Assembly: GCF_014062315.1 (NCBI RefSeq)
Contig: NZ_JACGLT010000010.1
Location: 75,781-139,780, forward strand
Source of the DNA: Gelidibacter maritimus
Lineage (GTDB): Bacteria > Bacteroidota > Bacteroidia > Flavobacteriales > Flavobacteriaceae
Direction of reading: 5' to 3'
Length of the DNA stretch: 64,000 bases
Part shown: positions 1 to 64,000 of the stretch, in pieces
Position numbering within the stretch: the stretch's first letter is position 1
How the letters are laid out: every line of letters begins with the position of its first letter
Translations under genes and position numbers: made by a program
Notes under the pieces: generated by a model
Told to the model about the DNA's origin: nothing
What the model saw: the letters and a program-made list of their open reading frames with translations, nothing else
The model's database searches: none

Positions 1-43
1 ATATTTGTGATGAGTACATGTAAGCATATTAAAATTTAAGCTA

Positions 44-253
44 TTAAGGATGTTGCTCCATCGGAAGCTCACTTTTAAGTGCTTTTAGTTCTTTATTTAG
101 GTGATTAATAGAATCTTTCAGCATTTGCTCTTTTTCTATCAATTTTGTCATTTTTTCTTGGTACGTTTCAAATATATTCTTGGAGTTTACATATTGAAAT
201 ATAATTAACAACAATGCAAAAACGAACATGTACATAAAGAGTTTACCTTTCAT
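44..253 (-). CDS. Small single-pass membrane protein with coiled coil
   Basis: I do not recognise this 69-residue protein. It opens with a hydrophobic segment (about residues 5-22) that reads as a signal anchor. A strongly charged helical stretch rich in Lys/Glu/Leu follows (about residues 30-62), which looks like a coiled coil. The start lies 6 bp after the stop of the upstream MBL-fold hydrolase, so the two are probably co-transcribed. A start at the later Met (residue 7) is possible. The size and layout recall FtsB/FtsL-like bitopic proteins, but I see no motif that would prove this. Confidence 0.6.
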   Translation of the reverse strand: MKGKLFMYMFVFALLLIIFQYVNSKNIFETYQEKMTKLIEKEQMLKDSINHLNKELKALKSELPMEQHP

Positions 254-259
254 AAATTT

Positions 260-1021
260 TTATAGGTTAATTTGTAAATTGTCATAGGCCAAAAAGACAT
301 TTTCTGGGAGGGTTTCTTCCACTTCATCATGAAAACCGAGCATGTGACTAATATGTGTCAGGTACGCTCGCTCAGGCTTTACTCTAGCTATGACCTCTAG
401 AGCTTCACTAAGGGTAAAGTGAGAAATGTGTTCTGCTTCCCGCAAGGCATTTACGACAAGCACCTTAACCCCCATGAGCTTTTTAAGCTCATCGTCTTCA
501 ATGGTTTTCATGTCGGTTAAATAGGCAAAATCATTGAATCTAAAACCAAAAACCTGAAGTTTATAATGCATCCCATTTATTGGCACAACATTTATATCGC
601 CTAACTGGAATGGCTTATTTTCAATCCTAATGGGCTTCACTCCCGGCGCCCCCGCATATTTATTTTTTGTTTCAAAAATATAGGCAAAACGTTGCTCAAG
701 CGCTTTTAAAACCCTTTTGTGAGCATAAATCGGAATATCACCCTGCTTAAAATAAAAAGGTCTAATATCATCTAAGCCTGCCGTATGATCAGCATGTTCA
801 TGGGTAAAAACCACCCCATCCAACTTAGTACATTTGGCATTTAGCATTTGTTGTCTAAAATCTGGGCCGCAATCAATGACATAAGTATAATTACCCCATT
901 CTATCAACACAGATACGCGCAGACGCTTGTCTTTCGGATTGTTGCTTAAACATACAGGATGAGTACTTCCTATAACAGGAATTCCTTGAGATGTGCCGGT
1001 TCCTAAAAATATAACTTTCAA
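260..1021 (-). CDS. MBL-fold metallo-hydrolase, PhnP/RNase Z-like
   Basis: A 253-residue cytosolic metallo-beta-lactamase-fold hydrolase. The N-terminus has the GTGTSQGIP strand-loop of the PhnP/RNase Z branch. The zinc motif HEHADH lies at residues 74-79. A distal THISH segment near residue 222 supplies further metal ligands. A CxxN-type cysteine near residue 24 is also typical of PhnP-like phosphodiesterases. The substrate is unknown: members act on cyclic phosphates, RNA ends or nucleotides, and no phosphonate genes are nearby. The next gene begins 6 bp downstream. A good -7 box lies 18 bp upstream of the start, divergent from the neighbouring plus-strand gene. Confidence 0.85.
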   Translation of the reverse strand: MKVIFLGTGTSQGIPVIGSTHPVCLSNNPKDKRLRVSVLIEWGNYTYVIDCGPDFRQQMLNAKCTKLDGVVFTHEHADHTAGLDDIRPFYFKQGDIPIYAHKRVLKALEQRFAYIFETKNKYAGAPGVKPIRIENKPFQLGDINVVPINGMHYKLQVFGFRFNDFAYLTDMKTIEDDELKKLMGVKVLVVNALREAEHISHFTLSEALEVIARVKPERAYLTHISHMLGFHDEVEETLPENVFLAYDNLQINL

Positions 1022-1038
1022 AGATGATTTGTTTGCAA

Positions 1039-1046
1039 CAAAAGTA
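1039..1046 (-). promoter_or_regulatory. Bacteroidota -7 box for the MBL hydrolase gene
   Basis: TACTTTTG on the minus strand matches TAnnTTTG. It lies 18 bp upstream of the hydrolase start and back to back with the promoter of the plus-strand gene. Confidence 0.5.
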
Positions 1047-1057
1047 AGTTTATTATT

Positions 1058-1086
1058 TTGTTTAAGATAGCAATTTGATACCTTTG
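1058..1086 (+). promoter_or_regulatory. Bacteroidota sigma-ABfr promoter
   Basis: A TTG at 1058-1060 (inside TTTTG) is separated by 18 nt from TACCTTTG at 1079-1086, matching both the -33 and -7 elements. The start codon at 1112 follows 25 nt later. Confidence 0.65.
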
Positions 1087-1111
1087 TAGCTTATATAACT
1101 CAATCTACGAC

Positions 1112-2566
1112 ATGGAGATTACCTTAAAAGGCGATAAAGAATTTGAAGAGATTCCATCGCTTAAAAACAAAGCGCTTCGTATCAATCTTAATGAGAATAT
1201 TTACGGAACCTTTGCTGAGATTGGCGCAGGCCAAGAAACTGTGCGTCAGTTTTTTAGAGCTGGTGGCGGCTCAGGCACCATTGCCAAAGCCATGTCTGCT
1301 TATGACAAAGACTTTTCTGATGCCATTTATGGTGCAGAACAAGACGGTCGATATGTCACCGAAGAGCGACTGAGAAAAATGTTGACCCACGAAATTCAAC
1401 TAATTGAAGAGCGCATTTCAAGAGACAAGCATCCCAATAAAATGTTTTTCTCTTTTGCCAATACCGTCGCAACGATAGATTTTGCCAAAAAATATAAAGG
1501 CCACGGTTGGGTAGGCATCAAATATCAAATTGAACCACATCACAATTCGTATAATGAGATTATTCTTCACTTTCGATTTAAGGAAAATGATGCGCGTTTG
1601 CAACAAGAAACACTCGGTATATTAGGCACCAACCTTATTTATGGTGCTTACTATAAGTATAACGAACCTAAAAAAATATTACGCTATTTATACGATCACC
1701 TAGATAAAGATCAGATTGAAATCGATACGATCAACTTCTCAGGGCCAGTGTTTAAAGATGTTGATAATCGATTGATGAGCTTACAATTGGTTAAAAATAA
1801 TATGACCGATGCCGTTATGTTTGCTCCCGATGGCAACAACGTATTACCGGCAAGAATTTTATACAAAAAAAACATTTTGGCATTGCGCGGTAGTTTCAGG
1901 CCCGTAACCAAGGTTAATATTGACATGTTTGAGAAGTCTTATGACATGTTCATTAAAGAAAACAAGGTCGATATCAATAATACTCAAGTGGTTTTTGAAA
2001 TTACACTTTCAAATTTAAGAGCAGAGGGGGAAATTGATGAACAGGATTTTATGGACAGAGCGGAATTGCTATGTTCCCTTGGTCATACGGTTTTGATTTC
2101 TAACTTCCAGGAATATTATAAATTAGTAGAGTATTTTTCCCAATATTCCAAGAACAGAATGGGACTATCCATGGGGGTCAGTAATTTGGTGGATATTTTT
2201 GATGAGAAATATTACCGTCACTTAAGTGGTGGAATTTTAGAAGCCTTTGGTAAATTATTCTTTAAGGATTTGCGCGTTTACCTCTACCCTATGAAAAATG
2301 AAGATGGAGAATTGAGCACTAGCGAAAACTTGAAAGTACATCCACGGATGAAAGAGCTATATAAATTCTTTAAGTACAACGGGAAGGTTGTAGATATTAC
2401 AGATTATGACCCAACCATCTTAACCATTTTTTCAAGATCAGTACTAAAGTCAATTTCAGACGGCGACGAAGGCTGGGAAGCGATGCTGCCTCCTGGGGTG
2501 TCAAAAATTATAAAAGAAAAGAGCCTCTTCGGGTTTGAAGCTGAAGAAGTTTATAGAAGTCGATAA
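1112..2566 (+). CDS. Conserved cytosolic Bacteroidota protein of unknown function
   Basis: A 484-residue soluble protein with no signal peptide or membrane segment. It begins with a region centred on LNENIYGTFAEIGAGQETVR and ends in a charged tail. Near-identical proteins are widespread in Flavobacteriaceae. As I recall, automated annotation often labels them TonB-dependent receptor or nicotinate-nucleotide adenylyltransferase. The sequence supports neither: there is no beta-barrel, no plug and no HxGH nucleotidyltransferase motif. The gene is monocistronic, with its own promoter and a strong terminator. Its conservation suggests a core function, which I cannot name. Confidence 0.8.
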   Translation: MEITLKGDKEFEEIPSLKNKALRINLNENIYGTFAEIGAGQETVRQFFRAGGGSGTIAKAMSAYDKDFSDAIYGAEQDGRYVTEERLRKMLTHEIQLIEERISRDKHPNKMFFSFANTVATIDFAKKYKGHGWVGIKYQIEPHHNSYNEIILHFRFKENDARLQQETLGILGTNLIYGAYYKYNEPKKILRYLYDHLDKDQIEIDTINFSGPVFKDVDNRLMSLQLVKNNMTDAVMFAPDGNNVLPARILYKKNILALRGSFRPVTKVNIDMFEKSYDMFIKENKVDINNTQVVFEITLSNLRAEGEIDEQDFMDRAELLCSLGHTVLISNFQEYYKLVEYFSQYSKNRMGLSMGVSNLVDIFDEKYYRHLSGGILEAFGKLFFKDLRVYLYPMKNEDGELSTSENLKVHPRMKELYKFFKYNGKVVDITDYDPTILTIFSRSVLKSISDGDEGWEAMLPPGVSKIIKEKSLFGFEAEEVYRSR

Positions 2567-2594
2567 ACAGAAAAGCCAATAACTATATAAGTAT

Positions 2595-2628
2595 AAAGAC
2601 CTTAGTTTAACATCCTAAGGTCTTTTTT
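2595..2628 (+). terminator. Intrinsic terminator
   Basis: The inverted repeat AGACCTTAG / CTAAGGTCT with an 8-nt loop is followed by a T run. It lies 30 bp after the preceding stop codon. Confidence 0.85.
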
Positions 2629-2743
2629 ATTTCATTAGTGAGCATTAAGATCTCCCTCCAGAGATTATCTCGAACTGAAATCCAACTTCTCATTAGCAGT
2701 TCAATAGAGCCATAAAGATCCTGGGGTCAGCTGGACATGGAAA

Positions 2744-3196
2744 TCATTCCAAAATCTGCTCTGTATGAATTTTAGCTTTTACCTTGTCAATCACTTTTTC
2801 AATAATGCCGTTTTCATCAATAACAAAAGTCACGCGATGGATGCCATCAAAAGTACGTCCCATAAACTTCTTTTCTCCCCACACACCAAAGGCTTTAATA
2901 ACCTCTTTATCCTCATCGGCTAGCAATGGATATGGAAAATCGTATTTATTTTTAAAGTTTGATTGTCTTTTGGCACTGTCGGCACTGACCCCCAATATTT
3001 CATAACCTTTGTCTTGTAAATCCTTATAATTATCCCGTAGATTGCAAGCTTCCGTTGTACAAGTTGGCGTACTGGCTTTGGGATAAAAGAAGACCACTAA
3101 TTTTTTACCTTTATAATCTGATAAAGAAATTGTATTTCCCTGTTCATCCTTTGCTGAAAAATTAGGAGCCTTGTCTCCTGCTTTTAATTTGGTCAT
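2744..3196 (-). CDS. bcp: Thioredoxin-dependent thiol peroxidase (Bcp/PrxQ)
   Basis: A 150-residue peroxiredoxin of the Bcp/PrxQ group that reduces hydrogen peroxide and organic hydroperoxides using thioredoxin. The peroxidatic Cys46 sits in the TPTCTTEAC motif with resolving Cys51 five residues later, the typical PrxQ arrangement. The Arg of the active site is in the downstream GRTFDGIHRVTFVID region. The frame is open further upstream, but the start at 3196 (MTKLKAGDKAPNF) matches the family length, and an earlier start would run into the divergent nth gene. Only 37 bp separate the two starts, so the promoters must overlap. Confidence 0.93.
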   Translation of the reverse strand: MTKLKAGDKAPNFSAKDEQGNTISLSDYKGKKLVVFFYPKASTPTCTTEACNLRDNYKDLQDKGYEILGVSADSAKRQSNFKNKYDFPYPLLADEDKEVIKAFGVWGEKKFMGRTFDGIHRVTFVIDENGIIEKVIDKVKAKIHTEQILE

Positions 3197-3233
3197 AACT
3201 GTTTTAAATTTGATATTTGTAAAAATACAACTT

Positions 3234-3890
3234 ATGACCAAACAAGAGAAGGTAGATTTTGTTATAAATACGTTAAACCAGCTGTATCCAACAGTGCCTA
3301 TACCTTTAGATCATAAAGATCCATACACGCTATTAATTGCAGTATTAATGTCCGCGCAATCCACAGATGTACGGGTCAATCAAATTACACCGCTTCTTTT
3401 TGACAAAGCCGACAATCCGTATGATATGATTAAACTCACTGTGGAGGAAATCCGAGAAATCATCAGACCTGTAGGTTTATCGCCAATGAAAAGCAAAGGC
3501 ATTCACGGCTTATCGCACATTTTAATCGACAAACACGATGGACAAGTACCAAAAACATACGAAGAACTAGAAGCATTGCCCGCGGTAGGACATAAAACTG
3601 CTGCCGTCGTGCTTTCTCAAGCTTTCGGTATTCCAGCTTTTCCTGTAGACACACATATTCATAGATTGATGTACCGCTGGAATTTGACCAACGGAAAAAA
3701 TGTTGTTCAAACTGAAAAAGATGCAAAACGCCTTTTCCCCATAGAAACCTGGAATGATCTTCATCTGCAAATGATTTTCTACGGACGAGAGTATTCCCCT
3801 GCAAGAGGCTGGGATTTGGAAAAAGACATCATCACCAAAACCATTGGGAGAGCGAGCGTATTAAAAGACTACTACAAAAAGAACAAGTAA
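3234..3890 (+). CDS. nth: Endonuclease III-type DNA glycosylase/AP lyase
   Basis: A 218-residue HhH-GPD glycosylase that removes oxidised pyrimidines and nicks the AP site. The helix-hairpin-helix reads LPAVGHKTAAVVL, with catalytic Lys121 and Asp139 (in PVDTHIHR), equivalent to Lys120/Asp138 of E. coli Nth. The C-terminus lacks the four cysteines that bind the [4Fe-4S] cluster in the classical enzyme and instead reads YGREYSPARGWDLEKDII. The protein therefore appears to be a cluster-less form. I chose MTKQEK as the start because upstream in-frame sequence overlaps the divergent bcp gene and would add a non-homologous extension. Confidence 0.92.
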   Translation: MTKQEKVDFVINTLNQLYPTVPIPLDHKDPYTLLIAVLMSAQSTDVRVNQITPLLFDKADNPYDMIKLTVEEIREIIRPVGLSPMKSKGIHGLSHILIDKHDGQVPKTYEELEALPAVGHKTAAVVLSQAFGIPAFPVDTHIHRLMYRWNLTNGKNVVQTEKDAKRLFPIETWNDLHLQMIFYGREYSPARGWDLEKDIITKTIGRASVLKDYYKKNK

Positions 3891-3896
3891 AATTAA

Positions 3897-3925
3897 AAGT
3901 CCCGAAGAGCTCACTCTCGGGACTT
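3897..3925. terminator. Terminator hairpin between convergent genes
   Basis: AAGTCCCGA / TCGGGACTT forms a perfect stem. The minus side is followed by a T-rich run (TTTTAATTTT), so it fits the minus-strand transcript best and may also serve nth. Confidence 0.7.
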
Positions 3926-3965
3926 GTTAAACTTGACCAATTAAACTTGAAAGTTTAATTGCTCT

Positions 3966-4109
3966 TTAGTTCAGAAGCGCTTCAAACTTCCATTTATTAC
4001 ATTGTATAACACTTAAAGCCTTAGAATAATTCAAAAGAAAATTTACTGTTTCTTCTTTTGGATTGAGATTGTCATTTTTTTGGGGACATTCAGAGTAAAG
4101 TTTTGCCAT
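3966..4109 (-). CDS. Small conserved protein downstream of ECF sigma factor
   Basis: A soluble 47-residue protein starting MAKLYSECPQKNDNLNPKEE and ending in a short helical region (TVNFLLNYSKALSVIQ). Reading starts at the internal ATG; the longer open frame adds a poor N-terminus. It follows the sigma factor gene by about 65 bp on the same strand and ends before the shared terminator. From memory, similar tiny proteins follow sigma-70 genes in other Flavobacteriaceae, but I have no function for it. Confidence 0.55.
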   Translation of the reverse strand: MAKLYSECPQKNDNLNPKEETVNFLLNYSKALSVIQCNKWKFEALLN

Positions 4110-4173
4110 TATATAGGAGTTTAAATAATTAGAATATAATCCTATTAACGCAGTAAAACTCAATTTAGTATAA

Positions 4174-4758
4174 CTAATTTGTCAAGATTATATTTTTTTC
4201 TTCAATCAACTTTCTCAAATTAATCAATGCATAACGCATTCTACCCAATGCGGTATTAATACTCACACCAGTTTTTTCTGATATTTCCTTAAAACTCATA
4301 TCATTATACATGCGCATGATCAAAACAGCTTTCTGCTCTTCGGGCAATTCTTCTATAATACGCCTTAAGTCAGACTCTATTTGCTCTTTAATCATTTCTT
4401 TTTCTGCATCTAAGGACGAATCACTAAGCACAGAAAAAATACTGAACTCTCCCGTATTGGAGAATTTTGGCATACGATTGTTTTTTCTGAAATGGTCAAT
4501 AACCAGGTTATGGGCAATACGCATGACCCAAGGTAAAAATTTGCCTTCTTCATTATATTTCCCTAATCTGAGCGTTCGGATCACCTTAATGAAAGTGTCT
4601 TGAAAGATGTCCTCAGTAATATCTCTGTCATAAACTTTAGAATAGATAAAACTGTAAATTTTTTGTTTGTGTCGAGTGATCAATTGAGAGAGCGCATTTT
4701 CGTCTCCTTCTATGTAATTGCTCACCAAAACAGCGTCTGTGATAAGTTCGTGTTTCAT
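4174..4758 (-). CDS. RNA polymerase sigma-70 factor, ECF type
   Basis: A 194-residue ECF sigma factor. Region 2 (about residues 25-95) includes DITEDIFQDTFIKVI and the -10-reading helix ending FLPWVMRIAHNLVIDHFRK. Region 4 (about 135-185) has ELPEEQKAVLIMRMYNDMSF followed by a helix-turn-helix (EISEKTGVSINTALGRMRYA). No FecR-type anti-sigma gene is adjacent. Only a 47-residue protein follows, so regulation probably differs from the Bacteroidota FecI/FecR systems. Its promoter box lies about 100 nt upstream. Confidence 0.92.
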   Translation of the reverse strand: MKHELITDAVLVSNYIEGDENALSQLITRHKQKIYSFIYSKVYDRDITEDIFQDTFIKVIRTLRLGKYNEEGKFLPWVMRIAHNLVIDHFRKNNRMPKFSNTGEFSIFSVLSDSSLDAEKEMIKEQIESDLRRIIEELPEEQKAVLIMRMYNDMSFKEISEKTGVSINTALGRMRYALINLRKLIEEKNIILTN

Positions 4759-4856
4759 TGTTATTACTTTAGCGGCCTAGAGCAACTCTAAGCTTGGGGT
4801 TAATCTTTATAAAGTAATATTATGATATAGGCGACTCTGTTTTAGAAGTTTGAGGT

Positions 4857-4864
4857 CAAATATA
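4857..4864 (-). promoter_or_regulatory. Bacteroidota -7 box for the ECF sigma gene
   Basis: TATATTTG on the minus strand fits TAnnTTTG. It would give a 5' leader of roughly 90 nt. Confidence 0.45.
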
Positions 4865-4954
4865 ACAACAATCATTCCTAAAAAACAAAAATTAAGCCGA
4901 AACTTTAACATTTTATTGAACAATAACTTTTTTTCATGACCGCATTAGATGTAG

Positions 4955-4962
4955 TATCTTTG
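4955..4962 (+). promoter_or_regulatory. Bacteroidota -7 box for uvrA
   Basis: TATCTTTG lies 23 bp upstream of the uvrA ATG, giving a very short leader. Confidence 0.6.
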
Positions 4963-4985
4963 CATTCTTATATGCAAAAACGACT

Positions 4986-7769
4986 ATGAAGCTTAATCTT
5001 TCCGAAGTAAATCCGAAACAAAACATCATTATTAAAGGCGCTAACCTCCACAACCTCAAAAACATGGATGTGGTCATTCCGCGTAATAAATTGGTGGTTA
5101 TTACTGGTTTATCGGGCTCGGGAAAGTCGAGTCTTGCATTTGACACTTTATATGCTGAAGGCCAGAGACGCTATGTTGAAAGTTTGTCAAGTTATGCGCG
5201 TCAGTTTTTAGGTAGACTCAATAAGCCAAAAGTAGATTATATAAAAGGTATTGCGCCAGCCATAGCCATTGAGCAAAAGGTAAATTCTACCAATCCACGG
5301 TCAACCGTTGGCACAACTACTGAAATTTATGACTATTTAAAACTCCTTTTCGCTAGAATTGGTAAGACCTACTCGCCTATTTCCGGGAATTTGGTCAAAA
5401 AACACACCACCGCAGATGTGTTAAAATTGATAAAATCTTATAAAGACGGCGAAAGGCTGCTCCTCCTCGCTCCCATTTATTTGGAAGCAGGCCGCAGTAT
5501 GACTGATAAACTCAAAGTACTTCAGCAACAAGGCTATGCTCGTGTTCAGCACGAAAATGAAGTGCTTCGCATTGAAGATGCTTTAGAAAAAGATCTTCAA
5601 CAAGATGTATTTTTGGTTGTGGACAGAATTATTGTGAAACATGAAGAGGATTTTTACAACAGACTTGCCGATGCTATCGAAACTGCATTTTTTGAAGGTA
5701 AGGGCAGTACGATCATTGAATCCTTATCTGATCGTAAACAAACAGTCTTCAATAATAAATTTGAATTGGACGGATTGACTTTTTTAGAACCCAACGTGCA
5801 TCTTTTTAGCTTTAATAACCCTTATGGTGCTTGTCCTAAGTGTGAAGGCTATGGCGATGTTATTGGTATTGATGAAGAATTGGTCATTCCTAATACCGCA
5901 CTATCGGTTTATGAAAACGCCATTTTTCCATGGCGAGGTGAAAGTATGAGCTGGTTCCGTGATCAATTGGTAAACAATTCGCACAAATTTGATTTTCCTA
6001 TTCACAAGCCTTATTTCCAGCTGTCAGATGCACAAAAACAATTGATTTGGGAAGGCAATTCATACTTTGAGGGTCTCAATAGTTTTTTTGCAGAATTGGA
6101 ATCAAAAGCCTATAAAATTCAGAATCGTGTTATGCTTTCACGCTACAGAGGCAAGACAAAATGTAGCAAATGCCACGGCAAACGATTACGCCCTGAAGCC
6201 AACTACGTGAAAATTAATGAGGTGACCATTACAGATTTGGTAACTATGCCCTTAGATAATTTATCGGAATTTTTTGAGCATTTAAAATTGGACGAGTATG
6301 ACTCAACCATTGCCAAACGCTTGCTGAAAGAGATATCAAACAGACTGTCATTCTTATCTAATGTTGGTCTTAATTATTTAACGCTAAACAGAAAATCCAA
6401 CACTTTATCGGGTGGTGAAAGCCAGCGTATCAATTTAGCAACCTCATTGGGCAGTAGCTTGGTGGGATCGATGTATATATTAGATGAACCAAGTATTGGA
6501 CTCCATCCTAAAGATACTGAAAAACTTATTGTGGTATTAAAAGCGCTTCGCGATTTAGGTAATACAGTAATTGTTGTAGAACATGACGAAGACATCATGC
6601 AAGCTGCAGACGAAATTATCGATATTGGGCCGGAAGCGGGTACGCTTGGGGGCGAAGTTGTTGCGGCTGGCACTTATGCCGATATTCTTAAATCAAAATC
6701 CTTAACTGCTCAGTACCTAAACGGGAGCCTCGAGATTGAGCTTCCAAAAAAACGTCGCACCTCAAAATATCATATCGATATTATTGGGGCTAGAGAACAC
6801 AACTTACAGAATATTGATGTCACTTTTCCTTTAGAGATGTTAACAGTTATTACAGGTGTTTCTGGGAGCGGTAAAAGTACGTTGGTCAAAGATATCTTAT
6901 ATCCATCCATTCAAAAACATTTGACGGGTTTCGGAGATAAAGCAGGTCAGTTTTCAGAATTAAAAGGAAATTTCAATAACATAAAACACATTGAATTTGT
7001 TGATCAAAATCCAATTGGCCGCTCGTCCCGCTCCAATCCTGTAACCTACGTCAAGGCTTATGACGATATCAGAGGCCTATATGCCAATCAAAAGTTAAGT
7101 AAAATACGGAATTATCAAGCCAAGCACTTTAGTTTTAATGTTGATGGTGGCCGTTGTGAAACCTGTAAAGGTGATGGCGAAGTGACCATCGAGATGCAAT
7201 TTATGGCTGATGTTCATTTAACATGCGAAACCTGTGACGGGAAACGATTTAAAAAAGAAGTACTGGAAGTCACTTTTGAGGGTAAAAACATTGACGACAT
7301 ATTGACAATGACCATTGATGACGCGATTGCTTTTTTTGAAAAACACAATGAATTAAGAATACAAAGCAAGTTACAGCCCTTACAAGATGTTGGTTTGGGT
7401 TATGTGACTTTAGGTCAAAGTTCTTCCACCCTTTCTGGTGGCGAAGCGCAACGAATTAAATTGGCCACGTTTTTGGGCAAAGGCTCAAGAAGTGACAATG
7501 CATTATTTATTTTTGATGAACCCACCACAGGATTGCACTTTCACGACATTAAAAAATTATTGAAATCTTTTCAGGCATTGATAGCACAAGGACACTCTAT
7601 TATTGTCATCGAGCATAATCTCGAACTAATAAAATGTGCAGATTATATTATTGATTTAGGTCCTGAAGGTGGTGCCAAGGGCGGAAAATTAGTGGCAGCA
7701 GGGACGCCTGAGGAATTGGTGAAGCAAGAAAATTCGGTGACTGGAAAGTATTTAAAAGAGAAGCTTTAG
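4986..7769 (+). CDS. uvrA: Excinuclease ABC subunit A (UvrA)
   Basis: A 927-residue damage-recognition ATPase of nucleotide excision repair. It has two ABC modules: Walker [10 protein letters not shown] at residues 41-49 and GVSGSGKST at about 624-632, each with an LSGGE signature ([14 protein letters not shown] and [14 protein letters not shown]). Zinc-binding CxxC pairs are visible at CPKCEGYG and CSKCHGKR in the N-half and at CETCKGDG and CETCDGKR in the C-half. Length and layout match standard UvrA (about 940 residues). No uvrB or uvrC is in the window. The stretch of about 130 bp downstream holds only a REP-like palindrome. Confidence 0.97.
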
Positions 7770-7873
7770 TTGACGTTCAGTCATCAATTGACAGTTTATA
7801 GTTGGGAGTTAGCAGCTTTCAAGAGACTGTATGGGTTGCAAGTTAGTGCGCTTCGCATTTAGGTGTTATTTGC

Positions 7874-7889
7874 CTTGTCGGCAGACAAG
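7874..7889. repeat. Short REP-like palindrome
   Basis: CTTGTC-GGCA-GACAAG, a perfect 6-bp stem with a GGCA loop, lies in the spacer between uvrA and the DUF3667 gene. It resembles the palindromes at 48357-48380 and 49955-49970. Confidence 0.45.
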
Positions 7890-7896
7890 AGGTTCA

Positions 7897-8970
7897 CTAA
7901 TAAAATAAAAAAGCCATTAATCCCATAATCACAACTGCAAATGGCAGCACCATTGACAGAAAGAAAAAACTAATAGCGCTGCTCTTTATAAAACTTAAAA
8001 TATAGCCTTGGTCATAAAATCGTTTAACCCCAAAAAATAAATAAAAGAAGGCTGAAAACATGGTTAATGTCATGATCCAGCCAGGAAAGTCTTTCCAGAT
8101 TAAATTGGCAATTACCAAAAAGCTAAATACACCAAAAAGAAAAGCAAAAAAGTAAAAAGTAAAAACCAGGTGGTGTACAAACTTTCCTTTTCTGATATAA
8201 AATAATTTTAAAATAAAAGCAAAAATTGGCAGAAGCATAAACATGGCCAGAGGAATACTATCCAAGAAGGCTTGTAAAATAGTGCCTCCACTTTTAGTTT
8301 TAAAAAATTTCAGAATTTGTTTATACATTCGTTTGGTGAGATACCCGTCGCTGGTCTTCATTCCCATCTTTCTATAGAGTTCTTCATCTGAAGCACCAGC
8401 AGCAATCATTGAATCTATTTCCATTTCATTGATGTCTATATTAAAAATTGAATTGGATGAACTCTTATTAACGTTTTGAACCGAGTCTGTCACCTGCACT
8501 AGCTGCTGTTTTCTTAGACGCAATGAATCCTCATTTTTAAGATCAGATTTATTTACATATTTTTCAGTTGGGTTCTCTTTTGAAACTTTTTTAAGAGAAT
8601 CCCTATAGAAGTGACTTTGTTCAATATCCTTTTTAATGGCGCTATCAATGTTTTCTACTTGTTTGCGACTAACAAAAGAAAACAAAAAGAAAAAAACGAT
8701 TGAAATAAACAAATACATCTGAGCTGGATGTAAATACATTAACCTTTTACCTGAAACAAATTGCTTGGGAAGATGTCCCGGCTTGAGCATAAGAGGAAAA
8801 AAGCTCTTGAAAAATCGAGCGTCAACAGAAAAATAATTATTGATGGTATTGTTAAAAAGAACATTTAAGGTCAATTGATCACCCGCTTTCTGTCCACAAT
8901 ATGGACAAAACGGAAGATGACTCTCAAATTGTTGAATACAGTTATTGCATTTCTTAAGAGATCTTGACAT
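7897..8970 (-). CDS. DUF3667 family membrane protein with zinc ribbon
   Basis: A 357-residue protein. The N-terminus carries a zinc-ribbon pattern, CNNC (Cys8/Cys11) and CPYC (Cys22/Cys25). The DUF3667-type region FFPLMLKPGHLPKQFVSGKR follows, then a membrane segment near residues 88-105. A charged, probably exposed loop (about 106-230) leads into four or five C-terminal membrane helices. DUF3667 proteins are common in Bacteroidota and have no established role. The gene is convergent with uvrA. Confidence 0.82.
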   Translation of the reverse strand: MSRSLKKCNNCIQQFESHLPFCPYCGQKAGDQLTLNVLFNNTINNYFSVDARFFKSFFPLMLKPGHLPKQFVSGKRLMYLHPAQMYLFISIVFFFLFSFVSRKQVENIDSAIKKDIEQSHFYRDSLKKVSKENPTEKYVNKSDLKNEDSLRLRKQQLVQVTDSVQNVNKSSSNSIFNIDINEMEIDSMIAAGASDEELYRKMGMKTSDGYLTKRMYKQILKFFKTKSGGTILQAFLDSIPLAMFMLLPIFAFILKLFYIRKGKFVHHLVFTFYFFAFLFGVFSFLVIANLIWKDFPGWIMTLTMFSAFFYLFFGVKRFYDQGYILSFIKSSAISFFFLSMVLPFAVVIMGLMAFLFY

Positions 8971-9239
8971 AGAGGTATCAGATTAAAGCCTATAAATGTA
9001 AATAAAATAGCTTTTCTTTCTACCGAAACCCCAAGCGGTTTATTGACAAATTTTAGATTTAGAAATCCTCTCAAGTCTGGCCATTAAATCGCGGTTCAAA
9101 CCTAACTTAATCTTTTATACAATAATGTTTGAAGCTCCTGAGCACCTTAGAATAATAAAATATTAGTGGTAGTTAACAGCTGCCAATACATGGGTTAAAC
9201 TGACAAGCATAGAGAGTTATGAGGTTTTCGTTGTTAAAC

Positions 9240-10241
9240 CTAAACGTTGACCTTTGACGTATAGACTTCATCATTTAGCTCCCGCTTCATCGGCTCAGGT
9301 TTTTTTTGATTGGTCATTTGAAGTTTTTCCAAAGCCATTTCTTTCCTAATCTGTTTTACGGTTTGTGTACTGCCGTCATGGCTCCAACCTGGAGGTCCAA
9401 AAACATACATAAACTTGTGCTTAAGGTTTTTTGATTTTTTCATATCCCTCCAAATATCAGAATACTCATGGGTCAAAATCACCCATATATTATAAGAATC
9501 GGGGGGACTGGTAACCCCATACGCTATTTCCACGTTTTCATCAAGCTCTTTCCAAGTACCAAAAATTCTGTCAAATACGTTCAAGATTCCTCCATGATTT
9601 TTATCCATATACTCAATATTACAGGCATGATGAACCTGGTGCATGGTATGGGTATTTAAAATTTTATCTAAAAACCCTAGTTTTGGGATAAATACCGTAT
9701 GCAATTGAAACTGCCATAGCGCTTCAATCCCTAAACACACAACGAGCATTTCTGGTGGGAAACCAATAGCTACAATCCAGACATAGAACAAGGGTTTATA
9801 AAAAATCGTAAACCAGCCATTTCTGACTGCTGTACCAAGATTAAAATTATCGGATGAGTGATGGACAATATGTGCTGCCCAAAAGAATCTGACCATATGA
9901 TTTTGACGATGAAACCAATAATATGAAAAGTCATCGCACAACATGCAAAATACCCAAACATACCAAGCATATCCAAAAGATTCGTAACCCATAATGTTAG
10001 TCCTGACGCCATTTACCAGAGGATTAAATACATCATAAACAAAATTGAAAAGAAGAATAACGGTTACAGTTTTAACCAGAGGCGCAATCAATGCGGACCC
10101 TACCCCCATTCCGAGACTTGAAAACAAGTCGCGCCAATTGTAAAGATCTTTATGATTGTGAGATTTGCTGTAAGTAAGTTCTAATAAAATAAGGCCTATA
10201 AAAAAGGGAACCCCATATACAAGGGGATTGGTAAAATCCAT
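9240..10241 (-). CDS. Sterol desaturase / fatty acid hydroxylase superfamily protein
   Basis: A 333-residue integral membrane di-iron enzyme. The histidine boxes are HRQNH (111-115), HIVHH (124-128) and HTMHQVHH (198-205), with a further NHGG (215-218), all in the spacing of the superfamily. Hydrophobic segments flank the boxes. The substrate cannot be told from sequence: relatives hydroxylate fatty acids, carotenoids or ether lipids. The C-terminal 60 residues are hydrophilic and variable. It appears to be monocistronic. Confidence 0.9.
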   Translation of the reverse strand: MDFTNPLVYGVPFFIGLILLELTYSKSHNHKDLYNWRDLFSSLGMGVGSALIAPLVKTVTVILLFNFVYDVFNPLVNGVRTNIMGYESFGYAWYVWVFCMLCDDFSYYWFHRQNHMVRFFWAAHIVHHSSDNFNLGTAVRNGWFTIFYKPLFYVWIVAIGFPPEMLVVCLGIEALWQFQLHTVFIPKLGFLDKILNTHTMHQVHHACNIEYMDKNHGGILNVFDRIFGTWKELDENVEIAYGVTSPPDSYNIWVILTHEYSDIWRDMKKSKNLKHKFMYVFGPPGWSHDGSTQTVKQIRKEMALEKLQMTNQKKPEPMKRELNDEVYTSKVNV

Positions 10242-10516
10242 ATAAATATTTAAAAAAAGCCTGCAAGGTTCACGGCTTATTGTTGAAAGGGAAAAGATAG
10301 GTATTAATTTTTGTCTTTGGCAAGTCCTGTGTATTAATTTAAAAACGTTTTATAACCATAAGGTTGGGTATATAACGGTTTTTGCTCAACGCGTAATAAT
10401 TATCCATACAAAACCACACAATAACACAAAGCCCTGAAGCTCAGTAGCATAGTGCAAATCAACGAATCTTGGCACATTCTTTGTATTTTACAGGTTGAAC
10501 AAAAAAATAAACACTC

Positions 10517-11797
10517 ATGAAAAAATTAGCTCTACTTTTTACTGCAGTGTTCCTAATTGGGACATCGGTAAACGCAACAACCACCAACAACGCTAAAGAT
10601 TATTCATACAATAATGGTACTTATATGGGATATGGCAATTCCTTTATTTTTACCGAAGGTGGTATTGAGTTTTCTGTATTCCCTGATGGTCAATTTGATT
10701 TTTACGCTCCAAATTATGGTCCGAGCGCCAATGTTTCCATCAACACCCCTAATATCTCGTTTAGTTTTAATACAGGGTATGACTACGGTCCATATGTACA
10801 ATATGACGATTATGGCGCCATTATACAAATAGAAAATATACCTATTTATTATGACTATTACGGTCGAATCACCCAAGCGGGTAATGTCAAAATTCGTTAT
10901 AATAATTACGGACACGTCAGTCGTGTAGGTAGTTTACGAGTTTTTTACGATCGTTACCACCGTTTTACACATTATACCGGCTATATCAACATTTATAACC
11001 GAGTATATGTACACAGACCATGGCACCGTTATTATACCGTTCCATCTGTACACTATCGTGTGGTATATACAAGACCATATAGACAATATTATACCCCGGT
11101 GAGACACCACTATTACAGACCTTATACTAATAATTATAGAGAACCCGTAAGATATACACCACGTCGTAGCAGTTCTATTAGTTCAGGTAGAAGAACTACG
11201 GTTGCAGCCAATTCACGTGTGAGTGATCGTTATCGTCAGGAAGCAACACCACGCAGAAGCACAAATGCAACTGCTAAAAGAAGTTCGAGAGCTGTTGGTA
11301 CTTCAACACGCAATACAACGGCAAGGCGGAATAGTGAATCCGCAAATACCAATCGTAATGTTTCAAACAGCACCACTCGGAAAGCTTCAGAAAGAGGAGT
11401 GAGACAAGCTGCGAATAGGCGTACTGTTCAAACTACAAGAAGCAACAGTCCTATGGTCAACAGTAACTCTTCAAGAAGTGCGGATAGAAATAATAATGTT
11501 AGAAATTCCAGAACGCGTAGCACTTCACGAACCGTCAACAGTACGGCAGCAAAGGTAAGCACATCAACAAGAAGTGCTAGTGTAAAATCAGCCACAACTC
11601 GGACAAATAGAGCTCCCGCGGTAAATAGAAGTACGAGTCAACGAAAACCAAAAGCTGCTGCAAGTCGTACATATAGTAAAGAGCGAAACACAAGTAGAAA
11701 CGCACGTGCGACGCAAAGTACCAATAGAACAAACAGCACGGCTAAAAGACAAGCTTCACCTTCAAGGTCAAGATCGACACAAGGTAGAGGAAATTAA
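10517..11797 (+). CDS. Exported protein: YD-like 16-residue repeats plus basic low-complexity tail
   Basis: A 426-residue protein with a clear signal peptide (MKKLALLFTAVFLIGTSVNA). After a beta-rich N-domain, four consecutive 16-residue units occupy residues 94-157. Their shared pattern is hydrophobic-x-Tyr-Asp/Asn-x-Tyr-Gly/His-x-x-x, for example IYYDYYGRITQAGNVK and IRYNNYGHVSRVGSLR. A Tyr/Arg/His-rich stretch follows to about residue 210. The last 210 residues are dominated by Arg, Ser, Thr and Asn with scattered Ala and Lys and almost no acidic residues. I know similar flavobacterial hypotheticals but no function. The tail suggests binding to a polyanion (DNA, acidic glycan or LPS) outside the cytoplasm. 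Confidence 0.8.
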   Translation: MKKLALLFTAVFLIGTSVNATTTNNAKDYSYNNGTYMGYGNSFIFTEGGIEFSVFPDGQFDFYAPNYGPSANVSINTPNISFSFNTGYDYGPYVQYDDYGAIIQIENIPIYYDYYGRITQAGNVKIRYNNYGHVSRVGSLRVFYDRYHRFTHYTGYINIYNRVYVHRPWHRYYTVPSVHYRVVYTRPYRQYYTPVRHHYYRPYTNNYREPVRYTPRRSSSISSGRRTTVAANSRVSDRYRQEATPRRSTNATAKRSSRAVGTSTRNTTARRNSESANTNRNVSNSTTRKASERGVRQAANRRTVQTTRSNSPMVNSNSSRSADRNNNVRNSRTRSTSRTVNSTAAKVSTSTRSASVKSATTRTNRAPAVNRSTSQRKPKAAASRTYSKERNTSRNARATQSTNRTNSTAKRQASPSRSRSTQGRGN

Positions 11798-11822
11798 CAA
11801 ATAAATTTTTTGGTTGGTTAGT

Positions 11823-11876
11823 GGAAAGTCCTGCAGGAGTATGCCTCAAAGCGCCTTGTGGGATTTTCCCTTTTTA
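11823..11876 (+). terminator. Probable intrinsic terminator
   Basis: An imperfect long stem (GGAAAGTCCTGCAGG paired with CCTTGTGGGATTTTCC) is followed by CTTTTT, 25 bp after the stop codon. Confidence 0.6.
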
Positions 11877-11963
11877 TAATCTTTTAAAAACATATTTTCC
11901 AGTATACACGCTGCAAAGAAATAAAATTGCAAAAAACCTAATTATAGACTAATAGGCAATAAG

Positions 11964-13421
11964 CTATTTCACTTTTAAATACTTACGGATCAAGGCACTA
12001 ATATCCCCAGAAACATTCATCTTAAAAATTAGTATCACATACGTTAATGTAATCACAGCAGACTTTAGGGCAATGTTGATCAGAGGATGAAATGGAAACT
12101 CCCAAAAATAGAAAATACTTACCATTATAATAATCAAAAAGCTGACCTTACCCGTATCTAACGTAAAAGGCATCATGTCAAACTTACGTTTTACAAAATA
12201 GATTTTAATGGTATTGTAAACAGCAATGGCAATAAATGTTGCTAGTGCTGAGCCATTGATACCATATTTCGGAATAAAAATCAAGTTTAAACCGATGGTA
12301 AGAAGCGTCAAAATCACACCAAAAAGTAAAACGACCCTATAGTAATCACTATTGAACAAGATCACATTATTGCACCCCATCAAACAATCGTATAGTTTTG
12401 CCATACTGATTAAAAATACTACAATAAGTCCATCACTAAATTGCGCTGGAATGGTTTCATATAGGGAGTTTATGTTCAATACGATCAACAAAAAAATAAG
12501 TCCGCCGATTATAAATAAAGTTTGCGAACTCCTCACATACAAATCTTCCAGAGCCACTTTGTTTTTTTCATTTAGGTATTGAGCTGTCAATGGTTGCAAA
12601 ATCTGCTGCATAGCTCTTGAAGGCACTACAATAACCGTCGCAATATATATCGCCACCCCATAATAGGCCACTTCTTCTATGGGAATATACATGCCCAACA
12701 TAAAACTATCGATATCCAAAATAACGCTTGCAATAGACCCTGCAAGAATAATCAGAAACGCATATTTTAAAACAGCATTCAATTTGTCAATTCTATTAAA
12801 CTTAAAAACTGGCAGCCTGATGCTAAAAGCATAAAACATCATAATTAGCATTCTAAGTCCGTACACTCCAATTACACTGCCAATAAAAAAGTCTACTGAT
12901 ATCCATTCAAAATAGACACAAAATAAGAGCAACATAATTCCAATACGATGAAAGACTTCTTTCATAAAGTTCCCGAACACCGTTTGCAATTGTGTTTTGG
13001 ACCAAGCAAAAAACACTTCAAAATAAGCCATTGCAATAGCGGCAAAATATATATAGCTCACATAGGCTCCAATAATTGGATTCTTTTCCGATAGCAAATC
13101 TGCAATAGTTTCATATGCCACTACCCCAATCAATCCGATGGGAATAATAAATGCCAATGGTAAAAACAACATGAGTGTCAAGAAACTATTGAGCGAGTTT
13201 TTGGTCTTAAATGTTGAGTAAAACTTAATGATAGTATTGTGGACGCCAAAAGCCATTAAAGGCATCATTATCGTGGCGGTGGAGAGGATAAAAGAGATTA
13301 AACCATAGTGGACATCAGAGATAAAGAACACATAGAGGTACAAAGTATTCAATGCACCAATGGCAAAACCGACGTAAGTGGTAACGGTGTTTTTAAATGA
13401 TTGGTTGGTAACTATTCCCAT
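11964..13421 (-). CDS. Oligosaccharide flippase (Wzx-like, MOP superfamily)
   Basis: A 485-residue polytopic protein with about 12-14 hydrophobic helices and short charged loops. It starts FKNTVTTYVGFAIGALNTLY, the usual opening helix of polysaccharide-biosynthesis flippases. Such proteins move undecaprenyl-linked glycans across the inner membrane. It is the last gene of a minus-strand run DUF4834, YfhO, GT4, flippase; 35 bp separate it from the GT4 stop. The context supports a role in cell-surface glycan export. Confidence 0.85.
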   Translation of the reverse strand: MGIVTNQSFKNTVTTYVGFAIGALNTLYLYVFFISDVHYGLISFILSTATIMMPLMAFGVHNTIIKFYSTFKTKNSLNSFLTLMLFLPLAFIIPIGLIGVVAYETIADLLSEKNPIIGAYVSYIYFAAIAMAYFEVFFAWSKTQLQTVFGNFMKEVFHRIGIMLLLFCVYFEWISVDFFIGSVIGVYGLRMLIMMFYAFSIRLPVFKFNRIDKLNAVLKYAFLIILAGSIASVILDIDSFMLGMYIPIEEVAYYGVAIYIATVIVVPSRAMQQILQPLTAQYLNEKNKVALEDLYVRSSQTLFIIGGLIFLLIVLNINSLYETIPAQFSDGLIVVFLISMAKLYDCLMGCNNVILFNSDYYRVVLLFGVILTLLTIGLNLIFIPKYGINGSALATFIAIAVYNTIKIYFVKRKFDMMPFTLDTGKVSFLIIIMVSIFYFWEFPFHPLINIALKSAVITLTYVILIFKMNVSGDISALIRKYLKVK

Positions 13422-13456
13422 AAAGGTTTAAAACTCGAAGATAAGAATTTTGCGCT

Positions 13457-14746
13457 TTAAGACAAGTCATTGATAAGATCTGCCAGCTTTTTCGTCAATG
13501 CTTTTCTGCTGTACTGCTGTAAACCTATCGGATATGATGCTAAGGCTGAGTTTTTGAATTCTTTATAGCAAGAAAGAAGGTGCTCCTTTAATTGAGCCCC
13601 ATCATCATAATAAAAATATCGGCCTGTATTGGTTGACTGTAATATACGTTCTACATCTGAGTCTTTAGGTCCAACTGAAATAATAGGTGTTTCAGCTACC
13701 ATGTATTCAAAAAGTTTCCCCGGTATAATAGCCTTGGTATCTTCAGAATCAATCTCTATCATCAATAACAATTGCGATTGTCTCTGGGAAATTAAAGCTT
13801 CCTTATGATTGACATAACCAACAAGAGCTATATTTTGCTCAGGAATGAATTTTTTGACTTCATGAAGCACCTCAGCACTGACCACACCAATTAATCGTAA
13901 AATAAATTCATGTCTGAAGTCTTTATGTTCATCTATAAGTTCACCTAAAACTTTCCATAACACTATAGGGTTGCGTTCAGACAATAATGATCCGATATGA
14001 GCCAAAGAAAATTTTGAATCCTTGGATACTTTAATGAGTTTATGGTTGTCATAACCGTTTGTAATTACGGTAATGGGTTGGTTTGATTTTGTTTCAAACT
14101 CTTTTTTCGTGTTCTGACTCGTAACAATAATATGATCAGCTGTAGTAAGCACCTGTTTTTCCAACTGCTTGTGCTTTTTAGTGGCGCTTACGCTCAGTTT
14201 TAATTTTTTATGATATCCAATCGTCGTCCATGGATCTCTGAAATCGGCTATCCAAGGTATTCCCAATTGGGTCTTCAACTGTAATCCAATTAAATGTAGA
14301 CTGTGAGGTGGTCCCGTTGTAATGATTATTTCAATGTTTTCCTTTCGGATATATTCAGACAAATAGTTCACGGAAGGTTTCACCCATGCTTTTCTCGCAT
14401 CAGGAATAAAATAATTTCCTCGTACATACAACATTAAGCGCTGCACATGACTTTGCTTCTTTGTCTTCGGAATTACCCCTGAACTGATGGTTTTTGACGA
14501 TTGTTTCGAAAAAAATTCAGCCAGTTTATAAGGTTCATTTATAGGCTGTTTTACGATGGTGATATTCTTAGGGATTTCATCTATCAAACTGTCATCAAGC
14601 ATTGGATAGCTTGGGTTCTCAGGAATGTACACTACAGGATGTACGTTGTAATCAGGTAAATATTTTACAAATTTCAACCAGCGTTGCACCCCAGGACCTC
14701 CTGCAGGTGGCCAGTAATAGGTGATGATGAGTGCTTTTTTTTGCAT
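13457..14746 (-). CDS. Glycosyltransferase family 4
   Basis: A 429-residue cytosolic GT-B glycosyltransferase. The N-terminus ITYYWPPAGGPGVQRWLKF has the glycine-rich acceptor loop seen in GT4 enzymes. The second domain contains an E(x7)E-like region around GKLFEYMVAETPII that binds the nucleotide-sugar phosphates. Donor and acceptor are unknown. It lies between a YfhO-type protein and a flippase, so it probably adds a sugar to a lipid-linked surface glycan. Confidence 0.88.
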   Translation of the reverse strand: MQKKALIITYYWPPAGGPGVQRWLKFVKYLPDYNVHPVVYIPENPSYPMLDDSLIDEIPKNITIVKQPINEPYKLAEFFSKQSSKTISSGVIPKTKKQSHVQRLMLYVRGNYFIPDARKAWVKPSVNYLSEYIRKENIEIIITTGPPHSLHLIGLQLKTQLGIPWIADFRDPWTTIGYHKKLKLSVSATKKHKQLEKQVLTTADHIIVTSQNTKKEFETKSNQPITVITNGYDNHKLIKVSKDSKFSLAHIGSLLSERNPIVLWKVLGELIDEHKDFRHEFILRLIGVVSAEVLHEVKKFIPEQNIALVGYVNHKEALISQRQSQLLLMIEIDSEDTKAIIPGKLFEYMVAETPIISVGPKDSDVERILQSTNTGRYFYYDDGAQLKEHLLSCYKEFKNSALASYPIGLQQYSRKALTKKLADLINDLS

Positions 14747-14864
14747 ATTACAAATTCCTGCGAATGCAGTAAACCTTCAGGTTTAGTTAAGCTGATCTAT
14801 TAATTTATACAAAATTTCCTTAGTCCAAATTAAGTTTTTCCGAAAGAAACACTTAATCAGAAAC

Positions 14865-17294
14865 TCAGTCTCTTGAATCTTGAGGTTCTGGTCTTCGAAC
14901 TAATATGACGATCCCTCCCAAAATCAAAAATCCAAACAAAATTGAACTCGCCAACGCAATCGTACTTCCTGTTTTGACTACTTGAGGTTCAAATTTGAAT
15001 TCAATGGTATGTTGTCCTTTTGGAATAGGCAAACCTCTCAAAACATAATCTACACGGAAATGGGGTTGCAATTCGCCATCAATATAAGCATTCCAACCGT
15101 CGGCATAATAGATCTCTGAAAAGACTGCAAAACCATCAAAATCATTATTAGATTGATACTTTAAGTAATTTGGCTTATACTCTACAATTGAAATAGTTGA
15201 AGAAGCATCGGTACTAAATTTTGAAGACGGTATTTCTTGTGTGGTGACTGCTTTAATTTTAGTGTCCAAACTATCTAAAGCAATCATTTCTTCATTGGCA
15301 GAATTTACTTTTTCCAATTCAGAAATGAACCAGGCATTTCCATTGGCCTCTACATTTTCGTAAGGAAAAATATTACCTTTTTCATCATCGGCGATAATAT
15401 ATTTTGTGTTGAGCATATTCAGCACGTTCATATTGTTTTTGGCAATATGGAAATCAAAAAGCTCGTTATATCGCCCAAGTTTGGCCGCGTGATAACCACT
15501 CAATGAGTTGTGAAAATAGGATGCTCTGGCAGCACTGGAGGTCACATCAAAGACTCTGAAGTGTCCATCGTCCTTCATAATTTCCAAATCAGCCGCGTTA
15601 GCCTGATAAGGTTTATTCACCTGTAATGACGGGACAAAGTTTTCGCTGTTGACATAACGCCTATCAACACCTACCAAATCAATAAGAATCAATGCAGCAA
15701 ATACAATTATAAGTCCATTCTCCGACAGTTTTTTCCTTAAAAACAACAAGATTCCACCAGATGAAAGCAACACGAGTATTAGAGTTCGTAAGGTGTCATA
15801 AGTAAACATGGCTTTTCGGTCAGCTTTGAGTGCATCTACAAAACTCTGACCATATTCTCCATATGCTTGTCTATAATACCCATCATTGGCACCTACAAAG
15901 TCAAAAGACCCTTTAAAAAGGATAAATAGAATTGCAATACCTGCTGAAATTCCAGCAGCTAATTTTAAGGCTTTTAACTTATGGTCTCTTTTTTCTAAAT
16001 CATTGAACAAGCGCACCAGTCCAAAAACAGCCAATATCGGAATACAGAGTTCCAAAATCACCTGAATGGAAGTCACCGCCCTAAACTTATTGTACATAGG
16101 TACATATTGAATAAAGAAGTCAGTTAAAAAACCTAAATTTTTTCCATAGGACAGCAGTAAAGACATAACCACACCACCAACAAGCCACCATTTTAGTCGG
16201 CCTTTAACCATAAAAAGGGCAAAAACAAACAAAAACAGCACCACAGCACCAACGTAGGCTGGAGCTTCAACAATAGGTTGATTTCCCCAATAAGTAGGTG
16301 TGCGCTTTACTTCTCTTAAAGCCTCAATAGGACTTGCGCCAATGCTTGTATAAAACTTATACATTTCGGAGTTCCTCCCTACATCTTCCCCATTTCCACC
16401 ACCTAAAAGTCGTGGAATAAAGAGGTTAAAAGTTTCTAAAAATCCGTAACTGTATTCCGTAATGTAGTCTCTGTCCAGACCGTTAGAAATTGCTTTGGTT
16501 GAACCATCAGGATTGATTGTCAACTCACTCTTACCACGGGTGCTTTCCTTAACATATTCTTGGGTTGCCATGATATTGGTGGCGTTTAAGCCAATAGCCA
16601 AAATAACAGCAACTACCATTATCCCCACTGATTTAAAGAAATGTGGCACCAACTTCTTTTTATAAGCGTCATAAAGATAGACCGCTCCCAATACCAAGAC
16701 CAGCAACATTAAGTAATAGGTCATTTGATAGTGGTTGGCACTCAACTCAAGTGCCATAGCGACCGTAGTCAATAAAAATCCGAAAATATACTTTTTCTGA
16801 AAAACGAGAAGAATTCCGCTTAAAACCAAAGGCATATAAGCAATAGCGTGGGCTTTACTATTATGGCCAACTCCTAAGATTATTATAAGATAGGTAGAAA
16901 ACCCAAAAGCTAAAGCACCCAATGCAGCCAATCTGAAATCAACTTTAAGGGTTAGGAGTAAAATGTAAAACCCAATAAAATAAAGAAAAAGATAATCGGC
17001 TGGTCTTGGCAAAAAGCGCAAAACGGAATCTAATTTTTTGATATAGTTGTGTGGATACAAAGCCCCTAACTGATACGTGGGCATCCCCCCAAAAGCACTG
17101 TTTGTCCAATACGTTTCTTCTCCAGTTGCAGCCCTGAAATCGGTTTGCTGCTTGGACATCCCGATATACTGCATGATGTCACTCTGAAAAATCTGTTTAC
17201 CACTTAAAACCGGGCTAAAATAAGCCAATGAAAGTGCAATAAAACCAATAATTATTAAGACATGTGGAAGAAATTTTCTTACAGACAAAGCCAT
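14865..17294 (-). CDS. YfhO family membrane protein (putative GT-C glycosyltransferase)
   Basis: An 809-residue protein with about a dozen membrane helices. It begins with a helix and an extracytoplasmic loop (FQSDIMQYIGMSKQQTDFR), and the long beta-rich region after about residue 530 ends in a final helix near residue 785. This is the layout of YfhO (bacterial membrane protein, GT-C-like). YfhO of Bacillus has been linked to glycosylation of wall polymers. The closing motif GWNAYIDGELQPHFRVDYVL is typical of the family. It is 30 bp downstream of the DUF4834 gene and upstream of GT4 and flippase genes, suggesting a shared surface-glycan pathway. Confidence 0.85.
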   Translation of the reverse strand: MALSVRKFLPHVLIIIGFIALSLAYFSPVLSGKQIFQSDIMQYIGMSKQQTDFRAATGEETYWTNSAFGGMPTYQLGALYPHNYIKKLDSVLRFLPRPADYLFLYFIGFYILLLTLKVDFRLAALGALAFGFSTYLIIILGVGHNSKAHAIAYMPLVLSGILLVFQKKYIFGFLLTTVAMALELSANHYQMTYYLMLLVLVLGAVYLYDAYKKKLVPHFFKSVGIMVVAVILAIGLNATNIMATQEYVKESTRGKSELTINPDGSTKAISNGLDRDYITEYSYGFLETFNLFIPRLLGGGNGEDVGRNSEMYKFYTSIGASPIEALREVKRTPTYWGNQPIVEAPAYVGAVVLFLFVFALFMVKGRLKWWLVGGVVMSLLLSYGKNLGFLTDFFIQYVPMYNKFRAVTSIQVILELCIPILAVFGLVRLFNDLEKRDHKLKALKLAAGISAGIAILFILFKGSFDFVGANDGYYRQAYGEYGQSFVDALKADRKAMFTYDTLRTLILVLLSSGGILLFLRKKLSENGLIIVFAALILIDLVGVDRRYVNSENFVPSLQVNKPYQANAADLEIMKDDGHFRVFDVTSSAARASYFHNSLSGYHAAKLGRYNELFDFHIAKNNMNVLNMLNTKYIIADDEKGNIFPYENVEANGNAWFISELEKVNSANEEMIALDSLDTKIKAVTTQEIPSSKFSTDASSTISIVEYKPNYLKYQSNNDFDGFAVFSEIYYADGWNAYIDGELQPHFRVDYVLRGLPIPKGQHTIEFKFEPQVVKTGSTIALASSILFGFLILGGIVILVRRPEPQDSRD

Positions 17295-17324
17295 GAAGTG
17301 TTGAGGTTGTTTAGTTGGGGTAAA

Positions 17325-17600
17325 TTAGTCAATTTCTTCGTAATCTATATATTCTCCTACTTTTTTATCAGAAGATTGACGCTGCTCTGGCATTTTATCA
17401 ATTACCGTTTCGCCGTCCTTAGGGCGGTTTCTATCTGGCTGCTGTTGCTGAAACTGTCCCCCAAAACGTTCCTGCATTTTTTTTGACATATAGCGTACGA
17501 AGTATGGAGCAAAAAGTCTCATAAGAATTTTTACACCATAATACACCAATAAAATTATCAAAATGGTTCTTAGGAAACCAATAAGGGACGCCATTTGCAT
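17325..17600 (-). CDS. DUF4834 family protein
   Basis: A 91-residue protein starting MQMASLIGFLRTILIILLVY. One membrane helix (about 5-28) is followed by an amphipathic basic stretch (YFVRYMSKKMQERFGGQ), a Gln-rich linker and an acidic end (DYEEID). This is the DUF4834 layout found in Flavobacteriaceae; the function is unknown. I chose the ATG at 17600 because the -7 box at 17620-17627 would fall inside the coding frame of any longer version. It is the first gene of the glycan-related minus-strand run. Confidence 0.75.
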   Translation of the reverse strand: MQMASLIGFLRTILIILLVYYGVKILMRLFAPYFVRYMSKKMQERFGGQFQQQQPDRNRPKDGETVIDKMPEQRQSSDKKVGEYIDYEEID

Positions 17601-17619
17601 GATGAATCTAAATTTTTTC

Positions 17620-17627
17620 CAAAAATA
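17620..17627 (-). promoter_or_regulatory. Bacteroidota -7 box for the DUF4834-YfhO-GT4-flippase run
   Basis: TATTTTTG on the minus strand lies 20 bp upstream of the chosen DUF4834 start. Confidence 0.5.
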
Positions 17628-17780
17628 CAATTCTTCGCATTTAAAAACGGATTTAAATGCTTAAATATTATATAAATTATCGCTGCTTCGGTTGGTATCA
17701 TCGCATATCCGAATTATCTGCCCATCTAAAATATCATTTTATGAATCGATTAAATTTAATTCAAAATCAAAAAAAATATG

Positions 17781-17788
17781 TAGTTTTG
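17781..17788 (+). promoter_or_regulatory. Bacteroidota -7 box for the outer-membrane protein gene
   Basis: TAGTTTTG fits TAnnTTTG. It lies 18 bp before the ATG at 17807 and inside a longer open frame, so it argues for the downstream start. Confidence 0.55.
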
Positions 17789-17806
17789 AGCCTAACAGAT
17801 AAGTCA

Positions 17807-18781
17807 ATGAACCCGATCAAATTTTCAATAGTATTTATACTCTTCATTTTATCACAATTCACTTTTGGTCAGTATACAGAAGTCATTAATTCCAACAGGC
17901 CTGGAGTTTCACAAAGTGCTTTTGCCGTTGGTCCAAACGTTATACAATTTGAGGCAGGCCCATACTTTGTTAAAGAAGAACATACGCTCTTAAAATATGA
18001 TGTTTCAGGTTTAGGGGCAGATTTTGCTCTACGATACGGATTGTTGTTTGAAGAGCTTGAAATCAATGTACAAGGAACTTATCAAAATGATACAAAAACC
18101 ATTAACACGTCAAGTATTCCATTTGACGAGAAACGTTCCAACTTTAAAAACCTTACAGTTGGCGCAAAATATATGATCTATGATCCGTATAGAAATGCAG
18201 CTGAAGAGAAACCCAATTTGTACAGCTGGAAGGCTAACCAAAGGTTTAAATGGAAGTCCTTGATTCCTGCTGTAGCCATTTATGCCGGTGCCAATTTTGA
18301 TACGAAGAATAATCCTTATACCGCACCAGGAATTGAAGGATTTAGCCCGAAGATTGGCATCATTTCACAAAATAATTTTTCGGGAGGTTGGGTCTTTGTC
18401 ATTAATTTGATTAAAGATAGAATAGGCACGGATTATTCTGATTTTCAATATATTTTAACTCTAACCCATTCATTTAACCCCCAATGGGTTATTTTTGGAG
18501 AAACGCAAGGCATTCACAGCGATTTTTATGCCGATAATCTTTTTCGATTTGGAGGCGCATATCTTTGGAGCAAAAATTTTCAACTTGATACCGCTTTGAC
18601 CTTTAATACAAAAGATACGCCCTCTGTATTTGGAGTGAATTTTGGAATGTCCTACCGTTTAGACTTTCATCAGGACAAAGAGATTGACAATGGCAATTCA
18701 GCCAAAGACGAACTGCGAAGTCAAGAACGAAAAATCCAAAATGAAAAGGAAATCGAAAAAAAGAAAAAGGGCAACTTATAA
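17807..18781 (+). CDS. Outer-membrane beta-barrel, transporter-like (phenol MetA-type)
   Basis: A 324-residue exported protein. The signal peptide is NPIKFSIVFILFILSQFTFG, followed by amphipathic beta strands with many aromatic ends (IQFEAGPYFVKEE, GWVFVINLIKDRIG). This suggests a small outer-membrane barrel of the Phenol_MetA_deg/transporter type. The open frame extends 50 codons upstream, but only the start at 17807 gives a proper signal peptide and follows the promoter box. The last 40 residues are highly charged (Lys/Glu) and probably periplasmic or disordered. The GNAT gene starts 9 bp downstream. Confidence 0.75.
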   Translation: MNPIKFSIVFILFILSQFTFGQYTEVINSNRPGVSQSAFAVGPNVIQFEAGPYFVKEEHTLLKYDVSGLGADFALRYGLLFEELEINVQGTYQNDTKTINTSSIPFDEKRSNFKNLTVGAKYMIYDPYRNAAEEKPNLYSWKANQRFKWKSLIPAVAIYAGANFDTKNNPYTAPGIEGFSPKIGIISQNNFSGGWVFVINLIKDRIGTDYSDFQYILTLTHSFNPQWVIFGETQGIHSDFYADNLFRFGGAYLWSKNFQLDTALTFNTKDTPSVFGVNFGMSYRLDFHQDKEIDNGNSAKDELRSQERKIQNEKEIEKKKKGNL

Positions 18782-18790
18782 GACCACTTT

Positions 18791-19912
18791 ATGATTACAA
18801 TTAAAGAAGCAAGTTCACCAAAGGATTTAAAGGCATTTGTAAAATTTCCCTTTGAACTTTACAAAGACTCCAACAATTGGGTCCCTCCTATTATCAAGCA
18901 GGAAATGGAAACCTTCAATAAAAAGAAGAACCCTATATTTAATGATGCTGAAGCTACCTTTTTTTTAGCTTACAGAAACAATGAGATTGTTGGTAGAGTT
19001 GCGGCAATAATAAATTGGTTGGAAGTAAATCAGCAAAAGCAGAAAAAAATGCGCTTTGGTTGGTTTGATGTCATTGACGATATTGAGGTCACCAAGGCTC
19101 TTTTGGCTAAAGTACATAATATAGGAAAAGCTCACAATCTTGACTATGTTGAAGGCCCTGTGGGTTTTTCAAACTTAGATAAAGTTGGATTACTGACTGA
19201 AGGGTACCAGTATTTGGGAAGCATGATTACCTGGTATAACTATCCTTATTATGTGGATCATTTCAAGGAGCTGGGGTACACGGATGAGAAACTATATTCT
19301 GAAAGTCGCTTTCCTTTTTCCAATGTTCATCCCGATTTCTTTCTCAAGGCTCAAGAATTGATCAAAAAACGCTACGGCGTAAAGGCATTGGGGTTCTCTA
19401 AAACAGAAGAAGTGATGCCTTACGTTGATAAAATGTTTGATCTTTTTAATCAAACTTACGCCTCTCTGTCCTCTTTTGTTGCAATAACTGACATCCAAAA
19501 GGAATATTTTAAAAAGAAATTTATCAGTTTTGTCAATCCCGAATACATCAAGTTTGTCGTGGATAAAAATGATGATTTGGTAGCTTTTGCTATTGTCATG
19601 CCTTCATTTGCTAAGGCTTTGCAAAAAGCAAAGGGTAAATTATTCCCTTTTGGCTTTAGACATATTTTGCACGCAAAAAAGCATAGCAAAGACGTTATTT
19701 TTTATTTGATAGGCATTCATCCTGAATATCAGAACAAAGGTGTTACCGCGCTTATTTTTAACGAATATTATCATGAATTCAGTAAAAAAGGCATTCAAAA
19801 TTGTATTCGTACTCCAGAATTAGAAGATAATTTAGCCATCCATCAAATTTGGAAACATTTTAAACCTAAAGTCTATAAGCGAAGAAAAACAGTGAGAAAG
19901 GATATTGAGTAA
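18791..19912 (+). CDS. GNAT-fold acyltransferase-like protein
   Basis: A 373-residue cytosolic protein. The N-terminal MITIKEASSPKDLKAFVKFP and the core FFLAYRNNEIVGRVAAIIN are typical GNAT strands. A second acetyl-CoA-binding-like segment appears near residue 310 (YLIGIHPEYQNKGVTALIF). It therefore looks like a duplicated or enlarged GNAT domain. Homologues occur across Bacteroidota without an assigned substrate. It is co-transcribed with the upstream barrel protein (9 bp gap). The terminator hairpin about 80 bp downstream is shared with the convergent oxoamine synthase. Confidence 0.72.
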   Translation: MITIKEASSPKDLKAFVKFPFELYKDSNNWVPPIIKQEMETFNKKKNPIFNDAEATFFLAYRNNEIVGRVAAIINWLEVNQQKQKKMRFGWFDVIDDIEVTKALLAKVHNIGKAHNLDYVEGPVGFSNLDKVGLLTEGYQYLGSMITWYNYPYYVDHFKELGYTDEKLYSESRFPFSNVHPDFFLKAQELIKKRYGVKALGFSKTEEVMPYVDKMFDLFNQTYASLSSFVAITDIQKEYFKKKFISFVNPEYIKFVVDKNDDLVAFAIVMPSFAKALQKAKGKLFPFGFRHILHAKKHSKDVIFYLIGIHPEYQNKGVTALIFNEYYHEFSKKGIQNCIRTPELEDNLAIHQIWKHFKPKVYKRRKTVRKDIE

Positions 19913-19989
19913 TCACATCCCACATTAGAAAATACTCCATATCAAAAATGTACCCAGAGATTGGACGATACTTGAGCTCATAAAACCAA

Positions 19990-20015
19990 AAATCCCAATT
20001 GTTAAATTGGGATTT
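19990..20015. terminator. Bidirectional terminator hairpin
   Basis: The perfect stem AAATCCCAATT / AATTGGGATTT with a 4-nt loop lies between two convergent genes, with A/T-rich flanks on both sides. Confidence 0.75.
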
Positions 20016-20041
20016 GAAGTTTTATATTTTCAGTGTTCAGT

Positions 20042-21301
20042 TTATTCACCCATCGCTGCTGCAACAGTTGCGGATAATCTTTTGTAGGTTCCATTTTCCA
20101 AACGGGTTCTAATCGCATCAAAAGCATCTAAAGTTTCATTGATATCATCAATGTCGTGCGTTGCTGTTGGAATCATTCGGAGTAAAATTAATCCTTTAGG
20201 AATAACTGGATAAACCACAATAGAACAGAAAATTCCGTGATTTTCACGTAAATCCTTGACCAAAGCCATCGCTTCAGGAATACTTCCTTTTAGATATACT
20301 GGCGTGACACAACTTTGTGTCGTTCCAATATCAAATCCGCGTTTTTTGAGACCAGATTGTAAAGCGTTGGTGTTTTCCCAAAGCTTTTCTTTCATTTCTG
20401 GCATGGTTCTCAACATTTCCAAACGTTTGCGCGCACCAACTACCAATTGCATCTGTAGTGATTTAGCGAACATTTGTGAACGCAGGTTATATTTTAAATA
20501 ATCGATAATTTCTTGATCTGCAGCAATAAAAGCACCAGTACTTGCAAGGGACTTCGCAAAAGTTGCAAAGTACACATCAATACCATCTTGAACGCCTTGC
20601 TCCTCTCCTGCTCCAGCACCTGTTTTACCGAGTGTTCCAAAGCCGTGAGCATCATCCACTAAAAAACGGAAGTTGAATTTTTCTTTAAGCGCTACAATTT
20701 CTTTCAAACGACCTTGCTCACCACGCATTCCAAAAACACCTTCCGATATAACCAATATACCACCGCCGGTCTGTTCTGCCATTTTTGTAGCACGTTCCAA
20801 GTTCTTTTCCAGACTTTCTATATCATTGTGCTTATAGGTAAAACGTTTTCCCATATGCAAACGAACCCCATCAATTATACATGCATGGGAGTCCACATCA
20901 TAAACAATAATATCATCTTTTGCAACCAAGGCATCAATGGTGGATACCATACCTTGATATCCGAAATTTAGAAGATACGCAGCTTCCTTATCAACAAACT
21001 CCGCCAACTCATTCTGTAAAGTTTCATGAAGTTCAGTATGTCCAGACATCATACGTGCTCCCATTGGGTAGGCTGAACCGTAATCTTTTGCAGCCTGGGC
21101 ATCCGTCTTTCGAACTTCAGGATGGTTTGCCAAGCCTAAATAATCATTGATACTCCATGTAATTACATCTTTATCACGGAATTTCATGCGATTTGAGATC
21201 TGGCCTTCCAATTTTGGAAATACAAAATAGCCTTCAGCTTGAGAAGCCCATTTTCCAAGAGGACCTTTATCTCTATAAATTTTATCAAATAAGTCTTTCA
21301 T
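20042..21301 (-). CDS. capB: Alpha-oxoamine synthase, probable cysteate acyl-ACP transferase (CapB-type)
   Basis: A 419-residue PLP enzyme of the serine palmitoyltransferase / AONS / KBL family. It has DDAHG at 216-220 and the PLP lysine at Lys250 in TFAKSLASTG. The N-terminal region GYFVFPKLEG and the very high apparent similarity to the flavobacterial subgroup point to the enzyme that condenses an acyl thioester with cysteate to make 3-ketocapnine, the sulfonolipid base. The gene upstream is a cysteate-synthase-like PLP protein, which supports this over a sphingolipid or biotin role. Serine palmitoyltransferase activity remains the main alternative. It has its own promoter box and a leader of about 95 nt. 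Confidence 0.75.
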   Translation of the reverse strand: MKDLFDKIYRDKGPLGKWASQAEGYFVFPKLEGQISNRMKFRDKDVITWSINDYLGLANHPEVRKTDAQAAKDYGSAYPMGARMMSGHTELHETLQNELAEFVDKEAAYLLNFGYQGMVSTIDALVAKDDIIVYDVDSHACIIDGVRLHMGKRFTYKHNDIESLEKNLERATKMAEQTGGGILVISEGVFGMRGEQGRLKEIVALKEKFNFRFLVDDAHGFGTLGKTGAGAGEEQGVQDGIDVYFATFAKSLASTGAFIAADQEIIDYLKYNLRSQMFAKSLQMQLVVGARKRLEMLRTMPEMKEKLWENTNALQSGLKKRGFDIGTTQSCVTPVYLKGSIPEAMALVKDLRENHGIFCSIVVYPVIPKGLILLRMIPTATHDIDDINETLDAFDAIRTRLENGTYKRLSATVAAAMGE

Positions 21302-21404
21302 GTATTGTTACTGTTTTTAGGACATACGCAGCCTTTTCAACGAACTTTGGTGATAGTTCATGAACAATGGCGTCATCATCTTCGATTAGCTTAATTAGTT
21401 TGGA

Positions 21405-21412
21405 CAAAATTA
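21405..21412 (-). promoter_or_regulatory. Bacteroidota -7 box for the oxoamine synthase gene
   Basis: TAATTTTG on the minus strand lies 103 bp upstream of the start and downstream of the terminator of the preceding gene. Confidence 0.45.
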
Positions 21413-21473
21413 ACCAAATATCTTTTCATAGCATAATTAAGTTATAAACCGCTGTTTATAAGATTTTATAATA

Positions 21474-21511
21474 CAAAAAATCCTACAACTAAAGCCATGA
21501 AGTTATAGGAT
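21474..21511 (-). terminator. Intrinsic terminator of the PLP synthase gene
   Basis: On the minus strand ATCCTATAACT pairs with AGTTGTAGGAT (one mismatch) and is followed by six T residues. It lies about 18 bp after the stop codon at 21529. Confidence 0.8.
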
Positions 21512-21528
21512 TGTATATGTAATTTTAG

Positions 21529-22569
21529 TTATTTTATATATTGAATAGTTTCTATTGTAGAAACTTTTTTACTGTCAAAAAAGCCTTGTTCGTCCATCCA
21601 TTTATCGCTATATATCTTACTCATATAACGCGACCCATGGTCTGGAAAAATGGCTACTACCTTATCACCCGGTTTAAATTCACCGCCTTCATTTAGTTGT
21701 TTTATGGCTTGCATAGCAGCACCACTAGTATAACCAACAAACAAGCCTTCAGTACTAGAAATCTCCCTTGCAGAGTGGGCACTTTCTTCATCCGTCACTT
21801 TCACAAATTCATCAATAACATCAAAATCAGTGGCTGTCGGAATTAAATTTTTCCCTAATCCTTCAATTCGGTATGGGTAAATTTCATCATGGTCAAACTC
21901 TCGAGTTTCATGATATTTTTTCAAGACTGAACCATAAGCATCCACCCCGATAATCTTTATATCTGGATTTTGCTCCTTCAGGTATTTTGCAGTTCCTGAA
22001 ATAGTGCCTCCAGTGCCACTACAAGCTATCAAATGTGTAATTTTTCCTTCTGTTTGCTCCCAAATTTCTGGACCAGTACTATTATAATGTGCATCAATAT
22101 TAAGCTGGTTGAAATACTGATTGATATATACAGAGCCTTTTGTTTCTTCGTGCAGTCGTTTGGCAACTTCATAATAAGATCTTGGATCATCTGCACTAAC
22201 ATGTGCAGGACACACATAAACCTGTGCACCCATTGATTTGAGCATGTCAATTTTATCGGCTGATGATTTTGAACTTACCGCCAAAATACATTTGTACCCT
22301 TTTATGATACTCACCATGGCAATACTAAAACCTGTATTTCCGGAGGTGGTCTCAATTATGGTATCTCCTGGCGTTAGGATTCCTTGCCTCTCCGCCTCTT
22401 CTATAATGTGGAGTGCAATGCGGTCTTTTGAAGAGTGACCTGGATTGAAAGCCTCTACTTTGGCATAAAAATCACCATCATAGTCGGCTGTCATTCTGTT
22501 TAATTTGATAAGTGGCGTATTCCCTATGAGTTGCAATACGTTATCAAATACCTGAATATTTTTCTTCAT
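21529..22569 (-). CDS. capA: PLP-dependent cysteine/cysteate synthase family protein (CapA-type)
   Basis: A 346-residue fold-type II PLP enzyme. Lys48 in NPGHSSKDR binds PLP, TSGNTG (75-80) holds the substrate carboxylate, and GTGGT (185-189) grips the PLP phosphate. This is the CysK/cystathionine-synthase family. Because the next gene on the strand is an oxoamine synthase of the capnine type, I infer a cysteate synthase (phosphoserine plus sulfite to cysteate). Ordinary O-acetylserine sulfhydrylase or cystathionine beta-synthase cannot be ruled out. No CBS domains follow and no cysE is adjacent. Confidence 0.7.
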
Positions 22570-22617
22570 AAATGCTATTTATCAATTACAATTTAGAAAA
22601 TGTAATTTAAAACCTTG

Positions 22618-22625
22618 CAAAAATA
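22618..22625 (-). promoter_or_regulatory. Bacteroidota -7 box for the CapA-type gene
   Basis: TATTTTTG on the minus strand sits in the 71-bp gap to the upstream peptidase gene, so the CapA-type gene has its own promoter. Confidence 0.5.
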
Positions 22626-22640
22626 CGGATTTTTTTCGAT

Positions 22641-24701
22641 TTAGGCATCAATATTCTCTAAATCTAACAAAAAGGCATACTCCTCAGCATCCTCCCTTAA
22701 GGCTTCAAAACGCCCAGAAGCCCCACCATGTCCAGCTTTCATGTTAGTTTTTAAAAGTAATTTGTTACTGTCGGTTTTAAAGGCTCTTAACTTGGCCACC
22801 CATTTGGCAGGTTCCCAATATTGTACCTGAGAGTCATGAAGCCCAGTGGTGACTAAAATATGAGGATAATCTTGTTTTTTCACATTATCATAGGGCGAAT
22901 ACGTCTTCATATAGTCGTAAAATGCTTTGTCATTTGGATTTCCCCATTCGTCATATTCGCCTGTGGTTAGCGGTATGGTATCATCCAGCATTGTCGTCAA
23001 TACATCTACAAATGGCACTGCTGCAATTACACCTTTATAAAGTTCTGGTGCCATGTTAATAACAGCTCCAATCAACAATCCCCCTGCACTTCCACCTAAG
23101 GCATACAAATGATCAGGAGACGTGTAATTTTTAGCGATCACATATTTAGAGCAGGCGATAAAATCGGTGAACGTATTTTTCTTCTGCATAAGTTTCCCTT
23201 CCTCATACCACCTGCGCCCTAAATATTCTCCACCCCTTACGTGTGCAATGGCGTACACAAAGCCTCGGTCTAATAAGCTTAATCGAATACTCGAAAAATA
23301 CGGGTCTATAGTATGTCCATAAGAACCATAAGCATATAACAGTACGGGATTTGTACCATCTTTTTTGATGCCTTTTTTATAAACCATGGAAATAGGCACT
23401 TTTGTACCATCGTCGGCAGTTGCCCACACACGTTCAGAAGCATAATTATTCTTATCAAAATTGGGATCTAAAACCTCCTGTTCCTTAAGAATGGTTTTTT
23501 CTTTTGTCACCATATTAAAGTCGATACTGGATGACGGAGTAGTCATGGCATTATAACCATACCTTAGGATATCCGTATCAAACTCAACGTTGGTGGAGGT
23601 GTAAGCAGTGTAAGTTTCATTATTAAAGGGGAGGTAATAATCTTCCGTACCATCCCATCTTTTGATGCGAATATGGTTCAGTCCATTTGAACGTTCGCTA
23701 ATGACCAAGAAGTTTTTAAAAATATCGATATCCTCGAGCAAAACATCATCTCTATGAGGAATAATTTCCGTCCAATACATCAATTTAGTCTGCTCTTCAG
23801 CTGTTTTCATCAATTTAAAATTGACCGCACCATCGGCATTGGTCACGATATAAAATTGGTCTTTATAATGGGCTATACTATATTCCAATCCTCTGATACG
23901 TTCCTGAAAAATCTTAAAATCAGCATCAGGTGTATCGGCATTTAAGATATAATACTCGTTGGTCATGGTACTGTAACAAGCAATAATCAAATATTTTTTT
24001 GATTTCGATTTATAAATAGTCACTCCAAAAGTATCATCTTCTTCATAAAAAACAAGCGTATCATCTGCAGAAGCGCTACCCAATTGATGCTTGAAAACCT
24101 TATCTGAACGCAGTGTTTTTCCGTCTTTAACCGTGTAGAACAAGGTTTTATTATCGTTAGCCCAAGTGGCAGAACCAGTGGTATTTTCAATAGCGTCAGA
24201 AAATGTTTCATCGGTAAGTAAACTTTTGATTTGCAGTGTGTAATTACGTCTTCCAATGGTATCCACACCAAAAGCAATCATGGTATTATCGGGACTCACA
24301 CTCAAACCTACCAATTTAAAATAATCGTGTCCTTCAGCCATCACATTGCAATCAAAAAGCAACTCTTCGGGATTCTCTAAAGTATCCTTCTTTCGGAGAT
24401 AAATTGGATAATCTTTTCCAATTTCATATCTCACTATATACCAATACCCGTTATATTTATAAGGCACCGACTGGTCGTCTTCCTTAATTCTGGCCTTCAT
24501 TTCTTCAAAAAGCGAATTTTCAAAACTCTTATATTTTGAAGTGACCGCCTCATAGTAATCATTCTCTGCATTGAGATAGGCAATGACGTCCTGGTTTTCT
24601 CTGTCATTTAACCAGAAGTAATCGTCTTGGCGCTCATCGTTATGAGCGATCAGTGTTTTAGGAATTAGATTTGCTTTTGGCGGCTGAATGTTTGGTATCA
24701 T
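22641..24701 (-). CDS. ptrB: Oligopeptidase B (S9A serine peptidase)
   Basis: A 686-residue peptidase, the same length as E. coli PtrB. The N-terminal half is the beta-propeller gate. The C-terminal alpha/beta-hydrolase has the triad Ser538 in GGSAGG, Asp623 in LHDSQV and His658 in AGHGG. The stretch LTTGEYDEWGNPND is characteristic of oligopeptidase B. It cleaves short peptides after basic residues. No signal peptide is present, so it is cytosolic or released only on lysis. It has its own promoter and is not obviously linked to its neighbours in function. Confidence 0.93.
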   Translation of the reverse strand: MIPNIQPPKANLIPKTLIAHNDERQDDYFWLNDRENQDVIAYLNAENDYYEAVTSKYKSFENSLFEEMKARIKEDDQSVPYKYNGYWYIVRYEIGKDYPIYLRKKDTLENPEELLFDCNVMAEGHDYFKLVGLSVSPDNTMIAFGVDTIGRRNYTLQIKSLLTDETFSDAIENTTGSATWANDNKTLFYTVKDGKTLRSDKVFKHQLGSASADDTLVFYEEDDTFGVTIYKSKSKKYLIIACYSTMTNEYYILNADTPDADFKIFQERIRGLEYSIAHYKDQFYIVTNADGAVNFKLMKTAEEQTKLMYWTEIIPHRDDVLLEDIDIFKNFLVISERSNGLNHIRIKRWDGTEDYYLPFNNETYTAYTSTNVEFDTDILRYGYNAMTTPSSSIDFNMVTKEKTILKEQEVLDPNFDKNNYASERVWATADDGTKVPISMVYKKGIKKDGTNPVLLYAYGSYGHTIDPYFSSIRLSLLDRGFVYAIAHVRGGEYLGRRWYEEGKLMQKKNTFTDFIACSKYVIAKNYTSPDHLYALGGSAGGLLIGAVINMAPELYKGVIAAVPFVDVLTTMLDDTIPLTTGEYDEWGNPNDKAFYDYMKTYSPYDNVKKQDYPHILVTTGLHDSQVQYWEPAKWVAKLRAFKTDSNKLLLKTNMKAGHGGASGRFEALREDAEEYAFLLDLENIDA

Positions 24702-24724
24702 TTCATCTGTTTTAAATCGGATTG

Positions 24725-24732
24725 CAAAAATA
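24725..24732 (-). promoter_or_regulatory. Bacteroidota -7 box for ptrB
   Basis: TATTTTTG on the minus strand lies 24 bp upstream of the ptrB start. Confidence 0.5.
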
Positions 24733-24847
24733 CCATTTTAAAGAAGAGACGGCAAAGCGAAACCATAAAGATGCAGTTTAACTATTTTAAAAATCCATTT
24801 AAAAAATTAAAGACCGCTAAGACTTAGAAGCTGTCTAAATCTTTTTT

Positions 24848-24855
24848 TAACTTTG
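24848..24855 (+). promoter_or_regulatory. Bacteroidota -7 box for ybaB
   Basis: TAACTTTG lies 24 bp upstream of the YbaB start codon. Confidence 0.55.
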
Positions 24856-24878
24856 TTTAAAATTTAAAACTGAAGAAT

Positions 24879-25202
24879 ATGTTTGGAGATATGATGGGCA
24901 TGATGAACAAGCTCAAAGAGACCCAGAAAAAAGTTGAAGAAACTAAAGAGCGTTTAAACCATGTTATGCTTGATGAGCAAAGTAGCGATGGAAAGCTAAA
25001 AGTAACATTAACGGCCAACAGAACGATAAAATCTATTGCTATTGATGATGAATTATTGCAGGACAAAGAAATGCTTGAAGATTATTTGATTCTGACCTTA
25101 AATAACGCGATTGAAAAGGCCACCGGCGTCAACGAAGCAGAGCTCGCCGCTGTAGCAAAGGACGGCATGCCGAATATCCCTGGATTGGATATGTTTAAAT
25201 AA
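24879..25202 (+). CDS. YbaB/EbfC family nucleoid-associated protein
   Basis: A 107-residue protein with the YbaB/EbfC fold. Its N-terminal helix ([20 protein letters not shown]) is followed by the strand region [20 protein letters not shown] and a C-terminal helix. YbaB-type proteins form DNA-binding dimers. The usual dnaX-recR neighbours are missing here. It is convergent with a GT2 gene only 20 bp away. Confidence 0.88.
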
Positions 25203-25222
25203 CCAATATTTTTCTGAATATA

Positions 25223-26275
25223 TTATTTCAGGATCTTATTTTTTAGCTTAAATATTGGATTAGCGATTCTAAAGAAAAAATAAAACCGAGGCTCCGTTTT
25301 AAAAAGCCGTACCATAACTTGATAAGTAAGTCCGTTATAATCTTTTCCTAATAAAGAGTCCAAAGGAAACGCCTCTATAGCCGTCATTTCATTCATTCTT
25401 AGCTTTACCTCTTCAATGCTCATGGTGGATTTAAGCATTCTCATCATAGAGAAAAACACGAGCGACTGTTGTTTGGCTTTGATACGCGCTATACAGATTG
25501 GGTTGGAGGTCTTATTTTCCAAGTTTTTAAGAATAGGGTCAAAAGCCAAGGCAGCATTTTGCATATCTCTAATCAGCTTATTATAATGGCTCGGCTCTCT
25601 ATTAGTCAAGATACTTCCAGGAGTTTCTCTGTAGCGATGGGCATCCAAATGTAAGTGCGCCATTTTTTTTGCTTTTAAAAACACTCCCAAAGTAAAGGCC
25701 GCATCTTCCAAAAAGCGTCCTTCTTCAAACTCAATTCCTAAGCCATCCAGAAACTTCCGATTAATGACGTACCACCAAGCTTCATTTCGGTATGGTAAGT
25801 TGGCCACGTAATCTTCGCCAGATACAATCTCAGAGAGTTGCGGAGCCTTTGTTGAGGCCTGATTTTTTTGGTCTATTAGCGTAGCAGCATCAAATGATGG
25901 TAACGATATAAATCTTTCAGACCAAAATGTCAGAACCTCTAAATCATAATTTTCGCACGTATCAACTATGGTATTTAAACAGTTTGGAAGAAGAAAGTCA
26001 TCAGAATCCAAAAAATAGATATACTTTCCGACGGCGTGTTCAATACCACAATTTCTGGCGCTACTAAGTCCACCATTTTCTTTAGAAATAACTTTAATTT
26101 GTTGGTGTTTCTCAGCGTAGCTTTCCACAATCTCCAAACTTCCATCAGGGGATCCGTCATTAATTACGATTATTTCATGATTATTGACATCAAGCCCTTG
26201 GTTTAGCACACTGTCTAAACATTCGGCAACGTATTTTTCAACATTATAAACTGGAATAATAATACTTAACCTCAT
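25223..26275 (-). CDS. Glycosyltransferase family 2
   Basis: A 350-residue GT-A glycosyltransferase. It opens MRLSIIIPVYNVEKYVAECL, has the nucleotide-binding NDGSPDG loop near residue 40 and a DxD-type metal site in YFLDSDDF near residue 92. The C-terminal 100 residues are helical and basic and probably membrane-associated. The reaction is unknown. It stands alone with a leader of about 160 nt, away from the glycan cluster at 12-17 kb. Confidence 0.9.
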   Translation of the reverse strand: MRLSIIIPVYNVEKYVAECLDSVLNQGLDVNNHEIIVINDGSPDGSLEIVESYAEKHQQIKVISKENGGLSSARNCGIEHAVGKYIYFLDSDDFLLPNCLNTIVDTCENYDLEVLTFWSERFISLPSFDAATLIDQKNQASTKAPQLSEIVSGEDYVANLPYRNEAWWYVINRKFLDGLGIEFEEGRFLEDAAFTLGVFLKAKKMAHLHLDAHRYRETPGSILTNREPSHYNKLIRDMQNAALAFDPILKNLENKTSNPICIARIKAKQQSLVFFSMMRMLKSTMSIEEVKLRMNEMTAIEAFPLDSLLGKDYNGLTYQVMVRLFKTEPRFYFFFRIANPIFKLKNKILK

Positions 26276-26618
26276 AAATTATGTTCATTCTAAGTTCACG
26301 GCTTTGCTGCCATAAGAACATTTGAAGCTTCTCTGCTTGATATGTATAAAAATGCATCTTGGTCCAGCACTGCTGATCAAGGCCATTAGTTTGGAAGTTA
26401 CTATTCATTTTACATAAACAGCAAACATCCTGGCAAAGATAAGAATCTGAACCAACAAACAAGCTGGTTAAACTGAAAGTAAAGACAAGTTTTTTTTGTG
26501 ATAAAAGATTTTTAATCGCTAATTACCATTTTACAAAACCTCTCTATTTATCAATCTATGAATCAGCAACATACAGCTCATATTGTTAAACGCCTAAGGT
26601 TTGCTTCTTTATGTCAGG
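26276..26618. other. Intergenic region, leader of the GT2 gene
   Basis: A 343-bp stretch. I see no convincing gene. It contains a minus-strand -7 box (TATCTTTG at 26435-26442), which would give the GT2 transcript a leader of about 155 nt. The rest (26460-26618) is AT-rich without a clear hairpin. Confidence 0.5.
26435..26442 (-). promoter_or_regulatory. Bacteroidota -7 box for the GT2 gene
   Basis: TATCTTTG on the minus strand is an exact TAnnTTTG match about 160 bp upstream of the GT2 start. Confidence 0.45.
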
Positions 26619-27638
26619 TTAAGAGTTTTTTAAGACATCAAGAAACCTGTCGTGCATTTCATCTGTATAATCCAAATGTGTGACAATTCTAAGCTTACCA
26701 CCACCCATACTGCTCAATCGTATGTTTTGGTCTGCCAGTAGTTTTAGAAATTTTGTATCGTTTTTATTGTCTACTAATTCAAAAATGATAATGTTGGTTT
26801 CCACAGGCTCCACCTTTTTGATAAACTCAAGTTTTGACAATAACTGTTCTATATCTTTAGCTTTTTGATGGTCTTCAGTTATGCGCTCAATATGATGATC
26901 TAAGGCATAGAGACCAGCAGCAGCCATATAACCTACTTGGCGCATCCCTCCTCCCAGAATTTTCCGAATTCGCAATGCATTTTTCATAATCTCTTCGTCA
27001 CCAATAAGAACGGATCCTATAGGACATCCCAGGCCTTTACTCAAGCAAACTGAAATGGTATCAAAAATCTGCCCATAGTCTCGTGCAGTTTCGGGTTTTG
27101 CAATCAATGCATTCCAGATACGCGCACCATCTAGATGGTACCCCAAATTATGATCGTTACAGACTTTTCGTATGTTTTTAAGCTCTTCAAAGCTCCAACA
27201 GGAACCTCCACCTCTATTGGCGGTATTTTCAACTTCTACCAATGCGGTTAGCGGACTGTGGTAAAAATCGGGGGGATTGATTGCTTCAATTACCTGTTCC
27301 GCAGTGAACATGCCACGATTTCCTTCCAATAATTTACAAGAAATACCACTATTGAATGACGCACCGCCACCTTCGTAATGATAAATATGTGAATTATTGT
27401 CGCAAATCACCTGGTCTCCTGGAATAGTGTGAAGTTTTAAGGCTGTTTGGTTGGCCATGGTCCCTGTTGGAAAAAACAAGGCTTTCGATTTACCGAACAT
27501 ATCGGCCAAGCGCTCTTCAAGCTCATTTACGGTTGGATCTTCTTTATATACATCGTCACCAACTTGGGCACTCATCATTGCCTCCAACATGCCTTGGGTC
27601 GGCTTGGTAACAGTATCACTTCTTAAATCTATAATCAT
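26619..27638 (-). CDS. ltaE: Low-specificity L-threonine aldolase
   Basis: A 339-residue PLP enzyme that cleaves threonine/allo-threonine to glycine and acetaldehyde. The N-terminal DLRSDTVTKPT signature and the PLP-binding Lys201 in VCLSKGLGCPIGSV are intact. I start at MIIDLRSD because a longer frame would overlap the stop of the preceding metalloprotease. With this start the gap is 5 bp, indicating an operon. Confidence 0.93.
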   Translation of the reverse strand: MIIDLRSDTVTKPTQGMLEAMMSAQVGDDVYKEDPTVNELEERLADMFGKSKALFFPTGTMANQTALKLHTIPGDQVICDNNSHIYHYEGGGASFNSGISCKLLEGNRGMFTAEQVIEAINPPDFYHSPLTALVEVENTANRGGGSCWSFEELKNIRKVCNDHNLGYHLDGARIWNALIAKPETARDYGQIFDTISVCLSKGLGCPIGSVLIGDEEIMKNALRIRKILGGGMRQVGYMAAAGLYALDHHIERITEDHQKAKDIEQLLSKLEFIKKVEPVETNIIIFELVDNKNDTKFLKLLADQNIRLSSMGGGKLRIVTHLDYTDEMHDRFLDVLKNS

Positions 27639-27643
27639 CGTTG

Positions 27644-30058
27644 TTATTTTAAAATATAATCGCAAGCGTTTGTACCTATAGGTGACCCATCAGGAATACG
27701 TGGCGCTGATTCTAATTTGAACTTATCAGGATGTTCCCGGAGTTCGGAAATCATTTGTACATATTGGGCCGCATAAGGATTGACATCTCGTTTTTTGTCA
27801 GAGAAGTTTTTAGAAATTTCACCTAAAGCCTTATTCGCCATGGCTTGAACCTGAAAGTATGCTGCGTCAGCTACGGCAAGGTTCATCATGTACTTAAGAA
27901 CATTAAAATTGATCATTTGTTGAACTTCAAACAGATATGGATCCTTATGGGTTTTACCAAACGAATTTGCAATGAGCTCATTTAGTACTTCTTCTAATCC
28001 CAATTGATTGTGGTCCAGGCTTTTTTGCTGCACAAGTCTGTTGGCGCGTTGCGGATTTAACAAAAACTCTAAGGTCATATCACTGGCCGTAGACGGAGCG
28101 CTCAAAGCATCAAAAGCGACACCTGTTTTCCCTGCAAACGATTCGCGCGTTTTTCTATAACCAAAAGCTCGTGGTGGGAATAATTCCAACTTTTCCTTGG
28201 AGATAGCTAAGGTTTCAGCAGCAATCGTAGACAGCAAAGCTTTTAGGGCCTCTTTTTGATTTTTTGCTTTCAGCACTTCTGTAATTAATTGACCATCTCC
28301 CTTAAGCGCATAGTTATAATCCAGTCCGCCAACTAATTTGGAAGTTGCTTCGGTCTGATATCTGTGGAAAAAATAAAGTGGTACAAATACATCTTCCAGA
28401 ACAGAATAAGGTTCATAGTTTCTGATATTATCTTTGGAAAAGTTTGAGATGGCCTGTTCACGAACTTTTAAAACGCGTTCTAGTTCTTCAGACGCACTTT
28501 TACCGTTGTCCCAAAGATGGGCGTAAGCATGGGCACCGCCTGGAGCTCGGGCATCTGAATCCGAAATAAATCGAAGACCTTGATCTTGTGCTTTCTTTAA
28601 AATGGCATTCAATGCTGCCTTCTCATCAATGCTTTCATCAAAATCTGAATAGCTATAAGCAACGGTTACTTTATCCCAAACGCCAATGCCATCGGTATAG
28701 GCATTTTCCAAACTGATATTTCCATTATCCAATGTGATTTTAGGATGCGGATAATCCATCACTGAGGCATCATCGTTACTACTGGCCGCAAAATTGTGGG
28801 CAAACCCTAAGGTATGGCCAATCTCATGCGCGCTCAACTGACGTATTCTGGCCAAAGCCATTTTTAGCATGGGCGAATTGTTGGTGTCAGAATCTGCAAA
28901 AGGTCGATTCAACAAGGCTTGGGCTATTAAAAAATCCTGTCGGATGCGCAAACTTCCTAAACTCACATGACCTTTAATAATTTCTCCTGTCCTTGGGTCG
29001 ACCACAGAGGCACCGTAGCTCCAACCCCGTGTAGAGCGATGCACCCATTGGATCACATTATACCTACAATCCATAGGATCAGCATCATCGGGTAACATTT
29101 TCACCTGAAAAGCATCCTTAAAACCAATGGCTTCGTAGGCTTCGTTCCACCAACGCGCACCTTCCAATAATGCAGAACGCACCGGTTCTGGCGTTCCAGG
29201 ATCAAGATAATAGATGATAGGCTGTTTGGCTTCACTCATCGCCAATTCCGGATTTTTCTTTTCCAATCGGTGTCTGATCGCAAATCGTTTTACAATGTTT
29301 TCTTCAATTGGTGTGGCGTAATCCATATAAGACATAGAAATAGCTCCGCTGCGTGGATCAAATTCGCGAGGTTTGTAATTATCATCTGGCAACTCTATAA
29401 ACGAATGGTGTTGTATAACACTTAATAGTGACGATGTTGGAGCAACACTTCTAATATTTCTGCCCTTGGCATCCCCATCAAAAGTCAAAAGGGCTTCAAA
29501 CTCTACATTTTTCGGAAAGGCTTTAGTACGTTCTAAAGATAAAGCGCTTTTAGAGAGATCAACTTTATAAGTTCCTTCGTTCTGTGCTTTTAGTCTTTTG
29601 GCAACCCCATGGGCATCTTCCATTAAAAACGGAGTCAAATCGATAATATATTTTCCCTCAATAGTGTCTTCTATTTTAAATCCGAATAAAACTGATTTCG
29701 CAAAGGCTTGTTCTATACTTCGCTTTTCGGGAATATTATCGGTAATGGCCCTAAAATCCTGATTGGGCTGAACCAACAGGAGTTTATTACCTGCCTTAAT
29801 AAATTTAACAATGCGTCGAGCTCCCAACTGGCCTCTATCCAATCCGATATCGTTAGAACCAACGCCACTCGCCAAGCTATTTACATACAAAAATTCATGA
29901 TCAATTTTAGCGACTTCCAGATAGATTTTATCCTGTTTTTCTTCATAGTAAAAATTAAAAAACCCTTTATAGGCTTCTACTTTTTTATCCTTCAAGACTT
30001 GTGACAATAAAGGGGTTGCAGTCAATACTACAATGAGACAAAGTAGATGTTTTTTCAT
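27644..30058 (-). CDS. Exported zinc-dependent metalloprotease (DUF5117/DUF4953 type)
   Basis: An 804-residue exported protein. The signal peptide is MKKHLLCLIVVLTATPLLSQ. An N-terminal DUF5117-like beta region is followed by a metzincin-type site HEIGHTLGFAH (around residue 410) with a Met-turn-like SVMDYPHP about 20 residues later. The C-terminal DUF4953-type helical region is complete. This family is common in Bacteroidota, is periplasmic or outer-membrane associated, and has no known substrate. It is upstream of and nearly contiguous with threonine aldolase, which is probably an unrelated passenger in the transcript. Confidence 0.88.
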   Translation of the reverse strand: MKKHLLCLIVVLTATPLLSQVLKDKKVEAYKGFFNFYYEEKQDKIYLEVAKIDHEFLYVNSLASGVGSNDIGLDRGQLGARRIVKFIKAGNKLLLVQPNQDFRAITDNIPEKRSIEQAFAKSVLFGFKIEDTIEGKYIIDLTPFLMEDAHGVAKRLKAQNEGTYKVDLSKSALSLERTKAFPKNVEFEALLTFDGDAKGRNIRSVAPTSSLLSVIQHHSFIELPDDNYKPREFDPRSGAISMSYMDYATPIEENIVKRFAIRHRLEKKNPELAMSEAKQPIIYYLDPGTPEPVRSALLEGARWWNEAYEAIGFKDAFQVKMLPDDADPMDCRYNVIQWVHRSTRGWSYGASVVDPRTGEIIKGHVSLGSLRIRQDFLIAQALLNRPFADSDTNNSPMLKMALARIRQLSAHEIGHTLGFAHNFAASSNDDASVMDYPHPKITLDNGNISLENAYTDGIGVWDKVTVAYSYSDFDESIDEKAALNAILKKAQDQGLRFISDSDARAPGGAHAYAHLWDNGKSASEELERVLKVREQAISNFSKDNIRNYEPYSVLEDVFVPLYFFHRYQTEATSKLVGGLDYNYALKGDGQLITEVLKAKNQKEALKALLSTIAAETLAISKEKLELFPPRAFGYRKTRESFAGKTGVAFDALSAPSTASDMTLEFLLNPQRANRLVQQKSLDHNQLGLEEVLNELIANSFGKTHKDPYLFEVQQMINFNVLKYMMNLAVADAAYFQVQAMANKALGEISKNFSDKKRDVNPYAAQYVQMISELREHPDKFKLESAPRIPDGSPIGTNACDYILK

Positions 30059-30142
30059 AATGGTCAATTAGCTCATAAAATTACACAAATTAACTTAAAA
30101 AAATTATCCCATTAATTCTTTAATACTGCCTATTTTTAATGA

Positions 30143-30150
30143 TATCTTTG
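30143..30150 (+). promoter_or_regulatory. Bacteroidota -7 box for prfB
   Basis: TATCTTTG lies 19 bp upstream of the prfB ATG. Confidence 0.6.
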
Positions 30151-30169
30151 CGAAAAAATAACACTAATA

Positions 30170-31280
30170 ATGACTCCATCCGATCAAGTTAAAGGTCTTG
30201 TAGAACGCCTTGGTGCGTTGAGGAGGTATCTTTGACATAGATGCCAAAACTATTGAGATAAAAAACGAAGAAGTACAAACATTCGATCCAAATTTTTGGA
30301 ATGACTCCAAAGCCGCCGAGCTTGTTATGAAGTCATTACAGGAAAAAAAACATTGGGTTGCCGATTACAATACTGCCAAAACCTTAGTCGAAGATTTGGA
30401 AGTGTTTTATGAATTCTATAAAGCTGAAGAAGTTTCGGCTGCAGAATTTGAAGCACATCTTAAAAAAACTGTCGATCACATTGAAAAATTAGAGTTCAAG
30501 AATATGCTTTCCGATGAAGCCGATAGTTTGAGCGCCGTTCTGCAAATTACATCGGGTGCTGGAGGTACTGAATCTTGCGATTGGGCAAGTATGCTCATGC
30601 GCATGTATTTGATGTATGCTGAAAACAACGGATTTAAGGTAAAAGAACTCAACTTTCAGGAAGGTGATGTAGCTGGTATAAAAACGGTTACTTTAGAAAT
30701 TGATGGCGATTTTGCTTTTGGTTGGTTGAAGGGTGAAAATGGCGTGCACAGATTGGTCCGCATCTCCCCTTTTGATAGCAATGCCAAACGTCATACCAGC
30801 TTTGCATCGGTATATGTGTATCCGCTTGTTGATGATTCCATTGAAATTGACATCAATCCGGCCGATATAGAAATTACCACTGCACGTTCTGGTGGTGCTG
30901 GTGGACAAAATGTTAATAAAGTAGAAACTAAGGTCCAGCTGGTCCACAAACCTACTGGCATTCAAATTTCATGTTCAGAAACTCGTTCACAACATGACAA
31001 TAGAGCTCGAGCCATGCAAATGCTAAGGTCACAGTTATACGAAATTGAGTTGCAAAAGCAAATGGCGCAACGAGACGATATTGAAGCAGGCAAAATGAAA
31101 ATTGAATGGGGAAGCCAGATTCGAAATTATGTTATGCATCCTTATAAATTGGTGAAGGATGTTAGGACGGGGCACGAAACTGGTAATGTTGACGATGTCA
31201 TGGATGGTGAAATTGACGAGTTTTTAAAGGCATATTTGATGTTGATGGGACAAAAAGATGATAACTCCAATGAGCTTTAG
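30170..31280 (+). CDS. prfB: Peptide chain release factor 2, programmed +1 frameshift
   Basis: RF2, 369 residues after frameshifting, recognises UGA/UAA. The first frame starts at 30170 and encodes 21 residues up to an in-frame TGA at 30233-30235. Skipping T30233 continues at GAC (30234) in the frame that ends at 31280. The tripeptide anticodon SPF is at about residues 199-201 and the catalytic GGQ at about 244-246 ([10 protein letters not shown]). The annotated protein should join 30170-30232 and 30234-31280; a start at the internal ATG 30327 would remove about 50 residues. Frameshifting gives autoregulation by RF2 level. Confidence 0.96.
30221..30236 (+). promoter_or_regulatory. prfB +1 recoding site
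   Basis: AGGAGG TAT CTT TGA C: a strong Shine-Dalgarno-like hexamer three bases before the slippery CTT followed by the TGA stop and C, as in the E. coli recoding signal. It is notable in a lineage that rarely uses Shine-Dalgarno pairing for initiation. Confidence 0.95.
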
Positions 31281-31510
31281 ATGGTTAAAACGATAAAGTT
31301 GCCTTGCCCTTCCGGAACACTAGCGAAGGCGGGAAGTTGAAGTAGAAGCTCAAAGCCTTGAATTTAAGCATATACTTTGTAAATTGAACAATAAACACAT
31401 AATAGTGTCTGCCCATCCGTTTATCCATTCCATTTTTAGTGGGATAACAAATAATAAGATTAGACAGGCCATAAACAATAGGAAAAACCCTCACTTTTGC
31501 GGAAAATGAT

Positions 31511-32128
31511 ATGAAAAAAATAGAGACCATAATCTTTGACTTAGGCGGTGTTCTTATTGACTGGAACCCGGAATATGTATATTTAGATGTTTTTGACGGC
31601 GACAGGGAAAAAATGCAATGGTTTTTTGATCATGTTTGCACGCACGATTGGAATGAAAATCAAGACGCAGGCTATCCGCTACAGAAAGCTACAGAAGATC
31701 GGGTGGCACTCTTTCCTGAGTATGAAGAATTGATCAGAATGTTTTATGGTCGCTGGGAGGAGATGTTAGGTGGGGCTATTGAAGGAACCGTTCAAATTTT
31801 AAAAAAGCTCATAGACAGCAAGCAGTTCCAAATCGTTGCACTTACCAACTGGAGCCATGAAACGTTTCCGATAGCGCTTGAAAGGTTCGACTTTTTACAC
31901 TGGTTTGAAGGTATTCTTGTCTCGGGTGAAGAAAAAACCCGAAAACCTTTTAAAGATATCTACGAACTGACTTTAGAACGTTATAATATTGACGCTGAAC
32001 GTTCGGTTTTTATTGATGATAACCTCCGAAACATTGTAGCCGCCAATGAAATGGGCATCAATACCATTCATTTTAAAAGTCCTGAGAAGTTAGAAGAAGC
32101 ATTGAAGAAATTTGGCATCGAGATTTGA
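31511..32128 (+). CDS. HAD-superfamily phosphatase (subfamily IA)
   Basis: A 205-residue cytosolic hydrolase. Motif I is IFDLGGVLIDW, motif II TNWS, the motif III lysine is in EKTRKPFKDIY and motif IV FIDDN, with a small helical cap. It resembles YihX-like sugar-phosphate phosphatases; the substrate is unknown. It is separated from prfB by a 230-bp spacer in which I see no gene. Confidence 0.9.
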   Translation: MKKIETIIFDLGGVLIDWNPEYVYLDVFDGDREKMQWFFDHVCTHDWNENQDAGYPLQKATEDRVALFPEYEELIRMFYGRWEEMLGGAIEGTVQILKKLIDSKQFQIVALTNWSHETFPIALERFDFLHWFEGILVSGEEKTRKPFKDIYELTLERYNIDAERSVFIDDNLRNIVAANEMGINTIHFKSPEKLEEALKKFGIEI

Positions 32129-32173
32129 AATAATCCATTAATGGAGACTATTGGTTGATGATCCTATAAGCCG

Positions 32174-32181
32174 TATCTTTG
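32174..32181 (+). promoter_or_regulatory. Bacteroidota -7 box for the ArsC-like gene
   Basis: TATCTTTG lies 28 bp upstream of the ATG at 32210. Confidence 0.55.
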
Positions 32182-32209
32182 CACCTTCTTTTAAAATCCA
32201 TGATTAAAA

Positions 32210-32551
32210 ATGATTTCAATCTATCACAATCCACGATGCAGTAAGTCTAGAGAAGCCTTAAAAATACTTGAAGCGCAGAAAAAGGATTTTCAGGTTATTA
32301 AGTACATGGACGAAGTGTTGCATGTTGATAATCTAAAAACGCTTATTCATCTTTTAGACATCAAACCTATTGATCTTGTTAGAAGAAACGAATCCATTTG
32401 GAAAGAAAACTTTAAGAATTCTGACCTTACAGATGATGAGATTATTGCTGCCATGGCAAAATACCCTAAACTAATTGAACGTCCTATAATTATCAACGGA
32501 AACAAAGCCGTAATTGGACGTCCACCCCAAAAAATCCTCGACATATTATAA
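32210..32551 (+). CDS. arsC: ArsC/Spx-family protein (glutaredoxin-type arsenate reductase)
   Basis: A 113-residue thioredoxin-fold protein. The catalytic Cys10 lies in HNPRCSKSR. Arginines matching the ArsC triad are at 59 (LVRRNE), 91 (LIERPI) and 104 (IGRPP). All are consistent with a glutaredoxin-coupled arsenate reductase. No arsR, arsB or acr3 is nearby, so the role may be a general one of the ArsC/YffB type. Confidence 0.87.
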   Translation: MISIYHNPRCSKSREALKILEAQKKDFQVIKYMDEVLHVDNLKTLIHLLDIKPIDLVRRNESIWKENFKNSDLTDDEIIAAMAKYPKLIERPIIINGNKAVIGRPPQKILDIL

Positions 32552-32598
32552 GAGGATTCTTTAACACAACTTTAACCAAACCTCATTAAACCAAGTTC

Positions 32599-32606
32599 TA
32601 TTTTTG
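32599..32606 (+). promoter_or_regulatory. Bacteroidota -7 box for the exported-protein/TonB-receptor operon
   Basis: TATTTTTG lies 28 bp upstream of the ATG at 32635. Confidence 0.55.
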
Positions 32607-32634
32607 CACTCTTAATAACTAAACCACCCCTATT

Positions 32635-33048
32635 ATGGTTGCAAAAACAGTTAAACTTTCTCTTTTGATGCTTTTTATAAGCGTCACAATCTCTCATGCC
32701 CAAACCAAAGATGCCATGGAGAAGGAAAGAGAAAAGTATATGGAAAAACAAATGGAGCAATACAGAGCGCGCGTTGATACTTTTGTAACGCTCTTAAATA
32801 TAGATGAATTTAAAGGCGAAATTATTAAGCAAAAAATTGATGATTTCTATAAAAAACGAAATCAGATCATGTTTTCTGAGACTCATCAAGAATACGAGAA
32901 AAAAGCAATGGTCGATCAATTAAAAACTTCACATTTTGCCGATGTTAAAGAACTCTATACTGAAAAAACAATCGCATCCATCCAACGCTTTGTAGATGAT
33001 AATAAAGGTGAAATAAAAAAATTACAGAAAACCAAAAAAAACAAATAA
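32635..33048 (+). CDS. Small exported helical protein upstream of a TonB receptor
   Basis: A 137-residue protein with a signal peptide ending in SHAQ. The mature part is almost entirely charged helix rich in Lys, Glu and Gln, ending in a Lys-rich tail. I do not recognise a domain; the size and composition recall Spy/CpxP-like periplasmic helical proteins, without their LTxxQ motif. Its stop is 4 bp before the TonB-receptor start, so the two are translated from one message and probably work together. Confidence 0.75.
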   Translation: MVAKTVKLSLLMLFISVTISHAQTKDAMEKEREKYMEKQMEQYRARVDTFVTLLNIDEFKGEIIKQKIDDFYKKRNQIMFSETHQEYEKKAMVDQLKTSHFADVKELYTEKTIASIQRFVDDNKGEIKKLQKTKKNK

Positions 33049-33052
33049 ACTA

Positions 33053-35569
33053 ATGAAACTAATTCCCTACGTATTTACCCTACTTTTTCTATTAACTTCA
33101 AACCTCATTTTCGCTCAAGACGAAGTTTCCATAACCGGTAAGGTAATAGACAAAGATGTCAATCAACCTCTTGAATATGCTACCATCGCTTTTTATAGTA
33201 AGCAAGAAAACAAAATTGTTACAGGAGGCATCACCGGTGAAGATGGAACATTTGATATTAAGGTGCCAAGAGGCACCTATGACATATCTGTAGAATATAT
33301 CTCTTACGGTACAAAAACAATACCTAATAGAACCTTAATTCAAAATACAGATTTAGGTGTTTTAGGTATCGCAATTGATGCACAAGCTTTAGGTGAAGTT
33401 TCCATTATTGCTGAACGCACGAGTGTAGAAATAAAATTAGATAAACAAATATATACGGTAGGCCAGGATTTGACCGTTAGAGGTGGGACCGTAAGTGATG
33501 TATTGGACAATATTCCGTCAGTTTCTGTGGATGTTGAAGGCAATGTCGCTTTAAGAGGTAATGATAACGTGACCATTTTAATCAATGGTAAGCCTTCAGG
33601 ACTGGTTGGGCTTAACTCAACAGATGCATTACGCCAACTACCTGCAGAATCTATTGAACGTGTTGAAGTAATTACGTCTCCATCGGCAAGATATGATGCT
33701 GAAGGTACTGCCGGGATATTAAATATTATTTTACGAAGAAGTAAGCTTCAAGGGCTGAATGGCGCCATTACCGCAAATGCCGGATATCCTGAATCTGCAG
33801 GGCTTTCTGGTAATATTAATTACAGAACAGGCGATTTTAACTTTTTTAATACTACAGGATACAATTATAGAGAATCTCCTGGAAATTCTTTTACTGACAC
33901 CCAATTTTTCAATATTAAGCGTGATGAGGATGGTAATATAATTGAGGATAGACCTGATACCTTTTTAAATGAGGTTAGAGAATCCAACAGAGAAAGAAAT
34001 AGCTTTACTACCAACGTTGGTGTTGAGTGGTATATAAACAATACAGCTTCACTGACCACATCCTTGGTTTATAGAAATAGTAATAGTGATAATACCTCTA
34101 CCAACTTCAGTAGAGAATTCGACTCAAATAACAATCTGACTTCAACATCAGAACGTTTCAATCCTGAGCAAAGAGATGATAAAACCATCCAGTACTCTGT
34201 CAATTTTGACAAACAATTCAATGACAACAGTCAGCATAAATTGACGTTCGATTTTCAATATGAAACAAGTGATGAAGACAATAGATCATTCATCGCTCAA
34301 GATGGTTCCAACGTTGAGCGTATAAATACACTTCAAACTCAAGATAATATTTTGTTACAGGCTGATTATGTACATCCTTTAGGAGAGAGCAGTCAGTTTG
34401 AACTTGGTTATCGCGGTAGTTTCAATGAAATGGATACCGACTATAGCTTGGAGTTTTACGAAAACGGTAACTATGAATTGGATACGGATGTCAGCAATAA
34501 TTTGATTTATAGAGATTATGTCAATGCCGTTTACACACAGTTTGGCAGTAAGTTAGGTAGTAAATTTTCTTACTTGATGGGCCTCCGAATGGAGTCTTCC
34601 CGTGTGACCATTAACCAATTGACCACGAACGATTTACAAAAAAAGAATTATACAGATTTGTTCCCAACAGTCAATTTAGGTTATGAAATAACCGATAGCC
34701 AAAGCATTCAGTTAGGCTATAACCGTCGTATCAGAAGACCACGTTCTTATTTTATCAACCCATTCCCTTCAAGAAGTAGTCCAACAAGTGTATTTCAAGG
34801 AAATCCAGATATTGACCCAAGTTTCTCTAACAAAGTTGATTTAGGGTATTTATGGAAATTCAACAAGTTTACATTAAACTCTTCTATTTATTATGAGAGA
34901 GCAACTGATGTTTTCAACTTCATCAGCGAAGCTACAGGCGATTACTATATTAGAGATATCAACTTTACAATCAATGAAAATGAACCCGATTTTGACAATA
35001 TAACCTCTCAATATGAAAGTGTGATTCCTGTGATAAGAAGAACACCTATCAATTTGGCTACAAACGATAGATTTGGTTTTGAATTTACTTTAGCATACCG
35101 AGCTTCGAAAGATTGGAATGTGAATGGAAACTTCAACTTGTTCCAGTCTAAAACGGAAGGCATTTACAATAATGTAGATTACGGCGCAGAAAATTTAAGT
35201 TGGTTCTTCCGTTTAAACAATAAATATACCTTACCTGGGAAGATTGATTGGCAAACAAGAATATTTTATATGGGACCTAGTGAGGATGCCCAAAACAAAC
35301 GTGATGGCATGTTTTCTACTGACATGGCCTTTAGTAAAGACCTGTTTGACGATCGTGCCTCTATTGCATTCAACGTAAGCGATTTGTTTGATACAAGAAA
35401 AAGATCCATGGAGTCGTTCACACCGTCGTATATAAGTTCATCAGAGTTTCAGTGGAGACCTCGTAGCTATAACATATCATTCACCTATCGTTTCAACCAA
35501 CAGAAGAAACAACAAAGAAATATGGAGCGTAGCAATGGTGGCGATGAAGATTTCGAATTTCAAGGATAA
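33053..35569 (+). CDS. TonB-dependent receptor, OMP_b-brl_3 type
   Basis: An 838-residue outer-membrane protein with signal peptide MKLIPYVFTLLFLLTSNLIFA. A carboxypeptidase-like regulatory domain (about 25-110) is followed by a plug (around 125-225, with GGTVSDVLDNIPSVSVD and PSARYDAEGTAGILNIILR) and a large beta-barrel ending in an aromatic-terminated strand (YNISFTYRF). The last 20 residues are Gln/Arg/Gly-rich. No SusD partner is present, so it is not a typical polysaccharide-utilisation receptor. The ligand is unknown. It is co-transcribed with the preceding helical protein. Confidence 0.9.
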   Translation: MKLIPYVFTLLFLLTSNLIFAQDEVSITGKVIDKDVNQPLEYATIAFYSKQENKIVTGGITGEDGTFDIKVPRGTYDISVEYISYGTKTIPNRTLIQNTDLGVLGIAIDAQALGEVSIIAERTSVEIKLDKQIYTVGQDLTVRGGTVSDVLDNIPSVSVDVEGNVALRGNDNVTILINGKPSGLVGLNSTDALRQLPAESIERVEVITSPSARYDAEGTAGILNIILRRSKLQGLNGAITANAGYPESAGLSGNINYRTGDFNFFNTTGYNYRESPGNSFTDTQFFNIKRDEDGNIIEDRPDTFLNEVRESNRERNSFTTNVGVEWYINNTASLTTSLVYRNSNSDNTSTNFSREFDSNNNLTSTSERFNPEQRDDKTIQYSVNFDKQFNDNSQHKLTFDFQYETSDEDNRSFIAQDGSNVERINTLQTQDNILLQADYVHPLGESSQFELGYRGSFNEMDTDYSLEFYENGNYELDTDVSNNLIYRDYVNAVYTQFGSKLGSKFSYLMGLRMESSRVTINQLTTNDLQKKNYTDLFPTVNLGYEITDSQSIQLGYNRRIRRPRSYFINPFPSRSSPTSVFQGNPDIDPSFSNKVDLGYLWKFNKFTLNSSIYYERATDVFNFISEATGDYYIRDINFTINENEPDFDNITSQYESVIPVIRRTPINLATNDRFGFEFTLAYRASKDWNVNGNFNLFQSKTEGIYNNVDYGAENLSWFFRLNNKYTLPGKIDWQTRIFYMGPSEDAQNKRDGMFSTDMAFSKDLFDDRASIAFNVSDLFDTRKRSMESFTPSYISSSEFQWRPRSYNISFTYRFNQQKKQQRNMERSNGGDEDFEFQG

Positions 35570-35610
35570 TTCATGTGCTCAATGTGAATGGCATTGAGCA
35601 CCCAACATAA

Positions 35611-35647
35611 AAAAAGCGGTTTCAAATATTTGAAACCGCTTTTTTTA
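35611..35647. terminator. Bidirectional intrinsic terminator
   Basis: The perfect stem AAGCGGTTTCAAA / TTTGAAACCGCTT has A and T runs on either side. It lies between the TonB receptor and a convergent small gene. Confidence 0.9.
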
Positions 35648-35670
35648 TGTTATATGTTTAAGAGTGATTT

Positions 35671-35868
35671 TTATAAATCCTCTAAGGTGCTTGCTGACGC
35701 TTCCTTTTTTGCCTTACGTTCTGCTTTCATCTCTTTAAAACGCTCCATTGAAGCTCCAAAGACCCAATATGGAATAACAAAGGTCATTAAAAAAATCATT
35801 AACCAAAAACCCATGGTCAATATCGTCATAAACGCCAAAAATCCTAAATACTGGTCAAATGTAAACAT
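35671..35868 (-). CDS. Small membrane protein
   Basis: A 65-residue protein with a long hydrophobic N-terminal half (about residues 8-38, probably two close helices) and a short basic cytosolic tail (RFKEMKAERKAKKE). I prefer this minus-strand reading to the opposing plus-strand frame because it has an exact promoter box 28 bp upstream and ends at a bidirectional terminator. No function is known. Confidence 0.65.
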   Translation of the reverse strand: MFTFDQYLGFLAFMTILTMGFWLMIFLMTFVIPYWVFGASMERFKEMKAERKAKKEASASTLEDL

Positions 35869-35895
35869 GTTGCAAGTTGTTTTTAATAATTATAG

Positions 35896-35903
35896 CAAAG
35901 ATA
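35896..35903 (-). promoter_or_regulatory. Bacteroidota -7 box for the small membrane protein
   Basis: TATCTTTG on the minus strand supports the coding direction of the 65-residue gene. Confidence 0.55.
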
Positions 35904-35917
35904 GGAGAAACGTTTAG

Positions 35918-36389
35918 TTTATACAATACCTACTTTAAGATTTATTAACATAGTTTTTAAGATATCAGACGCTTTTGGACAAGCCGTACATTAATTTTGA
36001 TATTTATACACCAACAAAAAACGTTTTATTTATGATTTTAAATGTTGTATCAATGACGTCTAAGATCTGTATCGGTAAATTACCTCCTTAAAATAACCAC
36101 GACATTTAAAAACTTAGTCGGTTTGAGAAGCGATATTATTTTAAAATATCTGCCATACTAAATTTATTTCCTAAGGAAACAATTATTTAGGATACTATAT
36201 ATTAGATGGGTTAACGCACGTGGGGGCGCAATCGTATCTTGATTTTCTCGTTAATAATTCATAAGTAGTTGTATTGTAAGATATCACACAAAAACTGTTT
36301 ATATTTTATGAGTTGTAAATGAACTAATTATTTCAGAAACCCATAGGAATTATTCTATAATTCCACTATCGATTTTCCCTCAAAATGGC
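35918..36389. other. Gene-poor AT-rich intergenic region
   Basis: About 470 bp without a convincing open reading frame longer than about 20 codons. There is no tRNA-like fold and no clear terminator. The most GC-rich patch (about 36210-36235, around GCACGTGGGGGCGCAATCG) stands out from the AT-rich background. It could hold a small RNA or a decayed gene; I see nothing firm. Confidence 0.4.
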
Positions 36390-36397
36390 TAACTTTG
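36390..36397 (+). promoter_or_regulatory. Bacteroidota -7 box for fumC
   Basis: TAACTTTG lies 24 bp upstream of the ATG at 36422 and overlaps the first codons of a longer frame, which supports the shorter start. Confidence 0.6.
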
Positions 36398-36421
36398 TTA
36401 ACTAATCATTCATCAGATATT

Positions 36422-37819
36422 ATGGAATACAGAATTGAAAAAGACACTATGGGCGAGGTTAAAGTTCCTGCCGATAAACTTTGGGGTGCACAAACAGAAC
36501 GCTCCCGAAATAATTTTAAAATTGGTGCTGTGGCATCTATGCCAATAGAGATTATTTATGGTTTTGCATATCTAAAAAAGGCAGCAGCGTTTACAAATTG
36601 TGAATTGGGAGTTCTACCGATTGAAAAACGCGATTTGATTGCACAAGTCTGTGATGAAATATTGGAAGGTAAGCACGATGACCAATTTCCGTTAGTTATA
36701 TGGCAAACTGGTTCTGGCACACAAAGCAATATGAATGTCAATGAAGTAATTGCCAATAGAGCGCAACAATTGGCAGGTAAGAAAATTGGCGAAGGAGACC
36801 CTGTTATTAGTGCCAACGATGACGTTAATAAATCGCAATCTTCAAACGATACGTTCCCAACAGGAATGCATATTGCTATTTACAAAAAAATCGTTGAAAA
36901 TACGGTTCGGGGCATTATTCAGTTACGGAATACTTTACATAAAAAAGCTAACGATTATAAAAATGTTGTAAAGATTGGTAGAACCCATCTCATGGATGCA
37001 ACCCCTATAACACTCGGACAGGAAATTTCGGGTTATGTAGCACAATTGGATTATGGCTTAAAAGCTTTAGAAAACACCTTGCCACATTTGAGCGAGCTGG
37101 CACTTGGCGGTACTGCTGTTGGTACAGGGTTGAACACTCCAAAAGGGTATAGCAAGCGTGTAGCAGAGTTCATTGCCAAATTTACGGAACTACCTTTTGT
37201 CACCGCTCCAAATAAGTTTGAGGCACTTGCTGCGCACGATGCTTTGGTAGAAACACATGGTGCATTAAAACAATTAGCGGTAAGTTTAAATAAAATAGCC
37301 AATGACATCCGTATGATGGCCTCCGGTCCAAGAAGTGGAATTGGAGAAATTATCATTCCAGCTAATGAGCCAGGAAGCTCGATCATGCCAGGAAAAGTGA
37401 ATCCTACCCAATGTGAAGCTTTAACTATGGTCTGTGCCCAAGTTATGGGTAATGATGTTGCTGTAACCGTTGGTGGCACTCAAGGCCATTATGAGTTAAA
37501 CGTTTTTAAACCTATGATGGCGGCAAATTTATTGCAATCGGCCCAATTATTGGGTGACGCCTGTAAGAGCTTTGATGAGCATTGTGCACAGGGTATTGAG
37601 CCCAATCATGATGTCATTGAACATTTATTGAATAACTCGTTAATGCTGGTGACTGCTTTAAATACTAAAATAGGCTATTATAAAGCTGCTGAAATTGCTA
37701 ACACAGCACATAAAAACGGTACCACCTTGAAAGAAGAAGCTGTCAATTTAGGATATGTTACTGCAGAAGAATATGACGAATGGGTGAAACCAGAAGACAT
37801 GGTTGGCGGACTTAAATAA
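36422..37819 (+). CDS. fumC: Class II fumarate hydratase
   Basis: A 465-residue TCA-cycle enzyme that interconverts fumarate and malate. The N-terminal [19 protein letters not shown], the [12 protein letters not shown] region and the signature [15 protein letters not shown] are all present, and the length is standard. The ATG at 36422 ([13 protein letters not shown]) follows the promoter box at the expected distance. It is monocistronic with a strong downstream terminator. Confidence 0.96.
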
Positions 37820-37870
37820 TCAGTCCCGATTGGGGCTTTTAAAGATTTAAAGCCTTCATAATGTTATAAA

Positions 37871-37905
37871 AAAGCAAGTTTATTTTAATAACTTGCTTTT
37901 TTTTT
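37871..37905 (+). terminator. Intrinsic terminator of fumC
   Basis: AAGCAAGTT...AACTTGCTT forms a hairpin followed by a run of more than eight T residues. Confidence 0.9.
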
Positions 37906-37940
37906 ACCTAATACGCAGTCAATTTATACAAAATAAAATT

Positions 37941-39179
37941 ATGTCCATACTCATTATCAATATCAAAGAGCTGATTCAAGTTAGAGAAAACAACGTGACC
38001 ATTGTCAAGGGAGCTGATATGAAAACGCTTCCAACCATTAAAAATGCCTATCTTATTATTGAGCATGATACCATAGTTGAATATGGTCCGATGTCAGATT
38101 ATGTTGATTATCAAGCTGAGGAGGTCATTGATGCCAATGGCAAGATGGTGCTTCCAGCATGGTGTGATTCCCATACCCATATTGTGTATGCAGGAGACCG
38201 ATCTCAGGAGTTCGTGGATCGTATCAATGGCTTATCATATGAAGAAATCGCTGAACGCGGCGGCGGTATTTTAAATTCCGCAGAAGTTCTACAGAATACT
38301 TCTGAAGAAGATCTTTATCAACAGTCACTCAAACGACTGAATCGGGTGATGCAATTGGGCACAGGCGCAGTTGAGATAAAATCGGGGTATGGCTTGACAG
38401 TTGAAGCCGAATTGAAAATGCTCCGCGTCATTAAACGACTGAAAAAGGAGTCTTTGGCCACTATCAAAAGCACTTTACTTGCTGCACATGCAGTTCCGAA
38501 GGAATTTAAAGACAATAAGCAAGGTTTTGTAGATCTCGTGGTTTCTGAAATGATTCCGGAAGTTGCCCAATCAAAACTTGCCGATTATATTGATGTCTTT
38601 TGTGAAAAAGGATATTTCGATTTGGAAGACACAGATAGAATTTTGAAAGCTGGGAAAGCAGTGGGACTCACGCCTAAAATCCATGTCAACCAATTCAATG
38701 CGTTTGGTGGCGTAGCTCTGGCTGTGGAGCATAAGGCTCTATCTGTAGACCATCTTGAGGAAATGAGATCAGAAGACATAGAGGTTTTGAAAAATAGCTC
38801 TACAATGCCCGTAGCGCTTCCCTCCTGCTCCTATTTCCTGAGCATTCCATATTCTCCAGCACGTCAGATTATTGATGCGGGTTTACCATTGGCATTGGCA
38901 ACAGATTATAATCCAGGTTCCACACCAAGTGGAAATATGAACTTTGTGGTAAGTACAGCGTGCATTAAATTAAGAATGACACCTGAAGAAGCTATCAATG
39001 CTGCTACTATCAATGGCGCTTATGCCATGGGTATTTCAAATCAGTATGGAAGTATCTGTAGAGGGAAAAAAGCTAATTTAATCATTACCAAAACTATTGA
39101 GAGTTATTATAACCTGCCTTATGCTTTTGGCGACAATCTTATTGACACGGTAATTATAAATGGTAAAGTATTGGAATAA
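37941..39179 (+). CDS. hutI: Imidazolonepropionase
   Basis: A 412-residue amidohydrolase of histidine breakdown that opens imidazolone propionate to N-formimino-glutamate. The metal motif HTHIVYAGDR (His78, His80) is followed by SYEEIAERGGGIL and later HVNQFNAFGG and ATDYNPGSTPSGNM, all typical of HutI. I start at MSILIIN, which matches the family length; earlier codons fall in the fumC terminator. HutH and HutU are not here, but HutG is encoded 1.1 kb downstream. Confidence 0.94.
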   Translation: MSILIINIKELIQVRENNVTIVKGADMKTLPTIKNAYLIIEHDTIVEYGPMSDYVDYQAEEVIDANGKMVLPAWCDSHTHIVYAGDRSQEFVDRINGLSYEEIAERGGGILNSAEVLQNTSEEDLYQQSLKRLNRVMQLGTGAVEIKSGYGLTVEAELKMLRVIKRLKKESLATIKSTLLAAHAVPKEFKDNKQGFVDLVVSEMIPEVAQSKLADYIDVFCEKGYFDLEDTDRILKAGKAVGLTPKIHVNQFNAFGGVALAVEHKALSVDHLEEMRSEDIEVLKNSSTMPVALPSCSYFLSIPYSPARQIIDAGLPLALATDYNPGSTPSGNMNFVVSTACIKLRMTPEEAINAATINGAYAMGISNQYGSICRGKKANLIITKTIESYYNLPYAFGDNLIDTVIINGKVLE

Positions 39180-39220
39180 TTAAGTCTCATCATACGGTTT
39201 TATCTATTTTTCATACCATA

Positions 39221-39255
39221 AAAAAACCCGAAAATCATTAGATTTTCGGGTTTTT
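39221..39255. terminator. Bidirectional intrinsic terminator
   Basis: AACCCGAAAATC / GATTTTCGGGTT is flanked by A and T runs, between hutI and a convergent gene. Confidence 0.9.
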
Positions 39256-39277
39256 CTTTATATCAAATAATCTATAA

Positions 39278-40162
39278 TTATTCTAATGTGAATTCTGTAG
39301 TAGACACCAACTCTTTCTTGTTGAAAATATTTACCACGTATCTACCTTTCGAAAAATCACCATTTGGAGATACAAATTCACAAATATTAAGATTTCTATT
39401 TTCGTAATTAAACTTGCTTACCAAACTATAATTTAATACTGTTTCATCAAATTGAATCTGCTCATTGGCGCCTAAAACGTTATCATTCGGATCTAAAACC
39501 TGAACATACAGCTCTTTATCACCAGCACCTACTAAAGTGTTCTTTGCAACTGTATAACACAATCTGATTTTATCACTTCGACGCGCTCTTTCGGTCGGGA
39601 TCAGTTTTCCAGAATTTCTCTCAATCACACCAAATGCTTTTAATCCTACCGTTTGTAAAACCGCAGCATTTTCAACCACAGTTGCCAACTCTGTATTTTG
39701 GACCAATAGTGAATCTGTAAACATTGTACGTTCAGCTAATCTTACATTTGTACTATCCAAAGAGGTTGCCAATAACGAGTTTTCAATTTTTAACTTATCA
39801 TTTTCAGCTAAAAGAGTATTCATTTCTTCTTGTAATGATCGGTATTTCTTTCTGAAGCTCATTAAACTGTTTACACTGTTTTGAGATATTTTCAAAGAAT
39901 CCATTAAACCTTGAATTCTATTTCTGGCTTCTGCTAAATCTTCATTTGCGACTTTATTTTCTCCAATGGCAATATCATACTGTTTTGCCATATTACTTAA
40001 ATCGTTCATAACCAACTGCTTCTCTTTGGTTAACTCAGCTTCATTTTGTTTTTTATCATTATATAATTTTGAGGTATAAAAGCCTGTTCCGATAAACAAG
40101 GCCAATAAAATCCCCAAGGCAATCTTTAATCCGGTATTTTTGTTACTGTTTGAACTTTCCAT
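39278..40162 (-). CDS. Membrane-anchored coiled-coil protein with C-terminal beta domain
   Basis: A 294-residue protein. A single N-terminal membrane helix (about 12-30) is followed by a long coiled coil (about 35-170, Lys/Glu/Leu/Asn heptads) and a compact beta-rich domain (about 175-294, with KIRLCYTVAKNTLVGAGDKE). It looks periplasmic. Close relatives occur in Flavobacteriaceae as hypotheticals, sometimes misnamed SMC-like because of the coiled coil. It sits between hutI and hutG but on the opposite strand, so it is not part of histidine breakdown. Confidence 0.75.
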   Translation of the reverse strand: MESSNSNKNTGLKIALGILLALFIGTGFYTSKLYNDKKQNEAELTKEKQLVMNDLSNMAKQYDIAIGENKVANEDLAEARNRIQGLMDSLKISQNSVNSLMSFRKKYRSLQEEMNTLLAENDKLKIENSLLATSLDSTNVRLAERTMFTDSLLVQNTELATVVENAAVLQTVGLKAFGVIERNSGKLIPTERARRSDKIRLCYTVAKNTLVGAGDKELYVQVLDPNDNVLGANEQIQFDETVLNYSLVSKFNYENRNLNICEFVSPNGDFSKGRYVVNIFNKKELVSTTEFTLE

Positions 40163-40207
40163 AAGTTTTGTTTTAGTTATTGATACTTAAATTAACACTG
40201 GTTTTGT

Positions 40208-40215
40208 TATTTTTG
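40208..40215 (+). promoter_or_regulatory. Bacteroidota -7 box for hutG
   Basis: TATTTTTG lies 61 bp upstream of the hutG start. Confidence 0.45.
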
Positions 40216-40251
40216 ATTATTGGAAAAAATTATGATGTAATTTTAATACAT

Positions 40252-40259
40252 CAAATGTA
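40252..40259 (-). promoter_or_regulatory. Bacteroidota -7 box for the coiled-coil gene
   Basis: TACATTTG on the minus strand lies 89 bp upstream of the coiled-coil start. It is placed so that its transcript would run back over the hutG promoter. Confidence 0.4.
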
Positions 40260-40276
40260 AAATTAAATTCTCAAAA

Positions 40277-41311
40277 ATGGAGAAACTTGTTCTATTTAAT
40301 AAAAATGATTTAGATAAATTACTTATAAAAAGAGCTAATGAATCCAAATTTGGAGAACATGTCCAATTACTTTCCAATTCTACCCATATATACGATTCGC
40401 TAACATCTTTGGACGTTGACTACGTTATATTTGGAATTCCGGAAGATGTAGGTGTGTTTGCAAACTATGGAAATCGAGGTGCAGCCAAGGCCTGGGAAGC
40501 AACTCTAAAGGTTTTGTTAAACATTCAAAGTAATAGATTTACAAATGTAAAAAAAGTCCTCATTCTTGGTCATTTAGACTTCTCCAAAGAAATGGACAAG
40601 ATTGATAAATATGATGCAAACGACAAAAAACACATCGAAAAAGCAAGAAAACTTACTGAAAAGATAGACAAGCATGTTACCGATCTCGTTTATCAAATTG
40701 TGCGTTCAGGGAAAAAGCCAATTGTTATTGGTGGCGGACATAATAATGCTTATGGTAATTTAAAAGGTAGCTCATTGGCTTTTAAAAAACCAATTAATGT
40801 CGTTAATTTTGACGCTCATTCTGATTTTAGACGAGAGGAAGGCAGACATAGTGGCAATGGATTCAGTTACGCATTTGCTGAAGGTTTCTTGAAGAACTAT
40901 TTTATTTTCGGCCTGCATGAAAATTATACTTCCGATCATATTTTTAAGATCTTAGACCGATTTAAAGCATTACAATTCAATACCTTCGAAGCTTTAACCA
41001 TTAGAAAAGACAAAAAGTTTAAAGCGGAATTGTCGCGCGCTGCAAAGCATGTGGCCGACAAACCTTTTGGAGTCGAGTTAGATTGTGATGCCATTCAGTA
41101 TATTCCAAGCAGTGCCATGACACCAAGCGGTTTCAGTATCAAAAGAGCTCGAACTTATGTGAACTATTTCGGACAACAAAAAAATGTTGTTTATTTACAT
41201 ATTTGTGAAGCAGCGCCAACACCGGAGACAGAGACTATTGTGGGCAAACTCATTACCTATTTAATTACCGATTTTATGAGGGCAAACCAATCAAGTTATG
41301 AAACAAAATAA
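40277..41311 (+). CDS. hutG: Formimidoylglutamase (arginase/ureohydrolase family)
   Basis: A 344-residue manganese ureohydrolase. Metal ligands are visible as His155 in GGGHN, Asp179/His181/Asp183 in FDAHSDF and Asp269/Asp271 in ELDCDAIQY. The first motif reads GGGHN rather than GGDHS, as in the HutG-like subgroup. With hutI nearby, formimidoylglutamase (formiminoglutamate to glutamate plus formamide) is the most likely reaction; agmatinase or arginase are alternatives. The next small membrane gene overlaps its 3' end by 14 bp. Confidence 0.85.
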   Translation: MEKLVLFNKNDLDKLLIKRANESKFGEHVQLLSNSTHIYDSLTSLDVDYVIFGIPEDVGVFANYGNRGAAKAWEATLKVLLNIQSNRFTNVKKVLILGHLDFSKEMDKIDKYDANDKKHIEKARKLTEKIDKHVTDLVYQIVRSGKKPIVIGGGHNNAYGNLKGSSLAFKKPINVVNFDAHSDFRREEGRHSGNGFSYAFAEGFLKNYFIFGLHENYTSDHIFKILDRFKALQFNTFEALTIRKDKKFKAELSRAAKHVADKPFGVELDCDAIQYIPSSAMTPSGFSIKRARTYVNYFGQQKNVVYLHICEAAPTPETETIVGKLITYLITDFMRANQSSYETK

Positions 41312-41588
41312 ACAATATCGTATCGATTTATGGTTATTTATAGGCAGTATCTCAGTTTTACTGTACCTCTTATTTATGAACCTTATGTTTGAAGATTCAG
41401 GTAGTAACACTTTCAAAGCAATTATGGAGTGGATTACAATTCCGATATTTATTATGGGGGCTTTTATCCCTCTAGTTGTAATTTTTAGGTTTATTGTAAA
41501 AAAAACCGTCAGCACTTCATTGGCAATCTTAACTTTACTCTTTTCATTATTGGCTGCAGTAATGATCGGATATACCACATTGGCTTAG
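41298..41588 (+). CDS. Small membrane protein, three helices
   Basis: A 96-residue protein with three hydrophobic segments (about 10-28, 42-64 and 72-94) and no soluble domain. Its start overlaps the end of hutG by 14 bp, which implies translational coupling. It resembles none of the families I know, and its link to histidine metabolism is only positional. Confidence 0.68.
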   Translation: MKQNKQYRIDLWLFIGSISVLLYLLFMNLMFEDSGSNTFKAIMEWITIPIFIMGAFIPLVVIFRFIVKKTVSTSLAILTLLFSLLAAVMIGYTTLA

Positions 41589-41643
41589 TTCTTTTAAACT
41601 CAGAAATCAACAACCTAACATGTTCATCCACTGGTGTTGGAAC

Positions 41644-43338
41644 TTAGTTTCCTACCGACCTCAAAGAATCAATCTCACGTTGCAATTTTTCGATTTCATC
41701 AGCGTTGGCATTGACTTTAGGAATGGATTGGATGGAATCTATAACTCTTTGAACATCCGCGTCTGTTGGCACGGTGGTTTCATTATAATAGTACCCGATT
41801 CCTTCACTTGCTCTCCAAGCTTCATTTAACTCATCGTATACGGTTTTGTCCCACTGACTTGGATGTTTGACATCAATCCAGATCACATTCCGATATTCAC
41901 TGTCCACCAAAGCCAAATCAGGGGTTGCCGAACCGTCAAACTTTTGTGAATCGGCTTGTACGGCTGATACCGTTCCTAAGAAAAACATGCGCCGGCGTCC
42001 GGCAATATCTTTAATATACGGCCTGAACTCTACCGGCTTATTCACTGACCAGTCGTATTCCTTTCGCGATTCAATAATTTTTAATGGCATAGCAGATACG
42101 CCGGCATAACCTTGCTTTTTAGCTGCGTGATCATAATAATAAAGTTGATCAGTGCCATCTGCCGGCACAAAAACACTATAAGTTAAACTGGTACGTTCAT
42201 CGCCAATCGGTTCCAATCCAAACCAATGGTACAAACCGCTATAAGCCTTGGCATCAACGTCTTCAAAATTAAAATCGGTTACAAAAGGTTGTTCATTTTG
42301 GTCATCGGGCATATCCGGAATTTTTACAGCAGTTTGCATTTTCCATGGCAGAGGATCTGTAAATCCTCCCAAAAACTTTAAGGACTCTGCTTGCAAGCGC
42401 GATATATTTTCTGATAAGGTATTTTGTTTGGTCAAAAACGGATGGTTTTTCATTTCCTCAGGACTGATATAAGTGCCTTTTCCAATCAAGACGCGCTCCA
42501 AATAGTCGTTAAAATCGTGCTTTCCACTATCAATGATCATCACCCCACCAAAAGTTGGATAAGGAAAAAAGAAACCCTTCCACTTGATTAAACTGACTAC
42601 TTCCACCCAATTTCCAGAGTCGTTCTTCATATAAAAGGTGTCACCGGGCTCCATGGTAAACAACTGAAAAATATTGAAGCGCTGCACCACCGCATTGTAG
42701 GTATTACGACTGAATTTTAAGGATTCGCCAATCGAGAAGGTCACTGGAATCCGATTCTCATTTGAAAACCTCGGAAATGGCGACGTACTGGAAACAGAAA
42801 AAATCTCCTCCGTATTCTCACTAATTTGCTGCATGGTGTATTTCTCGGAAGGCTGGATGGCCATTGTCCATCTGTTCTCATTATCTATTCTTACCAAATG
42901 AGGCAAAGACACATCTTTTGTTTCTCCAACCGACTCATTGGCCATAGAAAAGATATTGCGTAATGGTTGGATGCGTTCGTTTTGTGTCAATGGCAATTCG
43001 TTGATTTCAACTCTATTCAAGTTATTGAAAACATTATAGGTTTTCATATAATCATACATTTTAAAATGCCAACCTACTACATAAAGCAACCCAAGAAACA
43101 GAATTAAAAGTCCTAAGATTCCTAAACGGCGCCCCACACCAACGGCATTTCTAAACTTTCGCAGCCCAAAAAATAAGACCAGACCAATAAAGAGAATTAT
43201 AAAAATATATTTTCTAATGAATAACAAAAATGGTTGGTAATCGTCCCGAAGAAAAAACAACAAGATTATTAAAACCAAGGCACTAATGATGGTGATGGTT
43301 TTTTGTCTTGATCCTTTATTCCAATAGTTCTTTATCAT
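41644..43338 (-). CDS. Large membrane protein, last gene of the AAA+ cluster
   Basis: A 564-residue protein. Three closely spaced hydrophobic helices (about 13-30, 41-60 and 72-92) are followed by a soluble domain of about 470 residues that I cannot assign. It includes aromatic-rich beta segments (WVEVVSLIKWKGFFFPYPTF, YSGLYHWFGLEPIG) and ends in a short coiled coil (DEIEKLQREIDSL). The large domain is probably extracytoplasmic or lies on one membrane face. It is preceded by a GGTTGTC heptamer array 14 bp before the start codon. The same orientation and spacing as the six upstream genes suggest one functional unit. Confidence 0.75.
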   Translation of the reverse strand: MIKNYWNKGSRQKTITIISALVLIILLFFLRDDYQPFLLFIRKYIFIILFIGLVLFFGLRKFRNAVGVGRRLGILGLLILFLGLLYVVGWHFKMYDYMKTYNVFNNLNRVEINELPLTQNERIQPLRNIFSMANESVGETKDVSLPHLVRIDNENRWTMAIQPSEKYTMQQISENTEEIFSVSSTSPFPRFSNENRIPVTFSIGESLKFSRNTYNAVVQRFNIFQLFTMEPGDTFYMKNDSGNWVEVVSLIKWKGFFFPYPTFGGVMIIDSGKHDFNDYLERVLIGKGTYISPEEMKNHPFLTKQNTLSENISRLQAESLKFLGGFTDPLPWKMQTAVKIPDMPDDQNEQPFVTDFNFEDVDAKAYSGLYHWFGLEPIGDERTSLTYSVFVPADGTDQLYYYDHAAKKQGYAGVSAMPLKIIESRKEYDWSVNKPVEFRPYIKDIAGRRRMFFLGTVSAVQADSQKFDGSATPDLALVDSEYRNVIWIDVKHPSQWDKTVYDELNEAWRASEGIGYYYNETTVPTDADVQRVIDSIQSIPKVNANADEIEKLQREIDSLRSVGN

Positions 43339-43352
43339 AGTGTTCTGTTGTG

Positions 43353-43386
43353 GGTTGTCGGTTGTCGGTTGTCGGTTGTCGGTTGT
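43353..43386. repeat. GGTTGTC heptamer tandem array (copy 1)
   Basis: Four full GGTTGTC units plus one partial, immediately upstream of the 564-residue gene (14 bp from its ATG). The same array occurs at 46298-46331. Confidence 0.9.
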
Positions 43387-43442
43387 TAAGATAATAATGA
43401 ATTGTTAATCAAAAATCGCCATTCAAAAATCGTAAATCCCAT

Positions 43443-43967
43443 TTACATTAATCCTTTATCTTTCAATCGCTCTCTAGCGCTCTTTTTTGGTGGCTGTGGT
43501 TCTTCTTCAATTTCTTTTTTGGCTTCTTCCACCACTTTTGGTTCTCTTGAAGTGATATCCTTAACAAAATCCTTGCTTTGTTCTATGGCATGATCAAATT
43601 TTTCTTCTAAATTTTCACTATGGGCATCGATAACTTTTTCGGATTTTAAAACAAATCCTCCAATATAAGTTCCCAAGAGCGTCCCGACAATACTTGAGGC
43701 AAATACGGAGATTGTTGCAATATCAATCGGAATCAAAAAGCGCGCAATTAAAATTGCAACCAGAAAAATCATGGCAATAAATACCAAACGTAAAATAAAT
43801 TTTTGCTGATACAGAAAGCCCGTGGGATCATTTGGTGACATTTGGAGTTTTTTGGAATACATCATTTTATTGAAAAAGCGATACATCCCGTTACCTGTAG
43901 ATTCTCTCCAATAAAGGAGGATTCCGAATAGAATTGAGCCGATGAAAACGATGATCTCTAAGGTCAT
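43443..43967 (-). CDS. Membrane protein with charged C-terminal tail
   Basis: A 174-residue protein with three hydrophobic segments (about 2-20, 57-78 and 82-106). A cytosolic acidic/basic tail (about 110-174) follows, containing KEIEEEPQPPKKSARERLK. I do not recognise the family. It lies between the DUF6638-like gene and the 564-residue membrane protein and is oriented the same way; the tail could be the docking site for the soluble partners. Confidence 0.75.
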   Translation of the reverse strand: MTLEIIVFIGSILFGILLYWRESTGNGMYRFFNKMMYSKKLQMSPNDPTGFLYQQKFILRLVFIAMIFLVAILIARFLIPIDIATISVFASSIVGTLLGTYIGGFVLKSEKVIDAHSENLEEKFDHAIEQSKDFVKDITSREPKVVEEAKKEIEEEPQPPKKSARERLKDKGLM

Positions 43968-44353
43968 TTTTTTTAGTTTTTATAAATTAAACTCCTTCTA
44001 AAGGAGAAGGATTATGCTTTCAAAGCGAAGAAGAGTTCGTTAATATCTATTTTGATTGTTTTGATATAATTACGAATAAACCCTTCCTTCTTCAGGCTCT
44101 ATACTGAGCCTAAATCCACCTTCCCTTTCATTCAAGGGAAGGATTTTTTTAATAATCGTTATCTCAAAATTTCTCCTCCTTAAAAGGAAGAGTGGATTCA
44201 TCCCGAGAAAACGGGGTAAAGACGAGGTGGTTGACCTATTCTTCATTTAAAAGGCTTTCTCTCTGATTTAATCCAAATTCAATTCGACAAACGCAATGAA
44301 CATGTAAAGAAAACTTGAAACTATTCACCTCCCTTAAAATTAGTCTAAAAAAT
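43968..44353. other. Repeat-rich spacer in the AAA+ cluster
   Basis: A 386-bp spacer without a gene. It holds several short hairpins (CTCCTTCTAAAGGAGAAGG around 43991; CCTTCCCTTTCATTCAAGGG around 44118). It also holds a dispersed segment (44187-44234) found again at 48432-48479. The pieces look like degenerate copies of an intergenic repeat element. Confidence 0.55.
44187..44234. repeat. Dispersed intergenic repeat, segment 1 (copy A)
   Basis: A 48-bp segment containing GTGGATTCATCCCGAGAAAA that matches 48432-48479 with about four mismatches. Both copies are in spacers of the same gene cluster. Confidence 0.85.
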
Positions 44354-45589
44354 TTATATATTGTTACGAATCGTTGCAATCACCCAATCTTTCAGCGAAT
44401 CATCCCAATTTCTATACTTTTCATAAAACTGTTCTTTGTCATACCAATACAGGAACAAAACATCTAAAGACGAAATATTTACCAACAATTTCCAAATCAA
44501 ATCCTGATGTTTTGCATTTAAGGACGAATGTGGCTTTTGCAAGGCTTCAAAAAGTTCCTCATCGACAGTATCTGCTAATTTATATTGATTGCTGACTTCC
44601 ATTTTTTCAAGATACAATTCCACGCTCATCACTCTTTTCCGATCCTCAATAGGCAATTTGTTCAAGTATCCTTTGAATAATACCTTATCATCCAAAATAT
44701 CCTTAATGGGATGTTGCGTTTCTTGTAAAAATTGCGAAAACATGAACTTTTTAATCCGCTCATAGCGCGCGGTCTTAACCACGTCATCCAAATTATATTC
44801 AATAATCAGATGGTCGCGTAACTTGTCTAACAACTCAGGCTGTGAAATGTGATAAATCAATACGTCATGAGAGGTATCCTTAATGGCTTCCTTATGCCAC
44901 TTTTCATCTTCAAAAACCACAATGGGCGTAATGAAATCACGCAAAACATACACACCTCCAAAAGCCTTCGTGTAAAAAGAGTCCGTAGTAAAATATAGTT
45001 CTTTAAGGTCCAAATTCCGGTGTCTTAAGTCGCCATAAGTTTTTGCTGAATTCAACAAGCGTTGGTGCAGATTTTCGTCAATAAAATTATGTCCTTGTTT
45101 AAACCTGTCGATCAACTCAAACTGTTGTTTTTGTATTTTATTAAGATTGTTGATCAGTTTAAAGCTAATGGAGATATCCTTGTATTTCAGCACGTCCAAA
45201 GGTTCATAAAAAGCATCAATAAATTGATCAAAGTCAACGCAAATAGCACAGTCTCTGGTAATATCATTAATTATATCACCATGAGTTCTGAAAATCAATT
45301 GCATCATCTCCCGATCAAACGTATGAAATGGCATATACACCGGTTTTCCTTTTTGTAATGGTGTAATGATAATGGCATTCGGATTGGCCTCTCCATTATT
45401 CAGATAATGGATTACCTTTTTTTCTTCAGCAATTTCAGGGCTCCAACCCAAGCCGTCGATTGAAAAACTTGTGAGTTTTGTTTCAGTCAACCCCAAAATT
45501 TTTAGACATTGATTATAGCGCTCTACCAATTTCCCACTGATAGGGATGAGATCGTTTCTAAATAATTGTGCTGTTTTTAGTTTTTCCAT
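44354..45589 (-). CDS. DUF6638-like soluble protein
   Basis: A soluble protein of about 411 residues, starting MEKLKTAQLFRNDLIPISGK. An ATG 48 bp further upstream would add a weak extension (start 45637). It is helical, with no signal or membrane segment. Characteristic stretches are TSFSIDGLGWSPEIAEE and PVYMPFHTFDREMMQLIF. I place it tentatively in the DUF6638 family of Bacteroidota, from memory; no function is established. It lies between the Nudix and small membrane genes in the AAA+ cluster. Confidence 0.7.
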   Translation of the reverse strand: MEKLKTAQLFRNDLIPISGKLVERYNQCLKILGLTETKLTSFSIDGLGWSPEIAEEKKVIHYLNNGEANPNAIIITPLQKGKPVYMPFHTFDREMMQLIFRTHGDIINDITRDCAICVDFDQFIDAFYEPLDVLKYKDISISFKLINNLNKIQKQQFELIDRFKQGHNFIDENLHQRLLNSAKTYGDLRHRNLDLKELYFTTDSFYTKAFGGVYVLRDFITPIVVFEDEKWHKEAIKDTSHDVLIYHISQPELLDKLRDHLIIEYNLDDVVKTARYERIKKFMFSQFLQETQHPIKDILDDKVLFKGYLNKLPIEDRKRVMSVELYLEKMEVSNQYKLADTVDEELFEALQKPHSSLNAKHQDLIWKLLVNISSLDVLFLYWYDKEQFYEKYRNWDDSLKDWVIATIRNNI

Positions 45590-45700
45590 ATCATTTCCCA
45601 CAAAGGTGGGAATCTCTTTATTTTTTCCGATATTCATTTGCTGCCTGCTTCTACATGATTTTCAAAAAAAGCGGATGTGCAGGCTCGTTTTTCTTTGTTC

Positions 45701-46288
45701 TTAATGCTTAATTAAATTATTTATCTGAGCATATTGCAACAAAATAATAGTTTTGGCGTCCCGAATTTCTCCAGACTCTATCATTTCCAAGGCTCTGGTA
45801 AACGGTATTTCCATAACTTCAATTTCTTCATGTTCACTTGCCAATCCGCCACCTTCACTGACTTTCATATCTTCAGAATATGGTGCCACATACAAATACA
45901 TCTTTTCGGTTAAGGCTCCAGGTGACATATATGTTTCGATCACCTTTTTAACATCCCTTACCTTATATCCAACCTCTTCTTCTACTTCTCTAATTATTGT
46001 AGATTCCGGCAAATCATTATCATCTATAGCACCAGCACAGACTTCAATGGACATCGCTTCGTCTTTATTGGTATGGTAAATTGGCATCCTAAATTGGTTT
46101 GTCAATATAATAGTCCCTTTTTCAATATTGTATAATAAAATCCCAGTACCATGCCCACGATCATAGCTTTCTCTCGAAACGCGTTTCCATGTGCCATCTT
46201 TAAACCGGTAATCATAATTGATCTCCAGTAGAGTAGCCCAAGCTTTGGAAAGTGTTTTATAGATGATGTTTTTTATGTTTTTTGACAT
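45701..46288 (-). CDS. nudK: Nudix hydrolase, NudK-like (GDP-mannose pyrophosphatase type)
   Basis: A 195-residue Nudix protein. The Nudix helix ends in REVEEEVGY, and the surrounding pattern (AGAIDDNDLPES before it, TYMSPGALTEKMYLYVAPYS after it, ALEMIESGEIRDAKT near the end) matches NudK, which hydrolyses GDP-mannose. Other nucleotide sugars or ADP-ribose cannot be excluded. It is 66 bp downstream of the AAA+ ATPase gene, with a heptamer repeat array 9 bp before its start, and it forms part of the unexplained cluster. Confidence 0.87.
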   Translation of the reverse strand: MSKNIKNIIYKTLSKAWATLLEINYDYRFKDGTWKRVSRESYDRGHGTGILLYNIEKGTIILTNQFRMPIYHTNKDEAMSIEVCAGAIDDNDLPESTIIREVEEEVGYKVRDVKKVIETYMSPGALTEKMYLYVAPYSEDMKVSEGGGLASEHEEIEVMEIPFTRALEMIESGEIRDAKTIILLQYAQINNLIKH

Positions 46289-46297
46289 TGTTTTTGA

Positions 46298-46331
46298 GTT
46301 GTCGGTTGTCGGTTGTCGGTTGTCGGTTGTC
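46298..46331. repeat. GGTTGTC heptamer tandem array (copy 2)
   Basis: One partial plus four full GGTTGTC units, 9 bp upstream of the Nudix start codon; equal in unit and length to the array at 43353-43386. Confidence 0.9.
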
Positions 46332-46360
46332 TAAATTTCAAAAAAATCACTAATTAGTCC

Positions 46361-48319
46361 CTAATTTTCAAACTTTTTTCGTGCTTCCAATTCGATGTTG
46401 AGTTGGTTGACCCTTGAATCCACTTGACGTTTGAAATCGGTGTCGGCAATGGTGGCAACATTATCCAAATAACGCACAACTTCCTGACGCCTTATTTCAG
46501 AAAAATTGAGACCTTTCATATTGGCCCGCATCAATTCCTGCAGCATGTTGAATTTGGTCTCGTAGGTCTGTTTAAAATAGATCTCGGGATTATCGAACCA
46601 AGCGGGTTCCAAATCAAAATCGGTTAAACGCAATGAGATGGCCGATTGGATATTTCTCACATCCCTTGATGAAAAGAACGGAAAAATTTTTTGGATTTCT
46701 TTATATAAATTGGCATAAAATTGATGTTCATTGGTTTGAAACTGCTTTTCAACCTGATCATAAACAGCATGGACGCGCTGCTCAGTAGGCTTATTCACGG
46801 CGCTTAAAATCTCTCCCATGTTCTTGGCCAAACCTTGATCCTGGAGATAGTTATAGTGTTTTGGATCTTTCATATTTATAAAATCGGGCATCGTTTTTTC
46901 TAACTTACGCCACCATAAATGATCTTGGTCCAAAAAGTCATGTTCGGTACGTGCACCGTCGATTTTGAATCGACCTTGCACCCTTGAAATCACAGCTTTA
47001 TCCAGCATTTCCGGTAAATTAGTAAATAATCCGATAGAGCTATTACCATAATTTACCGCGTAAGCCCCTTCCGTGTATCTTAAAAACACCCCAATAACCT
47101 CTTTAACGCCAGCAGAAACGCCTTGAGCAGTACGTTCCTGCAGATTGTTTTCAGCATCGTCAATAGGTGCGAAAATCAATTTTGAAGGATCTTGCATGGG
47201 CTTCATCCATTCCACCATTTTTTCGGCAGAACCGCCCTGAAAGGTGGAAATCAAGGTATCGGGCATCGGATGGAATAAAAATGGGATCTCCAAATGGTCA
47301 CAATGTTCCTTTAGTTTTGTAGCAATTGCGGCTATAAGCATACTTTTTCCTGTTCCAGGAATACCGTAACCCATAAAGACTGGCATAAAGCCGCCCAATT
47401 CCTGAAACGGATTCTTTTTGGCGGTAAAATCGTAACTCAGCATGCGCTCGGTTAATCGGCGTGCAAAATGTTTGGCGTCTTTGTTTCCGACAATCTGTTC
47501 AAACTTAATTTTGTTGAATTCGACGCTTTTAGCAGCACCGGCAAAAACATTATTCCACCCAGAAATTGCAAATTCGGAATGCTCAAGTTTATAAGTTCTG
47601 TCCACAATGGTTTCCTGATACTCCAAAGTAGATTTTCGCATTTGAATTTCATCAATCAATGCTTCAAAGAAGACCACTGTAAAATCGGCCACATCCTTAT
47701 CACTTTTGATGATATCTGGATGTCCCAAATACTTGTCATAATAAAACAAGGTACAGGCCACACCTTTTAGAGGCGATAAAAGCGAAACTTCAGGGATACC
47801 CGCAAATTTTTGCTTCATCACGCTCAAATCGTCAGATGCATAAGGTTTTAAGTTGTGCAAAATATTATAGGCCGCTGAAAACAACATGAAGCCAGTTGCC
47901 GTATGCATTTTGCTTTCATACTCTCTTTTCCCCATGCTGTCCAATGAGGCTTTTCGCTCATTTAAACTGGATAGTCCTGAAGCATCATAGTAGCTATCCT
48001 TGATCCAAATACCTAAGGTCAAACCTTCTTGAACGGCATACAGCGTTTGGTTAAGTAATACTGGAATGGCAATGGAATCTGGAAGCAAACGCTTTTTAAG
48101 CTCTAAAATAGTTTTGGAAACTGCCGTTGTTTCTGCCATATTGGAGCCATTATTGGCCCTTGAAAGATAGAGAAGAATGGAATCGTCTTTGGCGTCCTTA
48201 TCTTTGTTCTTGGCGCGTTGCCCTTGTTCCCATTGGATACTTTTAAGATACGACGCGGCTTCGTCACGAAGCATATCGAGATCATTTTGTTTTATGGGAA
48301 AGGTTGAGTTTTGTTGCAT
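46361..48319 (-). CDS. AAA+ ATPase of unknown role
   Basis: A 652-residue cytosolic protein. An N-terminal helical region of about 280 residues precedes a AAA+ module: Walker A GIPGTGKS (319-326), Walker-B-like LIFAPIDDAEN (Asp387-Asp388), sensor-1-like GLFTN (Asn434) and a putative arginine finger at Arg446 in VISRVQGRF. A C-terminal helical region of about 190 residues follows. The second acidic residue of Walker B is Asp rather than Glu. It is not FtsH, MoxR, ClpX or an IstB-like protein by layout. It sits in the middle of the seven-gene minus-strand cluster and is likely its motor. Confidence 0.85.
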   Translation of the reverse strand: MQQNSTFPIKQNDLDMLRDEAASYLKSIQWEQGQRAKNKDKDAKDDSILLYLSRANNGSNMAETTAVSKTILELKKRLLPDSIAIPVLLNQTLYAVQEGLTLGIWIKDSYYDASGLSSLNERKASLDSMGKREYESKMHTATGFMLFSAAYNILHNLKPYASDDLSVMKQKFAGIPEVSLLSPLKGVACTLFYYDKYLGHPDIIKSDKDVADFTVVFFEALIDEIQMRKSTLEYQETIVDRTYKLEHSEFAISGWNNVFAGAAKSVEFNKIKFEQIVGNKDAKHFARRLTERMLSYDFTAKKNPFQELGGFMPVFMGYGIPGTGKSMLIAAIATKLKEHCDHLEIPFLFHPMPDTLISTFQGGSAEKMVEWMKPMQDPSKLIFAPIDDAENNLQERTAQGVSAGVKEVIGVFLRYTEGAYAVNYGNSSIGLFTNLPEMLDKAVISRVQGRFKIDGARTEHDFLDQDHLWWRKLEKTMPDFINMKDPKHYNYLQDQGLAKNMGEILSAVNKPTEQRVHAVYDQVEKQFQTNEHQFYANLYKEIQKIFPFFSSRDVRNIQSAISLRLTDFDLEPAWFDNPEIYFKQTYETKFNMLQELMRANMKGLNFSEIRRQEVVRYLDNVATIADTDFKRQVDSRVNQLNIELEARKKFEN

Positions 48320-48356
48320 TGGTTGATTTATGAATTATGTATTGAATTAGCCACGA

Positions 48357-48380
48357 ACCTGCCCATCCGTTCAGGCGGGT
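48357..48380. repeat. REP-like palindrome
   Basis: ACCTGCC and GGCGGGT pair over 7 bp (one G-U) with a 10-nt loop. It is close in sequence to the palindrome at 49955-49970. Confidence 0.55.
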
Positions 48381-48431
48381 GTACGACTATATAAATTTTA
48401 TAATCTCTTTTAATTCTGCTCCTTTGATAGG

Positions 48432-48479
48432 AGGAGTGGATTCATCCCGAGAAAACGGGATGAAGACGATGTGGTTGAT
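48432..48479. repeat. Dispersed intergenic repeat, segment 1 (copy B)
   Basis: It matches 44187-44234 with about four differences over 48 bp. Confidence 0.85.
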
Positions 48480-48500
48480 TCTCTCAAGTCGGTTTCAATA

Positions 48501-48600
48501 ACCCGAGGCTTGCCCCGATTGAAAAGGCAATTCCTTATTCATACCTCCTCGTGGGCTTGACCGCCCATGGTGGTCTGAAGGTCCACGAGATTCTTGATTA
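48501..48600. repeat. Dispersed intergenic repeat, segment 2 (copy A)
   Basis: A roughly 100-bp segment running from CCGAGGCTTGCCCCGATTG to GAGATTCTTGATTA. It contains the inverted repeat CTCGTGG / CCACGAG and aligns with 57529-57627. Confidence 0.7.
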
Positions 48601-48753
48601 CACCCTTCCGCCTTAAATTCCTCCACGGGAATTTAATCCACCTTCCCTTAAATAGAGAAGGAATTTTTTATCGTTTATTTAAAAAACTTTCAATGCTTAA
48701 CAATTAAAAGTCTTGATTCTTTGTACTTTAAGCGCAGCGGTCTAACTTCTATT

Positions 48754-49815
48754 TTACACTTCACTTATTTTCAAATCCGCCATCTGAATCGGCGGTTTAG
48801 CCAAACCATTCATTATTTCCGGTGTTTTACTGTATAACAACTGAATGATACGGTGTCGCGCCATGACATAATTTTTATGCACAGGGTCATTCCATTTCTG
48901 TAAAATTTGCTTTGAAAAATAGCCTCCTTCACTAAATTCGCTGCCTGAAAATACTTCGTCAACACTTAAAGACAATGCGTAGGATTCCAGTGGCACCACT
49001 TTATCTGCAATATTCTTGAGAATAGCATGGGTGATTTGATTTTCATCCTTGGCAAAAACATTATGAAACGGTCCCAGATCAATACGCTTGATGTGTTTCG
49101 GCCGAATATCCTTCAATTTTCGGTCAATACCATAGGCCATAACATCTAAACTCATCACCCGATCTGCGGTGGTTTTAAGCACTTCGTAAATCTGTTTTTT
49201 ATGGGCTTCAATAGTGGCACCCTCAAAGTCAAAATACATATAACAGATAAAAGGTCGGTTGCAACCTACATCAAAAAAACTCCAACTGGTCATGAATTCG
49301 GCTTCAGAATTTTCAGGTGCCTTGATGATTTTTCCTTGGACAAACCGATTGAAAATAAACTTCTGTTCTACTGAAGTGTAATAAACAATGGAGGCCGCTT
49401 GAAACAATTTACTTTTTTTGATGGGTTCTTTCTTTCGGAGCAAGGTATCCAAAAACTCTTCCTGTAACTCACTCACATCTTTAAGTTTGTTGACGTAGTT
49501 TGCCTTTAATGACAAATCATTGAACAGATACCGGAATTCTAAATAATTGGGAAAACCAGATTCGGTCAGATCCACTTTCATATTCTCCTCTTCGTCATAC
49601 ATGTACTTGACCCGCATGGCTTCAATGGAATACAATAGCAAATCAGCATATTGTTTAAAAAAAATGAGTTCCTGGTGGGTGCACAGATTTTCACGTTGTG
49701 CACTCACTATTAATTCTTTTAGTACAAAATCGACCATTTTATGATAAAACACATACTGCTCCTTGGAATCGAGATATGCAGAATCTAATGGTGTTACGAT
49801 GTGATTAATGGACAC
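48754..49815 (-). CDS. Unknown soluble protein of the AAA+ cluster, GTG start
   Basis: A 353-residue soluble protein that I do not recognise. The first 130 residues are helical (EEENMKVDLTESGFPNYLEF region). The middle contains strand-like segments (FICYMYFDFEGATIEAHKKQ), and the C-terminus is helical. There is no signal peptide. The initiation codon is GTG (MSINHIVTPL); the next in-frame Met is 26 codons in and would cut the N-terminal helix. It lies between the coiled-coil gene and the AAA+ gene, a position often held by an adaptor. Confidence 0.75.
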   Translation of the reverse strand: MSINHIVTPLDSAYLDSKEQYVFYHKMVDFVLKELIVSAQRENLCTHQELIFFKQYADLLLYSIEAMRVKYMYDEEENMKVDLTESGFPNYLEFRYLFNDLSLKANYVNKLKDVSELQEEFLDTLLRKKEPIKKSKLFQAASIVYYTSVEQKFIFNRFVQGKIIKAPENSEAEFMTSWSFFDVGCNRPFICYMYFDFEGATIEAHKKQIYEVLKTTADRVMSLDVMAYGIDRKLKDIRPKHIKRIDLGPFHNVFAKDENQITHAILKNIADKVVPLESYALSLSVDEVFSGSEFSEGGYFSKQILQKWNDPVHKNYVMARHRIIQLLYSKTPEIMNGLAKPPIQMADLKISEV

Positions 49816-49954
49816 TTTTATATTTAAAAATTATGAATTATTGCTAATGTAACTACAGTCTAAACACGCGTTAAGGGATGCAGCGGCATCCTTGTTTGTT
49901 TGGAGGTTGAGTTTAGCCAAACCTTCAAACAAAAAAGATACAGCGGAACACCTA

Positions 49955-49970
49955 CCTGCCAGCAGGCAGG
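49955..49970. repeat. REP-like palindrome
   Basis: CCTGCC-AGCA-GGCAGG, a perfect 6-bp stem with an AGCA loop, in the spacer between the coiled-coil and 353-residue genes. Confidence 0.6.
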
Positions 49971-50066
49971 CCTGACCACGCTTTTCGCGTGGGAACGCTT
50001 TGAACAAAACACTCAATAGACCAGACAGATTTTGAAAATCAGTCAGGTCAACTATCATTCGTTGAA

Positions 50067-51416
50067 TCAAGACAATAGATCGTCGGAATTGGTTTCTGGT
50101 TTTGGCGCTGCCGCAGGTTTTCCTGCATCGTCATTACCTGAGGGTTTTGTAGCGTCAGCCTTATAGTAATCCTCAAAGATCTCTTTCATGTCAATACCGT
50201 AGCGCTCGGCGAAATTCTTTTGAATATCGGCATCTTTAGTACGGATTTCCTGTAAAGCTTCTGCGTAACTGCTATAAACTCCTTGCATCACTTTTTCGTG
50301 TACAGGAATATTATCCATCATTTCCTGACGTGCTTTTGCACTTGCGGTATGCATTGATGCTAAGGTTTCTCCAATATGCTCATCGGTCTTGACCCCCAAA
50401 TGTTCAAGTATAGCCGCGAATTCCTGATCTGTGCGCGCTTTTAAAGCCACAACATAACCGTCATAATATTTAAGTCGCTCTTCGGTATCACTCTTTAGTT
50501 TAGCACGGTGTGTCTGTAAATTGCTACGTAGAGATGTCAATACCTTAATGGTCAGGTTATGCTTATGCACAAAGCTATCTTTACTCGCCGCCAATGTGGT
50601 ATAGGCGTTTTTAAGGCCTTCCAACTCTTCTATTTTTTGTTCCAAGGTTGTCACTTTGCCTACAGACTGGGCATAGTCGGCCGATTGCTTATCAACAATT
50701 TCATCCAATTCTTGGCGGGCCTGTTTTAACAGCGCGTAGTTATCATCGAGTTTGGCTTCTACTTCTTTTTTCTTTTCTAAGGCACGGGTATGATTTTTAG
50801 TAGCCTCAACAATAGCTATTTGAAGCTTATCTTCTACCTCCTTAATCTCAACTTCCCTGTTTTTTAAACGGGATACCGCAGCCTGACTCTTATAGGACAG
50901 TTCGGCCAAAAGCGTTTGTACATCGGCGCTTTCAATACGCTCTTGGAACATGGCTTTGGCCTTATTATCAGCACCCGCCCTAACTTTCTCTGCTTCCTTA
51001 AACTCCTGTTCTTCCTGTTTGATTTTGCTTTTACGTCCCCATAGATTGTTCCACCAGGTATCGGGCTTATTGCGCGCATCTTCCAATTCTATGCGAGCAC
51101 GGTCCAATGCTTTTTGGGCATCATCAATAACCCGTTGCTCATCGGCATTGAGAGAAGAAAACTTCTCAAAGATAATCCCCACTTCGTCCTGATAATCTGT
51201 AAGGTCCTTGATGGCATCCAAGAGTGTTGTTCGGTCTTTCTCAGCCATATGTACCACATCATCAAGTGTGGCATTTAAGATTTTTTGGCGGGACTGTGGA
51301 TCGTCTTCCTGGGCGAGCTTAGACTTCATGGTGTCAACGGCTTTCCCCCAATTGACATCCACTTTACCAGTTTTTTCGTTGGAATTGGTTTCTAATAAAT
51401 CAAAATCATCTGACAT
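50067..51416 (-). CDS. Long cytosolic coiled-coil protein, first gene of the AAA+ cluster
   Basis: A 449-residue protein without signal or membrane segment. After an acidic N-terminus it is nearly all helix. Strong heptad stretches (about 75-120, 125-270 and 290-330) are interrupted by an aromatic basic motif DTWWNNLWGRKSK near residue 118. The end is Pro/Ala/Asp-rich and disordered. TelA-type or other all-helical scaffold proteins are possible distant relatives, but I see no diagnostic motif. It is preceded by a promoter box and appears to open the seven-gene transcription unit. Confidence 0.78.
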   Translation of the reverse strand: MSDDFDLLETNSNEKTGKVDVNWGKAVDTMKSKLAQEDDPQSRQKILNATLDDVVHMAEKDRTTLLDAIKDLTDYQDEVGIIFEKFSSLNADEQRVIDDAQKALDRARIELEDARNKPDTWWNNLWGRKSKIKQEEQEFKEAEKVRAGADNKAKAMFQERIESADVQTLLAELSYKSQAAVSRLKNREVEIKEVEDKLQIAIVEATKNHTRALEKKKEVEAKLDDNYALLKQARQELDEIVDKQSADYAQSVGKVTTLEQKIEELEGLKNAYTTLAASKDSFVHKHNLTIKVLTSLRSNLQTHRAKLKSDTEERLKYYDGYVVALKARTDQEFAAILEHLGVKTDEHIGETLASMHTASAKARQEMMDNIPVHEKVMQGVYSSYAEALQEIRTKDADIQKNFAERYGIDMKEIFEDYYKADATKPSGNDDAGKPAAAPKPETNSDDLLS

Positions 51417-51484
51417 ATAGTTTCATATTTAAGTGAATTCAAAGTAATTTAATGAACAGCAATTTCGTTAAAATAAATCAGTAT

Positions 51485-51492
51485 CAAAATTA
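51485..51492 (-). promoter_or_regulatory. Bacteroidota -7 box for the AAA+ cluster
   Basis: TAATTTTG on the minus strand lies about 70 bp upstream of the first gene of the cluster. No other exact -7 match was found in the cluster's internal spacers. Confidence 0.5.
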
Positions 51493-51593
51493 TTATTCCT
51501 TTAATTTATTGGTATGAATTCTTATAAAATTGTTACAGACTATAGAAATAAGTTTTAAAGTCATTATCTTTAAGTGACAAAAATGAAAATAAA

Positions 51594-52379
51594 ATGAAAC
51601 ATTTAAATATTGTTACAGCACTACTTATAATGCTATTGATGGGCTGCAAACACAGTACAGAAAAAGCTGTAGAAGTGGCCTCCGAGATGGCTGACGATTT
51701 TCACGAGTCGACGCAGCCAGAAGCAATAAATATCATTCCAATTAATCACGCTACCATGATTTTGGCATATAAAGACCAAGTGGTATATGTAGACCCTGTT
51801 GGTGGTTCTAATATATTTTCAGATCAAGAGAAACCAGACTATATTCTGATCACAGATATCCATGGCGATCATTTGGATGTATCCACATTAGAAAATATGG
51901 TGCTGGATTCAACGACACTTATTGTGCCACCAGCAGTGAAAGAAAAATTACCGGAATTAAAAGCCAAAGAAATTATCGTGATGAACAATGGGGAAAACAA
52001 AGAACTTGAAGCTTTTTCTATTGAAGCTGTCCCTATGTATAATTTAAGAGAAGAAGCCTTAAAATTTCATGAAAAAGGTAGAGGTAACGGATATGTTTTA
52101 ACTTGGAACAATCAAAGAATATATATTTCAGGTGATACTGAAGACATTCCGGAAATGAGGAGCCTCGAAAACATTGATATTGCCTTTGTTTGTATGAATC
52201 TTCCATATACGATGACGGTAGAGAGTGCAGCAAGTGCGGTATTGGATTTTAAACCCAAAAAAGTATATCCGTACCACTATAGAGGAACTGACGGAATGAG
52301 TGATGTTGATAAGTTTAGATCCATTGTTAACAAAACGAATTCTGACATTGAAGTTGTGCAGTTAGACTGGTATGAGTAA
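51594..52379 (+). CDS. MBL-fold lipoprotein, UlaG-like
   Basis: A 261-residue lipoprotein: signal sequence with lipobox LLMGC (Cys18), a short acidic linker, then a metallo-beta-lactamase fold (residues 45-261). The usual HxHxDH motif reads DIHGDH (88-93), so the first His is replaced by Asp. The later ligands appear as SGDTED and YPYHYRG. This variant motif suggests altered metal binding within the UlaG-like branch. It sits outside the cytoplasm, presumably in the outer or inner membrane leaflet. It is divergent from the AAA+ cluster; a near-consensus -7 box (TATCTTTA, 51565-51572) precedes it. Confidence 0.82.
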   Translation: MKHLNIVTALLIMLLMGCKHSTEKAVEVASEMADDFHESTQPEAINIIPINHATMILAYKDQVVYVDPVGGSNIFSDQEKPDYILITDIHGDHLDVSTLENMVLDSTTLIVPPAVKEKLPELKAKEIIVMNNGENKELEAFSIEAVPMYNLREEALKFHEKGRGNGYVLTWNNQRIYISGDTEDIPEMRSLENIDIAFVCMNLPYTMTVESAASAVLDFKPKKVYPYHYRGTDGMSDVDKFRSIVNKTNSDIEVVQLDWYE

Positions 52380-52466
52380 CTATTTATCGAATCCATTTTA
52401 TAGCAAAAAACAATCCGTCGCTGTAACTTTTTTATTTTGATATAGTTACGAAATAAATTAAAAGTG

Positions 52467-52474
52467 TATATTTG
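52467..52474 (+). promoter_or_regulatory. Bacteroidota -7 box for the small membrane pair
   Basis: TATATTTG lies 31 bp upstream of the ATG at 52506. Confidence 0.5.
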
Positions 52475-52505
52475 GACAGCCAACCGAATCTAATTTCTTG
52501 CAATT

Positions 52506-52739
52506 ATGTCTCCTACATTTCACAAAGTCTCCCAATTCGCCGTAGTAAGCACCGAACATCTTACTATCGTTTTACTTATAACTGCAGGCGTATTTTTATT
52601 TTTTATTGCAATAGCAGTAATCAAAATGTACAAATTAAAGGCTGAAAACAAACGGTTAACGGATAGCGATGCTTTTAAAGCAGAAGTGGATGAGAGTTAT
52701 AAAGATTTTACGGATGGTCATTTATATGACAATAATTAA
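52506..52739 (+). CDS. Small membrane protein, paralogue 1
   Basis: A 77-residue protein with one membrane helix (about 18-40) followed by the basic motif KMYKLKAENKRL and an acidic tail (DESYKDFTDGHLYDNN). The motif recurs in the next gene (KVYKLKAKLK). No family is recognised. Together with its neighbour it forms a short two-gene unit ended by a terminator. Confidence 0.65.
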   Translation: MSPTFHKVSQFAVVSTEHLTIVLLITAGVFLFFIAIAVIKMYKLKAENKRLTDSDAFKAEVDESYKDFTDGHLYDNN

Positions 52740-52753
52740 GCAATTTCGTAATT

Positions 52754-52918
52754 ATGGGTAATTTCAGTATTATTATCACAACCACTCAAGACCTTAATAA
52801 AATAGTCAGTATTTTATCAATAGCAGTTGTTACTTTACTGATTTTATTAGGTTTGAATATTTATAAAGTATATAAGCTTAAAGCAAAATTAAAATCAATT
52901 AATAATAACAATAAATAA
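52754..52918 (+). CDS. Small membrane protein, paralogue 2
   Basis: A 54-residue protein (MGNFSIIITTTQDLNKIVSI start) with a single membrane helix (about 17-36) and then YKVYKLKAKLK and an Asn-rich end. It begins 14 bp after the preceding stop. The helix plus YKLKA arrangement matches the upstream 77-residue protein, which suggests a tandem duplication. It is short enough to be missed by length filters. Confidence 0.6.
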   Translation: MGNFSIIITTTQDLNKIVSILSIAVVTLLILLGLNIYKVYKLKAKLKSINNNNK

Positions 52919-52937
52919 TCTTTCACTCAATAAAAAA

Positions 52938-52963
52938 ATACCGCTCGATGAGCGGCATTTTTA
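52938..52963. terminator. Intrinsic terminator
   Basis: CCGCT-CGATG-AGCGG is flanked by an A run and a T run, between the small membrane pair and convergent ettA. Confidence 0.8.
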
Positions 52964-52969
52964 TTAGCA

Positions 52970-54661
52970 TTATCGCACTAATTTCTTGTACTTAAGTCGT
53001 TTTGGAGTTAGATCGCCCCCAAGACGTTTTTTCTTGTTTTCTTCGTATTCACTAAAGCTACCTTCAAAGAAATATACTTGAGAGTTGCCTTCAAATGCTA
53101 GTATATGCGTACAGATCCTATCCAAAAACCATCTGTCGTGACTGATTACGACGGCGCAGCCCGCAAAATTCTCAAGACCTTCTTCCAAGGCTCTTAGAGT
53201 GTTGACATCCAAGTCGTTGGTTGGCTCATCTAAAAGTAAAACGTTACCTTCTTCCTTGAGCGTCATGGCCAAGTGCAAACGGTTACGCTCCCCACCAGAA
53301 AGCAATTTCACTTTTTTATTCTGTTCACTTCCGGAAAAGTTAAAGCGACTTAGATATGCTCTGGAGTTGACTTGTTTTCCACCCATCATGATCAATTCCT
53401 GTTCGTCACTGAAGTTCTGCCAAATCGATTTTTCAGGATCAATATTGGAATGTTTTTGATCCACATAAGCCAATTTTGCAGTTTCACCTACTCTAAATTC
53501 ACCTTTGTCAGGAGTTTCTTCACCCATGATCATTTTGAAAATTGTGGTTTTACCTGCACCATTCGGACCAATGACCCCAACAATACCTGCTTGAGGTAAA
53601 TTGAAATTTAGATCTTCATAAAGTAATTTATCACCATAACCTTTACTGACTCCAATGGCTTCAATAACATTTGTGCCTAATCGAGGACCATTGGGGATGT
53701 AGATTTCCAATTTTTCGTCAAGTTGCTTTTGATCTTGACTCATCAATTTATCGTAGTTGTTCAAACGTGCTTTTTGTTTGGTCTGACGCCCTTTGGCACC
53801 TTGACGCACCCATTCCAACTCACGTTCCAAGGTTTTTTGACGCTTGGAAGCCGTTTTGCTTTCCTGGGCCATACGGGTAGATTTTTGATCTAACCAAGAC
53901 GAGTAGTTTCCTTTCCAAGGGATACCCTCTCCTCTATCCAGTTCTAAAATCCAACCTGCCACATTATCCAAGAAATATCTATCGTGGGTCACGGCTATAA
54001 TTGTTCCTTTATATTGAGATAAATGCTGCTCCAGCCAATGTACAGATTCTGCATCCAAATGGTTGGTAGGCTCATCTAATAACAACACATCAGGCTCTTG
54101 CAATAGGAGTCGACATAATGCCACACGACGACGCTCACCACCGGAAAGCACCCCAATCTTTTTATCACCATCGGGCGTTCTTAAGGCATCCATGGCAATT
54201 TCCAATTTCGTATCGAGTTCCCAAGCATTGGAAGCATCAATTTTATCCTGCAATTCGGCTTGACGGTTCATCAACTTTTCCATTTTATCTGGATCAGAAT
54301 ACACTTCTTCCAGTCCAAACATATCGTTGATTTTATTGTATTCATCAAGAATGGCTACCGTTTCTGCAGCACCTTCACGAACCACTTCCATAACGGTTTT
54401 GTCGTCATCCAACTGTGGCTCTTGCTCTAAGAGCCCGACGGAGTATTCCTGAAGAAAAGTAACATCGCCCTGGAAGTTTTTATCCTGTCCAGCAATAATT
54501 TTTAAAAGTGTGGATTTTCCGGAACCGTTAAGCCCCAAAATTCCAATTTTAGCTCCGTAAAAGAAGCTTAAATGTATGTTTTTCAATACTGGTGTATCAG
54601 CACCTTTAAAGGTCTTGGTAAGACCTCGCATCGAAAAAATTACTTTTTTATCATCGCTCAT
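52970..54661 (-). CDS. ettA: Energy-dependent translational throttle protein EttA (ABC-F)
   Basis: A 563-residue ABC-F ATPase that binds the ribosomal E site and gates the first elongation step according to ATP level. It has two Walker A motifs (GLNGSGKST and GPNGAGKTT), two LSGGE signatures (GVLSGGERRRVALCR, KLLSGGERNRLHLA), an inserted arm region between residues about 95 and 140 and the linker KRQKTLERELEWVRQGAKG. Length and linker match EttA rather than Uup or antibiotic-resistance ABC-Fs. It is monocistronic. Confidence 0.94.
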   Translation of the reverse strand: MSDDKKVIFSMRGLTKTFKGADTPVLKNIHLSFFYGAKIGILGLNGSGKSTLLKIIAGQDKNFQGDVTFLQEYSVGLLEQEPQLDDDKTVMEVVREGAAETVAILDEYNKINDMFGLEEVYSDPDKMEKLMNRQAELQDKIDASNAWELDTKLEIAMDALRTPDGDKKIGVLSGGERRRVALCRLLLQEPDVLLLDEPTNHLDAESVHWLEQHLSQYKGTIIAVTHDRYFLDNVAGWILELDRGEGIPWKGNYSSWLDQKSTRMAQESKTASKRQKTLERELEWVRQGAKGRQTKQKARLNNYDKLMSQDQKQLDEKLEIYIPNGPRLGTNVIEAIGVSKGYGDKLLYEDLNFNLPQAGIVGVIGPNGAGKTTIFKMIMGEETPDKGEFRVGETAKLAYVDQKHSNIDPEKSIWQNFSDEQELIMMGGKQVNSRAYLSRFNFSGSEQNKKVKLLSGGERNRLHLAMTLKEEGNVLLLDEPTNDLDVNTLRALEEGLENFAGCAVVISHDRWFLDRICTHILAFEGNSQVYFFEGSFSEYEENKKKRLGGDLTPKRLKYKKLVR

Positions 54662-54750
54662 CTTTAAATCGAGTTAATAGTTATTATAAAATTAGGTAAA
54701 TTCAAACGCTCAAGACTTTGATCAATCTCAAGCTAATATTTGGATAAAGG

Positions 54751-54933
54751 CTAAACCCGCCCTTTCAGCGCGTTGAATACCCAAGCGATGGCGAAGAAGC
54801 CAATGCCTACTGAAGCAAATCCATAACCTGCTACATCATCATATCTAAATGCACCAAGTGCAATGAGTGCAACGCCAACGATGATCATAATTGTTGTGGC
54901 CCAAGCCAGAACGGTATTTTTATTCATTGCCAT
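54751..54933 (-). CDS. CAL67264-type small membrane protein
   Basis: A 60-residue protein with two hydrophobic helices (about 8-30 and 36-55) around a short YDDVAGYG turn, ending NALKGRV. This corresponds to the small flavobacterial membrane protein family that I recall as CAL67264. Function is unknown. A start at the second Met (residue 3) is equally possible. Confidence 0.72.
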   Translation of the reverse strand: MAMNKNTVLAWATTIMIIVGVALIALGAFRYDDVAGYGFASVGIGFFAIAWVFNALKGRV

Positions 54934-55067
54934 AAATCTTAGTTTTTAAGGGAACTGCAAATATCGATTATTTTAACATAAAAACAGCTGTAAAAGTGGG
55001 TTTTTAAAAGGATTATTAAAAATTGTATAGGCCAAAAGCTCTTAATTTTTTTCAATCTATTCAATTA

Positions 55068-55093
55068 TACATTGTAATATTTTACATTGCAAT
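55068..55093. promoter_or_regulatory. Two TACATTGNAAT direct repeats, possible operator
   Basis: TACATTGTAAT (55068-55078) and TACATTGCAAT (55083-55093) are spaced 15 bp start to start, about 110 bp upstream of the MFS promoter box. They could bind a regulator of the efflux gene, but no regulator gene is adjacent. Confidence 0.35.
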
Positions 55094-55201
55094 TACACAC
55101 CAAGTAGTTAATTGTTCAACACCTAAAAAGGCTTCCTTTTTACAAGGTATCAATTAACTTTTAATTATCATAATTTCTGCGACATCTTGAGAACGAAGCT
55201 T

Positions 55202-55209
55202 TAATTTTG
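55202..55209 (+). promoter_or_regulatory. Bacteroidota -7 box for the MFS efflux gene
   Basis: TAATTTTG lies 29 bp upstream of the ATG. Confidence 0.55.
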
Positions 55210-55238
55210 GCGCTTATTTTTTTATAAGAATTGTAATA

Positions 55239-56408
55239 ATGAATAAAGCTTTACTGTCATTGGCCATTGGGGGATTCGGAATTGGATTGACTGAATTTGT
55301 AATCATGGGTATTTTGCCAGATGTAGCCCATGCATTTAACATCAGTATACCTGAAGCAGGACATTTTATTTCGGCTTATGCTTTGGGCGTTGTCGTCGGT
55401 GCGCCGATACTGACAGGATTTGGTAGCAAATGGCCTGCTCACAGGGTATTGTTGGTACTCATGATATGGTTTACAATTTTCAATACCTTATCTGCTTTTG
55501 CTACCGGCTACAATTCGTTTATGTTCTTACGTTTTCTATCCGGATTGCCACATGGTGCATTTTTTGGAATTGGTGCCGTAGTTGCTGGAAAATTATCTAA
55601 ACAAGGAAAAGAAGCTCAAGGTATCGCAATTATGTTCAGCGGATTGACCGTTGCCAACCTCTTGGGTGTGCCATTAGGAACTTATTTAGGCAAAAGTTTT
55701 GATTGGAGCGTCTCCTTTTTAATGGTTGGCGTGGTTGGCGTTTTAGCAGTTTTAAGCGTTAAATTCTGGATGCCCGCTCTTAAAAAGTCTTCTGAAAGTA
55801 ATTTTTTAAAGGAATTTCGAATCTTTAAACGTGCTGAACTTTGGCTCATTATTTTATTAACGACTATAGGTACTGGTGGTTTTTTTGCTTGGTATAGTTA
55901 TATTGCACCGTCTATTACTGAGGTTGCTGGGCATTCAGAAAATGTTGTCGCTTATGCTATGGTACTGGCTGGATTGGGAATGGTGATCGGAAATTTTGTT
56001 GGTGCCAAACTGACTGAAAAATTCGCGCCACTGAATACCGTAACTATTGTTCTCACTTTAATGGTGATCTGTCTTTCGCTCAATGCCTATTTGGCATCCG
56101 ATAAAACCATGATTCTCGTGATGACATTTATCATCGGACTGGTATCTTTTGCAATTTCCACGCCTATCCAATTACTCATTATCCAATCGTCAAAAGGCTC
56201 TGAAACTTTAGGGTCTTCACTGAACCAAAGTGCTTTTAATATTGGAAATGCGTCAGGGGCTTACTTTGCAGGCTTACCTATTGCGATGGGTTATGGTTAT
56301 ACCTCTGCCGATTGGGTAGGTGCAGCAATGGCCGCCACCGGAATTCTGATTGCTTTTTCTATTTATATTTTAAAGAAACACCAAGCCAGACAACAAATAA
56401 GAACTTAG
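55239..56408 (+). CDS. MFS efflux transporter, AraJ/DHA1-like
   Basis: A 389-residue major facilitator with 12 hydrophobic helices. The opening ALLSLAIGGFGIGLTEFVIM and the motif FLSGLPHGAFFGIGAVVAG are typical of the AraJ/YdhP (DHA1) group of sugar or drug efflux proteins. The substrate is unknown. It has its own promoter and two upstream direct repeats that may form an operator. Confidence 0.9.
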   Translation: MNKALLSLAIGGFGIGLTEFVIMGILPDVAHAFNISIPEAGHFISAYALGVVVGAPILTGFGSKWPAHRVLLVLMIWFTIFNTLSAFATGYNSFMFLRFLSGLPHGAFFGIGAVVAGKLSKQGKEAQGIAIMFSGLTVANLLGVPLGTYLGKSFDWSVSFLMVGVVGVLAVLSVKFWMPALKKSSESNFLKEFRIFKRAELWLIILLTTIGTGGFFAWYSYIAPSITEVAGHSENVVAYAMVLAGLGMVIGNFVGAKLTEKFAPLNTVTIVLTLMVICLSLNAYLASDKTMILVMTFIIGLVSFAISTPIQLLIIQSSKGSETLGSSLNQSAFNIGNASGAYFAGLPIAMGYGYTSADWVGAAMAATGILIAFSIYILKKHQARQQIRT

Positions 56409-56473
56409 ATTTAAAATCGTTTTTAATTATAACTGAGGAATCGACCTAACCGCCAATTCAAGATATCCATGAG

Positions 56474-56758
56474 TTATTTGATAATATCTTGATATTCGGA
56501 TTGCCGTTTTTCAAAAATTGCTTTTGCATAGGAACAAGAGGTGATTGCTTTTAGGTTTTTGTTTCTTATAAACCTCACTGCGGCATCAATTAACGCATAA
56601 CCTATCCCTTTTCCTTGTAAAGATTTTGCAACTTCGGTGTGGTCAATATCAATGGTATCAGAATCTTTGTAATAGTATGTCATTTCTGCTTTTCTTTGTC
56701 CATCTATTTCGATATAAAACGCCCCTTCTTTTCCGTTATCTGTGTGTTGAATGTCCAT
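56474..56758 (-). CDS. Small GNAT N-acetyltransferase (Acetyltransf_CG type)
   Basis: A 94-residue single-domain acetyltransferase of the small YjdJ-like group. The acetyl-CoA loop GKGIGYALIDAAVRF and the conserved SCSYAKAIFEKR near the C-terminus are characteristic. The substrate is unknown. It begins 2 bp after the FMN-reductase stop, so the two are one operon. Confidence 0.85.
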   Translation of the reverse strand: MDIQHTDNGKEGAFYIEIDGQRKAEMTYYYKDSDTIDIDHTEVAKSLQGKGIGYALIDAAVRFIRNKNLKAITSCSYAKAIFEKRQSEYQDIIK

Positions 56759-56760
56759 AA

Positions 56761-57291
56761 TTATAGATGTTTTTCCAATAATTCTACTTTGTGTTTTAAT
56801 TCGTCTTTTAACTCGGGATTGGTAATCTTTCCATTTTCAAAATTATCCATAAACGATGGTAATGAAAAGTCTGCTACTATTTGTGCATCATGACGTGGAA
56901 AGCGCTCTTTGGCCATGGTCAAAACAGAAATTGCTCCTCGTCTTCCATCAGAAGTAGCCATGAGCAACATAGGTTTGCCAAAAAACAATTTAGCTTCTGC
57001 CCTGGACATCCAATCAAATAAATTTTTAAACACTGCAGAATAGGCAGCATTATTTTCAGCCAATGACAATACTATCCCATCAGATTGTTTGATATAATTC
57101 AAAAACGATAGTGCATTTTCAGGAACACCGTGACTTTTTTCATAATGTTTACTGAAAATGGGCAGTTCAAAATCATTCAAATCTAAAACGGTAACTTCAG
57201 CCCCTTCAATTAATCCTGACGCATAAACAGCGAGTTGTTTATTTATGGAATCTTTACTATTACTTCCGGCAAATGCTAATATTTTTTTCAT
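56761..57291 (-). CDS. NAD(P)H-dependent FMN reductase family protein
   Basis: A 176-residue flavodoxin-like oxidoreductase. The FMN-binding loop is FAGSNSKDSINKQLA at the N-terminus, with a second site in SLAENNAAYSAVFKNLFDW around residue 85. It probably reduces quinones, azo compounds or flavin. It is the first gene of a two-gene operon with the small GNAT. Confidence 0.9.
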   Translation of the reverse strand: MKKILAFAGSNSKDSINKQLAVYASGLIEGAEVTVLDLNDFELPIFSKHYEKSHGVPENALSFLNYIKQSDGIVLSLAENNAAYSAVFKNLFDWMSRAEAKLFFGKPMLLMATSDGRRGAISVLTMAKERFPRHDAQIVADFSLPSFMDNFENGKITNPELKDELKHKVELLEKHL

Positions 57292-57449
57292 TTATTATTT
57301 ACTGTTGATATTATTTAATTTTACTGTATCGATTCTCCATTTAATCCGGATGTTTTAGGTGAGGTGTAGTTCAGAAACCTTAAATCTCACCTATTTATTT
57401 CGACATAATCTTTTTTTTGAAAAAGACGATACTTTCAATTGGTATTTTC

Positions 57450-57457
57450 CAAATCTA
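57450..57457 (-). promoter_or_regulatory. Bacteroidota -7 box for the FMN-reductase/GNAT operon
   Basis: TAGATTTG on the minus strand lies about 160 bp upstream of the reductase start. Confidence 0.4.
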
Positions 57458-57528
57458 CGAAATAAAAAATGCCGTTTTATCGAAAGTTTTTCAAAAAATT
57501 CAATTTAATTCCAGCAGTGGATTATGTA

Positions 57529-57627
57529 CTCTGAGGCTTGCCGCGATTTAGGAAGACAATTTCTTAGTAATACTTCGTGGTCTTTGCCGCCGGTGCCGAT
57601 TGAACGGCCCCCGAGGTTCTTGATTAT
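57529..57627. repeat. Dispersed intergenic repeat, segment 2 (copy B)
   Basis: It aligns with 48501-48600: both share GAGGCTTGCC near the left end and TTCTTGATTA at the right end, with a diverged GC-rich inverted repeat in the middle. Confidence 0.65.
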
Positions 57628-57697
57628 TTTTTGGGCAATTTCCTTCTTTTGTAAGAGTTTTAAAGTTTGTATTTTTACATCAAACTAAAAAACTGCA

Positions 57698-59326
57698 ATG
57701 GACCTTAACTTCAACAAAAACGAAGACCACAACAAACTTCAACGCTCTGCTTTACGCCAACGCCTTGCCAAGGTAAAATTGGGTGGCGGACAGAAAAGCA
57801 TCGACAAACAACATGAGAAAGGTAAAATGACCGCACGTGAGCGTATCAATTATCTGTTAGACCCTAAAGCTAAATCCATTGAAATAGCAGCTTTTGCGGG
57901 CGAGGACATGTATGAAGAGCACGGCGGCTGCCCTTCAGGTGGTGTGGTGATAAAGATGGGCTATATCAAAGGTGTACAATGCCTTGTGGTGGCCAACGAT
58001 GCCACAGTAAAGGCTGGAGCCTGGTTCCCCATTACTGCAAAAAAGAATTTAAGAGCACAGGAAATCGCCATTGAAAACCGATTGCCAATTATTTACTTAG
58101 TGGACTCTGCTGGCGTTTATTTACCATTACAGGACGAAATCTTCCCAGACAAGGAACATTTTGGACGCATTTTTAGAAACAACGCCATTATGAGCAGCAT
58201 GGGCATTACCCAGATTTCTGCTGTGATGGGAAGTTGTGTGGCAGGTGGTGCCTATTTACCTATCATGAGCGATGAAGCCTTAATTGTGGATAAAACGGGA
58301 AGTATTTTTCTTGCTGGAAGTTATTTGGTGAAAGCGGCCATTGGCGAAACTATAGACAACGAAACTTTAGGTGGTGCCACGACCCATTGCGAAATCTCCG
58401 GTGTTACCGATTATAAAGCTAAAGACGATAAAGATGCTTTGGACACTATCAAAAACATTATAGATAAGATTGGTGATTATGACAAGGCCGGATTTAATCG
58501 CGCAAAAGCGATAAAACCTAAAGAAAATCCTGAAGATATCTACGGCATTATACCAAAAAGTCGTAGCGATCAATACGATATGTATGAAGTCATCAAACGT
58601 TTGGTGGACGATTCTGAATTTGACGAATATAAGGCTGGCTACGGAAAAACCATCATCACAGCGTATGCGCGTATCGATGGCTGGGCGGTAGGTATTGTGG
58701 CCAATCAACGTCAGTTAGTAAAAACTAAATCTGGAGAAATGCAGTTTGGCGGTGTAATCTATAACGACTCTGCTGACAAGGCCACACGTTTTATAGCCAA
58801 TTGTAATCAAAAGAAAATTCCTTTGGTATTTTTACAGGATGTTACCGGATTTATGGTGGGCAGTAAAAGTGAACACAGTGGCATTATTAAAGATGGCGCC
58901 AAAATGGTGAATGCGGTAAGCAATTCGGTAGTACCAAAATTCACCATTGTCATTGGTAACAGTTACGGTGCGGGAAATTATGCCATGTGTGGAAAAGCAT
59001 ACGATCCACGATTGATTGTTGCGTGGCCAAGTGCAGAACTGGCCGTTATGAGTGGCAATAGTGCTGCCAAAGTACTTTTACAAATTGAAACGGCCTCACT
59101 TAAAAAGAAAGGTGAAACCATAACAAAGGAGAAAGAAGAAGCACTTTATAAAGAAATCAAAGACCGATACGATGCTCAAGTTTCACCATATTATGCTGCG
59201 GCAAGAATCTGGACGGACGCTATTATTGATCCCTTGGACACGCGGACATGGATCAGCATGGGTATTGAAGCTGCAAACCACTCACCAATAGAAAAGCAAT
59301 TTAATATGGGTGTATTACAGGTGTGA
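57698..59326 (+). CDS. Acyl-CoA carboxylase beta subunit, methylcrotonyl-CoA carboxylase type
   Basis: A 542-residue carboxyltransferase subunit. Two crotonase-like halves are visible. VANDATVKAGAWFPITAKKN and YLVDSAGVYLPLQDEIFPDK in the first and QDVTGFMVGSKSEHSGIIKD in the second fit MCC-beta better than propionyl-CoA carboxylase. It transfers CO2 from carboxybiotin to the acyl-CoA in leucine breakdown. The biotin-carrying alpha subunit is not in the window. The next gene starts within its stop codon. Confidence 0.9.
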   Translation: MDLNFNKNEDHNKLQRSALRQRLAKVKLGGGQKSIDKQHEKGKMTARERINYLLDPKAKSIEIAAFAGEDMYEEHGGCPSGGVVIKMGYIKGVQCLVVANDATVKAGAWFPITAKKNLRAQEIAIENRLPIIYLVDSAGVYLPLQDEIFPDKEHFGRIFRNNAIMSSMGITQISAVMGSCVAGGAYLPIMSDEALIVDKTGSIFLAGSYLVKAAIGETIDNETLGGATTHCEISGVTDYKAKDDKDALDTIKNIIDKIGDYDKAGFNRAKAIKPKENPEDIYGIIPKSRSDQYDMYEVIKRLVDDSEFDEYKAGYGKTIITAYARIDGWAVGIVANQRQLVKTKSGEMQFGGVIYNDSADKATRFIANCNQKKIPLVFLQDVTGFMVGSKSEHSGIIKDGAKMVNAVSNSVVPKFTIVIGNSYGAGNYAMCGKAYDPRLIVAWPSAELAVMSGNSAAKVLLQIETASLKKKGETITKEKEEALYKEIKDRYDAQVSPYYAAARIWTDAIIDPLDTRTWISMGIEAANHSPIEKQFNMGVLQV

Positions 59327-60603
59327 TGAACACTTCAAGATCCAAACGGTCCATTTTTATCATTCTCTTGCTCATTTTTGCAGGAGAGGCCATTTTTGTG
59401 CTTCCGTTTGTATTGGCGCGTATCTTCAGACCAACTTTTTTAGAGATTTTTAACATCAATAATTTGGAATTGGGCAATTGCTTCTCGGTGTATGGGGTGG
59501 TTGCATTTATATCGTACTTTTTTGGTGGCTCCTTAGCGGACAAATATGCACCGAGAACATTAATGGCAGTCGCACTTTTTATGACAGCTATCGGTGGTTT
59601 TTATATGGCCACCTTTCCCTCCTATTTTGCTATGAAACTGCTGTTTGGGTATTACGGATTTACCACCATTTTTTTGTTTTGGGCACCTATGATCAAGGCA
59701 ACCAGAGTTTGGGGCGGACAAGACAAGCAGGGTCTCGCTTTTGGTTTTTTGGATGGCGGCAGAGGACTTGTAGCTGCCAGTTTTGGATCTCTTGGCGTTT
59801 TGGTGTTTTCTTATATGATAACCATTGATGTTTCTGAAGCTTCCCTAATGCATCTTCAAGATGCTTTTAAATACGTTATCTGGGCGTCTTCAGCGATGAT
59901 TATTTGTATTGGAATTCTGGTGTACTATTTCCTTAAGCCTTTATCCGCAAAGGTTGATAAACTTCAAAACCAGAAGAAAATTTATACGCTTGAAAATTTT
60001 AAATCAGTTTTAAAATATCCAACAGTTTGGCTTATGATGCTCATCATTTTGTGTGCTTATGTGGGTTATAAAACCACAGATATCTTTAGTTTGTACGCCA
60101 AAGATGTTTTAGGTTATGACGATATTGGATCAGCTCAGGTTGGAACTTATTTGCTCTACATCAGGCCGATAACGGGAATCATTATCGGACTATTGGCCGA
60201 TAGGACTCGGGCTTCCTTATGGATTATTATTGGTTTCTTGATCATGATGCTTAGTAGCCTGTTTTTTGCTTCCGGTATTATTTCCGATACCACTATTTAC
60301 TTATTTATCATATCAGTTATTTTTATGGCCATTGGAGTCTATGCCACGCGAGTGCTTTATTTTGCAATCATGGAAGAGGCCAAGTTGCCTTTAGCCATTA
60401 CCGGAACTGCGGTAGGGTTTATTTCAGTAATTGGCTATACGCCAGATATTTTTGCTGGACCAATGATCGGTGTGCTATTGGATAACTCGCCAGGCGAGCT
60501 GGGCCACCAACATGTTTTTGCAGTGATGGCGGGGTTCTCTTTAATAGGTCTTTGTGCAACATTGGCATTCTCGATGATAACAAAAGGAAAACAGCATAGT
60601 TAA
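59326..60603 (+). CDS. MFS transporter coupled to the carboxylase gene
   Basis: A 425-residue major facilitator with 12 helices. It opens with a basic segment and FIILLLIFAGEAIFVLPFVL and has the loop GGSLADKYAPRT after helix 2. The ATG at 59326 overlaps the TGA of the carboxylase gene (TGATG), so translation is coupled; a GTG at 59323 is an alternative start. The layout resembles oxalate/formate or nitrate-type MFS proteins. The context suggests transport of a branched-chain or related carboxylic acid, but this is inference. Confidence 0.87.
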   Translation: MNTSRSKRSIFIILLLIFAGEAIFVLPFVLARIFRPTFLEIFNINNLELGNCFSVYGVVAFISYFFGGSLADKYAPRTLMAVALFMTAIGGFYMATFPSYFAMKLLFGYYGFTTIFLFWAPMIKATRVWGGQDKQGLAFGFLDGGRGLVAASFGSLGVLVFSYMITIDVSEASLMHLQDAFKYVIWASSAMIICIGILVYYFLKPLSAKVDKLQNQKKIYTLENFKSVLKYPTVWLMMLIILCAYVGYKTTDIFSLYAKDVLGYDDIGSAQVGTYLLYIRPITGIIIGLLADRTRASLWIIIGFLIMMLSSLFFASGIISDTTIYLFIISVIFMAIGVYATRVLYFAIMEEAKLPLAITGTAVGFISVIGYTPDIFAGPMIGVLLDNSPGELGHQHVFAVMAGFSLIGLCATLAFSMITKGKQHS

Positions 60604-60655
60604 TGCGTAATCGTAGTAAAGCGCGACTTTGAGCCGCTCTTTATCTACACATGTC

Positions 60656-62740
60656 TTATAAATTCTGATAGGATTCCACTAATCGGATAAATTCCGATCT
60701 GTAGCCGTTAGCATCACTTCCTCTACCTTGTTTGGCCATTTCCGTAATATCTTTTAAGGTAGCCTTATTATCAAATTTGGATGCCCTGAGCTGCATTCCC
60801 AACAGGGCGACTGACGCAGCAAATCTGAGATCTTCTGAAGGCTCAGAAACTTCATCTTTTTGAATGTGTGCCATTTCGATACTCTTTACTCCATTGGGTT
60901 TTTTATATCTGAATTTCACTGTAAACAATTCGTCAGAATACTCAGGTGCTACAGTTGTCTCGGTATACTTCAAATCATCTACATCTTTTAAATAATCGCT
61001 TTTCACACCTGTAGGAATAACTTCATAAAGCGCCGTAACCGTATGACCACTTCCCAATTCGCCGGCATCTTTAGTATCATCAATAAAATCTTCATCCGCC
61101 AACAATCGGTTTTCATAGCCTATCAAACGGTAAGCTTGGACTTTTTTGGGATTGAATTCTATCTGAATTTTAACATCTTTAGCAATGGTGTACAACGTGC
61201 CACCAAATTCTTTGCCAAAGGTTTTTTGTGCCTCTTGCATGGTATCAATATAGGCGTGGTTTCCATTGCCCTTATTGGCCAATGTTTCTAATTTTGAGTC
61301 TTTGTAATTTCCAAAACCGAATCCCAACACCGATAAAAACACACCGCTTTCACGCTTTTCTTCAATCAGTTTTTCCATGTCCTTATCACTGGATGCACCA
61401 ACGTTAAAGTCGCCGTCAGTTGCAAGAATCACACGATTGTTTCCATTTTTAATAAAATTTTCCTGAGCAATCTCGTACGCCAATTCAATTCCCGCACCAC
61501 CAGCGGTCGATCCACCTGCACTTAAATTGTTCAAAGCATTGCTAATTTTCTCTTTATCTGCCCCCGAGGTTGGCGGTAATACCATTCCAGCCGCACCAGC
61601 ATAAACAACAATCGCTATTTTATCTTTGGCTCTTAATTGATTGACTAAAAGTTTAAAAGCCGATTTCAATAATGGCAGCTTATTGGCACTGTTCATAGAA
61701 CCGGAAACGTCAATCAGAAAAGTTAAGTTTGATGCTGGTAATTCTTCATTTTTAAAGCTTTTACCTTGTAAACCGATTTTCACAATTTTAGTAGCAACAT
61801 TCCATGGTGTTTTGGCAACCTCTGTATGAATCGAAAAAGGATGCTGACCTGTTGGCTGAGGATAGTTATAGTTGAAATAATTAATCATTTCTTCAATTCG
61901 TACAGCATCTGGTGGAATTTTCTGTCCGTTATTGATCATTCTTCTAATATTGCTATAAGATGCTTTGTCCACATCAATTGAAAAGGTGGACAATGGAGAT
62001 AGTGAAACCCGCTCAAATTGATTTTCAGTAATTTCAGCATAAGACTCTTCGTTGGTCAATTCAGGGTAATTTGGCTTGTAATTGCCTTGCTTTGTATTAA
62101 CTATAATCACCCCGTTAGCGCCTCTTGCTCCATACATAGCCGTTGCTTCTTGAGATTTAAGAATGGTGGTGGATTTTATGTCGTTCGGACTTATAACATC
62201 GATATTTTCCTGTGATGTTACGGCTATACCATCAACAATATATAACGGTTTGTTATTTCTGATGACCGATGTGTTACCACGAATAGGGTATGCTCCATTC
62301 TGACGATGACCCACGTTGACTCCAGCAATCTGCCCTGACAAGGTTTGAGCCACTTGACCATTCTTTCTTTGATGACGTCTGTCTGACCGTGATAGAAATG
62401 ATTTTCTGGTGGCTCCATACCCCACAACCACCACTTCCTCCAAGGCAGTGTTATCTGCTTCTAAGGTAATATTGAGCATCGTTTCCTTTCTAAGCTTAAT
62501 TTCTTGAGTTTTAAAGCCAACATAGGTAAACTGAAGGATATCACCTTCGCTCGCCAATAGCGTATATTTCCCATCAAAATCGGTTTGTGTTCCTATTGTG
62601 GTGCCTTTAATCATAACGCTGGCTCCCGGTAAGGGCAAACCATCAGAAGATGAACTCACTATTCCGGAAATGATTTTTTGTTGTGCCTGTAATTGTACCG
62701 AGATAATTAATATAAAGACGAACTGTAAGACTGATTTCAT
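60656..62740 (-). CDS. Exported fusion: carboxypeptidase-regulatory, TonB plug, YfbK-type vWA
   Basis: A 694-residue exported protein with signal peptide MKSVLQFVFILIISVQLQAQ. Domain order: carboxypeptidase-like regulatory domain (about 22-105), a TonB-plug-like region (about 130-216, NNKPLYIVDGIAVTSQENID and GARGANGVIIVNTK) but no beta-barrel, then a YfbK-type module. That module has the vWA N-region (about 240-315), the MIDAS DVSGS (344-348) with ATDGDFNVG (second acidic site), and a C-terminal DUF3520-like part. The plug without barrel suggests contact with a TonB/SusC-like partner or reuse as an adhesion domain. Residues 117-128 look frame-shifted relative to family sequence. Confidence 0.85.
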   Translation of the reverse strand: MKSVLQFVFILIISVQLQAQQKIISGIVSSSSDGLPLPGASVMIKGTTIGTQTDFDGKYTLLASEGDILQFTYVGFKTQEIKLRKETMLNITLEADNTALEEVVVVGYGATRKSFLSRSDRRHQRKNGQVAQTLSGQIAGVNVGHRQNGAYPIRGNTSVIRNNKPLYIVDGIAVTSQENIDVISPNDIKSTTILKSQEATAMYGARGANGVIIVNTKQGNYKPNYPELTNEESYAEITENQFERVSLSPLSTFSIDVDKASYSNIRRMINNGQKIPPDAVRIEEMINYFNYNYPQPTGQHPFSIHTEVAKTPWNVATKIVKIGLQGKSFKNEELPASNLTFLIDVSGSMNSANKLPLLKSAFKLLVNQLRAKDKIAIVVYAGAAGMVLPPTSGADKEKISNALNNLSAGGSTAGGAGIELAYEIAQENFIKNGNNRVILATDGDFNVGASSDKDMEKLIEEKRESGVFLSVLGFGFGNYKDSKLETLANKGNGNHAYIDTMQEAQKTFGKEFGGTLYTIAKDVKIQIEFNPKKVQAYRLIGYENRLLADEDFIDDTKDAGELGSGHTVTALYEVIPTGVKSDYLKDVDDLKYTETTVAPEYSDELFTVKFRYKKPNGVKSIEMAHIQKDEVSEPSEDLRFAASVALLGMQLRASKFDNKATLKDITEMAKQGRGSDANGYRSEFIRLVESYQNL

Positions 62741-62821
62741 AATAATTGATTTTAGTTTACAGTAAAACTATATTCTAAAATCTTATTCTAAAACCAGAAA
62801 TGAGTGAAGCGGTCGTTTTGA

Positions 62822-63892
62822 TTAGTGAGCGTCGGTTTTTAGTAATTTAAGTGTTTCCTTACGTTGAATTTTACCAGTGGCAGTTTCTTTAAATTTCGGG
62901 ACCGTATAGATTTCTTTGGGAATTTCTAATTTGTCCAGCCCCTTAAATGACGACTTCTTTAGTGTGTTTTTATCACTTTCTAAAATAAGAATAAGCTTCT
63001 CGCCTAAGTCTGAATCGGGTTCAGAAGCAATAAAAAAGCGCTCTTTGATTTGATCAACAAGTTTAGCTTCAATTTGTTCAGGAAACAACTTCAAACCACC
63101 TGAATTGACCATATTATCAAGACGTCCAATCAATTCAAATTCTGTAGCTGAATGCAGTTTCACCACATCAGTAGTAATCAAACGCTCTGACGTCACTTTT
63201 GGAGCCTCAATAATCAAACAGCCTCTATCATCTTGAGAAATTTTCACTTTGGGAAACACCTTAAAATAATCCATTTTCTGTTTTCCATTCATACGTTTTA
63301 CCGCAATATGACTCACCGTTTCTGTCATTCCGTAGGTAGCGTATATTTTAGTTTTTAAGCCTTGGATGGCTGCTTCCAACGGTTTTGAAATGGCAGCTCC
63401 TCCAATGATCAAAGTCTTAATGTTGTGGATGTATTTAACCGTGTTTTTCAATTGAATCGGAATCATGGCACAAAAATCATAGGGCTTGCCATAGTCAAAA
63501 ACAGGCTGTGTGGTTGGATCAACAAAGTCAAGTTCCAATCCTAGAACCATCGCTCGTACCAACATCATTTTTCCTGCAATATAATGGGTTGGCAAACACA
63601 ATAATGCGGTTTGACCTGGTTCCATTTTGAAATAATCACCCGTGGCAATGGAAGAATTGACCATGGCTTGTTTGCTCACCTTCATCAATTTCGGTTGTCC
63701 TGTTGAACCCGAAGTCCGTACGTTGATATAATCTTTGGCGTCCAACCAATCCATGAGAAAATCGCCCATAACTTTTTCATAGGGCGCACCTTCTTTTACT
63801 AAGCTATAAGCAACTTCTTTAAGATCTTCAGCACTGTAATTGTTGGCATTTAATTTGAACTTCAAATGGATTTTATCGAATGTTGGCGTCAT
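62822..63892 (-). CDS. menE: O-succinylbenzoate-CoA ligase, short form
   Basis: A 356-residue adenylate-forming enzyme of menaquinone synthesis. The P-loop TSGSTGQPK is at residues 60-68, YGMTETV near residue 197 and the C-terminal lysine motif GKIQRKE near 345. It is about 100 residues shorter than E. coli MenE at the N-terminus, as is usual for Bacteroidota. It follows a partial membrane-protein gene by 12 bp, so it is part of an operon that extends past the window edge. No other men genes are visible. Confidence 0.88.
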   Translation of the reverse strand: MTPTFDKIHLKFKLNANNYSAEDLKEVAYSLVKEGAPYEKVMGDFLMDWLDAKDYINVRTSGSTGQPKLMKVSKQAMVNSSIATGDYFKMEPGQTALLCLPTHYIAGKMMLVRAMVLGLELDFVDPTTQPVFDYGKPYDFCAMIPIQLKNTVKYIHNIKTLIIGGAAISKPLEAAIQGLKTKIYATYGMTETVSHIAVKRMNGKQKMDYFKVFPKVKISQDDRGCLIIEAPKVTSERLITTDVVKLHSATEFELIGRLDNMVNSGGLKLFPEQIEAKLVDQIKERFFIASEPDSDLGEKLILILESDKNTLKKSSFKGLDKLEIPKEIYTVPKFKETATGKIQRKETLKLLKTDAH

Positions 63893-63904
63893 TTTGTGGG
63901 CTTT

Positions 63905-64000
63905 TTAATTATGATTATATGCGTTGACTAAGGTATTGATTTCAGCCGGAATCAGATTGTCAATAATGAAAAAAATATAGAAAATTATTCCGTACCAATC
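63905..64000 (-). CDS. C-terminal fragment of a membrane protein (cut by window edge)
   Basis: The last 31 codons of a minus-strand gene. The visible part has one hydrophobic helix (WYGIIFYIFFII) and ends IPAEINTLVNAYNHN. The upstream part lies outside the window. Its position just before menE and its composition recall the CPBP-family intramembrane protease often found there in Flavobacteriaceae, but this cannot be shown from the fragment. Confidence 0.6.
   Translation of the reverse strand, partial: DWYGIIFYIFFIIDNLIPAEINTLVNAYNHN

Follow-up and report, generated by a model that had tools for sequence, protein, structure and literature searches.

A conserved AAA+ ATPase gene unit of Flavobacteriaceae with a four-gene core in Pseudomonadota: a candidate membrane-associated system

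The described systems closest to the locus analysed here are the PSP/ESCRT-III systems (PspA, Vipp1, Snf7) with Vps4-type AAA+ ATPases, in which the gene for a long helical protein likewise lies near genes for a classical AAA+ and for membrane proteins. An excerpt of PMC11237479 describes AAA+ genes adjacent to genes for PspA/Snf7 and, in Bacteroidetes, a neighbourhood that contains a coiled coil resembling PspA. Further points of comparison are the classical AAA proteins CDC48, PAN, FtsH and Vps4, the helical toxic-anion-resistance proteins TelA, the YffH/AdpP Nudix hydrolases (NudK, AdpP) and the families DUF6638 (PF20343) and DUF2333 (PF10095). In an excerpt of PMC5256989, duf2333 lies beside a Nudix gene in a T6SS-linked locus which, as far as that excerpt goes, is without the core described below. 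A literature search that left most subscription journals and preprints outside its range returned no papers for DUF6638, PF20343, PF10095 and COG5345 and no description of the gene set, in agreement with the original prediction, which knew of no characterised system of such composition.

The window, that is the whole stretch of 64,000 nucleotides of Gelidibacter maritimus DNA that was analysed, contains seven ORFs at 41644-51416, all on the minus strand and of the lengths claimed for them beforehand. In order of transcription they are:

G1, 50067..51416, minus strand: 449 aa, long helical/coiled-coil protein; cross-phylum core
G2, 48754..49815, minus strand: 353 aa, without predicted TM segment or known family; cross-phylum core
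G3, 46361..48319, minus strand: 652-aa AAA+ ATPase, classical AAA, PF00004; cross-phylum core
G4, 45701..46288, minus strand: 195-aa Nudix hydrolase, YffH/AdpP subfamily; optional accessory
G5, 44354..45637, minus strand: 427-aa ORF, DUF6638 protein; cross-phylum core
G6, 43443..43967, minus strand: 174 aa, small 3-TM protein with predicted cytosolic C-tail
G7, 41644..43338, minus strand: 564 aa, with a large domain, predicted periplasmic, behind three N-terminal TM helices

The gaps between neighbouring genes, from G1 to G7, amount to 251, 434, 72, 63, 386 and 104 nt. Searches against Pfam and NCBIfam profiles matched the AAA, Nudix and DUF6638 identities that had been proposed, and assigned G1, G2, G6 and G7 to no family above cut-off. 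PDB sequence searches with the cluster proteins gave nothing significant, and an Rfam scan of the window gave no match.

To see how far the genes belong together, we collected 100 Flavobacteriaceae loci, chosen by G3 and including at least five pairs from the same contig, and called homologues by tblastn at E 1e-5; the scan of relatives' genome contigs covered the best 80 of 340. The order G1-G2-G3-G5-G6-G7 on one strand was found in 97/97 loci of sufficient length. G1 was present in 98 of the 100 loci, and both misses are short loci. The Nudix gene G4 lies between G3 and G5 in 71 loci and was not found in the other 29, a count in which a very divergent Nudix could escape; G4 is an optional passenger of the unit. 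Among 249 genomes of the family, 75 carry both G3 and G7, three carry one alone and 171 neither (G3 in 76 genomes, G7 in 77). The two genomes with G7 and no G3 are 99% (G582) and 87% (G585) complete. One further genome keeps both G3 and G7 though they are about 850 kb apart. In samples of Bacteroidota, all matches fell into Flavobacteriaceae (G3 5/395, G5 4/296, G7 4/296, G1 3/198), the carriers being the same genomes where the samples overlap, and each of the four G7 matches came from a genome with G3. G6 was found solely in Flavobacteriaceae loci in this analysis.

The core of the unit recurs in Pseudomonadota. Among 72,556 plasmid records, homologues of G1, G2, G3 and G5 were found in one and the same set of 10, from Sinorhizobium, Shinella, Rhizobium and Vibrio; this survey counted plasmid and chromid records, not chromosomal copies. 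By match coordinates the core order is that of Flavobacteriaceae in 10/10 records. The G3 homologues of Vibrio and rhizobia show 27-28% identity across 78-88% of the protein length, with E values down to 7e-55, and the genes adjoining G3 in Vibrio and Sinorhizobium are G2 homologues (hhalign Prob 97.5 and 98.5). For G1, comparison with the Vibrio and Sinorhizobium neighbours gave hhalign Prob 92 and 83, and 96.8 between profiles. DUF6638 was matched in Sinorhizobium with E=8.2e-76 and in Vibrio with E=1.6e-58. In Shinella the genes are tightly packed, with gaps of 3 nt (G2-G3), 10 nt (G3-G5) and −8 nt (G5-DUF2333); in Sinorhizobium G3 and G5 are separated by a DUF559 gene, joined in one strain by an IS element.

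What the core is accompanied by varies. A gene for a DUF2333 membrane protein follows G5 in 5 of the 10 records, with Sinorhizobium and Shinella as examples. Of nine plasmid records with DUF2333, three have no core gene at all. On one R. leguminosarum plasmid G1 adjoins DUF2333, and G2, G3 and G5 are absent from that plasmid; since G1 is paired here with DUF2333 alone, this links the coiled coil to a membrane part. In R. leguminosarum TP16 the only DUF2333 match is weak (E 2.8e-4) and lies some 2.6 kb upstream of the core, and in Vibrio the core is preceded by two genes without predicted TM segments and followed by mfd, so a membrane partner beside the core is not universal. The membrane partners of the core differ between lineages, G6/G7 in Flavobacteriaceae and DUF2333 in five of the ten plasmid records. 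G7 is not a DUF2333 homologue by any detectable homology, and a comparison of G6 with one YqhA sequence led us to reject YqhA as its identity.

Taken together, sequence comparison makes it highly probable that the cluster genes form one functional unit. The gene-neighbourhood check for scattered homologues found conserved order and near all-or-none co-occurrence, and gave no refutation. Conserved order, co-occurrence and the recurrence of four genes in Pseudomonadota strongly support that the genes belong together; that the parts act as one machine is a reasonable inference. The extent of seven genes did not hold, since the Nudix gene is dispensable, only four genes make up the core found across phyla, and the membrane genes belong to particular lineages.

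G3 matches PF00004 with E=5.7e-9 and 36.9 bits (gathering cut-off 21.2), and its Vibrio homologue reaches 50.1 bits. In common with CDC48, PAN, FtsH and Vps4 it has Walker A, sensor 1 and the arginine-finger pattern (pattern match, 107/107 G3 sequences) and an aromatic pore loop, [FY]QG, in 106 of the 107. Walker B of classical AAA proteins is usually IDE, with a catalytic E. In G3, unlike these proteins, it is IDD in 107/107 sequences, so that G3 lacks the catalytic-glutamate (DE) form of classical AAA, while the PF00004 match stands. Because D replaces the usual catalytic E, ATP hydrolysis by G3 is not assured. G3 also differs in its long flanks of about 265 aa (N-terminal) and about 180 aa, which match no named family, and in NCBIfam scores far under cut-off.

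The second core protein with a profile match, G5, belongs to DUF6638 (PF20343, E=5.9e-30, 104.9 bits versus a gathering cut-off of 27). Its true start is probably Met17, at about 45589, giving 411 aa, because 13 of 14 aligned orthologues, with starts picked by script, begin there and one begins a residue earlier. A single PDB match of the G5 profile (E 0.014 over 84 residues) was taken as chance. We know of no counterpart of G2 and G5 in PSP/ESCRT-III systems. For the accessory G4, the proposed NudK-like Nudix identity stood as to Nudix (PF00293) and the YffH/AdpP subfamily (TIGR00052, 152 bits versus a cut-off of 79.55), but not as to NudK itself, as 194.6 bits against the equivalog NF011585 remain below its cut-off of 234.

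G1 is modelled as helical. Its AF2 model has two long consecutive helices at a mean pLDDT of 64.7, too weak for naming a fold, and a Foldseek search with this model gave generic coiled coils and no match at E<=0.001. Both ends carry conserved acidic Leu-Leu motifs, MSDDFDLLE at the start in 95/97 and DDLLS at the end in 97/97 sequences; one G1 row with an N-run at its start was seen. The motif counts here and for G6 below drop G6 fragments under 150 aa and one G1 under 400 aa. TelA proteins (361-389 aa) are helical and similar in size, but G1 has no detectable TelA homology (PF05816, hhalign Prob <=0.1, a value without a separate TelA positive control), and TelA had no match in the host genome.

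Both G6 and G7 had been described as three-helix membrane proteins, and this agrees with the orthologues: a hydropathy script gave 3 TM in 90/97 for G6 (one 46-aa fragment dropped) and in 97/97 for G7. Loop 1 of G6 is positively charged, and its tail, which ends in the conserved basic motif SARERLKDKG- in 88/97 orthologues, is predicted to be cytosolic from the charge pattern. The charge pattern of G7 is N-in/C-out, which predicts a periplasmic position for the large domain; its AF2 model (mean pLDDT 43.2) is too poor for a fold search.

Our preferred reading, put forward tentatively, is that G1, G2, G3 and G5 are the cytosolic core of an ATP-driven, membrane-remodelling system and that G6/G7 provide its envelope attachment in Flavobacteriaceae. 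G3 would form an AAA+ ring that grips its substrate via the aromatic pore loop. The likeliest substrate would be G1, as a long helical scaffold assembling at the cytosolic face of the inner membrane, and G2 and G5 may be adaptors or regulators that link ring and scaffold. G6, with its basic tail in the cytosol, and G7, with its periplasmic domain, could tether the scaffold or pass the state of the envelope on to it. ATP hydrolysis would then take the scaffold apart or reshape it, whereby the membrane would be remodelled or stabilised, in a manner resembling the action of Vps4 on ESCRT-III, with unrelated parts.

PspA had no match in the host genome or in the other five Flavobacteriaceae of a 61-genome sample. 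If the unit remodels membranes, it could do that job in the roughly one third of the sampled Flavobacteriaceae that carry it (76/249). Four protein families are brought into one testable system with a motor in two phyla, and DUF6638, and in part DUF2333, gain a context. A core that stays constant while its membrane partners can be exchanged is also a guide to the proteins worth assaying first. A bolder version, which we consider unlikely, is that bacteria would have here a third type of ATP-driven machine for remodelling membranes, with a filament unrelated to PspA/Vipp1 and dynamins (PspA being the one compared here). Its core would consist of a helical filament (G1), an AAA+ ring (G3) and adaptors (G2/G5), would plug into different envelope modules (G6/G7 in Flavobacteriaceae, DUF2333 in rhizobia), and its AAA+ would run on the unusual D-D Walker B.

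The strongest alternative, which we regard as rather doubtful, is protein handling: G3, with G2/G5 as adaptors, would unfold or extract envelope or cytosolic clients, G1 would be a rigid arm or delivery scaffold and G7 a periplasmic folding sensor. The aromatic pore loop of G3 is consistent with this, as are the conserved partners G2 and G5, without predicted TM segments, and the profile relatives of the AAA domain, which include CDC48, PAN and FtsH, all far below cut-off. However, Pfam and NCBIfam profiles detected no protease family among the seven proteins, and the co-conserved partner G1 is long and helical and pairs with a membrane protein on the one rhizobial plasmid from which the AAA+ gene is absent.

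It is improbable, and already disfavoured, that the locus is a divergent branch of PSP/ESCRT-III-Vps4, with G1 as a PspA/Snf7 homologue too diverged for sequence detection and G3 as its Vps4. The pairing of PspA/Snf7 and AAA+ genes in the excerpt of PMC11237479 would fit, and so would VPS4B/SKD1, which for G3 is among the best, though non-significant, sequence matches in the PDB (E 0.47-0.84). VIPP1 also appears in the G1 fold search, made with a weak model, at rank 47 (E 0.27), behind coiled coils of SMC and F-BAR proteins. Against this, hhalign of G1 with PspA profiles (Snf7 profiles were not part of this comparison) gave Prob 0.2 to 7.1, compared to 96.8 between two PspA subgroups as control, which led us to reject G1 as PspA. 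G1 is also longer (357-449 aa versus 228-291 aa for the PspA proteins compared), the 265-residue N-flank of G3 has no Pfam match, MIT domain included, and neither PspB nor PspC is among the Pfam matches of G6/G7.

An anti-phage or conflict system is still less probable. Occurrence in the family is patchy (G3 in 76/249 genomes), and PADLOC gave weak matches for G3 with IetA (E 5.1e-6), G4 with PDC-S07 (4.5e-5), G6 with a 2TM effector (4.5e-4), G5 with UzuA (6.4e-4) and G1 with JetC (1.5e-3). These similarities are partial: the IetA match spans G3 residues 318-498 only, G3 scores 15.2 bits with NF042959 (equivalog cut-off 510), and no IetS partner of IetAS was among the PADLOC matches of the seven proteins. 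As the matches were weak only, we rejected a defence system. The unit also has the same ABC-F gene close by in 76/100 loci, some of the other 24 being too short to show it, and its distances and the ABC-F distances are correlated (Spearman 0.67 for G3, 0.56 for G7, 0.55 for G2, 0.38 for G5, 0.35 for G1 and 0.33 for G6). The G3 searches returned no viral-contig or phage relatives, so a viral or phage origin was rejected, and the 10 core-bearing plasmid records are typed non-mobilizable.

That unrelated housekeeping genes are neighbours by chance is refuted for practical purposes: the large inner gaps in the host genome and inserts in some relatives, such as the one of about 8 kb between the Nudix and DUF6638 genes at one locus, are outweighed by the finding of four of the genes together in one set of plasmid records from another phylum, the near all-or-none occurrence and the co-retention of the distant G3 and G7.

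The original prediction also placed a lone promoter at the start of the cluster. The Bacteroidota −7 box is TANNTTTG, and outside the seven ORFs of the cluster stretch its sole minus-strand match is at 51485-51492, 69 nt before G1. This part was borne out, but the box is no more frequent than by chance: the window has 95 such boxes versus 87.4 by chance, and 9 versus 7.4 if a −33 part is included, and about one is expected by chance in the cluster gaps. Sigma-70-like boxes occur in three inner gaps (49864, 48413 and 43361), with 67 in 38000-55000 versus 52.7 expected (sd 6.5). With frequencies at or near chance, we dropped promoter boxes as evidence. Regarding gene spacing in the relatives, the G3-G4 gap is <=30 nt in 51/71 loci and the G3-G5 gap is <=30 nt in 16/29 loci without Nudix; the other intergenic gaps are mostly >30 nt.

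The original prediction had proposed a seven-gene cluster around an AAA+ ATPase as one candidate undescribed membrane-associated system. All seven open reading frames were found, in this transcription order:

41644-51416, minus strand, whole cluster
G1, 449-aa coiled-coil protein
G2, 353-aa protein
G3, 652-aa AAA+ ATPase
G4, Nudix hydrolase
G5, DUF6638 protein
G6, small protein with three transmembrane segments
G7, 564-aa membrane protein with a large domain

Profile searches upheld the assignment of G3 to AAA, G4 to the YffH/AdpP subfamily of Nudix hydrolases and G5 to DUF6638, and placed G1, G2, G6 and G7 in no curated family above the cut-off. The host genome is 4.7 Mb in size, and its G3 is 98% identical to an AAA+ protein of Gelidibacter pelagius, which marks the host as a Gelidibacter-like Flavobacteriaceae bacterium.

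Conservation was followed in 100 Flavobacteriaceae loci that were selected by presence of G3 (20 from one genome set and the best 80 of 340 from another, with at least five contigs present twice, judged by length). Homologues were present for G1 in 98, G2 in 98, G3 in 100, G4 in 71, G5 in 100, G6 in 98 and G7 in 97 loci. Absent core genes were confined to three short loci (L089, L095, L132), and therefore all 97 longer loci carry the six core genes (G1, G2, G3, G5, G6, G7), on one strand and in identical order. The predicted gene set thus holds for these six neighbours and not for the Nudix gene, which was not found in 29 of the 100 loci. There, the gap between G3 and G5 has a median of 7 nt (30 nt or less in 16/29, maximum 2286). 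In genome G184 the Nudix and DUF6638 genes stand about 8 kb apart (L145:5213-14339), with a 1490-aa ORF in the intervening stretch, and the AAA+ and Nudix genes are separated by a 150-aa ORF; the former gap is of similar size in genome G403 (L147).

Since the loci had been chosen by G3, an independent count was made over 249 Flavobacteriaceae genomes: G3 was present in 76, G7 in 77 and both in 75. G3 without G7 occurred only in G576 (73% complete, G3 match partial), G7 without G3 in G582 (99% complete) and G585 (87% complete). Both genes are kept in G520, though about 850 kb apart on the same contig, and in G554, on separate contigs.

In samples of Bacteroidota genomes, strong matches were restricted to Flavobacteriaceae for G3 (5/395 genomes), G5 (4/296), G7 (the same 4/296) and G1 (3/198). 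Weaker G3 matches outside this family (E about 1e-4) look like generic AAA similarity. Among 61 sampled Bacteroidota genomes, TelA (PF05816) exceeded the cut-off in four and PspA in 20; the sample included six Flavobacteriaceae, all of them without PspA.

A part of the cluster extends beyond the phylum. Searching plasmids with G3 gave 10 records from Vibrio and rhizobia, with 27-28% identity over 78-88% of the protein. In hhalign comparisons with the Vibrio and Sinorhizobium neighbours, G1 reached Prob 92 and 83, and 96.8 against a proteobacterial profile, G2 reached 97.5 and 98.5, and G5 reached 99.9 with the Sinorhizobium neighbour; unrelated profile pairs treated identically stayed below 1. 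The G5 homologues belong to the DUF6638 Pfam family (Sinorhizobium E 8.2e-76, Vibrio E 1.6e-58). Sinorhizobium G3, G5, G2 and G1 as queries retrieved 10, 10, 10 and 11 of 72,556 records, the same 10 being common to all. By match coordinates, 10/10 keep the order G1-G2-G3-G5 on one strand, and six of these loci were read directly (L151-L155, L159). The Sinorhizobium loci carry a DUF559 gene between G3 and G5, joined in strain Ak57 by an IS element. The Vibrio copies (L151, L155) lie directly before an mfd gene; their replicons are labelled plasmid and measure about 0.9 Mb, and L151 has a gene annotated as RNase H family near the core.

DUF2333 follows G5 in the four Sinorhizobium records and the Shinella record, and was not found after G5 in the Vibrio core records. 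Nor does it follow G5 in R. leguminosarum TP16, which has a weak match (E 2.8e-4) some 2.6 kb upstream. In the eleventh G1 record, an R. leguminosarum plasmid, G1 adjoins DUF2333 with no further core gene. DUF2333 and YqhA may form a second module. A YqhA-family membrane protein directly follows DUF2333 in Skermanella (L157:5827-7487), and in R. leguminosarum (L156) DUF2333 and a YqhA homologue are about 3.5 kb apart, on opposite strands. DUF2333 and G7 are alike in having N-terminal transmembrane segments followed by a large domain; no homology between them was found.

We compared 107 G3 sequences (the window, the 100 loci and six of the 10 proteobacterial records). Walker A, sensor 1, the arginine-finger pattern and Walker B as IDD are kept in 107/107, the aromatic pore loop in 106/107. 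Compared with its Sinorhizobium homologue, G3 is 21% identical over the N-flank, 37% over the AAA domain and 28% over the C-flank; homology therefore extends past the ATPase domain.

AAA+ genes adjoining PspA/Snf7 are described in work on PSP/ESCRT systems (PMC11237479), which the cluster resembles in composition. Membership fails, however, on the coiled coil G1. No homology of G1 to PspA was found, while the PspA positive control worked, and profile comparison found none to TelA; a Foldseek search with the G1 model gave no significant match. The original prediction knew no characterised system of such composition, and our literature search likewise found no description of the gene set. Because no PspA or TelA homology of G1 was found and the gene set is without description in that literature, we class the cluster as an undescribed AAA+-centred system, broadly of the same kind as AAA+ remodelling assemblies.

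Pairwise distances of the six core proteins intercorrelate over 75 loci (Spearman 0.47-0.77), and more loosely with those of the neighbouring ABC-F (0.33-0.67), whose gene is nearby in 76/100 loci. These distance correlations and the ABC-F neighbourhood suggest that the cluster has been passed on mainly by vertical descent, with losses, at least in these genera. In rhizobia and Vibrio the copies reside on large replicons typed non-mobilizable.

The G1 model is helical, with two long successive helices (166-239 and 246-326) whose local confidence is fair to good; the conserved C-terminal part (from about 320) was modelled at pLDDT below 50. G1 starts with DDFDLLE in 95/97 Flavobacteriaceae orthologues and ends with an acidic Leu-Leu motif in 97/97, both absent from five aligned proteobacterial G1 proteins. 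The C-terminus of G6 is a basic SARERLKDKG-like tail in 88/97 orthologues. At a guess, these lineage-specific G1 ends and the G6 tail would be compatible with a G1-G6 contact. Charge patterns predict a cytosolic G6 tail and a periplasmic G7 domain.

Two kinds of repeat occur in gaps of the cluster:

43348-43386, GGTTGTC 7-bp tandem repeat, before G7
46292-46330, the same tandem repeat, before the Nudix gene
44180-44234, 55-nt element with hairpin, first copy
48424-48478, second copy, 89% identical to the first

In the host genome, a 24-nt core of the 55-nt element is matched perfectly at these two sites only, and with 3 mismatches at two further sites; a 19-nt part was seen at a single additional locus, Gelidibacter L055. 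None of 200 shuffles folds as well as the 141-nt region around the first copy, and for the region around the second copy 9/200 shuffles fold equally well.
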